This document shows positions 1 through 64,000 of a stretch of 64,000 nt of DNA, piece after piece. The translations under genes were made by a program, and so were the position numbers. Each line of letters begins with the position of its first letter. Position 1 is the first letter of the stretch. Below the pieces are notes generated by a model, which did not search any database, had not been told where the DNA came from, and saw only the letters and a program-made list of their open reading frames with translations. The stretch comes from Cliona cf. orientalis (Eukaryota; Porifera; Demospongiae; Clionaida; Clionaidae), in contig OZ005698.1 of NCBI GenBank assembly GCA_963930775.1, positions 744,001-808,000 of the forward strand, written 5' to 3'.

Positions 1-204
1 TGCAGAATCTCTAGCTGATTAGAAACTCTTAGCAATTAATTTTTTATGCAGTGTCATACAATAAAAAATGAATTTCAATTATTCTCTTTACAACAAATTA
101 TTTTGATTCTTCACACATCTCCAATCCCTAAATTAGTATATACAAAAAATATCAAAATTGACGCTCAATCCCCTTGAATAAGGCACAAGTGGTGGACCTT
201 CACC

Positions 205-2274
205 TTATTTCAATTTTTCTTCAAGTTCCCTTTTTCTCTTAATTGGATTGATCCCCTCATTGGTCGGATCGTGATACATACTAGCCGGCGGTCTTCGTCC
301 CAAAGCCTCGGCCATCGCTCTTGTGTAGTTACCGCTGTTGCCGCAGCATAGCCCCATGTACTTTAAACCCAGCTCCTTACATCGCTTTGTAAAGTTCGTG
401 ACCTCTGCGACGCTCACGTAAAAGGCATCTAATCCATGCGGGTACACAGGGTTGTTGTCGGGGCAACACTTGTCCGTCAGCTCGAAGAAAGTCGGCTCCT
501 GCTTTGTCGTTCGAAACATCACCGGTAGAGCGCAGAGCTTCTCGGGAAGAACGCCGTCTTTCACGACATCTTCGACGATTTCTAGCATCTGTTCCGGCCC
601 TCGGGCACAGTTTGGACCAGTCACCGTGGCTCCTTTATCGATCAGCGTCTGGAATGCTTGGGCTAAGGGGACTCCGTCCAGCGTCCGTAGTTTGCCGTCC
701 GGGGGTTTAAGATCTGGAGTGGGTATAGACATTGTGACGACGGCTGGGAGACCGAACGACTGTATCACCTCCAGGGCGATCTCCGCCTCTCGGAGGTAGC
801 TGATCGTCTCGGCGATGATGTAATCTGCTCCTTCCTCCTTTGACCAACGAACCTGTAACAAAAAAATCATAGTGTCAATTAGCTGAGCTTAATTAGTGAA
901 TGTTTATATCTTTTAGCTATTTCTTGCAGTTGAGCCCCTCAAAAAGGTTATTCTTGAACCATGACACCATAAATCCCAGCTTCAGTGCATGATGTACCCC
1001 TGTATGAAAATTGATTAGGACATCCCCTTCAACCAAGACAGCTGTTAAAGAGACTAATTAGTTTCTCACTGACCTGTTCCTCGAACATGGCCCTTATTCT
1101 CTCCTCGACCTCTGGACTATTCTCTACGTATATGTTTGTGTTGCTGACTCCGCCCGCCATTAGTGTGTCGGTGTCGTCGGCAACTTCACGGGCTATCTTC
1201 AGGGCGATCCGGTTGATCCGTTCGAGGTCTTGTTCACGACCAATCTGTCGCATCTTCTCACGATGGGTGTAGTACTGTCAATGCATGTGTGGATATCATG
1301 ATGCATGATAATGTAATGCTATAGTTAGCCTTGAACCCAGGCTCACCCCGAAAGCGAGCCTAGGTTTGAGGGCTACATATTATGCTATACCGGTAATAGT
1401 CATAGGCCCTCCTATTTCTGCACATCTAGATGTACAGTATTATATATATCACCAACATATGCTGCTATAGCTACATGGTCACGATTGTATATCAGGTACC
1501 GGTATTTGGATAAACATAGATCATATAGACTACACAGATCTATGGGGTAAATTAGTGTGCGAGCACACACGTACGTGGCAACTGCAAAATCATGCGAGCA
1601 TACATTTGAGGTATAATTATAATTATACTCTTGTTTTGAGGTAGATAATGACAATATGCCTATGATTATGGGATACTAAATACTGGTATTAATATATATC
1701 TCACCTGGAATGCTTCAGATACATCCGTCCCAGCATGTACAAACTCATAGTGGACGTTCCTGAGGACTTCAGGCTGCTCCAGGATGAACTCTGGTACCCA
1801 GACCCCGTGCGCTATGTAGCCCTGCCTCGCGAGGGCCAGCAGGTAACCTTCGGCACAGAGAACATACTCACCAGCTGCCAACCTCTCCTCAAGACCGCGA
1901 CTAGCACCTGATGGAATTTAAAAGTCAGCTAGGGCTGTGAATTTTGTGATTCAGCAGATAATGAAATTAAGTCAACTTAATTAAGGCCCACCCACTTAGG
2001 AGATATGATTATAACAATAGCATTATGTAACATAATATGTAACTATAGATACTAGGATCATCGCACAGTTCACAGATCCAGGTAATAGATCGTGGCCAAG
2101 AGGTGACCTTACCTAAATTTCGAGATAATCTATACCTTTGTGAATTGATGAGGATGAGAGAGATCTCAGCACAGACCGCCTCGTCGTTAGGCTAGCCCTC
2201 CATGGCCGTCGGCTGCAGCTGGGAACTGCTGGCGCGTTAAAGAAACTCCTAAAACGAAGAAACCTTGCAGCCAT
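205..2274 (-). CDS. Betaine-homocysteine S-methyltransferase-like protein, probably mitochondrial
   Basis: Four exons read on the minus strand: 2136-2274, 1705-1907, 1074-1274 and 205-852, giving 396 residues with all splice phases consistent. The protein belongs to the homocysteine S-methyltransferase family, which moves a methyl group from betaine or a similar donor to homocysteine to make methionine. The three zinc-binding cysteines of the family are visible: one in GPNC (about residue 263) and the pair in GLCCG (about 350-351). Exon 1 encodes a start rich in Arg, Ser and Leu with almost no acidic residues (MAARFLRFRSFF...), which looks like a mitochondrial targeting peptide; vertebrate BHMT is mainly cytosolic. 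The methyl donor cannot be read from sequence, so it could be a BHMT or an S-methylmethionine-type enzyme. A 16-bp palindrome lies 30 bp upstream of the ATG. Confidence 0.9.
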
Positions 2275-2303
2275 TGTTCTTAGCCAGCTTGAGCTCCACC
2301 CAC

Positions 2304-2319
2304 AATGCGCATGCGCATT
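2304..2319. promoter_or_regulatory. NRF-1-type palindrome at the methyltransferase promoter
   Basis: The perfect 16-bp palindrome AATGCGCATGCGCATT contains the TGCGCATGCGCA core bound by NRF-1-family factors in animals. It lies 30 bp upstream of the methyltransferase ATG. Related cores recur near three other gene starts in this window. Binding is inference. Confidence 0.5.
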
Positions 2320-2803
2320 ACGCTCATGATCATTAGTTTGTAAAGTCTGGAAAATTAATACGATGCAAAAGAATTAATTGTTAATTCTAATAATTAATTC
2401 TCGTAATGAAAGAAAAAAATAGTCCCAATCATCCCTCCCCTCGGGCCGAGTCGCCGCAGCTTCGGTGATCCGTTTTGGAGTGACACTGCGGACATTACCG
2501 CAGGCACCCTGGGTCACGAGACTAGGATGGGGGGTATTCAAGGGAGGAACCTGGGCGACCCCTAAGCCATATATGCCCAGGACCATGTGCAGTTTTCAGC
2601 TGCAGGTGCCAGAGGGGGTACCCCTGACACCGTCTAGCCCCGTCATCGATAGTCCCTCCCAGAAAATACTATTTATTGAGCTGGGACAGGGGGGTAGCAA
2701 AACGCGTATGGGTTTCACGTTGGAATGTGTGACGTAATTAAGAGCTATGAATATCATTAATTCTATACCGCGGCGCGCGCCGAAGTATCTCGGCAACGGA
2801 AAG

Positions 2804-3032
2804 AGTTATGGAGCTGAAACAAAAACCAAAATGTAGCTCTTGAGCAGATGAAAGCAGCTACCATGGTCCTGAACATGTTAGACTATGCCATAGTATACAT
2901 ACCAAACTAGTTTCTTCAAAGACAAGCTTATATGTATGATTGTCACAATGTCATTTATACTCAGACCAAAAAAGCGTATTTCAGTAATAATATTATAGTT
3001 ATGGAGCTGGAACAAAGACAAAAATGTAGCTC
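2804..3032 (+). repeat. Pair of 36-bp direct repeats
   Basis: Copies at 2804-2839 and 2997-3032 match at about 33 of 36 positions. Both begin AGTTATGGAGCTG and end AATGTAGCTC. No coding potential is seen; they may be the edges or fragments of a dispersed repeat. Confidence 0.6.
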
Positions 3033-3316
3033 ATAATAATTAATCTGGCCGATAAAAAATATTTTTTAGACAATCAGTATCCTTACCTGGATCAAGGGCA
3101 TTACTGTGAATAACTCATGCACATTATCCCATGATTGTTACATCAAAATTAATAATACAGTACAAAAGAATGATAATATTATGTGAGAAGATTGATTCAG
3201 CAATGGCGAATGAGAGTACATGATTTGTATGCATGCAAAAACTTAGTTTATTAATCAGGAGTGAGTGCACAAGCCACTAGTAGGGTGGCAAATGCTCCTG
3301 CTTTTATGGAATTGTT

Positions 3317-5580
3317 CTATAGTTCTTCGTAAAACGCTATCCTAGTTTTAGGTGTCCCCGCTTTGCTCTGGATAATATGGTGTATGAGAGAGAAAGAGAG
3401 AGAGAGAGAGAGAAGAGAGAGGGAGAGAGATGAAATTCATGAATGCAGACTACAGATCACAAAGTCATGTGATAGTCACCTGATCCACCATTCTTTTCTT
3501 GCTCTCCCTTCCTCGTTTGAGATTGTTTTCGTGGATTTTATCATTTCTGGTAAGCCTTTCCTCCTTCTTCAGATCATCCATTTCAGTCTTGAGCACGCTC
3601 AGTTGGTCTGTGATGTACTTGGACTTCTGATTATAGTCCATGCTAAAAGAAGAAAGCAATTCAGTGAAATTTTCTTACAAAAATATAATAATTATTATTG
3701 TGTATCAGATTCTCATCCCAGTCCCATTCCCCATTCCCCAGCTTTAGAATGGGAATGGGTCTGGGACACCCCAGATCCACATTAGAGTGTTGCATAATAG
3801 TGAAGAGGTGAACTTGGTCATCTAGGTTTGTCTTTGGCCTCACCTCTCCATCTCCAGCTGCTTTGAGAGCTCCTCGATGTCTCCGTCTTGGAGCAGCTCA
3901 GCCTGCCTGTAGGGAGTGTTCTCCCAGGACTCAGCAGGAGACGTAGATCGAGCCGTCAGTGCATCCACCCCTGCACCGGATGGCGTCTGTGATGTAGGTG
4001 GATAAAAAATTATATCATAAATTCGGAAATTTTGACTGTAAAAAATTAATTATTATGGCAACTACGAATTAATGTAAACGTGGCATATAGGGGTCATTCC
4101 TAAAAAAACTTTTTTCAACACGAGAATATGTCATACGACAGTTTCATGACTATGCATGAGATTGCTGCATGGTCAAATTTTTTATCCAATGCATGCACGC
4201 ACCAAGTGCTATGATACTTCATAAGAGGTCAACAATAATAGCTGATCGCTCAACTACTCTTCATGCACAAACAGCAATCACATGCATAGCATTGATCATG
4301 AGGGAGAACAATACATCTTGCGAAGCATTGCATCACTTTGATGAGCACGGATTGAATAAGCAAGCACTTCCGTACTCATGCACACATGTACCTACTCATA
4401 GTGTACACGGGCAGTACATGTACACACACACACACACACACACACATACTTGTACGCTGATGACATGCCCCAATCATGCTCATAGCTAAATAGTATAGTC
4501 CATAGTTCAGTGTTCTTCCCAGACCCTTCAGCGTAGCACCCCCCTCCTCATGATTTCAATAGCCATCTGGTTCTTTGATGTGGTGATCAAAATGATTGAT
4601 GTGGGAACAAACTCTGCCCATACCACACCCACCCACTATACCTTAATTACAAAATTTACTGGGGAGAACCCTGGATTTCTAGCTACCTAATTAACTAACA
4701 CTGTTGCTGGCGGCTGCAACGGAATTATTGGGCGGAGACTGAGGTACAGTAGAAGTCACCTCCCTCAGCTGTATCTTAGCAACCCTCTCGGCAAGCCGCG
4801 CCTCCTCCAGCTCCCTCCGCAGTTCGTCTGCCTCCAGCTGCTGTTTCTGTGACGAGTGGATGACCGTCTCTGCCATCTGAACTTTCCTCTCCATTGCCAT
4901 CTTCTCTTCCTCACTCTGAGAGAAGGGAGAAAGAAATCGATGATAAAACGACAAAATGGAAAGCCCTAATACTTCACTTAACTTGATCCCACTCTGTCTC
5001 CTTTCTCCCTCTCACTCCCTCCCTCCCTCCCTTCCTCCCTCTCTCTCCACCTCCCTCCCTGCTAACCTTCACAGCGCTGGCTCTGACTCTCCTTATCTCT
5101 TCCTCCGCCTGGAGGCTCCTCTTTGCGTGGGTCTGAGCTTCTTCCTCAGCAATCTTCACCTTCTCGTTCAACAACTCCAATACCTTTTGTGTCTCGCTTT
5201 GTGTCTCTGTTGCCCTCCTTCTCTCCTCCTCCAGCATTCTTACTTGTTCCTCAAGCTCAATCTGCTTCCTCTCTGCGTCAAGGCGAGCCTGCTTCTCTCT
5301 TTCTAAACGGTCTCTTTCAGCCTGAAGAAGTAAGAACACTTTTACTATAATTGACTGGGATACAGAGACTAAGTTAAGCCCATGGCAGGTTTGGTGGATT
5401 TCTCCTTTGCTAGTGTAGCTAGTAGTATTGATTGGTTGCAGCTGAGAGTGGCTCACCATTTTTCTTGCCTTCTCTTCTTTGGCTTGTGCTTTCATCTGCT
5501 GTACCTCCATTGGATCAAGTCTTCTTCTTCTCATATAGAGATCATGGTTGCCCATACACAGCTGCATTATCTGAAGGAGG

Positions 5581-5674
<94 letters not shown>

Positions 5675-8600
5675 AAATGGTCTAACCAAGCTCACAGCTA
5701 CATCAACGGCACTAACTTCACACTCTTCATCTTGGCTCTACAACTGAATACTGAAGCTATTCCTCAAGGTTTATATAACAAGCCAGATGGCCAAAGACCG
5801 AGACAGACTACAATGGCAGGCCAGCTAGACCAGAGAGTAGGAGGAGTGCCATAACAACCATCAGAATGCAAGCATAACAGAATGATGCCAATGTCGGGCC
5901 ACAAACATGGAAATGGTGATTATATTGACACAGAGGTGGATCAAGTTACAGCTATAATATGTATACTGGTGTGACCATGGCCCCACATAAAGTGTTAGCT
6001 GACAGCTGCTCCTCGGCCCAAGAACAAAGAGTGGTTATCATTCCTCAAAGTTACAGCTGCAGAGAGAACTCTGCCCCCCTATATAAATTTGATTATAATT
6101 ACGGGGGAAGGTGGGAGGTGGGAGAGATTTTTTTTGGGGAAAAACATTATTCCTACGATCCGACCTCAACAAAGAGTGAGGAATGCGCTGTAGGTAGTTT
6201 ACAAGTTCACGGATCAAAGTTTATTACACTCAGTTGATTATAATATACTGCAGCTGCTCATTCGCTCACCAGGTCGGATATTCTTGTCTTTGAGACATAG
6301 AAGATGAAGTTAGGCGATTTCTTGTCACTTGGCATGATGCAAAACTACAGAAAATAAACCAAACAAACATCATACGTAATAGTATTGGTAAAGTCTGGTA
6401 AAGGATCGTCAGTTATGGAGGATCGTACCTTTTTGCCATGGTACTCTACGTTTCTGATCTCGCCCCAGGGGAAGGTGATCTTGGGGGACAGTCGATCGTC
6501 CTGCTCGTAAATGTTCAGCCCAAAGGCATCCACTCCCATCCACAACTGAGAACCCTTCTTATTCTGGGAAGAGAAAAAATATGTATATTGTGTCAAGGAG
6601 ACATCCATATAATTAATTATAAGTAGCTTGGTTGTTTGCATAGTCCATGTTTATCGCTTAGGGGGTGGGGCAAGGGGAGGAGCTAATTATTCTAGTCAAA
6701 ATCCAGGCAGATATGTGACTTGGCCTCTGAGAGTTGATTCATTGACGTGCCTTTATCTCAAAGTAATTGATTCCAAACATCTCCAGATCCTGGGCCACTC
6801 TCAGATACTCAAGCTCCGCCTCTTCCCTGTAGGGGGCGGGGCAAAACAATGTAAAGTCAGGTAGTGAAAATTTTTGACCGTGAGTGAGTAGTAAATAAGG
6901 TGTGTGTTGGGACATAAGAATCTCACTATTTCAGTTTTAGTCGTACTTGGTCTATTGTATATTATATCCATGAAGCCAGAGTTTGGAATTCAACCTTACA
7001 ATACCATACACAATACAAACTGAACTAAACCTGTGTACCACTACAGGAAAGTACCTACGTAGGGCCAAAATGCGACTGCAAGTCACAATCTATGGCCGAT
7101 GGGATGGATGACCATTATAGACAGCTGGGTTCCACTAGTACGACATCTATAACGTTTCTATTAATTAGTGCACACGTTGGTCACAGCTACATGTAGCTAG
7201 TCACTGAGGTGCATTAGCCCTGAGAACCGGCAGGAGGCGGGCATGCGTTTGACAATCACATTACTGGATGTTTTCCCATAAGATCAATCCGAGAATTGGT
7301 CGTTGGAGATTGACTCAAACATTTCTGTATAATGATCTATAAGGACATCTCTGAAATGAGGACACCTCCTTTAATCAGGACACCATGCATGGTCCCAGCT
7401 ACATGCACACAGAAGTGTACAAAACTATCCTTGAAATGAGGCTACCTCCTTCAATCAGGACACTTAAGCTGTCCCAAGGGTATCTGGAATAGAGAAGTTT
7501 CACTACACAATGCATGTACCTGGGTAGTCCCTTGTGCTGCGCATAGTAAGATGTGATTCTTTCTTCCCACATCTCCTGCGTCATGCTGTACTGGTCCATC
7601 ACCTGCAAGGTCATGTGACTGGTTAATTTATTAATAGCTGGTAATTATTCAAGGGGCTTACTCTTTGAGGAAGCAGTTTCTCATTCGATAAGAAGCCAGG
7701 TTGGTATATATTTGGATCAAAATCTCCATACTGTTGGGAGGGGGGGGAATATAATTAAGTCAAAATTTTGTGAGATACGTAGTACCTAATGTGTCTATGA
7801 CAATAAAGTATCATAAGGTTATGTCAACAATAGTATCGCCCCACACACGCACACACACACATGTATACACACATATAATATTATGTCCATGCATGCAGCT
7901 CTCTAGAAAACAGCACATGGTGGGAAAATAGTCCAGGGCCGAGGTCAGCAGGATAATGATGGTTTAGCCTTCGAAAGAAAGACACAACTCTGTCGCCGCT
8001 CACTCGTGCTACTCCTAGCAACGGATTGTTTACGAAAAATTGGACAGCCAAAATAGCTACAGCTGCCGTAATAACAATAAATATTGGAAGTACTTTGAGG
8101 ACTAGAATAATAATATTATACATGTAATATGGCAGTACCAAGCAGCACGCACACACCATGACAAATTTCTGTACTACTAATGGACTGTCTGTATGTCATT
8201 CTAGACAAATAAACCACTGGGCGTACTAATTTACAACTAAAATTAATGTAAAATTATGCAAACAGCTCCCTTACACTCAAGTAGCAATCACTAGCTGACC
8301 CTTATAATTATTGTAACACTGTCTTAAGGAGTAATAATAATATTATTATATCCATCCACATGCACCGATCCACCCACGGCCACCTGTCTCCACCCACACT
8401 CATCCATGCACCCACTCGCAGCCACCACTCTCACCTCAGCCTGAATGGCATAGGAAGCTAGGAGCACAGAGGCCTCCGGGGAACAGTACACTTCCTCAGT
8501 GAGGACTGCCTCCTTGACCTGGAGGTAGAAGAGGTGTTGGGTGATCTCCTGGACTAGCTCCTCTGCCGCGTCCTCCGGGAAGAACTTGGCACGGAACTGG

Positions 8601-10393
8601 AACTCGAGTGTCTTCTCTTTAGGGATGTTTTGATCGACGACCTGTGCATGTGTGTATGTGTGAGGAGGGGAGGGGGGGTGGGGGTGGAGGTGGAAGGTAT
8701 GTACAGTATAGTACTACTCATTAGTTTATCACAGGGCCAACTCGGGTTTGAAACAGAAATCTTCACTCCAATAACACGATAATTGCATACCAATGACCCT
8801 CTATATCGTTGCCATGGACACAAAGTATGTCTCTATCATGCCGTATACATAAGGTTCAGACTTGGCCTCCGTCCATCCATGCCAACCACCAAATATGGAC
8901 ACACCCTACTAATACCCCGGTGCTAATATTAACAGGCTCTAAGCGTCGGCTTAGCCCATTGCCAAAGCCTCAAAGCATACTCCTATCACGGTCTCGTTTC
9001 AACACCCTGCTTCATTGAATGCTCCCTCTCACCCCAGCCTTGTTCACTACTGCCATATTTGTCAGACCGTGGCCTATTGAAGCTCTTACTGAACAGCTGT
9101 ACATATATATAGCTGCATATTATATGTAACATACATAGTAATATTATTACCATAATGTCCCGGGCAAGCGCCTACTCCCGGATAAGCGCCCATGTACCTC
9201 ATTTCAAGGGGTCCCGGGATATAATCTCTCCATACGTTTGTATAGAAGCTGCTGCATTGTAAGCGCCCATGCGGGCCGAAATCGCGATCTATGTTTAAGC
9301 GCCCATGGGCACTTACCCGGGATACTACGGTATTATCAAAACTAAAATTTTTTAGCCTCGTCCCCAGGCCCTAATAAGATTGTCCATTATTAAATCTTTG
9401 TCATTATGCAACTCCTTCCTGCAGAGGCTGCAATGTTTTGGGTGGTAATTGACAGTATGCGGGACACCAATTTTCACTGCATACTTTCATACTTGATTAG
9501 GTAATAGGTATTATGTCACATGATGGTCGATATATTATTATTGGGTTGCCATAGTAAAATGCACTACTGAGTAAGTGAGCTCTCTCCTCCACCTAGAAAT
9601 CTTAAAGCTGGACTATGAATGACTCTTGATCAAGAAGTTTACCGACGATAATCACTAGTTTTACTATGTGGGTACTCTATAGTTGAAAATTTTGGTGGTT
9701 TGGTGATCTGAGTTTGCCAATATTTCATACACTCACAATACGTACGCAATGTCACCAAATTTAAATCCACCAATATTAAATTTTTTGCAAGAGTGATTTT
9801 GGGCCCAACCACCAAAATTAAATATTTCAATACTTTCAGCGATAATAATATTATATAATAATTATTTACGGTATGTTCAATTTCCAACCTTTTTGTCATA
9901 TCTGAGCCATGTCATGAACCCCTTGGTGTCCGTGTATTTCAGACCAAAGTACCACACCTCCCTCACTCCCAGCGTCCGAGTCACTAGCTCAAACAAGTTC
10001 TTCCCAGTTGATTTGGCCTAGAGTGAGTACATGTATACATTATTAAAAAGAGAGATGGATAGTTTTGACATTGCGGCAGACTGTTACAAACTTTAAGTAT
10101 TATACAGTGATGCTGCATAGTAATATTGACACGATCTGATGCATTTTTTGGTGCACAATTAAGATTCTCTCTCGCCCCCACCCCACCCTTCCCCCTCCAA
10201 TCATAATAGCTAGATTGCACTCTGAGGGTATACGATGTCATGTAGTGCATTTTCAGGCATACATCACGCATGCTCAGTACGCTAATGAACTCTGGATACC
10301 ACTCACATCGATCTGGAACTCCAGTACGGCGTCTACCGTCGTCACTTGCACGTCAAGTGTCTTCTTGGGGATCTTCAGTTTCAAACTGTTCAT
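3317..10393 (-). CDS. NF2: Merlin (NF2), FERM-domain membrane-cytoskeleton tumour suppressor
   Basis: Fourteen minus-strand exons: 10307-10393, 9889-10017, 8435-8641, 7662-7730, 7520-7602, 6751-6826, 6429-6563, 6270-6344, 5457-5570, 5067-5321, 4700-4915, 3844-3986, 3480-3642 and 3317-3367. They give 600 residues; human merlin has 595. An N-terminal FERM domain (about 7-300, with [17 protein letters not shown] and [17 protein letters not shown]) is followed by a long coiled coil. The C-terminus is [16 protein letters not shown], which matches the merlin tail (KSRVAFFEEL) and lacks the actin-binding end of ezrin, radixin and moesin. This separates it from ERM proteins, although parts of the FERM domain read ERM-like. 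Merlin links membrane proteins to Hippo signalling and contact inhibition. Exon 6 ends in a GC donor. The start ATG is the first that fits merlin, but an in-frame upstream start cannot be excluded. Confidence 0.95.
5582..5674 (-). repeat. (GA)n microsatellite, about 90 bp
   Basis: An almost pure GA run on the plus strand. On the merlin sense strand it is (TC)n and ends about ten bases before the exon 9 acceptor at 5570, so it probably serves as that intron's polypyrimidine tract. Confidence 0.9.
7351..7460 (-). repeat. Two copies of a dispersed repeat motif inside a merlin intron
   Basis: Copies at 7351-7380 and 7431-7460 carry the complement of ATTAAAGGAGGTGTCCTCAT. The same motif occurs in the plus orientation near 51.28, 51.37 and 59.47 kb. 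Sequence between the two copies here is also similar to sequence between the two copies at 51.3 kb, so the family unit is longer than the core motif. Confidence 0.6.
9148..9332. mobile_element. MITE-like element with terminal inverted repeats
   Basis: A 185-bp element in merlin intron 2. The left end TACCATAATGTCCCGGGCAA and the reverse complement of the right end, TACCGTAGTATCCCGGGTAA, match at most positions. Internal AAGCGCCCAT-like units repeat several times. It has no coding capacity and sits in AT-rich DNA; a 2-3-bp target duplication (TA or TTA type) is possible but unclear. It looks like a non-autonomous DNA transposon. Confidence 0.6.
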
Positions 10394-10812
10394 GGCGATC
10401 AGAGTGCTCACTGCAATCCCGGAGACGTCAACGCTAGACTCTAGCACAGCACACGGAGAGATCCCACCGAATACGGACCGATTTTGGCCGTAAGCTTGTT
10501 GGCTATTTCTGACAAAGGTGAGAACCAAACAAGAATACCGCGGCTAGTTTGTACGTTGGACAATTTCTGCTGACTAAGCACACGTTGACCACACCCAAAA
10601 TTAAAACACCTCCGCCCAAGTCCGTGGGCGTGGCAGTCCGCTTGCGCAATCCATGCGTGCACAATCATTGCGAATTGCGCGGTCGTGGCGCAATGCATAC
10701 CAGCTAGCCCCACCCACCAGCCTTTGCAGCTCACAAATAATAAACTTTGTACATGCCTTGGACCATTCATTTTCTGTCAAATTCTATAGAAAGCTGTTTA
10801 CAAGCCTACGCC
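10394..10812. promoter_or_regulatory. Bidirectional intergenic promoter between merlin and RNA ligase
   Basis: The 419 bp between two divergent start codons must hold both promoters unless 5' exons lie farther out. It is locally GC-rich and contains several TTGCGCAA- and GCGCAAT-like words at 10625-10690. No TATA box was seen. Confidence 0.5.
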
Positions 10813-12467
10813 ATGGCGGTGTCTCGTTCAGTGGAACAAAGCTTCGAATTCGTCGCATACGAGAAGATGGGTCTGTGCACCAACAAATGGGACTCTAGGA
10901 AGGTGGACAGCATCAAGAAATGGGTAGCAATGGAGAAGATACATGGAGCTAACTTCTCTTTCACAGTACCCTGTCGAGGACTAGAACCGACAGAAGCTAC
11001 TAAATCCGGACGTGGAGGTAGAAAGACCAAGGCGGCATCAATGACTGTGATGGTGGCCAGGAGAGGGGGGTACTTGAGAGAGGGAGAGGTGTTCTTCGGA
11101 GTGGAGAAACAGAGAGACTTTCTTGAAGGAGAGAAAGAGAAGGCCAGATGTGTCTGTGAAGCGGTCAGAGAGAGAATGGACACTGACTCTGACAAGATAG
11201 AGGGTGTTACAATCTTTGGAGAACTCTTTGGAGGTTGGTGCTTTGTCATGATTTTAGCTACTAGAGAAAGTAATTACTATATCAGAGGTAGCTATAGCCT
11301 GTATAGACTCCTTCATAAGGAATCCCCTTAACAATGTTAATTGTTGCTCTATTTACATTCTTGTATCTGTGGTATTTAAATCATATCCAGTTGCATCCCT
11401 TATTAGTATCACTACTAAACACTTCTTATTCCACAGGATATTACCCCCACCCGTCAGTTCCACCACATCCTGGAGTGGCAAACGTTCAGAAGGAGGTCGT
11501 CTACTGTCCTGATCTAAAATTCTGTGCCTTTGATGTTGCCATTACTTCATCTCAACAACAAAATAGAAGTATGTTAATTAAGAATCACTTAAATTGACTT
11601 TGTATGGGGCCCTTTTTATTATAATATTAAGAGCCAGGATATGAGGCTAAGTATTTAAAAACAGGCACAAGCTTAATTAATTTTATCATATAACCAAGTC
11701 TGTCATTTACTGCTGTGAAATCTCTTGTTGCAGGATACTTGGACTACGATGTCTGCATGGAACTCTTCAAGCAAAGTGGATTTCTGTACGCAGAACCATT
11801 AGCCACGGGGACGCTACAAGACATGATCAGCTACCCCCTAGGCTTCGAGAGCAAGCTGCCAGCGAAATTCGGTCTTCCTCCTCTCGACAAGCCTAATATA
11901 GCCGAAGGAATTGTCATCAAACCCATTAAGGATGTCTTCGTTGAGAGCAAGAAAGGTCCAAAGAGAGTAATCTTCAAGCGAAAAGTTGAAGGATTTGCGG
12001 AAGTTAAACCAAGAGGTCGCGAGCGTGTTACCAATGGTTATAGGAAGCAAGCAGAACCTACATGGATGCCTAATAATGATGGTCAGGATTTTGAGCTGTT
12101 GCGGTACGAGATGCTCGCACTCATCATGACACAGAGAGTTGTCAATGTGGTTTCAAAACTTGGACGACCCTCCATCAGCGACCCCTCTTCGGGACAAGAG
12201 TCATCCAATACACCTCAGACCCTGACAGAATCACTAGCAGCAATTACAGTCAGTGAAGAGAAGAAGAGTGTAGTCGAAAATGGAGTGGAATGGAAAGATA
12301 TTGTTAAGGGTTTGGTGAAGGACGTGATTGAAGAGCTGGAATCGGAGCATTCTGAGCTGTGGAGCTCGTGTCAGAGAGACGGAGAAAAGACAGGGAAACT
12401 GATGCAAGAAATGAAGAAAGAGTGTATTCAATGTGTAGAAGATTATAAGATATCTCTCACAGAATAA
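10813..12467 (+). CDS. T4 Rnl2-type RNA ligase
   Basis: Three exons, 10813-11233, 11437-11568 and 11734-12467, encode 428 residues. The nucleotidyltransferase motifs appear in order: motif I EKIHGANFSF with the predicted AMP-accepting lysine K42, motif III IFGELFGG (134-141), motif IIIa FCAFDVAI (169-176), motif IV AEGIVIKP (241-248) and motif V RVIFKRK (262-268). Spacing and wording match the T4 Rnl2 family, whose members seal 3'-OH/5'-PO4 breaks in RNA, usually nicks in duplexes. The last 150 residues are acidic and helical and are not recognised. The conserved catalytic residues suggest an active ligase. The RNA substrate is unknown; RNA repair, editing or antiviral roles are all possible. 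Confidence 0.9.
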
Positions 12468-12505
12468 TTCCTTATGAAATACCTTCCCATAATACGTTGA
12501 TCAAA

Positions 12506-12577
12506 CTGCGCATGCGCAGAATTGGTGAACGCGGGCGCCAGGTGGCCAAAGATGATTTATACACGTTCTATATATAA
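12506..12577 (+). promoter_or_regulatory. Desaturase promoter: NRF-1-type palindrome and TATA box
   Basis: The palindrome CTGCGCATGCGCAG at 12506-12519 is followed by TATATAA at 12571-12577, about 140 bp upstream of the desaturase ATG. The position fits a core promoter; function is inferred. Confidence 0.5.
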
Positions 12578-12716
12578 ATCGAGAGCATGCAAAGAACTTT
12601 CCCCGCTGTATGCATGTGATCTGTACTGAGGCTATTAAAGGAGAAGTTAGGCGTTCGAGTTCATTCATTTCATCATAAATCTTGCATAGGAATTCTCAGA
12701 GACTTGCCCATCAACG

Positions 12717-13727
12717 ATGCCTCCAAGCAAAGACTGTATGATCGCCAACAGCGATTTCTCAATCAGCGAAGATGACATAGTCAAATTGGAGCCGAAAGTG
12801 CAGCAATTAGTCAAAGAATACAAAACCTTGCCTGCATTCGAGAGATGGTGCGGGTTCCAGGCACCGATCGTATGGCGTAACGTCGCTAAGATGCTCATCC
12901 TTCACGCGATAGCATCGCTCGCACTCTACTACGGACCTAGAGCAACGTGGGGGAGCTGGGTTCTATTTCCTGTTCTCTTCGTGTGCAGTAACTTCGGTGT
13001 GACTGCTGGCGTCCACCGCTACTGGACTCACAAGTCGTACAAAGCCACTCTCCCATGGAAGATTATTCTTATGTGCCTCTATTCCATCAGCATGCAGAAT
13101 GACATACTGGAATGGTGCAGGGACCATCGAGTGCACCATAAGTACTCAGAGACGAGTGCTGATCCCCACAATGCAAAGAGGGGCTTCTTTTTCGCACATA
13201 TTGGTTGGCTCATGATGAAGAAACATCCAGACATCATCATTAAAGGCCGCAATATTGACATATCAGATCTCAAGCGTGACCCAGTTGTGATGTTTCAGCA
13301 TCGTCACTATGCACTTTTAAGTCTAGTGTTTTCCGTTCTCCTTCCAATGCTTATCCCTTGCTATTTTTGGAATGAGAACCCGTGGACAGCATTCGTATTT
13401 CTTGTTGTATTTCGCTACGTGGTGACCCTTCATTCTACCTGGCTCGTGAACAGTGCTGCTCATCTCTGGGGGTCTAGGAACTACGACAAGAACATCAACC
13501 CTTCGGATAATCGTATTGTGAGCTTCGCTGCAATTGGAGAGGGATGGCACAATTACCACCACACCTTTCCCTACGACTACGGCACCAGTGAGTGGGGCCC
13601 AAGAATTAATCTCTCGACTATTATCATTGATTTGGCAGCAGCGGTGGGTATGGTGTACGATCGTAAGCAAGTGTCCCAACAAGCTATCGAGAGAGTTAGA
13701 AAAAGAGTTGGAGACTTATCGTCATAA
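12717..13727 (+). CDS. SCD: Stearoyl-CoA delta-9 desaturase
   Basis: A single intronless frame of 336 residues, the usual length for animal acyl-CoA desaturases. It introduces a cis double bond at carbon 9 of palmitoyl- or stearoyl-CoA in the ER membrane, using cytochrome b5 electrons and a di-iron centre. The histidine boxes are intact: HRYWTH (100-105), DHRVHH (136-141) and HNYHH (278-282), with the extra ligand-region motif NSAAHLWG (245-252). Hydrophobic segments lie at about 55-72, 80-97, 196-218 and 222-240, giving the usual four-span topology. The lack of introns contrasts with the neighbours and may point to retroposition or intron loss. A TATA box lies upstream. Confidence 0.97.
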   Translation: MPPSKDCMIANSDFSISEDDIVKLEPKVQQLVKEYKTLPAFERWCGFQAPIVWRNVAKMLILHAIASLALYYGPRATWGSWVLFPVLFVCSNFGVTAGVHRYWTHKSYKATLPWKIILMCLYSISMQNDILEWCRDHRVHHKYSETSADPHNAKRGFFFAHIGWLMMKKHPDIIIKGRNIDISDLKRDPVVMFQHRHYALLSLVFSVLLPMLIPCYFWNENPWTAFVFLVVFRYVVTLHSTWLVNSAAHLWGSRNYDKNINPSDNRIVSFAAIGEGWHNYHHTFPYDYGTSEWGPRINLSTIIIDLAAAVGMVYDRKQVSQQAIERVRKRVGDLSS

Positions 13728-15097
13728 CAATTGCTGTATAATTTAGCTGCACAGAAATTACGTTTTAATTTGATATGCTAACTTGCACTGAAGAATAATA
13801 ATTAATTATTTCACCTTATTTGGAAGTGTACACATAGCTAACTTGTGAATGTTCAAAGGTTAGATCAGATGTAGAGGTGACCTTTTGGTTCATCTGTTTG
13901 CATGCTGCTGTTTAATTATAGTAACTCTACAATACTGCACTAGTTTGCCATGCTACATTTGGCTATGTTGAAATTGTACTTTTGAACCTTCAACGCCTAC
14001 ATGTAGATCAAGGGTGACCTTTTGGTTCATCTGTTCTGCATGAAAGAACTCAGAATTACTGTGATGAAAGTAGCTAACTTGGGAGCACAGTCTTAAATCT
14101 CATGCAGAGTCCAATTGAAAGGGAAAGCACAAGGGATGTGCTCTGAACAGTAAAGTAGCTGACTACCTGGAAATGTGAAAAAGACCCAAGTGTGTAGAGT
14201 CATAGACATACATGACATGTTGTAGATGTCATCATTAAATTTACGGAACATTAAAATTTATTGCTTGTGCATAGCTAGCTAGTTCCTGGTAGCTAGCTAT
14301 CATGCACCTTTCTTGCCTATTGTGCTATTGGCCCTGTGTGAACATGACTAGTTACATGTGCATGATTCATGCATTCAGATTAGAGTCATGCAGACCTCTC
14401 TTTAATCTTATACAATGATACCTAAGAGATAGTAAATAAGCCTAGCTGGCTACTGTCTGCCACGTCGAAAGTCAGAAGTCGGAAGGACCCCATTGATCAT
14501 GTGACGCAAACTTTAGGCCATGATATCAATCTGACCTTTGTAGCAGTATAATTATACACAATCTTGTGGTCACACTGTTTAATTGCAGACACTGCTAGAG
14601 TTTATAATCCCTCCCTATTGTTCACTCTCCAGTGATGCCAGGCATGTCATTGTGCAGTAATTTACTCACATCAAAGTGATGTAGGTCTTGAAGCCTCAGT
14701 ACTCTTTGTATTCCAAGACACTCCTTGTCATTCATTGAGGTGAAATTTTAATTATGCTAATAATAAGCTTCCAATACCAAGCCTATGGAAGCCTATAGAA
14801 GTGCAATTTAGCTATCGCTCGACGCCCATTTATAAATTTCTGCATGCGGTGCATGCGGTGGCATCTTCTAAACGTGCGGAGGTGTGGCGTCGAGGAAATT
14901 CATCTACATGTACTATGTATCTTGTCGTATCCGGGGGCGGGGTGCGCTCAGGGTCACGCACGCGCACCTTCCGCTCCGTTGAACTTCAACCTGATCAAAA
15001 ATGCATCGGTTAACTTGTTGGGTTGTTGATCGAGCATAATAATAATATTGTACAGGTGCTGGTGAGTTTATTACAGACCTAACCAGTCAGGTGTACC
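13728..15097. other. Intergenic region between desaturase and receptor gene A
   Basis: No gene was found. It contains a pair of identical 23-bp direct repeats (13876-13898 and 14013-14035, including GGTGACCTTTTGGTTCATCT). A GC-richer stretch at 14800-15000 probably belongs to the promoter or 5' UTR of receptor gene A. Short open frames there show no splice-supported coding. Confidence 0.55.
13876..14035 (+). repeat. Two identical 23-bp direct repeats
   Basis: Copies at 13876-13898 and 14013-14035 are identical and start GGTGACCTTTTGGTTC. They lie 150-310 bp after the desaturase stop and may be in its 3' UTR. GGTGACC resembles a nuclear-receptor half-site, but no function is shown. Confidence 0.6.
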
Positions 15098-18000
15098 ATG
15101 CCCCTGTGGAGTGTTGAAGAGTGGAGGGTTCGGATCGGGTCGTGCTGGTGTGCCTTCGGTCGACCCATCAACACCAGGTTCACCAGAAACAGAGGCAAGT
15201 CCAGGAGAGTGTTGACTCTGCGTCAGCTACTGACCATGGTGATCATGGTGATGCTACTGATAGTGGCCAATCTGGTGCTATGTGCTATGCACCTCAAAAT
15301 GTCTTCTGGTGAGTCTTATAGTGCATGAAGTTGACATCACTGATTGTGCATTCCCAGGCTCTTTTGGGGAGATCTAGAGAGCCGTATGGACGGTGAGGTA
15401 GCCATGCATGGCCATTAATATTATTGGTTACCCCAGTTCACAGGCGGTGAAGTTTAATGATAGATTAGTGAAACCAATTTCAAAACCACATCACTAACAC
15501 TGTCTATATTATTATAATAATAATATAAATTCTGTATGATGCTAGATACCGGTACGTGATAGGCATATTGAGTTTCATGCACTTGCACCCCCACTATCAT
15601 TTACTATCAAACTGTACCCTTCTATAGCATTGTTTGATGGAGGCGGTAATGGGAAGCTAAGCCTGCTTCGGTTCGTCCTAATCCTCAACATTTCACTTGG
15701 AGTTCTAACTACTGCTGTTCAGACGGTCCATCACAGTGTGTTGTCTTACCAAGCTCAAGTATCTCTCAGGCAATTTTTTGTTGATCTGGCTCACAGCCTA
15801 TGGCTGATTCGCTACTTATTCCAATTTCTGACCTACCCAGGTAGTTAATATCTCAATTGTTGTACTTCCTTGTGCTATATGCGATTAACTAAATTTTTTT
15901 GTTGTGCAGGTTGGCTTATGATAAATTCACTCCAAAATGGAATTACTTCTTTGTTTAAGGGAATTTCCAAGAACCTCATAAAGTGCACACGTGTTCCAGG
16001 ACTTGAATTTCCGCCTGGAAGCCTGAGACTATCACTTGTGATTGTAGTAATGGTTGGAGCTCAGCTGTTTATCTCTGTGTCCATTTCTCGTGCTGTGATT
16101 TCCCTCCTCCTCATGACCTCTGGCGATGTAGAGAGAAACCCAGGACCCACCCAATCTTCTAGTATGCTTCAATATCCCACGTCATGTCAGATTTTGAAGA
16201 TGCTTTACTTTAGTCATTGTAGAATCCAATCTCGTTCGTATTCATTGCTCTCATCAACCATCCCAATATCTTATCAGTTTCTTTGGTTTTACTATGCGAA
16301 GATACTTGTGCCCAGGTTTGTATGTACCAGTAACTGCATTTTGTTTATTGGTATAAATTTAGTTATGCATACCTGTTATTAATTGGCACACAGCTATCAA
16401 GGTCACTGGAACTACTTTTGGTGGGACTGTTTTGCTGGTTCTCCTCCTACAAGCTATGACGGCTGTTCAGACAACCCTGCTTATGAGATCTGGAGATGTG
16501 GAGATGAACCCTGGCCCTGGACTTTACCCTGGTGGGTGGTTGATGCTGAAAGTATGCAGTATAGATTAATTATGTTATTCTCTCTCTCTCTTTCTTGCAA
16601 CTTTTGTTTATTTTTAGATCTGGACTATGATGATGTTGACAGTACCATTATTTTGAGTGAGCACATGATTAATTTACTTACATTGTAGCGTATAGTCGGA
16701 AGATTTGGTAGGAAAGTAAAGTTTTGAGGTCTGCCTTTGTAACCTCCAAATCCCAATATTGAGCTATGATTATCCCTTATTGAATTGCCAAATTAGCAAA
16801 TTTGATTTGCCTATCATAGTCAATTGGACATCACTGCCGCAATACAGCCTCTGTCTCTCCTTTAGCAGGTTAGCCAGATTATAAGATTAATTTGGTCCTC
16901 ACTTTTAATTTGTATTGAGCATGCTCTTCTGTTGGCTCTAAATGTGCACATGATATGTGTAGATAGTTCAGAACCTTATTTAAGAGTCAAGTGTTTGTCT
17001 CTTGATGCATTGTGAATTACAAAGAAAAGATATGTTTCCTTGAAAACACTAACTTTGTGAGAGTCAACACTGGAGTCATCACCACAATCACCATAACCCA
17101 CAATGATTGAAAACAAAACATTTAGCTTGATAATTAGTAATAATCTCATGATAGAACCTACTAACAAAATACGATGGAAAGTCCAGGTACAAAGTGAATG
17201 CACTAGGGGGATATTTTTGGCTCTTCAGTTTTTCACATTTCAGCTTATAATATTAACAGGTGAAGATGATTTCCGTGAAGTGTTCAGGTGTACTGTGGGT
17301 CTTAAACCTTGCTACTATGAGCTTGGAATAGAGCTTGGTTTGCCACCTCAAGCGGTTCAGGACAAAACCGTTGGCAATCCACTGGCTGGCGTCTTGCTTG
17401 CGTGGCTGAATCAACGCTACGACACTGAAAGGTATGGTATTCCTACATGGCGGAGATTGGTGGAAGCAGTGGACAATCCTGCTGGTGGAAACAACCATGA
17501 ACTGGCAAAGACTATTGCTTCTAAACATCCCACAGGTACATAATATTACACCAGTTGTACTTTATCACAATATTTTGTATCATTAGTTCAAGATCAATCA
17601 AAAGAACCTGATGAGGAAAAATCTCCTGAAAGACAAACTGAGAGTGTTACAGTTGAAATTCAACCAAAAGAACCTGATGAGGAAAAATCTCCTGAAAGGC
17701 AAACTGAGAGTGTTACAGTTGAAATTCAACCAAAAGAATCTGATAACGAAAAATCTCCTGAAAGGCTACCTGAAACTGTTAGAGTTCAAAGTGAATCTGA
17801 TGATGAAGAATCTCCTGAAAGGCAGCCTGAGAATGTTACCAGTAAAGATGCATCAGGTATATAGGTACTGAAAGTTGTAGTAATAAAGATTTTTTGACTG
17901 TCAATATTTGCAGTTAACGATTAGTATTGTTTTTGACGCCAATCATTATCAAAATTTAATTGCAGCTGATGCACCTAGTGATGAAGAAGCACACTCATCA

Positions 18001-21000
18001 GATGTGAGCCATGAAGCTGAACGTAAAACGCAGTCCGTGCATATTACATGTGAAGAGTATGTAGGAGAGAATTTGGATGAAATTCTTCAGAGGATACAGG
18101 ACTACCATGGGCTGTGGAAGGTCATCGGTGCTGAGCTCGGCATTGAGGTGGATGTACTCGATATGATTGAGAAAAACTATCAACAAGATATTGATTGTCT
18201 ACATTCATTGACCATACACTTGCCTTACGGTCACGATTCCAGCCGGACATATCAAGCATTAGTCAAAGCCTTTAAATCCGAACGTGCCTCTGATGCAATT
18301 TCAGGTATATAAGTATCAGTGCCTCTTGATGACCATTATCGTAAATATACTGCCGCTATCACACCTAAGGTGACCATTGATATAGTTTCTGTGGGTTGGC
18401 CCAAAAGTGCAGTGAGAGTGTTTTATACTTGTAAGCACTAGCAGCTAAGCTATATTATGTGTCTTTTATCACTTTTCCATAAAAATTGTGAAAAAATAGT
18501 ATGCTTGCAAAGCCTGGTTTAAACTAAAATTGCAAAAGAAAAATTATACTGGCAATTTATCACTTGTGTAGCAATCAATGATGTGCAAACGGCACTTACA
18601 ATGGCTTGGGATTATCATGAAGTGTGGAGGTCTATTGGTGTTGAATTAAACATTGATGAAAGTGTACTTGATAGCATCGAGAAAAGTCACTCTGGTCACC
18701 ACGACTGTCTACGTGCACTCATTGAAGTGTGGCTGGCTGGCAGCAGACTCACTGACGCAGGGAGAGAAACAATGACCAATGCCCTTCAGTCAGTACGTGT
18801 CGCCATAGCTATTGCAGGTACTATTATAGTGAATTTGTGTACAATCTGCTGTGCATGATAATCATCCATCCTAGGGAAGGGATGTGTGCCCCCCCCCCCC
18901 CCACCTATAAACTGTAGGTTTAAAGAAGTCACTCCCTATACAGTGTAGATATTCCATAATATAAATTTATCTGTGTGCATGATATTGTATTGATAGCCCG
19001 CCCAGTGAGAAGTAAAGATCTGAAGAGAGTGTTCAATGTAAAATTGGAGCATTACAGACTATGGAAGCTACTTGGTACGGAACTGGGTATCGATGTGGAT
19101 ACTCTCAATGATATTGAGGAGAATCATAGTGCTGGGAGTCGAAACTGCCTACGTGTCATGATTGACAGTGCTGACCCTAAGATAACACACAGAGCATTGG
19201 CTACTGCTCTTCAGTCAGAAGTTATCACTAATGCTATTGCAGGTATTCTTGCACTAATTTAGTATTAGTTAGTAGGTCAAATGTAAACTATTATATATAT
19301 ATACATGTAGATCCTCCACTGGTAGCTCAAGACTTAGACATACTGTGCAGATGGGAACATTTCAAAATATGGAGAATCATTGGCACAGAGCTAGGGATTG
19401 ATGCAGATACGCTTGATACTTATGAGAAAACAGATCATGACTGCCTGCGTAGAATGATTAGTGAAGCTAAGCCTCCCATAACGCACAGTGCAATGACTAA
19501 GGTTCTTCAATCAGAGCGAATCACCAATGCTGTTGCAGGTATATTTTTATTAGAAGACTAGTTAAACCTCCAAATACTGTTTACAGTAACTCATGCACGC
19601 AGTGTACATTCATACACTGCATGCATGTGACACAATTCAGCATAGGTCAGAGTCCACATTATTATCGCAAAAGCATGATTATGCTTTGTTTTGCTTGTTA
19701 CTGCATGTGGTGACTCTAAAAATAGACATACATGTGGCTCTATCTTGCATGATTGTACATTAAATCATTATTTTGCAGCCATTCTCAACAATATAGAAGT
19801 CAATGAGATTCTTTCATTGGCTGTGGAGCATTATCGATCATGGAAGTCCATAGGTTTGGAGCTGGGTATTGACGGTGCTGCTCTCAATGCCATTGAGAAG
19901 AAATACGTGAATGACCACCGTCGTCTGATCGCCATGATTGAGTTGTGGCATGCCAGTGTTGATCTGAATCCATCACAGGAGGCGATGACCAAGGCTCTTC
20001 AATCTAACCGTGTTACTACTTCTGTAGTAGGTGTGTGCATGCATTACTAGAGTTTGGGTGTGTGGGCTGGGAATTAAATTAATAACTATATATGGCATCA
20101 CTTTTTGCATGCAATAATTCACAGTTCATTATAAAGTTAGATCGACCTCTTAATAATTTTTATCGTGAATGCCAATCAGCAATTGGTCTGCTGTGGTACA
20201 CTCACTGGCGGCCCAAAATGTGACAAGCGCTGTAGTTGAATGATATACCTTGAGACCATGCAGAAATCTGCATCCGGTCCTATCTATGTTCATAGTATAT
20301 TTTGTTTGGTGTTGCAGATTTCACCCCATCACATGGAGAACCATTGCTAGAACAACGCGATTACAGCTGTGACAGTGAGGTTATGGTGGACGGAGACATC
20401 TTTACTTACCCATACTACTGGGACATAGGAAATGTAGCGCTTGCTGTTAAGATCCTGCAATCTTTGACTCGTGCCAAAAATTACTTTGAACACAAAATTT
20501 TGTCCCCTGGTATTATATGTGCAGTTACGATCGGTATAGTTGGACGCGACTATCCTCTTGATATGCAGCCCGGCTGGACAAATGAAGGTATAGGCTACCA
20601 TGCTGACGATGGGAAACTATTCAATGAAAATGGAGCAGGAACTCCATTTGGTCCAACATGCACTACTGGAGATCGTATGGGATGTGGAGTGATCTTTGAG
20701 GATGGGGACTCAGAGTCTTCAGACTATGTAAAGGTGTTTTTCACAAAAAACGGAAAACAAGTTGGTGATATTGTCAACTTTAAGAGGCCTGCTAGTGGTC
20801 AAGGACTGTATCCGTTGATGGGACTTTCAAGTCGAGGTGAACAGTTTCAGTATCTTGGTACATGGCACCATCTTCCCAATGTTTCTCAGGTCTCAGAGCA
20901 CAATAATGAAGAAAGTAAGTGAATCCCGATACCTTTTTTCATATGTATAAATTTGCTTTGGCATTGAACAGTTTAATAGAATCCTAAGCATACTAATGGA

Positions 21001-23765
21001 ATTTCCACCAAAATTATCTTTCAGGAAAAGGCTATGAAGAAGAATTGAATAAACTGTTAGCAAGCGAAGGACATGTTGAACTGGACATATCCAAGGTGAT
21101 CCTCACAGGAGCAGCTGGGAGTGGAAAGACATGTACGAAACTCTTACTCTACAAGCTGCCTCCACCAGTGCAGCGTCAGAGCACAGAACTCATCGAACCA
21201 ATGGATAGAGCTTACATCAAACATGAACTGGCCTATCATGAAGAAGACGACAGTGAATATGAGTGGATTGTGGTGGAAAGTGGCAGCGAAAGTCTGTACT
21301 CAATGCTTGCAGCGACTGTAGACTCGGGGGAATACACTGTGTTGTGTGAGCATGAAGATACTGATGGTATATCCATGGAGAATTTGCCGAGTGTACCCAC
21401 AGATGAAGAATCTGAGTCAAGCTTGCCAAAGTCGCCCACTATCGTACAATCTTCAGACTCAAATTCAAGATCACCTTCTGAACTTAGTAAAAAGAGCACA
21501 CCTAGTTCCAAGAAAGCTGATGGCATGCAAAAGCACATTGAGAGGCAGGACAGTAAGGCAAGGGAGTCACTGTTGATGAAGTTGAAGAACTCAGTAGATC
21601 AGAAAGGAGTGTGTGTGCACAAGGTTCGATGGATTCACCTCGTGGACAGTGGAGGACAGTCGCAGTTTCACGATATATTACCCACGTTCTTACATCACAC
21701 TTCTGTCATAATCTACGTGCTGAAACTTTCAGAACCACTCGATGATCAGCCGTTTGACAACTACTTTGAGGACGGAGAGCGCCTGGGAGAGTCTAGAAGA
21801 TCACACTATGACGTGGAGCAGATTCTTAATGGTGTGATACAATCTGCCTACTATGAGAAGCACAACGTAGCGAATGAAAAACACACTACAAAAATCATGA
21901 TCATTGGAACGCATAAGGACGTACAAGCTGGAGGCGAAAGCATCGATGTAAAGAATTCAAAACTGAAGAAGATTTTTGAGCCATTTGTTGGTTCCAGACA
22001 GCTTGAGGTCCTGTGCCACGGTGACTATAATGCTGACGATATCATTTTCCCTCTCGATGCAATGAAGCGAGATCAGGAGTCCCTCGGCACTGGAAGAGAC
22101 ATCCGTAAACGCATCGTAAGCAAAGGAAGCAAAACTCACAAGGTTCCCATTAGCTGGTTTTTACTCGAGCAAGATTTGAGGAGCGTTGGGGGAGAAGAAA
22201 ACAATGGCGTCATTACAATAGGAGAGTGTACAAAATTAGCCAAAGCAATCAATGTATCAAAATTGAAAAGTGCACTGGAATATTTTCATTCTTTGAACAT
22301 ATTTTTATTCTTTCCACATTCTTCAGTTCTCTCGGAAATTGTGTTCACAGATCCTCAGGTTGTTGTGACGATCGTATCAGCATTCGTGAAAGAAGCATAT
22401 CAAAAAGTAACAGATACCGAGTTCAAAAATTTCAGCGAACGTGGAGAGTTCACAAAATCATTTGTGAAAAGCAAACTCAGCAGATTCCTGGTTCCAGCTG
22501 CACGATTTGAAGAAGCAGAAGTGATTGAACTTTTGAAGATCACCCTTGTCGTTGCACACATCGAAGAAGGACGTTATTTTATGCCATGTGTCTTGCCTCA
22601 CTGCTCACTGGATGAATTTGAAAAAGAAAGAAATGATCTTGAAGTCCCAGCTGTCATTCTCAAGTTGCCTGGTGACACTCACTGTGTTCCACGAGGTTTC
22701 TTCTGTGCTCTCGTGTGTGGTTTGATGAAAAAATGGAAGCTGAGGAAAAAGAAAGGCAAAGAAGTCGACGTGTTCAAGAACTTTGTCCAGTTTACTGTTG
22801 ATGGCTATCGAGTTGTCGTGGCTGATACGTTTTACTACATTGAGATTCACGTATCTGGCTGTGATCCCGACAGGTACATATGCAGGAAAATATATGAAGA
22901 TATCGGGGAAGCACTGAAGGTGGTTGTCAACACACACAACTACAATAATGAGATCGTAGAATCATACAGTTTGGACTTTCTCTGTCCCTGTGGATCAGCA
23001 CCCGCTCATACTGCTCTCATCTTTTCCACTGGAAGGAAGCAAAGACTCAACTGCACAAGGGATGATGATGAGACGTTTAAGCTTGAGAACAAGTTTTTAA
23101 TTTGGCTAGAGGATCCAGGTAATTTTTGAATGCATAGTGATGGTATAGTGTCATCATAAGCTTGTTGATGACGAAAAGGATATTACTTTATGCATAATAT
23201 TTATTATATATTTCGTGCATAATCCTCAATCCTCTTTTTATTAGTTCCCGAGTCCGTGCCACACCCACCAATCTTAAAACAAGAATCTGAATCAAAGCTC
23301 AAAATCAGTAAGCTATCATGACTCATGGGTATGCATTCACATACCATGGCAATCATAATAATAAATAATAATAATATTATTATTATATACTCACACAATC
23401 ATGTACCTTAACAATCCTTGCATTAAATTTTCTCATTGGCAGACTTGGGTGCATTGCTGATACTCAAGTATACAGACAAAGGAGAGAAGAAGAAAGTCCG
23501 GATTATCAACAAAGCGAGTCACAAGTGGAAGGATATAGCCAGCTTGCTCAGTGACGATGCCAACATAACGAGTGTTTTGGAGCAAAAACATCGTGGTGAC
23601 CCCAGTGAATGCTTGAAGGAAACATTCACTGAGTATTTCATTAATAAGAAGCCGGAGGACTATTCCCAGGACTGGGATGGGATGATTGAATTGCTGGATG
23701 ATGTTGGCCTTGAAGCACTTGCTGAAGAAGTAAAACATGCTCTTTCATGTATAACATCAGCCTAA
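15098..23765 (+). CDS. Receptor gene A: TM-2A-2A-multi-Death-SPRY-Roc/COR-Death protein
   Basis: Sixteen exons: 15098-15308, 15628-15840, 15910-16161, 16394-16531, 16618-16656, 17260-17535, 17587-17856, 17966-18304, 18572-18817, 18997-19242, 19311-19538, 19779-20030, 20318-20914, 21025-23118, 23245-23307 and 23443-23765; 1,928 residues. Exons 1-4 encode hydrophobic segments and two 2A peptides (cuts after G220 and G266). Exons 6 and 8-12 each encode a death-like helical module, five sharing an LWKxxGxELGI-type core. Exon 7 is a repeat linker. Exon 13 is a SPRY domain (904-1102). Exon 14 carries a Roc GTPase with GAAGSGKT (1131-1138), DSGGQ and THKD, then a COR-like region. Exon 16 is a C-terminal death-fold domain. 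All internal introns are phase 1. Such parts suggest an intracellular immune or cell-death sensor; the ligand is unknown. I do not recall this exact combination from any described protein. Confidence 0.85.
16095..16148 (+). other. First 2A (StopGo) peptide of receptor gene A
   Basis: Exon 3 ends with a hydrophobic stretch followed by LLLMTSGDVERNPGP, a perfect match to the 2A consensus D(V/I)ExNPG/P. Ribosomes are known to skip the Gly-Pro bond in such sequences, releasing the upstream chain and continuing from proline. The predicted break is between residues 220 and 221. Confidence 0.9.
16465..16518 (+). other. Second 2A (StopGo) peptide of receptor gene A
   Basis: Exon 4 encodes a short hydrophobic run (TVLLVLLLQAM) and then TTLLMRSGDVEMNPGP, again a full 2A consensus. 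It lies 46 residues after the first site. The predicted break is between residues 266 and 267, releasing the death-SPRY-Roc receptor with an N-terminal proline. Confidence 0.9.
17599..17850 (+). repeat. Four tandem 60-66-bp coding repeats in exon 7 of gene A
   Basis: The exon repeats an acidic unit close to KEPDEEKSPERQTESVTVEI. The first two units are almost identical at 66 bp each; the last two are shorter and diverged. It forms a flexible linker between death-like modules. Copy B keeps only about one unit (QPKEPEHVSDAG). Confidence 0.85.
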
Positions 23766-23772
23766 GCATCAA

Positions 23773-24265
23773 AGTGACTTAACATGGCTGCATGATTCAG
23801 TATGAAAATTGATCTTATCTCTAAGCTTCTGATTTTTGTGGAACTACATAATATTATGATATTATATTATTATGTGCATATAATTAATCAAAAGCACTCC
23901 CCATTTCCTATCTATATTATTATTATTATTATAATACACGGTCAATTCTATGACTATACCCTTATGCTGGTAAATCAATATTCCATATAAGGGCATGCAC
24001 AGTACTATAATTAATTTTTATAGAAGCTGCTCAGTTTACATAATAATTTATTATGCCCAGAGGTCCGTACATACCAATAGTATTAAGAACATTATTATTT
24101 TGCATAATTCATAATATCATAACTCAGTTGATATTATAATATCGAAAACAAAGATCTTGGAGATCTAGTAGCTACATTCAAGCTTGTCCCACACTATTGT
24201 TACAGAATCTACACCATATCCTCCATATAATATATTATTATAATAATTATGTCCACTAAGTATAG
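23773..24265. other. AT-rich spacer at the centre of the inverted duplication
   Basis: About 490 bp of very AT-rich DNA with many TATTAT/ATAATA words. No gene, RNA or recognisable element was found. It separates two convergent 3' ends and must hold their polyadenylation regions. Confidence 0.6.
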
Positions 24266-24292
24266 ATGCTTAGGCTGATCTTGTACAAAATG

Positions 24293-27200
24293 TCACGAAA
24301 GAGCATGTTTTACTTCTTCAGCAAGTGCTTCAAGGCCAACATCATCCAGCAATTCAATCATCCCATCCCAGTCCTGGGAATAGTCCTCCGGCTTCTTATT
24401 AATGAAATATTCAGTGAACGTTTCCTTCAAGCACTCACTGGGGTCACCACGGTACTTTTGCTCCAAAATACTCGTTACATTAGCGTCTTTGCTGAGTAAG
24501 CTGGCTATGTCCTTCCACTTGTGACTCGCTTTGCTGATAATCCGGACTTTCTTCTTCTCTCCTTTATCTGTGTACTTGAGTATCAGCAACGCACCCAAAT
24601 CTACAATGATTACAAATTAAAGCAATGTATTGCTTGATTAGGCGTATAATTATCATTGTGTGTGTGTGAATGCATAATCAACAGCTTACTGATTGGTGCA
24701 GGTTCTTGTTTTGCGGTTGGTGGGTGTGGCACGGACTCTGGACTAGGAACTATAATAATGTATAAAAGAGGATTGAGGAATCAATGAGGATTAATTATTA
24801 TTCTTTCAAAATGCTTGTGATAAAATTTTGCTAGTTTCAAAGATTACCTGGATCCTCTAGCCAAATTAAAAATTTATTCTCAAGCTTAAACGTCTCATCA
24901 TCATCCCTTGTGCAGTCGAGTCTTCGCTTCCTTCCAGTGGAGGAGATGAGAGCAGTATGAGCGGGTGCTGATCCACAGGGACAGAGAAAGTCCAAACTGT
25001 ACGATTCTACGATCTCATTATTGTAGTTATGTGTGTTGACAACTACCTTCAGCGCTTCCCCAATGTCTTCGTATATTTTCCTGCATATGTACTTGTCGGG
25101 ATCACAGCCAGATACGTGAATCTCAATGTAGTAAAACGTATCAGCCACGACAACTCGATAGCCATCGACAGTAAACTGGACAAAGTTCTTGAACACATCG
25201 ACTTCTTTGCCTTTCTTTTTCCTCAGCTTCCATTTTTTCATCAAACCACACACGAGAGCACAGAAGAAACCTCGTGGAACACAGTGAGTGTCACCAGGCA
25301 ACTTGAGAACAACAGCTGGGACTTCAAGATCTTTTCTTTCTTTTTCAAACTTGTCCAGTGAGCAGTGAGGCAAGACACATGGCATGAAATAGCGTCCTTC
25401 TTCGATGTGTGCAACGACAAGAGTGATCTTCAAAAGTTCAATCACCTCTGCTTCTTCAAATTGTGCAGCTGGAACCAGGAATCTGCTGAGTTTGCTTTTC
25501 ATAAATGATTTTGTGAACTCTCCGCGTTCACTAAAATTTTTGAACTCAGTATCGGTTACTTTTTGATATGCTTCTTTCACGAATGCCGATACGATCGTCA
25601 CAACAACCTGAGGATCTGTGAATATGATTTCCGAGAGGACTGGAGAATGTGGAAAGAATAAAAATATGTTCAACGAATGGAAGTATTCCAGTGCACTTTT
25701 CACTTTCGATACATTGATTGCTTCGGCCAATTTTGTACACTCTCCTATTGTAATGACGCCATTGTTTTCTTCTCCCCCAACGCTCCTCAAATCTTGCTCG
25801 AGTAAAAACCAGCTAATGGGAACCTTGTGAGTTTTGCTTCCTTTGCTTACGATGCGTTTACGGATGTCTCTTCCAGTGCCGAGGGACTCCTGATCTCGCT
25901 TCATCGCATCGAGAGGAAAAATGATATCACCCCTTTTATAGTCACCGTGGCACAGTACGTCAAGCTGTCCGTAATCAACAAATGGCTTAAAAATCTTTTT
26001 TAGTTTTGAATTCTTTACATCGATGCTTTCGCCTCCAGCTTGTACGTCCTTATGCGTTCCAATGATCATGATTTTTGTAGTGTGTTTTTCATTCGCTACG
26101 TTGTGCTTCTCATAGTAGGCAGATTGTATCACACCATTAAGAATCTGCTCCACGTCATAGTGTGATCTTCTAGACTCTCCCAGGCGCTCTCCGTCCTCAA
26201 AGTAGTTGTCAAACGGCTGATCATCGAGTGGTTCTGAAAGTTTCAGTACGTAGATTATGACAGAAGTGTGATGTAAGAACGTGGGTAAGATGTCGTGAAA
26301 CTGTGACTGTCCTCCACTGTCCACGAGGTGAATCCATCGAACCTTGTGCACACACACTCCTTTCTGATCTGATGAGTTCTTTAACTTCATCAACAGTGAC
26401 TCCCTTGCCTTACTATCCTGCCTCTTGTAAATACTCTCTTGTTTGTTATCTTTATTTGAAGGTGTGCTGTCCTGACTAAGCTCGGAAGGTGATTTCAACT
26501 CCGAAGAGTGTGTGATTGTTGGTATTTTTGGCTCTGATTCTGCACCCATTGATTTATTTGTCAATTCCTCCACTGTTGCATGTATCTTTGATCCAGCATC
26601 AATATCTTCACTTTCAGCTGACATTGCATATTCTCCTGAGTCCACGGTCGCTGCAAGCATTGAGTACAGACTTTCGCTGCCACTTTCCACCACAATCCAC
26701 TCATATTCACTGTCATCTTCTTCATGATAGGCCAGTTCGTGTTTGATGTAGGCCCTGTCCATTGGTTCAATGAGTTCTGTGCTGTGACGCTGCGCTGGTG
26801 GAGGCAGCTTGTAGAGTAAAAGTTTCGTACATGTCTTTCCACTTCCAGCTGCTCCTGTGAGGATCACCTTGGATATGTCCAGTTCAACATGTCCTTCACT
26901 TGCTAACAGTTTACTCAGTTCCTCTTCATAGCTTTTTTCTGAAAGATAATTTATAAATAATGACATGTGTAATATAATATTATATGAGCTCAACATACTC
27001 TCTTTGGATTTATTCTCCTCTGCTTGGGAAACTGAAGATGAGGGAATAATATTATGCTGCCAGCAACCAAGGTACTGAAACTGTTCACCTCGGCTGCTGA
27101 AGCCCATGAACGGATACAGTCCACTCTCAGGTCTCTTGAACTCGACGAAATTACCAACTTGCTGTCCATTTTTGGTGAAGAAGACCTTCACATATTTTGA

Positions 27201-30200
27201 AGAATCACCACCCTCAAATATCACACCACATCCTATACGATCTCCAGTAGTACAGGTAGGACCAAACATTGTTCCATTTCTGTTTTCATTAAAGAGTTTG
27301 CCGTCATCGACTTGGTAGCCGATTCCTTGCTTGTCCCAACCAGGCTGTCTATCAAGGAAATAGTTTTGTCCCACCACACCGATTGAAATCGCACATATAA
27401 TACCACGGGACAAGATTTTGTGCTCAAAATAATTCTTAGCAGGTGTTATCGGATGTAAAATTTTAACTGCACATGCATCATCACCACCGCCCCAGTAGTA
27501 TGGGTAAGTAAAGATGTCCCCATCCACCATGACGTCTTTCTTGCAGCTATAATCACCATGTTTTAGTGACGATGCACCGTGTTTTGACATACCGGCATTA
27601 TCAGAGACCGTGTCTGGAATGAAAAGTGCATGAATATATATACAATGATATGGGAATGTGCCACAATAATAATATTATATGCCAGGCGGACAGTGATAAC
27701 AATAATTATTGTGTATAAAGGGAGTACCTCTGATGGGATATTTACCTAACACACAATAATAATTGTTGCTACAGGGCAACTAATCTACTTCACTCCTACA
27801 ACAACTATAATAACAACAGTTACTATACAACATGCAGCATAATATTATTATTGTGCTATTATTTAGTTATATCCTTGTCCCCATGCATGTATTGAGGTAC
27901 CCACCTAAAGTAACTCGGTTAGAAGAAAGAGCTGTTTCCATCGCCTCACGAGATGGCTTCAAGTCCACACGGCGGTGCCACAGCTCGATCATGGCGATCA
28001 GACAACGATGGTCATTCACGTATTTCTTCTCAATGGCATCGAGTGCAGCACCATCGATACCAAGCTCTAAACCTATGGATTTCCAACATCCAGAATACTT
28101 CCTTGCTTGATTGAGAATTGTGCTCATCTCCTTGTCACTGAGAATAGCTGCAGTATTTGTGCACATATATATACCAGTAGTATGGTATTAACTTTGACCA
28201 TACATCTCCAGTATACTTCAGTGTTCTACACTTATATACCTGCAATAGCATTGGTGACACGCTGTGATTGAAGAGCTCTGGCCATTGCATCGTGTGTTAT
28301 GGGAGGTTTAGCTTCATCGATCATTCTATGCAAATAGTCACTAGCAGTAGTAGTTTGACCCCACTCGATGGAATTAAGAGTATCTGCATCAATGCCCAGC
28401 TCTTCACCAATGACCTTCCATAGCAAGTAATGTTCCCACTTCAGTTTGAACCAAATCTTTAAATTACTAGCTGCCAATGGAGGATCTAAGCACAGACAAA
28501 CATAATAAGTATTATAGAACATTGAGCACCAATAACACACATGGGGAGCAAATTTTAACACTGAGAAAGATATACCTGCTATACCGCTAAGGATGGATTG
28601 TGTTCGAAGAACTCGTTTCATCACTCCGCGTGTTATGGGAGGCTTGGTGTTATCAATCATGGCATGCAGGCATTTCCGGTCATCTCCATTATGCTCCTTT
28701 TCAATGGCATTAAGTGTGTCCATATCAATGCCCAGTTCTGTTCCGAGAACCTTCCATAGTTCCACTGGCACATTAAACAATCGTTCTACATCTTTGCTCG
28801 TTATTGGGATGACTAGTAATGAACAAACATAATAAAATTAATTATGAGAGTTAGATAACCAAAGCATAATAATATTTTATACCTGATAAGGCTCTGACGA
28901 CACGTACTGACTGAAGAGCATCAGTCATTGCTTCTCTCGCTGCATCTCCAGTGAGCTTAGCACCAGCCAGCCACACTTTAATGAGCTCATGGAGGCAATC
29001 GTGACTGCTAGAGTGATTTTTCCAAATTGTACCCCTTACGCTTTTTTCCACCTTCAATTCCCTACCAAGGGATAGCCATACTTCATGATAATCCCTCGCC
29101 AATGCAAGTATCGTCTGTACATCACTGATTGCTAATTACCAGGGGCAAAATGGTAATCAAGATTGTGATGAAAGACAAGAGCATGTATATACCTGCTCCT
29201 GCATCAGAGACATGTTCAGGTTCTTTTGGTTGAATTTTAACTATAGATGCAATGATGGGTAGCATAGTCAATAGCAGATTGTAGTCCACATATTCTACAA
29301 GATAAACTACCTGAGGTGTGCTTGGAAGCGATAGTCTTTGCCAGTTCATGGTTGTTTCCACCAGCAGGATTGTCCACTGCTTCCACCAATCTCCGCCATG
29401 TTGGAACACCATACCTTTCAGTGTCGTAGCGTTGATTCAGCCATGCAAGCAAGACGCCAGATAATGGTTTGCCAACGGTTTTGTCCTGAATGGCAGTCAG
29501 CTCTTGAGGTGGCAAACCAAGCTCTATTCCAAGCTCATGGTAGCAAGTCTTAAGATCCACAGTACACCTGAACACTTCACAGAAATCATCCTCCTCTGTT
29601 GAACAAATTAATCAAAGTTGAATTAGCTACAATTTAAGAAAATTTTATATTATATTCACTCACTCAAAGTAATGGCATTGTCAACATCGTCATAGTCAAG
29701 ATCTATTGATGTGTATGGGTGTGTGTGTATCTGCATTAAATTTCGAGAGAGAGAGAGAAAGAGATTGCAATTAACATTTATTACATACCAGGATACAGTC
29801 CAGGGCCAGGGTTCGTCTCAACATCTCCAGATCTTATGAGCAAGGCAGCCAGACTCTGATCGGCCATCATAGCTCGTAGGAGGACAAACATCAAAACATT
29901 TGCACTACAAGTAGTTCCAGAGGCTTTTACAACTGCTGAATAATAAAAACAAGAGTACACAATCATTTATATTGTGATGAAGCAATGCATACCAGAAGAT
30001 TGGGTGGGTCCTGGATTTCTCTCTACATCCCCAGAGGTCATGAGAAGGAGAGAAATCACAGCACGAGAAATGGACAGAGAGATAAACAGCTGAGCTCCAA
30101 CCATTACTACAATCATAAGCGATAGTCTCAAGCTTCCAGGCGGAAATTCAAGTCCTGGAACACATGTGCACTTTATGAGGTTCTTGGAAATTCCCTTAAA

Positions 30201-30871
30201 CAAAGATGTAATGCCATTTTGGAGTGAATTTATCATAAGCCAACCTGCACAACAATTTATTTAGTTAGCACAAGGAAGTACAACAATTGAGATATTAACT
30301 ACCTGGGTAGGTCAGAAATTGGAATAAGTAGCAAATCAGCCATAGGCTATGAGCCAGATCAACAGAAAATTGTCTGAGAGATACTTGAGCTTGGTAAGAC
30401 AACACACTGTGATGCAGCGTCTGAACAGCAGTAGTTAGAACTCCAAGTGAAATGTTGAGGATTAGGATGAACTGAGTGCTAATGAATCGATGTGGTTTTG
30501 AAATTGGCTTCACTAGTCTATCATTAAACTCCACAGCCTGTTGGGGTAACCAACAATATTAATGGCTATGGCTACCTCACCATACGGCTCTCTAGATCTC
30601 CCCAAAAGAGTCTGTGAATGCACAGTCAGTGATGCCAACTTCATGCACTTGAAGACTCACCAGAAGACATTTTGAGGTGCATAGCACATAGCACCAGATT
30701 GGCCACTATCAGTAGCATCACCATGATCACCATGGTCAGTATCTGATGCAGAGTCAACACTCTCCTGGACTTGCCTCTGTTTCTGGTGAACCTGGTGTTG
30801 ATGGGTCGACCAAGGGCACACCAGCACGACCCAATCCGAGCCCTCCACTCTTCAACACTCCACAGGGGCAT
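24293..30871 (-). CDS. Receptor gene B: 2A-2A-multi-Death-SPRY-Roc/COR-Death paralogue
   Basis: Minus-strand exons matching gene A: 30661-30871, (exon 2 remnant, low end 30303), 29993-30244, 29789-29935, 29664-29702, 29311-29595, 29193-29240, 28883-29131, 28576-28812, 28240-28485, 27905-28147, 26999-27613, 24848-26938, 24690-24749 and 24293-24600. The counterpart of A exon 8 is absent and the linker exon is 48 bp instead of 270. Exon 2 has lost its 5' part and acceptor; skipping it joins exon 1 to exon 3 in frame, giving 1,676 residues. Roc motifs (GAAGSGKT, DSGGQ, THKD), SPRY, four repeated death modules plus the first one, and the C-terminal death-fold domain are intact. The Ser-rich linker inside exon 14 differs strongly from A while the GTPase core is almost identical. 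It is probably functional; if exon 2 is essential it could be a recent pseudogene. Confidence 0.8.
29802..29855 (-). other. Second 2A (StopGo) peptide of receptor gene B
   Basis: Exon 4 of copy B ends SLAALLIRSGDVETNPGP. The 2A core is canonical although the 25 residues before it differ widely from copy A, which suggests selection on the core. Confidence 0.9.
30006..30059 (-). other. First 2A (StopGo) peptide of receptor gene B
   Basis: Exon 3 of copy B carries LLLMTSGDVERNPGP, identical in the core to copy A and preceded by the same hydrophobic region. Confidence 0.9.
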
Positions 30872-31047
30872 AGTGACGCCACCTGCAAGAGTAGAGGAGA
30901 AATATGATGCTCAATGCTCTCAGCAGCTACTAGTACAATGTACATGCGCAAGCGCATTAGCTACGGTTTGGGGGTGTACGTGTGGCCGTGCGTCCACGGA
31001 ATGGAAAGGTCAAAGGTCAGATACGAAAGCACGTGGATGTGGAGAAC
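30872..31047. promoter_or_regulatory. Short bidirectional region between receptor gene B and pescadillo
   Basis: Only 176 bp separate the two divergent ATGs. It contains ATGCGCAAGCGCATT-like sequence near 30946-30960. If both starts are right, a housekeeping ribosome-biogenesis promoter drives, or adjoins, the receptor promoter. An acceptor-like TTGCAG 16-21 bp before the gene B ATG leaves open an upstream non-coding exon. Confidence 0.45.
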
Positions 31048-32988
31048 ATGGGGAGACTGAGAAAGAAGGTAATCATCTATATTTCATCGATACCATATGA
31101 TGGTGTTTAATACCAGCATGTTAAACTCAGGGCGAGAGTGGCATAGCCACGAATTACATCTCCAGAAATCAGGCTCTCAAGAAGCTTCAGCTGTCTCTTC
31201 CAGACTTTAGGTTGGTCGATAATAAATTATGTATGAACATTAGCATAGAAGCTATATATATACCTTGCTGCCTGTATATAAGCCCTGGCACTGTCCAAAA
31301 GTATATTGCATGGCCAATGTCATATAGAAATGTATTATCCAACTATGTTTTTGCCATACAGACGTCTATGTATCTTGAAGGGGATCTACCCACACGAGCC
31401 CAAGAGCTTCAAGAAGGTGAACAAAGGTAGCACAGCCTACAAGACCTACTACTATGCCAAGGACGTCCAGTATCTGGCCCACGAGCCACTGCTGGTCAAG
31501 TTCAGGGAGTTCAAGGCGTTCATGAAGAAGGTGAAGAAGGCCTACCACAAGGAGCAGGACTCCACTGTGAAGAAGCTCTACGAGAACAAGCCCATCTATA
31601 CCCTGGACCATATTGTCAAGGAGAGGTCAGCCAATCGTATTGGTTAATCCGTAGATCTACACTTTAAATTTTTTTCAAGGAGATCTGCCATGGTATATAT
31701 ATTTTTTGTTTGGTTGCCTAATATTTTGTGCTTATCCAACTTACATATGTATACATATATGTACGTTCATACATGTATGTCGTATATTATAATATGCTAT
31801 TACATGTAGGTATCCAACATTCATAGATGCCCTGAGGGACATGGATGATGCTCTCTGCATGCTGTTCCTCTTCTCCACTCTGCCACAGCACAGAAGGTTG
31901 CAGGTGAATATCCATGATTTGTATGATTTGGTTAAATCTCCTGGATGCATCCTGATTTTGTGCAAGTCATCAGAATAAATTCTTAAGAGTAGTGACGTGA
32001 TTAAACATCAAAAGCCGGGTTTCTAAAGGCAGGTTTTTTAAGAGCAGCACTGCTCTATATATATACTCTGCCGCTCTTTAGTGATTTGTCTGCTGATGTG
32101 ATTTGCTCTTCAGTGATTTGTCTGCTGATGTGATTTTTGTGTTGCTCTGCAGGCTCATGTGGTACACAACTGTAAGCGGCTGACGGTTGAATTTATGCAT
32201 TACATCATCGAGTCTCGGTCCCTGCGGAAGGTCTTCCTCTCCATCAAGGGAATCTACTACCAGGCAGAGGTTGAAGGTCAAACCATCACCTGGGTAGTCC
32301 CATACCAGTTCTCACAAGAGGTGAAAATTACATTCCCGATACCAATACTTTGTTGTATGCTAGAGTAGGTCCTTCAAACCTTCATATTGCCACAATTTGA
32401 TCTTAAAGATTGTTGTTGGATGATAGTGGTGACTTCACTTTCTTTGCAGATGCCCACTGACGTTGACTTTAGGGTGATGTTGACTTTCGTGGAGTTCTAT
32501 TCCGCTCTCATGGGCTTCATGAACTTTAGACTCTACCACTCTCTTAATCTCAAGTATCCTCCACAGGTAGATTGGAATAATACAGTGCTCCCCCTCCCTT
32601 CAAATCTCCCCCTCCCCCACTAAACTAAAGCTTTGTCTTCATTTTTGGATACAGATAGAGGGATTGCCCCCACCGTCCTCAGAAGCCACGCCCACCCAAG
32701 TAATTGATCCTGATGCCGTTTTCAGTGAGGAGGTGGAGGAAAATGCCGAGGTATGCATAAAAAATAGCGGATCATGTGATGTGGTGCCGGGTCATGTGAC
32801 CTACTATAGCTCCTCTGCCCCTTCTGATTGGCCAGTTTTCTCGTGCCAAATGTCAGATCTGTACCATGAGGAGAGAGCATTGTTGCGTATTGTCACAGGC
32901 TTGGCATTTCTGCTGCGTTTCTCTCTGTCATGACACGCAGTAGATTATTTGTTCCCTGTGATACACACACTCTCTCTCTTGCTCTCTT

Positions 32989-33039
<51 letters not shown>

Positions 33040-33101
33040 TCTCTCTTTCTCTCTTAGCAGCAGATTATTTGTTCCCTGTGATACACACACTCACTCTCCT
33101 C

Positions 33102-33183
<82 letters not shown>

Positions 33184-34668
33184 CACACAACTACATAGGC
33201 ACTTACTTTACTCGTATCCTTTCTTTTCCTGCTACAGATGTTGTCCTCTTTGGGACACAGTTTAGTCAGAGTAGTCACAGAAGGTTAGTGAGCAATATCT
33301 ATATCTATAATAATAATTATTATTATAGATATCCACTATAATAATTATTATTGCTTCTTGTATAATTATACACTGGCTGCAGATATGGAGGAAGAAGGAG
33401 CTGATGAAGACATACCCATTGAACTGAGTGTAAGACACCACTACATATAATATAATAACTTGATATATAGGGAATTTCATCCGTCTACAAAAGTAACGGC
33501 ACACAAAAAAATCATTCTGCCTTTCCTCCTTACAGCCAGAAGAGGCGGAACTTCAGAAGAAAGCCAAAGAAGAGGAGGCCAGGCTAAAAGGGCTACAGAG
33601 TCTCTTCAATGGCTGTCAGTTTTTCCTCTCGAGGGAGGTGCCCAGAGAAGCGTTGACCTTTGTCATCCGTAGCTTTGGAGGCGTGGTGTCGTGGGAGGAG
33701 TCTGGTGCAGCTGGAGCTCGATATCCTGAGAGTGATGAGGGAATCACTCATCAGATTGTCGACAGGCCCTCTGTAATGCACAGATACCTGTCAAGGTTAG
33801 TAAAGATGTGCGCTTGTGCTGTTAATAGTACCAGCCTGGCTTATTCCCCATGGATAATATAATTGTACCCCCCACCCCCATCCAAAATTAGAACAACTTT
33901 CACTGTTGCATACAGTACACCATAGACCTCCAAACTTACATGTAGTTGTATTTACTGCAATTTACTTTTTTTTCACTCGTACAGGAGATATGTGCAGCCT
34001 CAGTGGGTCTTTGACAGTGTCAACATGAGACGTCTGCTACCGACAGATGAGTATGCCCCGGGGGCCTCCCTCCCCCCTCACCTGTCCCCCTTTGTGGAGG
34101 AACTGGAGGGAGACTACGTTCCCCCCGAACGACAGGCACAGGTAGCTGAGCAGCTGGGGGAAGAGGAGGGAGTCACAGATATGGAAACAGGTAGCTACGT
34201 GCATTTCCCCCAAATCTTAGCCCGTGTTCAATGTTACCAACAATATTATCATGCTGGCTAGTTTATATTAATTTTTATGATCGGTTTTGTCAAGGTGTTG
34301 AAGATAGAGCTTCAGATGATGACACTAAAGTATCTAAACCGTCAACGTCAGGCGTAACTACTCCTAGCTCATCAATTCTTCCAGTTGGCACAGTACATGA
34401 GGGTAATCCATCTCAGGGTCCAGAGGATGATGGTGGTCTTCTCGAGGGGGTGGAGCAAGGGGAGGAGTCAACCGATGCTCGGGAACGAAAGGAGAGGAGA
34501 GAAGAGAAGAAGCTGGCCATCATGATGATGAGTAAAAAGCGCAAGAGGCTCTACGATCAGATCATGAAGTCTCGAAGGAAGAAGGCCAAGGAGGTGAGAG
34601 AACTGAAGAGAAAGAGAAGAGAATTTGACGAGACACAAACTAGCGCTAAAAAGACAAAGGTGTTTTGA
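31048..34668 (+). CDS. PES1: Pescadillo homolog (ribosome biogenesis, PeBoW complex)
   Basis: Twelve exons: 31048-31068, 31131-31210, 31362-31625, 31810-31903, 32153-32320, 32450-32566, 32655-32750, 33238-33283, 33383-33429, 33536-33795, 33985-34190 and 34295-34668; 590 residues against 588 in human. The N-terminal pescadillo domain is clear ([54 protein letters not shown]). A BRCT domain follows ([20 protein letters not shown] to [15 protein letters not shown]), and the tail is a basic coiled coil ([19 protein letters not shown]). Pescadillo works with Bop1 and Wdr12 in the nucleolus to process 27S/32S pre-rRNA for the 60S subunit. The acidic linker exons 8 and 9 are poorly conserved, so their boundaries are less certain. 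Confidence 0.95.
32938..33180 (+). repeat. Duplicated segment with (CT)n tracts in pescadillo intron 7
   Basis: A 35-bp unit containing GATTATTTGTTCCCTGTGAT occurs at 32938-32972 and 33058-33092, each followed by a long (CT)n run. It is a tandem duplication of unit plus microsatellite. The second run ends about 57 bp before the exon 8 acceptor. Confidence 0.8.
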
Positions 34669-34973
34669 ATTTATTTATGATTCATACTTTTCTGTAATAT
34701 TGTCATACCTGGCACACTAACATTAATTAATATCATAATTTTATGGACATCAGATTCTTCACCACTAAATATACTTAAAATGCTACATATCGGTAGTTAG
34801 ATCTAAACTAACGTATACTTTGGGGCCCAGCATGGTTGACTGCTATTCAAGTCCATAGGGATATTATGCATTAGGAGTAGAATGTGATAATAGGCGAAAA
34901 TACACAAAAATAATGTTTCATGTTGTTTGCAGCAAACAGTTGTGTCCATGATCTTGAGCTACTCTTTCTTCTT
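34669..34973. other. Convergent 3' intergenic region, pescadillo and AIP-like gene
   Basis: 305 bp between two convergent stop codons. AT-rich; no gene was seen. It should hold both 3' UTRs, which may overlap. Confidence 0.6.
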
Positions 34974-35692
34974 TTATGTGAACATCTTTCCCCTGAGTCT
35001 CAGTTTCTCCTCTGTATCCTTCTCCTTCACTCTCTGCATAAGAGCCTTGATCTCCTTGTCCACAGTCTTCGCCAGCGAAGGATCGAGCTCAGCGGCCTTT
35101 TCCAGATCAGCCTTGGCCTCTTTCACGTCCCACGTGTGAGCGTAAGCCTTCCCCCTCCTAAAGTAGGCCTTGACAGTGTCTGGTTTGTACTGTAGCACGG
35201 TGGAGCAGTGTCGTATCACCTCCACGTATTCCTTTGCGTAGAGCTTACACTGGGCGTAGTTGAGCAGTATGGGGACCTTTTTGTCAATGTGGGATTGCCA
35301 CATCGTGGAATTTGGTTTCTCTCTCTGGATTTGCTCCTCGATGAAGCACAGAGCGTCAAAGTAACACTCGGCGGCTTTTTCGTACTCTCCCTCTTCGTAG
35401 AGCTTGTTCCCCTCTTCTTTCAGTTTCGGGACGGCCAAGGATTTGTCGCTGTCGGACATAGCCCAATGGTCCATCTTGTACTTTCCCGGCTGCTCAACCT
35501 TGAGTAATTCAATCTCGAAAATGAGGGGGCATCGCTCTTGTCCGAGGGAGTCAAGATCCGGGTGCCCGCTACCGTACATCATGGAGAGGGAGCAGCGGTG
35601 GGGGTCGTGTTTCTTGACAAATCGTCCGGTCCTTCGCCACTCCAAGTCCCTGAGAGCCCTCCCAACTCGTGGGTACTCTGTCACCGCCTAAA

Positions 35693-35726
<34 letters not shown>

Positions 35727-36403
35727 AGGGGGAGAGAGAGGGGGGAAAAGAGTGCAAGTGAGAGGAGTACATGTGTCGATATGAAATTATGGCTTATATC
35801 ACACATGAAACAGGAAGTGTTAAATTACTCATGCAGTACACAGTATGTTCATACATCAAAAGGGCAAGCAAATCTTGAAATCTCTCCAACTTTCATCGTC
35901 TTGACCAGTTCCTCCCATATGGGCACTATGAAGTCCCTCCCCATGTACAGCTCCATGGGGGGCAGCTTCATCTCTCTGGTGTCGTCGATCAGATTTTCTG
36001 GGTCAATTTCGGCCGTTGGCTCCTGAATGGGTCTCGACGCAATTCGAGCATTGTTGTCATATTCTCGCTCATCGTTCATCAGAAACATGATGTCATCTCT
36101 CTCCTTGGGTAGCTTGTAGCTTCGAAAGTGAAAGGTAGCCTAAATAATAATAATAATAAAAACAGGCACAGTTCAGGCTATGAATGGATTTTCATGATGT
36201 ATTAATACTTAAACTATCTGGTATAAGCATTATGAGTGAATTATTGTCTAAAAGCGAGACGATTCCACGATACACAGAAATTGACTCACCCTCGTATTGT
36301 ATCGATACGAAGGCTTCTCTCCCTTCCCAGGACGTAACAGACACTTGTTGAAGTCCGTAAGATCGACCTTACGCCACCCGTACCCGGACGCTCGATAACT
36401 CAT
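34974..36403 (-). CDS. AIP: AIP-like FKBP/TPR co-chaperone
   Basis: Three minus-strand exons, 36290-36403, 35855-36139 and 34974-35687, give 370 residues (human AIP 330). The N-terminal half is an FKBP-type PPIase-like domain (ATFHFRSYKL, MELYMGRDFIVPIWEELVKT) with the AIP-like segment CPLIFEIELLKVEQPGKYK. Three TPR units follow: KLKEEGNKLYEEGEYEKAAE, NYAQCKLYAKEYVEVIRHCS and VKAYFRRGKAYAHTWDVKEA. Lys/Arg residues suitable for clamping the Hsp90 C-terminal EEVD are present. In vertebrates AIP chaperones the aryl hydrocarbon receptor with Hsp90 in the cytosol; here the client is unknown. AIPL1 is the other close relative. A poly(C) run on the sense strand lies directly before the last acceptor. 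Confidence 0.9.
35695..35725 (-). repeat. Poly(G)/poly(C) tract of about 31 bp at a splice acceptor
   Basis: A pure G run on the plus strand. On the AIP sense strand it is poly(C) running almost to the acceptor at 35688, so it forms the pyrimidine tract. Similar G runs are at 43653-43671 and 54399-54416. Confidence 0.85.
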
Positions 36404-36530
36404 TTCCTTCTCCTTTTTTTTTAACTTCTCTCTGGTAAACAAACGAGAACGCGATTTTCTATTTAAAGCGCGCCTTCTGGCTTTTTTTTAATGACAGGGG
36501 CACATATTATATAGAGGACGGGGAGGAAGA
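36404..36530. promoter_or_regulatory. 127-bp bidirectional promoter, AIP-like and TBL2
   Basis: Two divergent ATGs are only 127 bp apart. The region holds TATTTAAAGCGCGCC-like sequence near 36460-36475. Both UTRs and promoters must share this space unless further 5' exons exist. Confidence 0.5.
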
Positions 36531-38571
36531 ATGGATGGCATACTGGCCCAGCTAAACGACACGTTTGGGGATAAAACTCCCATCGTGGTGGCTGTGTTCG
36601 TTGGAGTGTTCAGTTTAGCTATCCTTGGGTGCTGCTTGGGACTATTTGGCGGCAGTGGCGGGAAAAAGGACAAGACAAGTGATGATGAAACAAAATCAGA
36701 AGGTATCAATGGGAGAGAAGAGAACAGAGGCGACAAAGCCAAGAAGCCTAAGGGTAAGGGAGCCGGGAAGGCCAAACAGACTTCAAAGAAGGTGACGCTG
36801 CCATCTCATCCCCTCTTGGCTGGAGAATTTAAAGGTCACACGAGTGCTGTCCTCTCCATTGATATGGAATCTAATGGCAAATACCTTGCATCATGTTCGG
36901 AAGGTACATAATTATATCAAGCAGTGTATTTCATAATTTATGACCAACTATATACGATATGACCACATTTTACACACTAATTTTCCTGGTCTATTGCATC
37001 TCTAGATCGCACGCTTCGTCTTTGGCACATGAAGACTCTGAAAGAGAAGGACCATAAGTAAGATCTCCTAATTAGCCTCATCTGAAAATTAAGCACCCGG
37101 GGAGCCTGGGGACGAGCTCTCTCCCCTTGTTTTATTGAGTTCTATATAATCCTCTCCACGATCACCTGCATAGCTGCATGTATGTACATAATATAATGTT
37201 CTTACGTTTGCAGGTACTCCAGGAAAAATGTGAACCTTGATCATGCCACTCACATCAAGTTTAGCCCTGATGGAACGTGCGTGCTTATTTAAGTTAATGA
37301 TCACTAAGTTACGCATTATTTTCTATTGCTTTAATAGTGCTGTTGTGACCGCTCTGGCTGTTGCCAATACCGTCAACGTCTACCGCATCTCGAAGCAGAA
37401 GGGGGCTGGGGGTGTGGCCTTCTCCGATGAACCAGTGGTCGACTTTCCATTGGTATGACACCTACATGACATAATATATTGCTGCATATGTATGCATATC
37501 AGTACTACTCGATCAGTGACTGTAGTCATAATATGGACACTGTAGCCATCACATCAATGTGTACTGTCATAATTATATTATTATTTATTGTAGGGTTCCT
37601 CGGACACCATCATTTCCCTGGGCATTGCGTCGACGGGCAAGTACATCATGACTTGCACCGAGAAGGCGTTCTCTGTGTGGACCGTCAAAGGTCAGAGTCC
37701 AATCTACGCTAGATCACCATGATGATACATGCATATCTGCTGCTATCGTGTTTTTATCTATAGGTGAACTATTGACCTCTGTACAGACGCATCAGGCTCC
37801 CAACACTTGTGCTGTGGTTTCACCCTGTGGCAGATTCGTTGCATGTGCAGGTACGTTTATAATCGAATTTTTTGTGCAAATTGATAATCTCTTTTCTAAA
37901 TAGGGTTTACCCCTGACGTCAAAATCTGGGAGGTGGAGTTTAAGGGCGATAACTTTAATCAGGTGTGTGAAGGATCTGATAGTTTTTACATGATATGCAA
38001 CCAAAGCTTTCTTCATCCTTGTAGGTAGCTAGAGCAATGGAGTTGAAAGGTCACCGTGCTTCTGTGCTATCGTTCAGCTTCTCTGGCGACTCTCACAGGT
38101 TTGGAAACACGATTGTAAATTTTTTATTGTGATTATTTCAGACCTCAAATTTAAATCAGAGTTGCTACTGTGTCTAAGGATGGCAGTTGGAAGTTCTGGG
38201 ACACTGATGGTTAGGGCTGTAAACAGTGCATGGAAGTAACCTCATCTCCAGGCTCCCTGATCTTTTCAGCGCCTGGTGATGAGGCTAGCATGGAACTGTG
38301 CTCACCAGCATGGCTGCAGGTTTATTTATTTATTTTTTTGTTGTACTGTGTTGCAGTTCGTTATCAGCTGAGTGAGGACCCTAAACTGCTGAAATCGACG
38401 GAAGTACCTGAAGTGAATAAAGCTCTCTCCGCCAGGATTTCTCTCTCCCCTGATGCCAGAGTCGTGGCTGTGTCTGTAGATAAAGAGGAGACCAGCTCAA
38501 TCTATATCTATCCAACCACTTCTGATGCAGAAAGGATCAGTATGATAGATATTCACAGAGGTATGTTGATT

Positions 38572-38615
<44 letters not shown>

Positions 38616-39032
38616 TCCTCTTTCCACTCCCCTCTTATTGAGTCATAATATTGTTCTCCATCAGAGATAACTAATTTATGTTGGGATCCCACTTCTCTCT
38701 ATCTCATCTCTGCTGCCAACGATCGTCACATTCGTGTGTGGCACAATGTCCTCGGGCAGAAGGAGCTGATTAGAGAGTTGCAAGGAAAACTTCCAAAGGC
38801 CTCCTCAGAACCACTCAAGGTATAATAATATTTTAGCTCAATACATAATATTATAGCATGAAGATGTAAGCTTATTCATAATATTATTATTGTGCTCCTA
38901 TTTCTTACTGCAGAGGAGAATGCAGCAACAGATTTCAGACGCTGAGTAAGACCCTATTAATTTTGATTAATTAATGTGATTATTATTACATGTTTCTGCA
39001 GGAAGTTTCTCAAGTCTGTAGGGCAGTTCTGA
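36531..39032 (+). CDS. TBL2: Transducin beta-like protein 2 (ER-anchored WD-repeat protein)
   Basis: Thirteen exons: 36531-36903, 37006-37057, 37214-37276, 37338-37452, 37594-37690, 37764-37850, 37904-37962, 38025-38098, 38161-38210, 38357-38560, 38665-38819, 38914-38945 and 39002-39032; 463 residues (human 447). One hydrophobic segment at about residues 17-38 (TPIVVAVFVGVFSLAILGCC) would anchor it in the ER membrane. A Lys-rich linker is followed by WD repeats (FKGHTSAVLSIDM, RTLRLWHM, VKIWEVEF, GSWKFWDT, HIRVWHNV). The C-terminal coiled tail RMQQQISDAEKFLKSVG matches TBL2. Human TBL2 binds PERK during ER stress. Identification is by order of domains and the C-terminal motif. Confidence 0.9.
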
Positions 39033-39098
39033 ACTGCAGAGTATTCTATTTTTGTGCGAATCTCAATCAATGAATGCACAGGTGTATTTTGTGTTACA

Positions 39099-39108
39099 TG
39101 CGCATGCG
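39099..39108. promoter_or_regulatory. NRF-1-type site upstream of the KCTD gene
   Basis: TGCGCATGCG at 39099-39108, 158 bp before the KCTD ATG. It is one of four similar cores next to gene starts in this window. Function is inferred. Confidence 0.4.
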
Positions 39109-39265
39109 TGGGCGAACGTGTTCTAAAAATAGATTCGATTCTCCGCCCCTGTTCTAAAAATAGCACCATTACGACTGTCGTACAAAAACACCAAGGGAAA
39201 GGTGGAAGTTCACCTTGAAACGAACTTCTTTCTTTCAAGCGAGAGAAAGGGAGCTGACGAAAGGC

Positions 39266-40101
39266 ATGGCTGAATGTCTGCCTCGAGAACACGAAGACGA
39301 ACTACTACCTACGCGGTCTCTCACTCCTCCTCCTCCTCCTCCTCCCGCCATTCCGATAGCCAAGCCTTCTCGGCCGGGCAGTAGCAAGTCTCGCTCACAG
39401 AAAGAGAAAGATGAGGAGATAGAGGAGAGCCTACAGCGACTGAAGAACCAGGGAAAGTACGTGAAGCTTAACGTCGGCGGGTCTCTACACTATACCACCC
39501 TAGGGACGCTCACCAAACACGATAACATGCTCAGAGCGATGTTTAGCGAGAGAATTCCACTTCAGACAGATGATGAAGGTAGAGTGAGTGAGTGAGAAAG
39601 AGAGAGAGGCCTGTTATTTTTGTGTGTGTATGTGATTTGATTCTTATCATTTGTTGTTGGTTTACGATTGCCTGTAGGCTGGGTACTGATTGATCGCAGT
39701 GGCAAGTATTTTGGGACTATCCTCAACTTCCTTCGTGACGGCTCTGTCTCTCTTCCCGAGACCAAGAAGGAGTGCTTGGAGCTAGCGGCCGAGGCCAAGT
39801 AAGTACCCACCCAGATCTACAGTATTATGATTATAGGTACTTATACTCTATAGCATGGATTGGTGATGTGCTGGAACTAAGCCAAATGCTATGTGTTCAG
39901 CTATAGCTTCTGAAATGGGTTTTATTGGTCCAGCACCTTGTGTTCATTATGCATGTGATATTCCACTTACCTTCAACACAGTATGATATTAATATGAGTA
40001 CAGCCGTCATTCTCTCTCTCTCCTCTCTCTCTCTTTTTCTCTCTCTCTCTCCTCTCTCTCTTTCTCTCTGTCTCACTCTCTCCCCCCTCTCTCCCTTCTC
40101 T

Positions 40102-40133
<32 letters not shown>

Positions 40134-40928
40134 CACCCTCCTCCTTCCTTCCCTCTCTCCCTCCCTCCTCCCTCCAGGTACTACTGTATTGATGACCTAG
40201 TTGATGCTGTAGATGAGCAGCTGCTGAAGCTCAAGGACGAGCACCACCCAATCTGTCGAGTTCCGGTCATCACCTCGCTGGACGAGGAACACCTCATAGT
40301 CTCATCCTCCACCAAGCCAGTCATCAAGCTGCTTTATAACAGGGGCAACAACAAGTACTCTTACACAGCGTGAGTTCCTTGTTACCCCCTCCCCCCCCCC
40401 CCCCCAAAATCTTGCTGTTAGTGTAGCTTAAGTGTTTAGTATGTGTACCTTGATTATAATAATTATACCACTTTCCAAGAAGATTCAAACAGTATCTTAA
40501 GCAATCACCAATTTCTCTTTGTGCTATACTATATTATCACAGTGTCATTACTTGCCTTTTTTTACCTATACAGAAATTCAGATGACAATCTCCTGAAGAA
40601 CATAGAACTATTTGACAAACTTGCCGTACGGTTCAGTAGTAGAGTCAAATTTGTTCGTGACATCGTCGGTCGTGGGGAGATCTGCTGCTGGGCGTTCTAC
40701 GGTCACGCCAAAAAGATCGCCGAAGTTTGCTGTGAATCGATTGTCTACGCGACAGACCGCAAGCACACGAAGATAGAGTTCCCCGAAGCCAAGATACTGG
40801 ACGAAACACTGAACATTATGCTCTATGAGCGGAGAAGCTACGATCCACCTGTTGCGCTGAGGAGAGAGAGAGTACCCAGACCTCCTGGAACACCTGAGGG
40901 GGTCCTCTCGGAAGATGAGCTGAGATGA
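39266..40928 (+). CDS. BTB/POZ KCTD-family adaptor (TNFAIP1/KCTD10/KCTD13 type)
   Basis: Four exons, 39266-39578, 39678-39798, 40178-40369 and 40574-40928, encode 326 residues. The T1-type BTB domain is nearly as in vertebrates ([39 protein letters not shown]), followed by the family core [37 protein letters not shown] and [15 protein letters not shown]. These proteins form oligomers and recruit Cullin-3 to ubiquitinate targets such as RhoA. One ancestral gene probably corresponds to three vertebrate paralogues. The PCNA-binding-like stretch reads HTKIEFPEA where vertebrates have QTKVEFPEA. The N-terminal 60 residues contain a run of seven prolines not in the human proteins. Confidence 0.95.
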
Positions 40929-41490
40929 CCACTCCAAAACATTGTCACTCAGCTCTGGTATAGTATATACGTAGATGATAATTATCGGCAAAAAATGATT
41001 ATTATTCCCGATGCTGATTTGGTATCAACGTTTAAAAACGTATTAATTTTTTTTGTATTGCAGTTGATCTGCATCAAAATTTAATTTCTGTTAATTATTA
41101 TAAATTGCAGCAGCACACAAAATCTTTTTTGTAGCTTTCGTAATTATTATGTACTGTATTCCAATAATGATTGTTACCAACAAAATAGCAAATTCTTGGA
41201 TGTGCTATCGTATATTGGGGTAGCTAAAAACTGAGCATTATGGCTTAGGGTAATGTCCGCAGACACCCTATACAGATCATGCACCTAAGCTGCGGTGACT
41301 CAGCCTGGAGGGAGGGATTGGGATTATTTTTCTTCCATTAGAAGCATGTTTGATCATGGGAATAACATTATCTGATAATCGAATGCGGTAAAGGTCGACA
41401 TTATCGCGCGCACCAGTGCATGGTAATGATCGCACGAGTGAATAAGTGAAATTGACGACCATTACCATTTACACGTGGAGATTCATCAAA
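40929..41490. other. Intergenic region between KCTD and THOC6 genes
   Basis: 562 bp, AT-rich. No open frame with family similarity was found. The 3' UTR of the KCTD gene and the THOC6 promoter lie here. Confidence 0.6.
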
Positions 41491-44426
41491 ATGTCTGTAA
41501 GTATATTAAATTATACACAAGAGATTGACCTGTCAGAGCTACAATATATTATATAGGTGTACAGCAGTACCGAGAAGTACTATGACATCATCTATGACCA
41601 ATGTTTTTCCCCCAGTGGGAAACACCTCATCACGTGCGACCATTTTGGACACTTGGCCGTCTTCAAGTAATGGGCTAGCTTAATGACAACACAAACCCTA
41701 TCTATGCTATTTTATCTATCCGATTATTGATAATTTTACAGCCTTGCATCGTCACTGGGAGCTCGAGATGAAATCAAGACTCAAACAAACATGTTTCATG
41801 GTACATAAAATTAATAAAGCCACTTTACTCTGAAAAAAATGTATAATTTGTGGCCTAAAAATGTGACGAAACGGTTAAGATAACCATTGCAACTGTTGTC
41901 GTTACAGTACTCCTTAGCTCTTGCAAGCTGATTTTTTTTTTTTGCTTTTTTTTATTGTACCGTTTTGCATGTACTGTACAGTGTCGTCTGGTCCCCTCTA
42001 TTGCCTGGAAGATGTCAGCAACCACATGCTCGCCGGAGGAGGGGAGGATGGAATCAAGCTATGGAAATGGGACGAGCTCACTAGAAACACAAAGGTACCT
42101 CATCCAACCACCCACCCACCCACCTGGATGACAAAAATAATTATTATTATGGATCAAAAGATCTTTGATGCTTAAAAATTTTGGAATGCCCATCTAGTAT
42201 TAGCTACTGTAGGTGTGGATATTAAAATTTAATTTTTAGGAATTGGAGCACAATGTCATACTAAGATTTGGGCACATGATAATATATTCTTCCATGGTCT
42301 ACTACATGGTAATAATATTATTATAGACTCACTAGCTACACTAGCCGCATCTGCACAACCTATGTGCGGTACTTTTGCTCTCTTATTGTTGTGTCTTTTA
42401 TCCAAAAGTGATAATTAACGCTGTCTCTCCACAGGAAGTGCAACCAGCCATGATCCTCAAGCCTCCTCTTTGGTGAGTCACACATTAAAGCTAGCCACAG
42501 CACCACCAGAAGAAAACAACTGCCCCAAAATTACCTTATAAGGCATTGCAAAATTATAGCGTTACTGATGAGGGATACCCCATTAATAATAATTTTTTGA
42601 TCTGCTCTGCTCTTACAGGAAGTTTGGCTGTCCAGAGACGAACGGTCTGGCTTACAATGTAAAGGTTGGGCACTTAATCATTTGCAATTTGTAACGATGA
42701 CATTGTTTAAGCTAATAATAATGGTTATAAAGCGTTTGATGGTGAGATCATAATAATTATTATTATATATAGCTGTATTAATTATTATTGTGGGTATGAT
42801 TTTTATAATATTAAATTCTCTTTGACCAGAGCAACACGATATACTCTGGCTGTGGGGACCACAACATCCATGCTTGGGATGTTAACACAGGAAAGCTTAA
42901 GGTAGATAATGTTATGCATAATAATTATTGAATCATTACCGGTATAATAAAAATATGGTGTGATTATAGACTGGTACTTAAGTCTCGTGGGACGATTTTC
43001 AAAGAAATTCAATGAGCCAACCTGTAATTCCCATTAATATTATCGGTCTTGACTTACTTATGCTCCTGCTGCTGTGTATATATGGCAGCTGGGTAATTAA
43101 GTCTCACGGGACGATTTCGTGAGTATTCAATGATCCAAACATTACTTCCCAGTTGTAATAATTGTACCATAGACGCTGGTTGATAGATAGGCACAGCTCA
43201 CTGGTCAAGCGCATAGTTTTATGCATGCTTACAGATCCCTATTAGGCGTGTATTATATATTCTGTCCAATATTATTATTTTTATTTTGCTAATAATAATA
43301 TTATTGACTGTGTCCTATATAGAATACATTCACAGGCCACACTGACTATGTGCACTGTGTCTGTATGAAGAGCGATACCAATCACTTTGTCTCAGGCGGT
43401 GAAGATGGCAGCGTCAGGATATGGGGTTAGTTGGCTATACAATGCTATGTATATAGCATAAGCTCATTTGGGCCAAGAATTAATTTTACATAATATACAT
43501 CCTTTATTTATTTTGGCCACTTAAGGATTATAATTATTATACTATTTCTAGAACTGATGACATATTGCATTATTATTATTCTGCAGATCCTTCAGCTTCT
43601 TCAAACCCTGTACACACCATAAAGCCAGAAAGGGTAAGGCAATCTTATCCCATGGGGGGGGGGGGGGGGGGGGGTGGGAGGGAGAGAGAGATGAAACCAT
43701 TCACATAACAATTATTATAGATTTCATTGTTGTGTTCAGAGTATAAAAGGCGCTGGTCAATGGGTTGGTTGTGTGGCTGTTGATCCTGCCGGTGATTGGC
43801 TCGTTTGTGGAGGGTCCTTCTCTCCGACCATCTACCATCTGAGCACGCTCAGTAAGGTCGTTGCTATGGACATTCCCAAGGACGTTAGCACACAGACGGC
43901 AATCTTTGCAAAGGAAAGAGTGAGTAGCATACCATTTAAAAAAGGGAGTGTTATGATAACTGTTCTTAAAGCCGAAATGTAAGCAAGTCCACGATTAACA
44001 AACTGAAATTGCACAGTTGGTCAACCAATTTAAGAAGGAATTGATATTATTATCCTATTGACATCAACCACTTTGCTTTCCGTCTTTTCAATATGTTTTT
44101 TTTTTCCAGATCATAACGGCTGGTTCTGAGGCCTGCGTGCGTCACTGGAGTATTAACGGGTCACCAATGGCTGTCATTCCGGGCAGTCACCAACACGCCT
44201 TCTCTCTCAAGTTCAACTTCAACAATCATCAATATGAGGTTAATAACTAACCAATGGCCCATCATTAGTTAACAAATAAGGCTAGTGGGGGAGAAAGGGC
44301 TTTAATTGGGATGTCGATACGTGAACCTGAGCGAGGCCATGCTAGAATAAGTATCACTAAGATTTTGCTGTACCTCTGTATATACAATGTCATGACACCT
44401 GTTATAGCTTAACATTAGTATGACTG

Positions 44427-44477
<51 letters not shown>

Positions 44478-44561
44478 GTACTGACGTCCAGTGGGGACTC
44501 AGCCGAGGTTGATGTTTTCATGAACTTTGGTTACAAAGCCTTCTCTCTCACTCTATCCTAA
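41491..44561 (+). CDS. THOC6: THO complex subunit 6 (WD-repeat mRNA export factor)
   Basis: Twelve exons: 41491-41496, 41557-41666, 41742-41800, 41982-42094, 42435-42472, 42619-42664, 42830-42901, 43323-43425, 43587-43633, 43740-43919, 44110-44238 and 44478-44561; 328 residues (human 341). Exon 1 encodes only Met-Ser. Seven WD-type blades are expected; the clearest is [11 protein letters not shown]...[14 protein letters not shown]. The C-terminal [17 protein letters not shown] matches the human end VDVFTNLGYRAFSLSF, which is diagnostic. THOC6 is a metazoan/plant THO subunit that couples transcription to mRNA export in the nucleus. The last intron ends in a (TG)n run that directly precedes the acceptor. 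Confidence 0.92.
42976..43140 (+). repeat. Pair of ~46-bp direct repeats in a THOC6 intron
   Basis: Copies at about 42976-43022 and 43095-43140 share TTAAGTCTC, GGGACGATTT and TTCAATGA. They may be fragments of a dispersed element. No coding sequence is present. Confidence 0.6.
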
Positions 44562-44858
44562 ACACTGTTAATAATTAATATTATACCGTAACTGTATCAT
44601 ACAGTGTTTTCTTTAATATTACTATTTCCTTCTCTCTTCCTCTACTTGATTACACACATGTGCAGCATTAGTTTTCATTAGTAACTTGTATATATATGCA
44701 TTGTGATAATAATTATTATTACACGATTATTGGGTTAGTAATAATATTATTAATGCTGGACTTCTTGTAATTAGATAAGACCGAGGTACTCAATCAAGTT
44801 TCAATCTGACACACCAAAAAATATTAATTATATTATTATGATAAAAAAAATTGTACTT

Positions 44859-45858
44859 TCAAGTTTCCTGTTCAGTTTCATATTTGAGTCTATCGGCCCT
44901 TGCTCCCGTGAAGCTCTTGGCCTCGAGGAACATCCCTAGCTCGCTGCGGTATGGCTTAGTGATGCTTCTGTTCCAGTACGGCTCCTCCACCCCCAGCTCC
45001 CTGCGCACTGCACCAGCTATGTGCTGCAATGGAGAGCCAACAATAAAATTAATTCTTATTGACCAGCTGGGCTGATCATACTTAATGTAAATGTTAGTAA
45101 TATTTTTTTTATCATACATTAATTTTGTGTGCACCCTTTTTTTATCTGGCACAAGTGTTTAGAGACAGGCTAGCTAGGGACGAGGTATATAATAGTTTAA
45201 ATTAATTCAGGCAGTTCCGTCAGATTTGTGACTGTGGCTTCTGAGTGTTTTAATTAAAAGGCCATCACCCCATACAGGCCTATAATTATAGGTATGCGTG
45301 AGATGTTAATTATTGATTAGTGGTTTTGGGCACATGTGCATGACCATTCTTCCTATATACCTGTATGTGCTTCCAGTCTGTGATTCCCATGCTGGGCAGG
45401 GTGGAGGCAGTGACCCAGATCAACCTACGACCACACACGGCGTTGGCAATGAAGCACTCCTAGTAAAATTTAATAATGAATGAGTTTGGTAGGTGCTAAG
45501 CATACTTTCACAGCCTAATTGCCGTGGATTCAATACGCTATCAGCAGTCGACCATGAGTCACATTAGCCTCACTCAAACCCATGCAGGATCTATTTCGTG
45601 GTTTGAGGTGGAGTACATAATCCATAAAGTTATAGGTTCATAGGTTGGCTAATAATACGGCGTCCTGCATACAACTCTCATTTTCTGCCCCCGGACTAAA
45701 ATTTAATACAGTGGGCTGGAATACAAAAAAAAAGAGATTTTTTTAGCTTAATAGCTTATAGTTGTTTAATGTACCCTGTATTCTTTGTATCCTAATTTTT
45801 CAATCCATTCAGCCACCTCGTCAGCTGTCCACTGGAGGCAAGCCGGGACTTGAGCCAT
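44859..45858 (-). CDS. Small SAM-domain protein, similar to SAMD15 C-terminus
   Basis: Three exons, 45775-45858, 45361-45459 and 44859-45023, all phase 0, give 115 residues. A SAM domain occupies almost all of it: LQWTADEVAEWIEKLGYKEY, then ECFIANAVCGRRLIWVTAST, LPSMGITDWKHIQHIAGAVR. The tail RSITKPYRSELGMFLEAKS continues as in the C-terminus of SAMD15 as I recall it. SAM domains mediate protein oligomerisation or RNA binding; the role here is unknown. Human SAMD15 is much longer, so this is either an ancestral short form or a gene with unseen 5' exons. TGCGCATGCGC lies about 100 bp upstream of the ATG. Confidence 0.8.
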
Positions 45859-46454
45859 GCTTTGCTTGTTGGTGTGCTTTATTTAGAAATAACCCGTTGC
45901 CACGACGACTAACAAACCACGCCTTGTGCCCATTGGTAATGATCGTCAAAACGGTGCGCATGCGCGCTCACAGCTTATGCAAATTGCGACAAAATTAATG
46001 TCATGCCTTCATTCAAATTTATAACAGTTCATGGTAAGCTGATACTGTATGAATAGTTATGTATACAAATAATGAAAACTAAATGGACAAAAAAGAGGTA
46101 TACGTACAGACATACACACGGGTACATGATTTTTATTTTTTTGATTGACAAAAATTTTTTTACATTATCTATGGATGATAACGCCATACTAAGTGGCCAC
46201 TTGTGGTGAAACAAAAAAAAAAGCAACAGAAATTTATGGAAGGCAGAAAACATGAATAAGTACCAGTGTTATAGTAATTGATAAGAATTTTTGATTCCTC
46301 CTATAGTACCTTATAAAGGTGGCATAATTACAATAATTATGCAGACTGTCAGTAATACATGTATTGAATGAATGAGAAGTAATAATAATGTAACAACAGC
46401 TCAGGTACCCCGCCCTAACTAATAATCAATTAATGCAGTCTGATAATTACATAA
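45859..46454. other. Intergenic region between SAM-domain gene and homeobox gene 3' end
   Basis: 596 bp. It includes the NRF-1-type core TGCGCATGCGC at 45955-45965 upstream of the SAM-domain gene. The remainder is AT-rich and probably homeobox-gene 3' UTR. No further gene was seen. Confidence 0.55.
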
Positions 46455-49400
46455 TCAGGATGTCTGTGGCACTCCCTGAGGGGTATTTGTAGCTGCAGCT
46501 GCCCAGAGAACTGGCGGTTCACTATTCATGGCTCCAATGCCAGATCCTCCGCCGGCGCCTCCTGTGGGCGTGGCCAGACTGATCCCGGCCGGGAGTGTCA
46601 GGAGTTGGAACTGCGCCAAAGGCGAGGTACCGTCGGCGATGACCTTTGTACCTTGAACCTGCGACATGAGAGCCTGTAGCTGGGCCTGGCTTAGCGTGGT
46701 CACTGCCGTACCAGTCGGAGGAGAAGCGCGATGATGATGGTGCTCTTTCCCACCTCCGCTTCCAACATTACCCGGAGTGCCAGCAGCAGCACTTGTAGCA
46801 CTATCTCGATTCTTGTCACCACCATTGCTACTACCTCCAGTGTTGACAGTGATGGCTTGAAATGCACTGGGAGTAGCGCTAGGAGAGCTCTTTTGTGCAT
46901 TTGCCGACGTGAGAGGGGGAGGCGGGTTGATGCTGTGGAGGTGTACGGAACTCACGGAGGGAGGAGGGGGAGGTCCAGGGAGGGTGATGATGTTAGTCGG
47001 TTGGACGGCGGCGAGACCTGAGCTGTTGTTGGCTGCGTTGGAAACTGCGGCGGCTGCGGCTGCTGTCAGTTGAAGCGGAGCTGAGATAGCTGACGGGGCG
47101 TGGAGCTGAGAGAGGAGGGCGTGAATGGCGTTGGGGTTGACGTTGGGGGACACTGTGACAGTCTGCATTGGCGTGGGGGCCGTGGTGAGCGTGTGAGGTG
47201 AGGAGGATGAAAGAACTGCAGCAGCAGAGAGGAAGAGAGAGAGAGAGAGCACAGACAACATTATTAATTTTGCAACTTTCAGTCTGATATCTTATCACCT
47301 TTAGATTACAATCTCTTGTCAGTTCCATGCATAATTATAGTACTACTTGCTACTACAGATTGTAAATAGTGACTCACCACTAGCTGAGCCTCCTGGTAGT
47401 GCAATGGCCAGTGGCAGAGCCAGGTGAGGGGAGGATTGTAGGTGGGAGGAGGGGGGTGTGGTGGAGATCACCTGAGCCGCCTGCGAGAGAGGAGAGGCAA
47501 CCGTCACACCTCCTCCCGCGGCTGCTGCACCCGATACCCCCACATGATGTTGGTGGTGGTGATGGTGAACCTGTGCTTGCTGTATCTGACTGACCAATGT
47601 CTGGACCGTATTTGGAATGAGAGCCACGGGCGAGGGCTTTCCCTCCTCTCCGCCGCCGCCACCGATGCTAACTCCAGAAGCGCTGCTCAGGGAGAGGGGC
47701 GTGGTCGTTAGCGAGCCAAATTTAGGCGGAGTTCCGTTGGACGAAAGGGCTGAGGAGGAGGAACGTATCGCTCCGATGCTGACCCCTGGGGTGAGGACGG
47801 GGGTCGTGGCAGGGCCTGCTCGGAGCAGCGGGTGGAAGGCGTGGGCAAAGGTGAGGTTGGAGCCACCAGGAGTCAGGGCTGTGGAATGGAAACGATACTA
47901 TGTCAATACTTAATTTTTTTTATGAGCATGTGAAAAAATAATTAGATTATCACAAGTTTCATCCTTCATTACAGCCATGGGCAACCTACTTTTTCTATGC
48001 ATGGTATACTGTGCTTGGCAAGTCAGTTGTCCAGTGGAAAGGGTAAATACATGTAGGCAGTGGCTCTGAAGTGCTTAATTCAGATAATTATACTACAAGT
48101 CACAAAGGCTTTCCGTTTATATAGTGACAAAGACAGGTGCCATTCCCTAGACAACTGACCTACAAAGCATAGTACATACATAGCTATATATTATTCTACC
48201 ATAGATCGGGAAATTTCTGAATCATTGTTAGAGCAAGCCATAATACGAAATCGTGTACCTTTAGTTGGTGAGGGAGTAATGGGTGTGGTTAAGCCCTTTC
48301 TCCTATTGGTGAACCACGTGTTGATCCTCTGCTCCGTGATGCCCTCCGTGTCCCCCTCTGGCCCCCGGATCATGGCACCGTTGTTCATCGCAAGCTCGGC
48401 ATCGTTGCAAACGCGAGAGAGCTCAAGACGCTGTTCTCTAGTCGGAAATTGATTCTGCAGAGTAATGAGAGCAGATTTGAAATATTTTTTGTTGCAATAA
48501 ATAAAGTTATAAATAACAATGACAACATAATACTATTATAGATTTGCTAAAGAGCAAACGGTTGCGAAGATAAATAAATTTTACCACCAAACAATGTACG
48601 ATTGCCCACAGGCTGAATTGGTCCTTCAGCTGTGCAAGTAAATAAGCTAAACTCAATAAACAAATAAATAGATTGTGTTAACAGAAAAGGAATTAAATAG
48701 ACAGTTTCCTAAAGGATGAATAGACACATCAGCTGTGTAGGTAAATAGGATAAACTCAATAAATAAATTATATTAACAAAAGACAGGAATTAGTTTATTT
48801 TGAAAAGCGTTGGCCTTACTGGTAAATAAGTTGAACCAACAAAATAGATTCTAAAGGCTAACTTGTAACGAGGTTGAAAGATTGAATAGGGGGTGTCAGC
48901 AAATTTAATGACAAAAGAAAGTGCAAATAAATTTGAAAAGGCTAAATTGCCTAATTACTGAATAGGCGCTTTCAACTGACTGTGAGTTGAATAACTTACA
49001 TCAACAAAGCCTTTAAATGGCTAATAGCATTTGTATTCCAACAATGTCATGTATGGCTCAATGCCCTTATCAGTAAAATAGCTGGGTTAGGCCAACAAAG
49101 AGAGTAAATTAAGCATGCAAAGGATGAAACTGTTGTACATCTGAATAGTAGATCTCAAGGCAAGAGTTAATCGGCCAAATTGCCATAATACTGTTTAAGA
49201 AACTCAAACACCTAAGGTCCTTATGGGATGCCAACTTTGTCATATTATATTGCAGCTAGCAAAAAAATGCTCCATTATATAGCAGCCAAGCAAATGCATT
49301 AACGCACACAATAAGCTAAATGGTATTCTGAATCAGTGTATTGTACTATACAGTGGAACCACTCCACTAATAATTATTTAAAATCACCACAAAATAAGAA

Positions 49401-52400
49401 CACTTCAGAATCTGATCAGGACCGAAGCCATCTGTTGTTCCAGCTAGGTAGTAGGGTACATGCACCTAGAGAGAAGGCACGAAATGGCACCTATTTGATC
49501 AAGTCCCAAGGGGGATGCCAGCAATAGACCCTATGTTGACAATGTCTTATCAGAGCTGATAAGTCTATTTAATAGTGAGCTGTGAAAAAGTAGGCGAAAT
49601 GATTTCAGAATTCATTTACTGGTCACCGCCCGCCAGCCATGCTGATATTATTGAATTTAACATCCTCAGTTTACACATAATTTGGAGGCCGGCCCTTCAT
49701 CATACTAAAACCTGATCCCCTAATCTGGTTCACTTGGAAAAAAGATGTATAATTATAGAATGTAGACAAAAAATCCAATTAAAGTTTGTACAGTTCAGCC
49801 ACAAAAGCAGTGCTCATTGACCAGATAACTCATCACTTAAGTTGATTACAAAAGCATTAGCTATATTTGTTGTCTGTCTATAGTGCCATCTTGGGTTGGA
49901 GTCCCCTATCAAAATTTCTCTTTTTCCCACCTTTGAAGCTCCCCTTATCTGTGAGAACGTCTCCACTCTGTCACATAACACACACTACACCCCCTAACTA
50001 TATAAACCTCCACCACACTGCATGTTTAAAAACCTTAATTTGTGACCAGTGCCAGGAGAATTCTCAGGCAGGAACTAACTAACAGAGTTTACTCTTGGCT
50101 GGCTCTCAGCCCACAGGCCATGGCCGTGCATGCACATCATTCATGTCCTCTGACGATTTTGAATTGGCGATTTGATGATAATTTATCAAAACGCCTAATA
50201 CAAGCAGGTCGAGCCAAAAGTGCCCAATTGACAACAATTGTGCCACAATCAAGTGGTAGTTTTCATAAACAAGGGCCTTGACAAGGGCTTGGGAAATCGC
50301 CCGACAATGGGGTACAGGTGTCATAGTATTGTCAATTAGCAACACGTACAAAGCTTTTCAGATAATTTAATTAGAATGGGGGCCGCCCAACTGATTGCTT
50401 GATCGAATCAATTACGTCGAGAATGGATTGCTCGGCAGAAGCTGTTTCGCATTCACTGGACCTGGTCTGCCTGCGGCCATGAAATCTGATTGGTCAAAAT
50501 TACATACCTGCACACATGCTACATACATGTATGTACATAGCTGAACTGGGATATTCTAGACTAATAGAAATTTGTTTAAGCTCTGATTGGTTACATTATG
50601 TCGGCTCTATATATATCCAGCAGCTGGGATGTCTACAAGCTCAATGATACCACTTTTTGGCTGACTTGTGCACTGCTAATTAACGGCGGTAACAAGGCGT
50701 GAATGAAGGCTAATTTTCAAGACCAAGGGATGTCGCCAGTTTCTCAGTTACAGTAGTAGTATAATAGCGCAACCTGTCTGTAACGGTTACCCTTGGGCAA
50801 GGGATCAGTGGCTATAATAGAGAGGAGGCTACTTTGGAGAATGTGTATATAATATGCATAATGTACGGAGTTGGAGTTTGAACTACATAAGTTGCTGTAA
50901 TGAGGTGGCGGCGGTTTTACACAGTGACTAATACTATGCGTACCATGCATCCCATTAATTGGCAGAGGTGAGCTAAAGTTTAATTCCCACATTACAGGTA
51001 AACAGGAGGAACTAACCTTTTGCAAGTAGCACCAGTGTAGCCTAGCAACATTGCTACCTCTACTAATTGGAGGAATGCACGCTAATGTACGTTTGTATGG
51101 TACAGTAACAGTGCTTCGCTCCATTGATGACAATCTCGATCACAGATTATAGCATCTGGATTAATTAAAAGATACATCCCCTTTTTTTGTGGACAACATT
51201 TGTTACCTAAATCTCTCATTAATATTGTAGCCGCATTCCAGGGGGAGGGATTGTGTGCACAGTGTGACAGTCATGTATGATTAAAGGAGGTGTCCTCATT
51301 TCACATTGGGTAATGGTAATAGTTATTGCGTAAATCCTTTTCAGTAGCTGGGATCGTGCACAGTGTTTTGCTAATTAAAGGAGGTGTCCTGGTTTTCGGT
51401 TGAGCCTCAAATACTTTCTCTAAGATACACATACCTGGGCTGATGCATATCTTGGCTAAATTTGGTATAAGTAATCTTGGGAGGATATTTTTACAATAAT
51501 GAGACTAGCTAGAACAGTTGGGACAAACAGATAGACATATATACATAGAAACGGGGTGCGGCAGTGGGCCGTAGCTGGGTCGGACGGGTACGCTGGTCGC
51601 CTCGAGACCTGAAGGGGATGCTAATCACCACCTAATTATTGGATCATCCCTTCTATGGCAGTGGGGCTCACTTAGCCTAATGGATCACAAACAGCAACGC
51701 TACGGTACTATATACATCATATACCACTACTATCTTATACAGCACCAACAACATGACTTCTACTGACTCTATAATATTGTATAGTTAGTACGCTTTTGGG
51801 GCCGGCCTGAGATTCGACCTGACACATGAGAACGGGTTTAATCATAATGCAATCAATTAGTGTCATTAGCGTGTGACTGAAACCCCTTGGCATTGTGATA
51901 GATCTTTTAAAAGAAGCCAATCTCATGCAGGATACTACATACATACGCAGCAACATGTAGCATGGGCCAGCCATTCCGCTTATGGTAGAGAGATTCAATA
52001 GGAGTGCCACTGCATGACAGACGATGCGTGTTCGTGCATGTAGCACGAGCTTTGATAGACAGGGCTAATGCGATTAATTTTGGCCCTCACATCCCATGAC
52101 GGGTGATTGGGTGTATGGATAGGAATGGAATGGAATTTCATGTTGCTCGTGTCAAATGACAATGAGAACAGAGATCTAGGTACTCCCGAGGTTACCGATT
52201 GTATTAGCTGCAAGATATACCCACAAATAGTAGCCACATGTACATGTATGTATGTATGTATGTAAGTCTGTTTTTGCTACGGTTTTTAAGTGTTTAGCTA
52301 CGGAGCTGTTAACATCTGCCGAAATCTGTACTCTAGCACACACACACACACTGCAAAAGTGTATGCACTACTACTGATGCATCCCTCTCCATATTATACA

Positions 52401-54413
52401 CATGCACACGCATCATGCATATATTATAGTACATGCTCACATACATGCACGTGTACATGTACATGCATGTACCACATGGCCCACATGCATGCTGGAGAGA
52501 AGACTTTCATAAAATAGCTTTAATTAAATAGATTTCGTTTCAATCTTGAAGGGGGGCGTGTAAAGTGGAGTCTAAAAGGAAACCTGAGCATGCACTAAAT
52601 GTGACTAAAGTGGCAGGAAACTGTCACATTAGACCACATCAGCAAAAGGACAGCTGGACAATTTCTATGATGTGGCACGAACCAGTCTGAGAGTGAAAGC
52701 TGTTTGTGAAAAGGATAACCGTTTTGATTGAAATTAGACACCTAAAGTATTAATTTATGTTTTATTAACAGGCCCTAGTTTATTAGTAAATAATTTGTAC
52801 ACTATATTTTTCAAGTCTGGGCATCTGTCAGTGGATGTACTATATATAATGTCAATTTGCATAGAAGTTCAGTTGGTCATAATGATAATAATATGTTTGG
52901 GATTGGTTGTGGAATTGAGATAAACCTTCAGAACTTTCATATTGTTTGATAATATTATGATACAGTGGTTTATAGCTCACCTGGCCCGGGCACCGATGCA
53001 AAAGAAAAAAAGAAGATCAAAACAAAATTTAACCATTATGCCGCAAATACTCCACAAGCCTTGATGCGGTTTGCTTTAGAGTTTACCTACTTGAGTATAT
53101 GCACAATCTTTGATTTTTTGGCTTAATAACTGAATTTCCCAAAAGTAGCTAGAGAGTGAACTGAACAAGCTTTAGATGCAGATGATCGTTATGTTCGGGG
53201 ATTGTGCATCTGTGCATGAATTATTAGCCAAAACCATGAGAATATTAGTACCCTTAACTTCCAAGCAGTAATTCAAGTTCCCACTATAATAAAAATTTGT
53301 ATCCCTGCCACTGTGAGTCAGTTAAGAAGCAGCAGCTGGAAGCAAAACTAAAAGCAAATAACAGGTGCCAACATCACACATAACTTAAACTGGCACATAA
53401 CTCAATGGTGGCTACACTTCCTAATTTCTTTGATTATTGTTATGCAAGTAAGTGTGTGTGTGTGTGTGTGCTTGGCACTTGACAATGTCTGTCTGTCTGT
53501 GCGTGTGTGCATGTATCAGATTAACACGTGTGCACATGCGAGTACGCAGACTAATCTACCTACAGTGCAGACCACACTATATATAATAGTATCAGGGGGA
53601 CAAAAAGTACTATTATACAGAAGAGCACACGTGCACATGCAAAGTGGGGTGAAAAACAGGGACACTCAACCAAAAGTGGGCGACATGAAATTATCGACTG
53701 ACCCCTTAACTAGGCCACAGTGCACCCTAAGGACGCCCCACATGTACACTAATCCTCAAATTAGTCAGCTGCTCAAGACAATGCAAATGAGCGGGGTGTG
53801 TGTGTGTGTGCATGTGTGTGTGTGTGTTTGTACTCTCTGTCCACCAAACCCCACTGGCCACAGTCTCACTCAGTTCCCAGGGCTACTGGGACACACTAGT
53901 TGCCTGAGGCACCCATGTGGCGTGGTGCTGTATTATGGTCAGTCATTGTGTTGGAACGAATAAAAAATAGATATAAAAGAGTAGACAGTTTTGCGGTGGT
54001 GGTATAGTGTTGTAGTCCGAGACTGATCTTGAGTGAGATACACACCACAGGTGGTACACATAGCAGGTCATTTGTGGTGAAGATTTCAATAATAACATCT
54101 ATTTTTCTTTTTGTGTATAAAACAGAGCTAGACATGCGGTGGGGTGGAGTGTGGGAGAGTATAATTTACAAACACACACACACTCACACACATACACACA
54201 CACTTCTGCATGATCATTGCATCTTAGGTACAAAATCTGAAAATTAATATCCATTTTTTTCCTGTGCATAGCATTGCATAAGCGTTGCATTCCATTGGTG
54301 TCTAGAGGAGTAATTTGGAAGGAGCTAAATGGAGAGTCTGCACACCACAAAGCCAGGTGGATTGGTCCAAACTGCTTAAATTTCCATCACTCCAGTAAGG
54401 GGGGGGGGGGGGG

Positions 54414-54456
<43 letters not shown>

Positions 54457-55736
54457 AGAGAGGGAGACTACCAAGCTTGAAAGCATAACATCATCACTTA
54501 AAGGAACTATAGATGTTCTTGTCCAGTCATAATTTCGATTAGCCACCAAAGCTTAAGCACGGCGTTCCAGCTGTAATTAGACGAATAGTCCATTGCCCAT
54601 ACGCTTTTGCAGTCAAAATAAAGTGTCATAATTTCAGGGGGAGTTGTAGTATTTGTGTATGTCTGAACATCTCCTTTTTAAATTAGTGAATGCTTAATTT
54701 GCAGTGTGCAGACAGATGCTAGTTTGAAGGAGGTACCCTATAACTATTGCTGTACAAGGAAAGGAGAACTTTATGCATAATGTTAGATTCACATTATGTG
54801 CAGTTCTGATAGCTTAGTTTTTGCCAGTGGAACCCCTCTATTACATACACTATAATATTATAATATTATATCAATTAAAGATTACATTGTCAAGCTATTT
54901 TGCATATGTGTACATGTATGTATATAAGATCTCTTGTCATGCAGCCCATGATTTGCATCATACTAAAATGATTTGCATCATATTATAAAATCTTTTGAAG
55001 TACAAAACTCCTGCATAGTGCACCGAGTGAGACACTTTTAACCTGGATATCCTGATTTACTTTCACACGGCTACAAGGGATATACAACTTTACCAAGTTG
55101 AAACTGGCTACGCCAACAAAAGCTTCCTCCGCCAACTCTTGGTGACAAATTTGCATCATTCACATTTACTTTTACACCAAAAATGACCTCAGTATGTTAA
55201 TTATAGTTAACACACAGCAGCCATGGAGTTATGCTCAAAAAATTGTACCAGAGACAGGAAACGTGATGAATAACTAAAGATCACATCCACCCTCATTTCA
55301 TACGACATGCAAGCAAAGCTAGTGCTAGTGTTAAAGGAGGAGAAGAGGGGAGGAATGGAGGGGGGGAGGGAGATTATCTTAATCAATCCACCTCTGTTAC
55401 CTATGACACAAGGCCTAGCTATCTACGTAGATGGGATATATATACAGTGAAGGAGGCATAAAGAAGGAGGGATCAAGGAGAGGGGATAGTGGGGAATAAT
55501 CCATCCCTGTTACCTAGGACACAACAAGGCCTCCATAGGTGGGATATTACGCATGCATGCATGCACATGTGTGTGCATGTGTGTATGTGTGTGCATTGAT
55601 CCGCCCACCTTCTTGAAGGCTTCTGTCAGTATCTGAGTGGAAATCGGTGACCACTTCCAACGAGGGCGCCGTCGACTGCCCTCCACCTTGGGACTCTCCA
55701 GCACTGCATTCAAACTACCGTCGGCACTTTGAAGCT
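46455..55736 (-). CDS. HNF-class homeobox transcription factor (HNF1/HMBOX1-like), 5' end not found
   Basis: Four minus-strand exons are supported: 55609-55736, 48259-48454, 47378-47878 and 46455-47215. Exon 55609-55736 encodes the homeodomain start RRRPRWKWSPISTQILTEAF and joins in phase 0 to NQFPTREQRLELSRVCNDAE, then ITEQRINTWFTNRRKG. The homeodomain is about 76 residues because of a long loop between helices 2 and 3, the hallmark of HNF-class factors. Helix 3 WFTNRRK is typical. The rest is a low-complexity Ser/Thr/Pro/Ala/His-rich activation region, including five consecutive histidines. The first listed exon starts in phase 1, so at least one upstream coding exon is missing. No POU-like domain was located, and HNF1 versus HMBOX1 affinity cannot be settled by eye. 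Confidence 0.85.
48455..55608 (-). other. 7.15-kb intron inside the homeodomain
   Basis: By far the longest intron in the window. No exon was recognised in it on either strand. It contains dispersed-repeat copies at 51280-51304 and 51373-51396, TG/CA runs (53453-53471, 53799-53827, 54170-54202) and a G-run plus (AG)n at 54399-54450. It could hold regulatory elements or unannotated RNA genes. Confidence 0.6.
51280..51396 (+). repeat. Two plus-strand copies of the dispersed repeat motif
   Basis: TTAAAGGAGGTGTCCT at 51281-51296 and again at 51375-51390, about 94 bp apart, as in the inverted pair at 7.35/7.43 kb. The sequence between contains GTAGCTGGGATCGTGCAC, which resembles the complement of the 7.39-kb spacer. 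Confidence 0.6.
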
Positions 55737-56202
55737 CTGCGATTGTGTGTGTGTGTGCGTGGTGGGGAGAAAAGATCATGCTATTGTGAGTAGACGTCCA
55801 AGTGTGAGAAAAAATGAATGGATAAACGACAAATTGAGTGGGTGGAGGATATGTGTACACGTATACTAATTAATGCCCTACACTACAATGATGGTTTGAT
55901 CACCAAATTGCAAATGGCATGGAGTGGGCGGTTTGATGAATAGCTAGGGGGACTGTCAATTTAGTTAGGAAGGAAACTGGGTTGATTATCTCAGATCCTC
56001 TGATCCTCGAATTCTCTCTGCCTCACTTGGGTTTTGAGAATTTGATTATAGCTCCGCATGCATGCATGTAGGGGCAGGAAGTGTTTGTTGAAAAGCTCAA
56101 GATCACGTTCATTCCCACGGCTACTTGCATGCTGAAAGCTAACCTGAAGCCACAACCCCTATTCAGTCACTTGGAGATGTTACTAAACACTTACCTTTAT
56201 CT

Positions 56203-56236
<34 letters not shown>

Positions 56237-56317
56237 TCTCTAGCTTATTTGCTACCTAGCTTACTGAAGTCTTACATAGTTTGCCCTCTCCCCCCTTCTC
56301 TCTCTCTCTCTCTCTCC

Positions 56318-56362
<45 letters not shown>

Positions 56363-58914
56363 CCTTTCCCTCCCACCCACGTACATTCCTCTAGCTCCCT
56401 GATGACGCTGGCTATCATATGATAATAATTAATAAATAACTTCAAACAATGTCAACAAGATTATTGCCATTACACAGAAACATATGTTGTCACCACCTAG
56501 CAATGTGAACTCTGTCTTTTCTTAGCTATATCCGTACACACATACGTACAAACACACACACCATCATGCATGCAAACATGGATAAACCAGTATGTATACA
56601 TTCTGTTCAGAGTATTTCAAGAATGCTGACTTAGTTCTGGCGCATAACAAGCCACCATGTATCGGAGCATATCACCACAACGCTCTGGTATGACTGGTAT
56701 TTTGGAAATACTTCTAAAAAAATTCAGGAAAGCTTATCGCGATCCCATCCGACGGACCTACTGAGAGTGCTGTTCATACAGTAAACAAACCATATCAGTT
56801 TACTCAAGGACCTTATTTGCTGTGACATGCACTATACAAATCCCCCAACATGGCACGCTCCCAATTAGGATGATATTTTAACCGCTTGCATTAGATAACC
56901 TATACCCATGATAATACTACTATTTTTATGTACGCATAGTGTAGTCGGCTTCGTACATGTGCAGTAGGTCATATGATAAATAATTTATTCAATTAGCGCA
57001 CTAGTTACGCAAACTACTTGTTGGTATTCCGTGTTAATCGAGTCGAATCTTATCTCGTTAGTGCTCTAATTAGATGAATATCCCCACTCAAACTCGCTCA
57101 TTCCCCAATTCCACGGAAACTGCTGACCAGCTGTATATAATATAGCTAATCGTGTACGGTAATTTTAACCCAAAAGCAAGCAATAATATCCCCAATACAT
57201 TTTATATCATTATTAAGAGAATGGGATATATGCATCGCAGTACTAAACTGATAACATGTTGTTGTGTACCTTCTGCTTGGCTGGTCCAGCAAAAAATTCT
57301 GAGAGAAGTTACGATTAACCCAGCAAAGTATGTCCCCATATTTACTAACAGAACGATTGATAAAAAGTTTACAAAAAACACTGCAAACTATGTTATTATT
57401 ATTATTAGTATATCAGTGAAACCACGTACATTCCCATCTCTGGCTAATATTGCTATCAACCAAAAACTCACTCAAACAGAAATGTTTTTAGAAGGCTCCA
57501 GTTGTTGTTCTTCCCAATAATTTCCCACTAATCTGTGGTTATGGAAGATTTGAGTCCAATGGGACTCTCTGGGTACAGCTAGGTCCTGCAGGACTTGACT
57601 GGATTCTGTTGTTATCGTATTAGGGGGAATGTTAAGCAATATCGATATGTGTATATATGTATGTAGGTATAGAGCCTTTTAGTACGGAATATTATTTATA
57701 GTAGTATAATATTATTGCTAAAATAGTACGTATGTACTTAACTAGTGAAACCTTTATAGATAGCCCCAATTATCGTAGTCTATTGCTATAATTATACTTA
57801 GTTTAGTGAAACCCATTGCTAGGGCCATGGATAAGCGATAAGGGACGTACTATACTATCAGTGCCTTTTATAGTATCGTTCGACGTTCGCTGTCCCAACC
57901 AACCAACCACCAACCATTCGCCCATTCAGAATCTTGTAGTTCTGGGTAGGAGCGGGTAGGAGCGGGTATTGTTACATTCATGATAATCAGCCAATGCTAG
58001 TTGAAAGTGCTGTAGGATTATAATAATGTATGTATTATGGTTTCGGGTAATAGATATGTGGATAATGTTCTTGATTGTCAGCAATGAGGGTCACAGCAGT
58101 GCAATCTCACCACAGACAGACTCTTCTATTACAGTTGTATTGTTTGATGCAGAACAGCCTAGCATACCTACATACATTACCGTACATTGCCCGGGTCCAG
58201 TGTGAGTGATATGTGTGCATTGATATGTGCAACAGACACCTATGTAGTTACTATCAAGGGCTTATAGACCCCAAAGGGGGAGTTAGCCCTTGTTACTATT
58301 CATCAAATAATTCACCGTGTATTCAGCTTTTTGTGAGCTATCCAAAATTTCATAAAGACAATGAGTTTGTTAGTGACAACTCTAATGACGTGCTATAGAA
58401 AAAGGTTTTCTTTATTATTATATGCCAAGATGTAATGTGATATAAAAATAATATTATATTGTCTAGTTGGTTAACTCAAGGAATTACAAGTTATATAACT
58501 ATGCATAACTTGATTTAATTTTTTAATAGCCTTAATTAAAATGGCCCTGATTAAGAATAACAGATAGACATACCAGCGAAAATTAACGCTAAAACATCCA
58601 CTATAATCACTATTACCCGAATAGTTGTAATTACTAGATGGTAATTAGGCATTCAATTACCCCAGAAGAAACATTAATAATTTAATTAATGGGAACAGGT
58701 TACTATAGACGTGGGATAAGGCTAGACACCCACACTATCATTTGTAATAATATTAGCATATTGCGCCTAATTTATATTATGCAAGAGTAACATTCCTGCT
58801 TAAATTGAATTTTACTTATGTATAATTAATGAGCATGAAGTTAGTCCTTACTGTGAAATTTTATGTAAGTCAAAATCTTGCTTAAGAGTGGAAAGGGGTG
58901 GGGAATGGCAAAAG

Positions 58915-58917
<3 letters not shown>

Positions 58918-58986
<69 letters not shown>
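58918..58986. repeat. (GA)n microsatellite, about 68 bp
   Basis: A pure GA run on the plus strand in sequence without recognised genes. Confidence 0.9.
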
Positions 58987-58988
<2 letters not shown>

Positions 58989-59469
58989 AAGGAAGCTCTT
59001 GAAAAGAATTAATATTATTAAGGAATGATCAAATGTGGTGAGACACCTTGGTCATTTAGTGGTCATTTGGACAAGGTCCTAGAGGTTACTCAATAACTCC
59101 ATTAGAAGAAATTGAGGTTTGTCTGACTAGAAAATTGACTTTTAGTATAATATACACTGGAGCAGTGGAAACAAGTTGAACTAGCAAAACCCACAGGTGT
59201 TGTATACAAAACACATAGTAATAATATTACCAGACTGGAGGGTTGTATTATATCATTAACAGACACATTAATTAAAAACCACACACTGAAGTAACTACCT
59301 GCTCCAGAGGAAGACAGGGATTAATTAGCCAGTTACACACTATGGAGGTGGCTGGAAGTGTAAATATCAAGATTCAAACACTGTGACCTACATTCTATGG
59401 CTTAACAATTAGTGTTGCTAGCTACTAAAGTCAAGACATTACTTTAAAATCACTTTTTTGCAGCTCATA

Positions 59470-59500
59470 ATTAAAGGAGCTGTCCTCATTACATTTCAGG
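59470..59500 (+). repeat. Single copy of the dispersed repeat motif
   Basis: ATTAAAGGAGCTGTCCTCAT followed by a TTTCAGGGATAGTTTTG extension that matches the complement of the 7.43-kb copy (CAAAACTATCCTTGAAATGA). Confidence 0.55.
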
Positions 59501-61337
59501 GATAGTTTTGCATACTTATCTACCACAAATAATTGCTAGGGGTTCCCTTAATGGACTATCTTCCTCTAGCAAGTTAGTGCTGGTACATGTATATATACAT
59601 ACATACATACAGTCAGTTTCCCCAATACACTGTGTATGGTAGCTACTATATACTACCAAAAAATATTCAAAGAACACAACAACAAGCGCCAGACAGTATC
59701 ATGGGCGTAAATCAAGGGGTGTAGCTACTCCACTCCACTACTACACTAATAATCGCTAACTCACTCACTACAGAGTCAGAACAAACCAACCTACCACTCC
59801 AAATTAGTTTATGGGTTGTGCTCTGTGCTTGGTGTTCCTGTGGCTCCTGGGATTCTAGATATTTTCTTTTTTTTTCTGTACCTGGCTCCCCTCCATCCCT
59901 CCCTCTCCCCACAAGCTTTTCTTATGCAAATCAGCTTAACATGGACAGAAATACTTTCCCCTGCCTCAAGACTCTGTAGTGGCACCGCACTATCGCCTTA
60001 ATTCAATTAGAGTACAACAGAACTCTGATAAATTACTTATCTCCTGCTTATAGTGGGGTCAACTGTAAAGGGAAGCCAATTCCAAGAGGTTGTTGGTGGC
60101 TGCAAAAAATGGTGGACTAAGTCACGCTCTGGTGGATTTAACAAAAACACCAAAGCTTACTTTTAGGCTTGGGAACTACAAAGCCTTGGTAGATGTCAAT
60201 TAGCCCCTCAATTAGAGCAGGGTCAGAAACAATCAATTAGATTAGGAGGGGTTGGCTACAGCTGTACCAATTCTCATATATACTAGGGACCAGGACAAAT
60301 TCTAGTCTATGGCGTTCAAAACAGTAGCGCAGTAGAAGGAAACATATATACCTCATAGTAGTATGCATATTATTATAATATGTAGAGCAGAAGCCAATTT
60401 TTGCAGAAAAGAAATCCCCACTAACCAGACTAAGTTATAATTAAATTTAAAAACTACAGGTGGTGGAGAGCATAAACACCTTTTTCCATTAAACACAAGT
60501 ACCCACTGGCACTCAAGCATGCCCAGTTATGCTCCTCATACACAAAAGCAATGTGTAGAGTAACCTGGTTTCTGGTTTTTGGATAACCGCTTCTCTCTGG
60601 TTAAGTAATCCATCGCTTGACCACAATGTCAGGCTTTTCACTGGCTGGGTTTACCTACTAAGGGAGTGCTAGTTGTATATCCTTTTAGGCATTGACCACT
60701 GACAGCTATTGTGCTTAGAATGGATGCATGAGTGATACATCATACCAGTGGTGGGCAGTGGTGGGCAAAATGGAATGCCCAACATGAGAAAGGGTGTTAA
60801 TCACATGGTTTTGAAGTGGGGAGAGTTGGGCAGGCCACAGGCTGGGTCTATAATTACTGCAACTTTCATGACCTTAGCAAACTTCAACACAAACTATAAT
60901 ACAGATGAACACTTGTAAGGTCACAGGTAATATATCATAACTAGCAATTAAAGTGCCAAGGTGCCACAAATCACACCCAGCAGACACTTGGAAGTGCCCC
61001 ATTAAGCTAATTACTGGTGAGTTAATTAATCATTTCTCTCAAACTAATTGGCAAGGTTCAAAAAGAGACGCATGTTCCCCTACAGGTGTAGCTGTAATCG
61101 GGTCACAGTGGAGCGTTGCCAAGATGACTACTGTCACCCCCCATTCAAGCACCACAAAAATATCCAATAACTAACAACATCTGCTATTGCTAATTATGGT
61201 CCTTTCTCCATTGAAGTAAGCTTTGGTTAGCACACACACACTCGCACATACACATAGGCATTCAGTTCAGTCATACCAACAGGTGTCAATGGATTAAACA
61301 AATCTAGAAAACTGTCTCTTTCTCACATCACACATAC

Positions 61338-61376
<39 letters not shown>

Positions 61377-64000
61377 ACAGAGCACTTAATTGTAGGTATG
61401 GTACTGCTTCGCTTTTTTTGTTTTTGAAAACATGCAGCAATTAGATAAGAAGGCTAGAAGCTTAAGGGGCTGTGGTCCATTGCAAAATTGTAGGAGTATA
61501 AAACTGACTCTAGACTAATTGATGGACACTAGGGAAGAAAGAGATCACCCTGGATGATGCAAAATAGAAAGGTGCAGGTGTGAGTGTATGGAATTTTCAT
61601 CACATTTGCATACTCTCTCTCTCTCTCAGTTATATCAATTTGAGAAAAGAAGAGAGTGAGGAGGGAGGAGAAGAGGAGAGAGAGGCTGTAGCCATATTAT
61701 TATGGTCCGGAAAGGAATACCAAAGTAGCATTACACAAGTGCAAAAAGATCATGTCCTACAAGCACTCTGAATCCACAGAAAGCATAGCTAGCAAACTGT
61801 GGTTAGGGACACATGCAAACACATGGTGTTTCATATTATTATAAATATGCTGTGCTTCAAGTAATGGGGTGTAGGGATATGGAGAGCTTCACTTACATCA
61901 GCTACGTAGGTCACATCCCCAAGGTACACACACACAAAGGGGACACCCGTAACTATTGTACCAAATAAACACAACTGCTGCATCTCTGCACACTTGTGCA
62001 CACTCTAGCTAGCACACTAATGCACACGCACACACACACATACATACATACATACACATGGATACAGATACTTGCATACTCCTCCTTTGTTCTTTTCTCT
62101 CTCTCTCTCTCTTTTTATTTTTTTTTGGCCACCCAATCCATTACTCTGAATTACTGGTAGTAAATGAAGGTTCCATTAGCAGCGACAGTGTTTTAGTGTT
62201 GAGTCTGATGCTCGCGGCAATTAACACTAAAAAAAAAAACCCTAGTGACTGGAACCAAGCCTAACGACAAGGGGCAATATAATATTCACCCCAAAGGCTC
62301 TCTAGACTAAGCTATTAAATTTACACACACACACATATGCACTCTCTCATACACACACGCACAATAATCATGTTATACACGTGTATATAAATAAATGCAT
62401 ACATACATACCATGCGCACAAAAACACACCGCGTTATCAAAATAGCCTGGGACTGGCCAGTGAGATTCTTCTTCACCACTACAACACAAGAGTAGTAGCA
62501 AAACGCAGTAAGCCTATACCCTCTGGTTAGGAAAAGAACATTACCAAAATACAAATTTCCTACATTTTTTCATTTTTTCCTTCTCTTAGGAGCAGGTGTT
62601 TCCTCTCTCTCTGTTTCTGTAATTTAGCCTGCCACGTCACGCGTGCGTACTGACCGCAACCATTTACCCGATACACAGACCAATACATCGAAGAATGTAC
62701 ATTGCAACAATACCTCAGCTGTCGTACGCATGCATGAGTGCGTAATGAAAAAATGTAACATATTATTTACATTAACTTTTGATCAATGTCCAGATTGCAA
62801 AGAATAAAGGTCATTCATACGATCTTGAAAAAACAAACGGCAGAATTGGCAAAGCATCGATCGATTTTGAGCAATATCAATAATCCATATAATAATATAT
62901 ATATATATATCTCGCAATTCCTCCTCCGTAGGAATCTCAGAACTGTTTATTTCGGCTCAAAGAAACAAGTTAATAACTCACTCTCCCTAAATGGGTCGAC
63001 AGACGTACAGACGGACACACGTGCACCTCACGAACTCCACGCACAATTAGGCAAAAATTCCCCACATGTCCCTAGGATTTCAGGTCACGGTGATTTGAAA
63101 TTATTAGTATTTTAGCAGACAGCATCCAAAAAAGGAGAGGCAGAGACAAAAAAAAGAGAGGGAGAGAACAGACAGACAAACATATATCACCGAGACCCCC
63201 TCAAGTTATTGTCTCCCCCACTTGCATTAATAGCAATGCCCCTGGGCTAATTCAGCAACAATAATCAGTCACTTTTTCTTCAAACGAGCCGTTTTATTGC
63301 GGAGTCCTTATGAGGATCGACGGATGGAAACGAGAGGAGTATTAGTGGTTAAGTTTGGACCCCAAAACTATGGATTCATACACACATACACTCTCTCTCT
63401 CACACACACATAGGAGCCAGGCACCATCCCATAGGAGAAACTCACGTACTCAATGTAGTTAGATAGATTGACAGCAAGCCACAAAAAAACCGTTGGAATG
63501 AAAAGAAAGTGTTTAATGATTTCGCACAGAATACAGCTGGTGATCACACGATTGTATGAATTCATCTTGCATGCATAAAATATTACACGTAAACCACAGA
63601 ATTTGTTAACAAACGATTGGCTAGGGTTTAAATATGCACCCTTAGCTAGCTGGTGAGATAAGACCAACTCTATGCGAGACTTCTAGTACTTCTAATTGCG
63701 ACCAACATCAATCGACGTTAGCGGCCATAAGATTTGGTATGCTTCAGGAAGGAATCTCCCAAGCTATCACAATAAAACATTAACAAAACATAACGAGTCA
63801 ATAACTGGTGAGTCAGCGATAGGGAATAAAGGGTACGTAATTATCGTTATTGTCACTGATGTGAGTCATACCATTCAGCACTGAGTGGGGAAAACACCTT
63901 CATACAACTGATCTCAACTATACATAAGTACATTTTACCTCTTATCGAACTAGTCATCTATTTATTTATCTACATACATGACAAGCTACTGTAACTATAT

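Follow-up and report, generated by a model that had tools for sequence, protein, structure and literature searches.

Roco proteins such as DAPK1, LRRK2 and MASL1 carry a Roc G domain followed by COR, and DAPK1 ends in a death domain. A role as switches in conflict systems has been discussed for AP-GTPase-COR proteins (PMC8195603). Two arrangements reported in sea anemone join Roc-COR to immune signalling domains, NG1 being organized as LRR-GTPase/COR-TIR, and NG3 as kinase-Death-Roc/COR-TIR (PMC5094078). Brown-algal LRR-ROCO proteins form an expanded family of proposed immune receptors, with repeat units residing on separate exons and exon shuffling (PMC11378527). Receptors built on NACHT are known from sponges; in D. 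avara a DEATH domain is reported at the N-terminus of 25 NACHT-LRR genes (PMC12909245). In sea urchin, 2A leaders are found on about 35% (85/241) of the NLRs, and the N-terminal 2A was shown to work as a recoding element and a signal sequence, in both mammalian and plant cells (PMC4981915).

The locus analyzed here lies in a window of 64,000 nucleotides (C10:744001-808000) of the genome of the sponge Cliona cf. orientalis, of which 216.8 Mb in 149 contigs were searched. The interval 15098-30871 of the window hosts two paralogous genes, A on the + strand (15098-23765, 16 exons, 1928 aa) and B on the - strand (30871-24293, 15 exons, 1746 aa). The two converge tail-to-tail, with 527 bases between their stops, and 15098 and 30871 coincide exactly with the ATG codons of the A and B models. 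Exons were modelled from genomic sequence, GT/AG sites being picked by hand. Both models are open throughout, have neither stops nor frameshifts, and all their internal junctions are in phase 1. Both genes feature the same order of domains, a hydrophobic leader, two 2A motifs, a series of death-like modules, SPRY, Roc-COR, and a terminal death-like module. In the coordinates given below, A exons are on the + strand, B exons on the - strand. An earlier note on this DNA had proposed two tail-to-tail genes with hydrophobic leaders, two 2A peptides each, and five to six death-like modules in a row; convergent open models, inverted arms far beyond chance, 2A motifs in both genes (skipping activity being putative), and the presence of six modules in A and five in B bear this out.

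E1 carries the start codon and the leader (A 15098..15308, B 30661..30871; in A, residues 44-62 have a mean Kyte-Doolittle value of 2.86). E2 (A 15628..15840, B 30303..30512) has an uncertain 5' edge in both genes; in A it features a second hydrophobic segment, and no clear coding constraint. The first 2A motif resides in E3 (A 15910..16161, B 29993..30244), the second in E4 (A 16394..16531, B 29789..29935), both exons including a hydrophobic segment in A. Each gene has two GDVExNPGP motifs, the A motifs reading GDVERNPGP and GDVEMNPGP, the second B motif GDVETNPGP. The second motifs of A and B differ at the free x position only, within an exon 62% identical overall. The 2A pattern D(V/I)ExNPGP is found at 105 sites in the genome, the reversed pattern at none. 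A short linker, E5 (A 16618..16656, B 29664..29702), is followed by the first death-like module, E6 (A 17260..17535, B 29311..29595), which is homologous to the death exon preceding NACHT elsewhere.

The same front recurs in the genome. Leader exon E1 has 47 matches, pair included; 26 of them have a listed 2A within 4 kb downstream, and 41 have a death exon of the E6 type within 6 kb downstream (pair included in both counts). Among the matches listed, neither is found in the reverse order. The reversed-order counts for leader and 2A are independent of chromosome lengths; a rotation control used lengths that were partly guessed. Of 129 listed places with an E6-type exon (pair counted in the 129), 20 have NACHT within the next 4 kb, and none has the reverse order; these places come from the best 150 of 212 candidates, and are a lower bound. 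NACHT positions are the best 103 of 490 candidates, the second piece of one gene being left out of the 104 matches listed. Leader, E6-type exon, and NACHT follow one another in this order at six loci among the matches listed. An exact 2A lies between leader and NACHT at two of the six (C10:337310 and C10:350469), and is missing at the other four. NACHT occurs within 12 kb downstream of the 2A at 6 of 100 listed sites, upstream at 2 of 100. Ten of the 100 listed sites, four of them in the pair, have Roc-COR within 12 kb after the 2A, and the reverse order is missing (100 of the 105 2A sites were compared with 150 COR-A and 64 Roc-COR places listed).

The leader and first death domain of the pair are, as judged by sequence, homologous to those with which NACHT genes of the same genome begin. 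For this reason the idea of an NLR-like receptor with Roc-COR in place of NACHT holds almost literally. In the exons scanned, no NACHT was detected up to an E of 1, and neither A nor B is found among the 104 NACHT matches listed genome-wide. The pair has the NLR-type N-terminal death-fold domain, and the exons scanned gave no match to a C-terminal LRR. As in the sponge Death-NACHT NLRs (NLRD), leader and first death domain have the NACHT-gene type found here; unlike in these, NACHT and LRR were not found in the pair, which features Roc-COR and SPRY instead. A likeness is evident also to the sea-urchin NLRs, in which a death-fold receptor is reported to be preceded by a hydrophobic leader at the N-terminus, with D(V/I)ExNPGP at the end of the leader (PMC4981915). 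The pair differs from these in having two serial 2A, of putative activity, and a Roco body instead of NACHT.

E7 is an acidic linker with a 66-bp tandem repeat in A (17587..17856), and a short linker in B (29193..29240). It is followed in A by the death-like module E8 (17966..18304), which has no counterpart in B, where just 61 nt separate E7 from E9. Further death-like modules are encoded by E9 (A 18572..18817, B 28883..29131), E10 (A 18997..19242, B 28576..28812), E11 (A 19311..19538, B 28240..28485), and E12 (A 19779..20030, B 27905..28147). The modules ahead of SPRY are therefore six in A (E6, E8-E12), and five in B, in which E8 is missing. A match of the E8-E12 profile to FADD and the predicted fold identify these modules as death folds, in line with the claim that the repeated modules are of this kind. 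The A E12 domain scores 20.3 bits with Pfam Death, below the cut-off of 22.6, and the fold predicted for it aligns to the death domains of FADD and ankyrin. E6 has the sequence signature of death domains: its profile matches FADD (E 0.0027), and Pfam Death is found in five of eight aligned members (best 5.3e-6), in none of the window copies taken alone.

E13 (A 20318..20914, B 26999..27613) encodes SPRY in both genes, with strong Pfam support, as had been claimed. Its nearest relatives of solved structure are SPRYD3 (E 1.2e-33), then RanBP10/9, and no TRIM chain is present among the five solved-structure matches at E 0.01. The analogy to the SPRY of TRIM proteins, drawn previously, has therefore to be dropped, and a TRIM-like SPRY is ruled out. 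TRIM proteins combine a PRY-SPRY B30.2 with RING and B-box; SPRY alone is present here, and the exons scanned gave no match to RING or B-box. The genome search gave 28 SPRY matches. Two of them share a strand with a listed Roc-COR match at most 15 kb away, and both are those of the pair; so the association of SPRY with Roc-COR is, at the sequence level, unique to the pair among the matches listed. None of the 28 is within 15 kb of a listed NACHT match. When SPRY positions were set by eye against the 149 Roc positions listed, no same-strand neighbours closer than 15 kb were seen.

E14 (A 21025..23118, B 24848..26938) encodes a Roc GTPase, interrupted by a long acidic insert between P-loop and switch that is unlike in A and B, and COR directly after Roc. 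A Ras-like G domain with P-loop, DxxG and xKxD-type motifs is recognizable, as P-loop GAAGSGKT, D-GGQ and GTHxD residues are invariant in 16 aligned members. Pfam Roc is detected in all 16 at E up to 0.1; the window copies score 16.5 and 15.5 bits vs. a cut-off of 27, and are absent from the 149 Roc places listed genome-wide. COR-A scores 36.2 bits for A in the genome search (cut-off 35.3) and 33 in hmmscan; for B it scores 32.1 bits, and B is absent from the genome-search listing, made of the best 150 of 290 candidates. Just five of 16 members match COR-A singly at E up to 0.1. The assignment to Roc-COR, put forward in the earlier note, is sustained by a profile-profile comparison, in which hhalign aligns E14 to two canonical Roc-COR frames of this genome (L007 and L008) with a probability of 96.7 (E 4.5e-10). 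The alignment is 310 columns long; it begins in the switch region, runs on through COR, and leaves out the P-loop part. No solved structure was found by the E14 sequence alone, and the family profile retrieved weak Rab matches only (E 0.03). Like DAPK1, LRRK2 and MASL1, A and B have the Roc G domain and then COR; unlike these, they add a 2A leader, a death array, SPRY, and the long acidic insert in Roc, and no kinase, ankyrin or LRR match was found by Pfam in the exons scanned.

Roc-COR sequences of the E14 type are abundant. The best 64 of 539 candidates include the pair and 62 others at 28-32% identity, and 55 of the 64 reside on contig C3, mostly clustered near 3 and 10-11 Mb. The back of the two genes, Roc-COR with the death-like module, is thus part, by homology, of a large Roco expansion. 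After a linker, E15 (A 23245..23307, B 24690..24749), both genes end with E16 (A 23443..23765, B 24293..24600), which includes the stop codon. The closest match of the E16 profile is the death domain of PIDD (E 0.001), and a search with the predicted fold gave no confident match, a result compatible with a death fold. The terminal death-fold domain claimed earlier is retained as a putative one, a death-like module with moderate support.

E16 sequences were searched in the genome, the best 150 of 377 candidates being scored, a lower bound. A E16 is identical at 307 of 323 positions to an exon at C10:857287, which adjoins other death-domain exons, and the similarity extends to the 3' flank (70/74 aligned bases). 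B E16 is identical at 297 of 308 positions to a copy at C16:6090180 (3' flank 66/72). A and B exons match each other at 285 of 308 positions, and at 44 of 60 in the 3' flank. Hence the last exon of each sister is closest to another locus. The neighbour at C10:857-862 kb sharing the terminal exon looked caspase-like by eye; Pfam identifies Death and a sub-threshold DED in it, no caspase, and none of the 47 caspase matches of the genome is found there.

Divergence between A and B is uneven. The inverted arms include 1590 nt at 96%, 363 nt at 90%, 332 nt at 90%, segments of 295, 269 and 210 nt each at 96%, and 381 nt at 74% in SPRY. Since the arms differ by 4-28%, a palindrome created by assembly is ruled out. 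Identity is 96% in most of the leader and Roc-COR parts; E6, E16 and the beginning of E14 are 90-92% identical, whilst values for SPRY and E9-E12 are 72-82%. Synonymous differences per site amount to 0.17 (117.6/677.5) in E1, E3, E6, E14 and E16 pooled, and to 0.56 (188.7/336.8) in E9-E13 (ends vs. middle, Fisher p 1.8e-35). Nonsynonymous differences per site are 0.04 at the ends, and 0.21 in the middle. They are fewer than the synonymous ones in E3, E6, E9-E14 and E16, and not clearly so in E2, E7 and E15. These values indicate purifying selection, on average, at both ends and in the middle. Diversifying selection on the middle is ruled out as an average effect (pS 0.56, pN 0.21, ratio about 0.37); as pS and pN are both high there, old divergence or exchange explains the difference. 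The synonymous jump suggests that the ends underwent conversion, or that the middle was replaced.

The reading proposed here, to which a probability of about 0.5 is given, is that A and B are a convergent pair of receptor-like Roco genes of chimeric origin, with a front of the Death-NACHT type, a back belonging to the Roco expansion, and extra death domains and SPRY in between. As to the mechanism we infer, ribosome skipping at the two 2A would free the body of the protein in soluble form (about 1662 aa in A, about 1478 aa in B), by analogy with the leaders of sea-urchin NLRs. Upon failed skipping, the same body would be tethered to the membrane by its leader, and one gene would supply two locations. 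SPRY, together with the death array, may sense a ligand or a partner, either as a docking or as a sensing surface. GTP exchange and dimer rearrangement in Roc-COR would provide the switch, as NACHT does in NLRs, and the death array and the terminal module would seed death-fold assembly, recruiting death-domain adaptors or effectors in an immune or cell-death response. A bolder version, advanced tentatively, is that the pair represents a new class of animal receptors, in which a Roc-COR GTPase replaces the NACHT ATPase, whole exon cassettes are exchanged with NLR and other death-domain genes, and the two 2A set the ratio of tethered to free protein.

It is possible, at odds well short of even, that the same proteins have a non-immune role, as DAPK- or PIDD-like regulators of cell death or stress within the animal itself, SPRY docking an internal partner. 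RanBP9-type SPRY domains dock internal partners, and the SPRYD3/RanBP9-type SPRY, along with the PIDD-like end, makes an internal cell-death role a serious rival. Purifying selection on average, and the finding of just two copies with SPRY among the matches listed, are also in keeping with it. Against it stand the front cassette common to NACHT genes, the membership of the back in an expansion with at least 62 other copies, mostly clustered, and a terminal exon nearer to other loci than to the sister; all three features are frequent in conflict genes, and none is a proof.

An unlikely alternative is that each arm hosts at least two genes, leader, 2A and death array being in one transcript, SPRY, Roc-COR and the terminal death-like module in another. 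The 603-nt intron preceding E6 in A could mark such a boundary, and the 5' edge of E2, unlike in the two copies, is uncertain. Yet junction phase is the same throughout A and B, and introns are short in B (57-98 nt in 12 of 14). Moreover, the E13 frame is continuous with E14 in B, and this uninterrupted frame of 945 aa spans SPRY and Roc-COR, so that the two belong together with no assumption on splicing. A relative at C3:11.81 Mb also argues against separate genes, as 2A lies only 2.3 kb ahead of Roc-COR, and a death-like exon is set between 2A and a frame of 857 aa that holds Roc-COR and a sub-threshold death domain; SPRY is missing at this place among the matches listed. That A and B are non-functional or relic copies spread through recombination is highly improbable, for the inverted arrangement, the mosaic divergence and the terminal exon common to other loci would suit relics, but not 1928 and 1746 codons free of stops and frameshifts, nonsynonymous differences well below synonymous ones in large exons, and a second 2A that varies only at its free position in spite of the low identity of E4.

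Under the receptor reading, the pair resembles sea-anemone NG1 and NG3, non-bilaterian proteins that likewise combine Roc-COR with domains of immune signalling; it differs in having SPRY, not mentioned in the text of PMC5094078, and in the absence of TIR or kinase matches in A and B. With brown-algal LRR-ROCO it shares an expanded Roco family and repeat units placed on their own exons; unlike the variable LRR reported there to be under diversifying selection (PMC11378527), death modules and SPRY of the pair appear to be under purifying selection on average. In a partial search of the open full-text literature, neither an architecture uniting Roc-COR, SPRY and death domains nor the presence of 2A motifs on sponge receptors was found reported. 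The single parts are all known, as is the overall plan, and the exact combination was not found described in this partial search. The earlier note had spoken of a candidate undescribed system; this is tenable for the architecture, unique among the genome matches listed and not found in the literature searched, and not for the kind of system, which is already known.

If the receptor reading is true, an early-branching animal would build NLR-like receptors on two nucleotide switches, NACHT and Roc-COR, behind one front cassette, and the pair would show immune receptor classes arising by exon exchange. What Roc-COR does in the death of animal cells would become testable beyond DAPK and LRRK2, and, with the 2A leader, ribosome skipping would be in genome-wide use on receptor genes outside sea urchins too.

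The genes flanking the convergent pair in the window look, as far as their sequences tell, like ordinary genes: a homocysteine S-methyltransferase (205-885), an ERM-like helix matched below threshold (4974-5678), a T4 Rnl2-type RNA ligase (10744-12467), a fatty acid desaturase (12690-13727) and pescadillo (31282-31644). Within the pair, linker exon E7 of gene A carries three copies of a 66-bp tandem repeat (17594-17790), whereas gene B has just 48 nt at the same position.

A near-identical copy of the terminal exon E16 with its flanks resides at L073 (contig C16, C16:6090180), clear matches over the 4.5 kb compared being limited to E16 and a scrap of E15. The copy may be a solo cassette, or a relic. 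Among the matches listed, Roc-COR exons related to E14 form very large clusters on contig C3 (2.95-3.81 Mb and 9.93-11.24 Mb), and death-like exons, judged by eye, were seen in L070, the single upstream stretch sampled at these clusters. A 2683-aa open frame at C3:11902271-11910229 holds eight SPRY matches in the genome profile search.

Arrays of 2A motifs were detected by genome motif search at C13:231854-349020, C18:5667610-5802070, C18:7131420-7508269 and C5:174703-1102551. In L050, another stretch of this genome, a 2A motif is followed by a cysteine-rich PHD-like stretch; by eye, the frame looks like a non-LTR retroelement rather than a receptor.

Genome profile searches placed a COR-A match about 3 kb downstream of NACHT in 4 of 103 NACHT places (the best 103 of 490), at C4:2353469, C17:5818273, C8:841401 and C4:2440417. 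Open-frame lengths at all four are identical in the NACHT and COR-A searches (1426-1453 aa), and one has a 2A motif 2.5 kb upstream. The four places are candidate single-exon NACHT-Roc-COR fusions, predicted from sequence.
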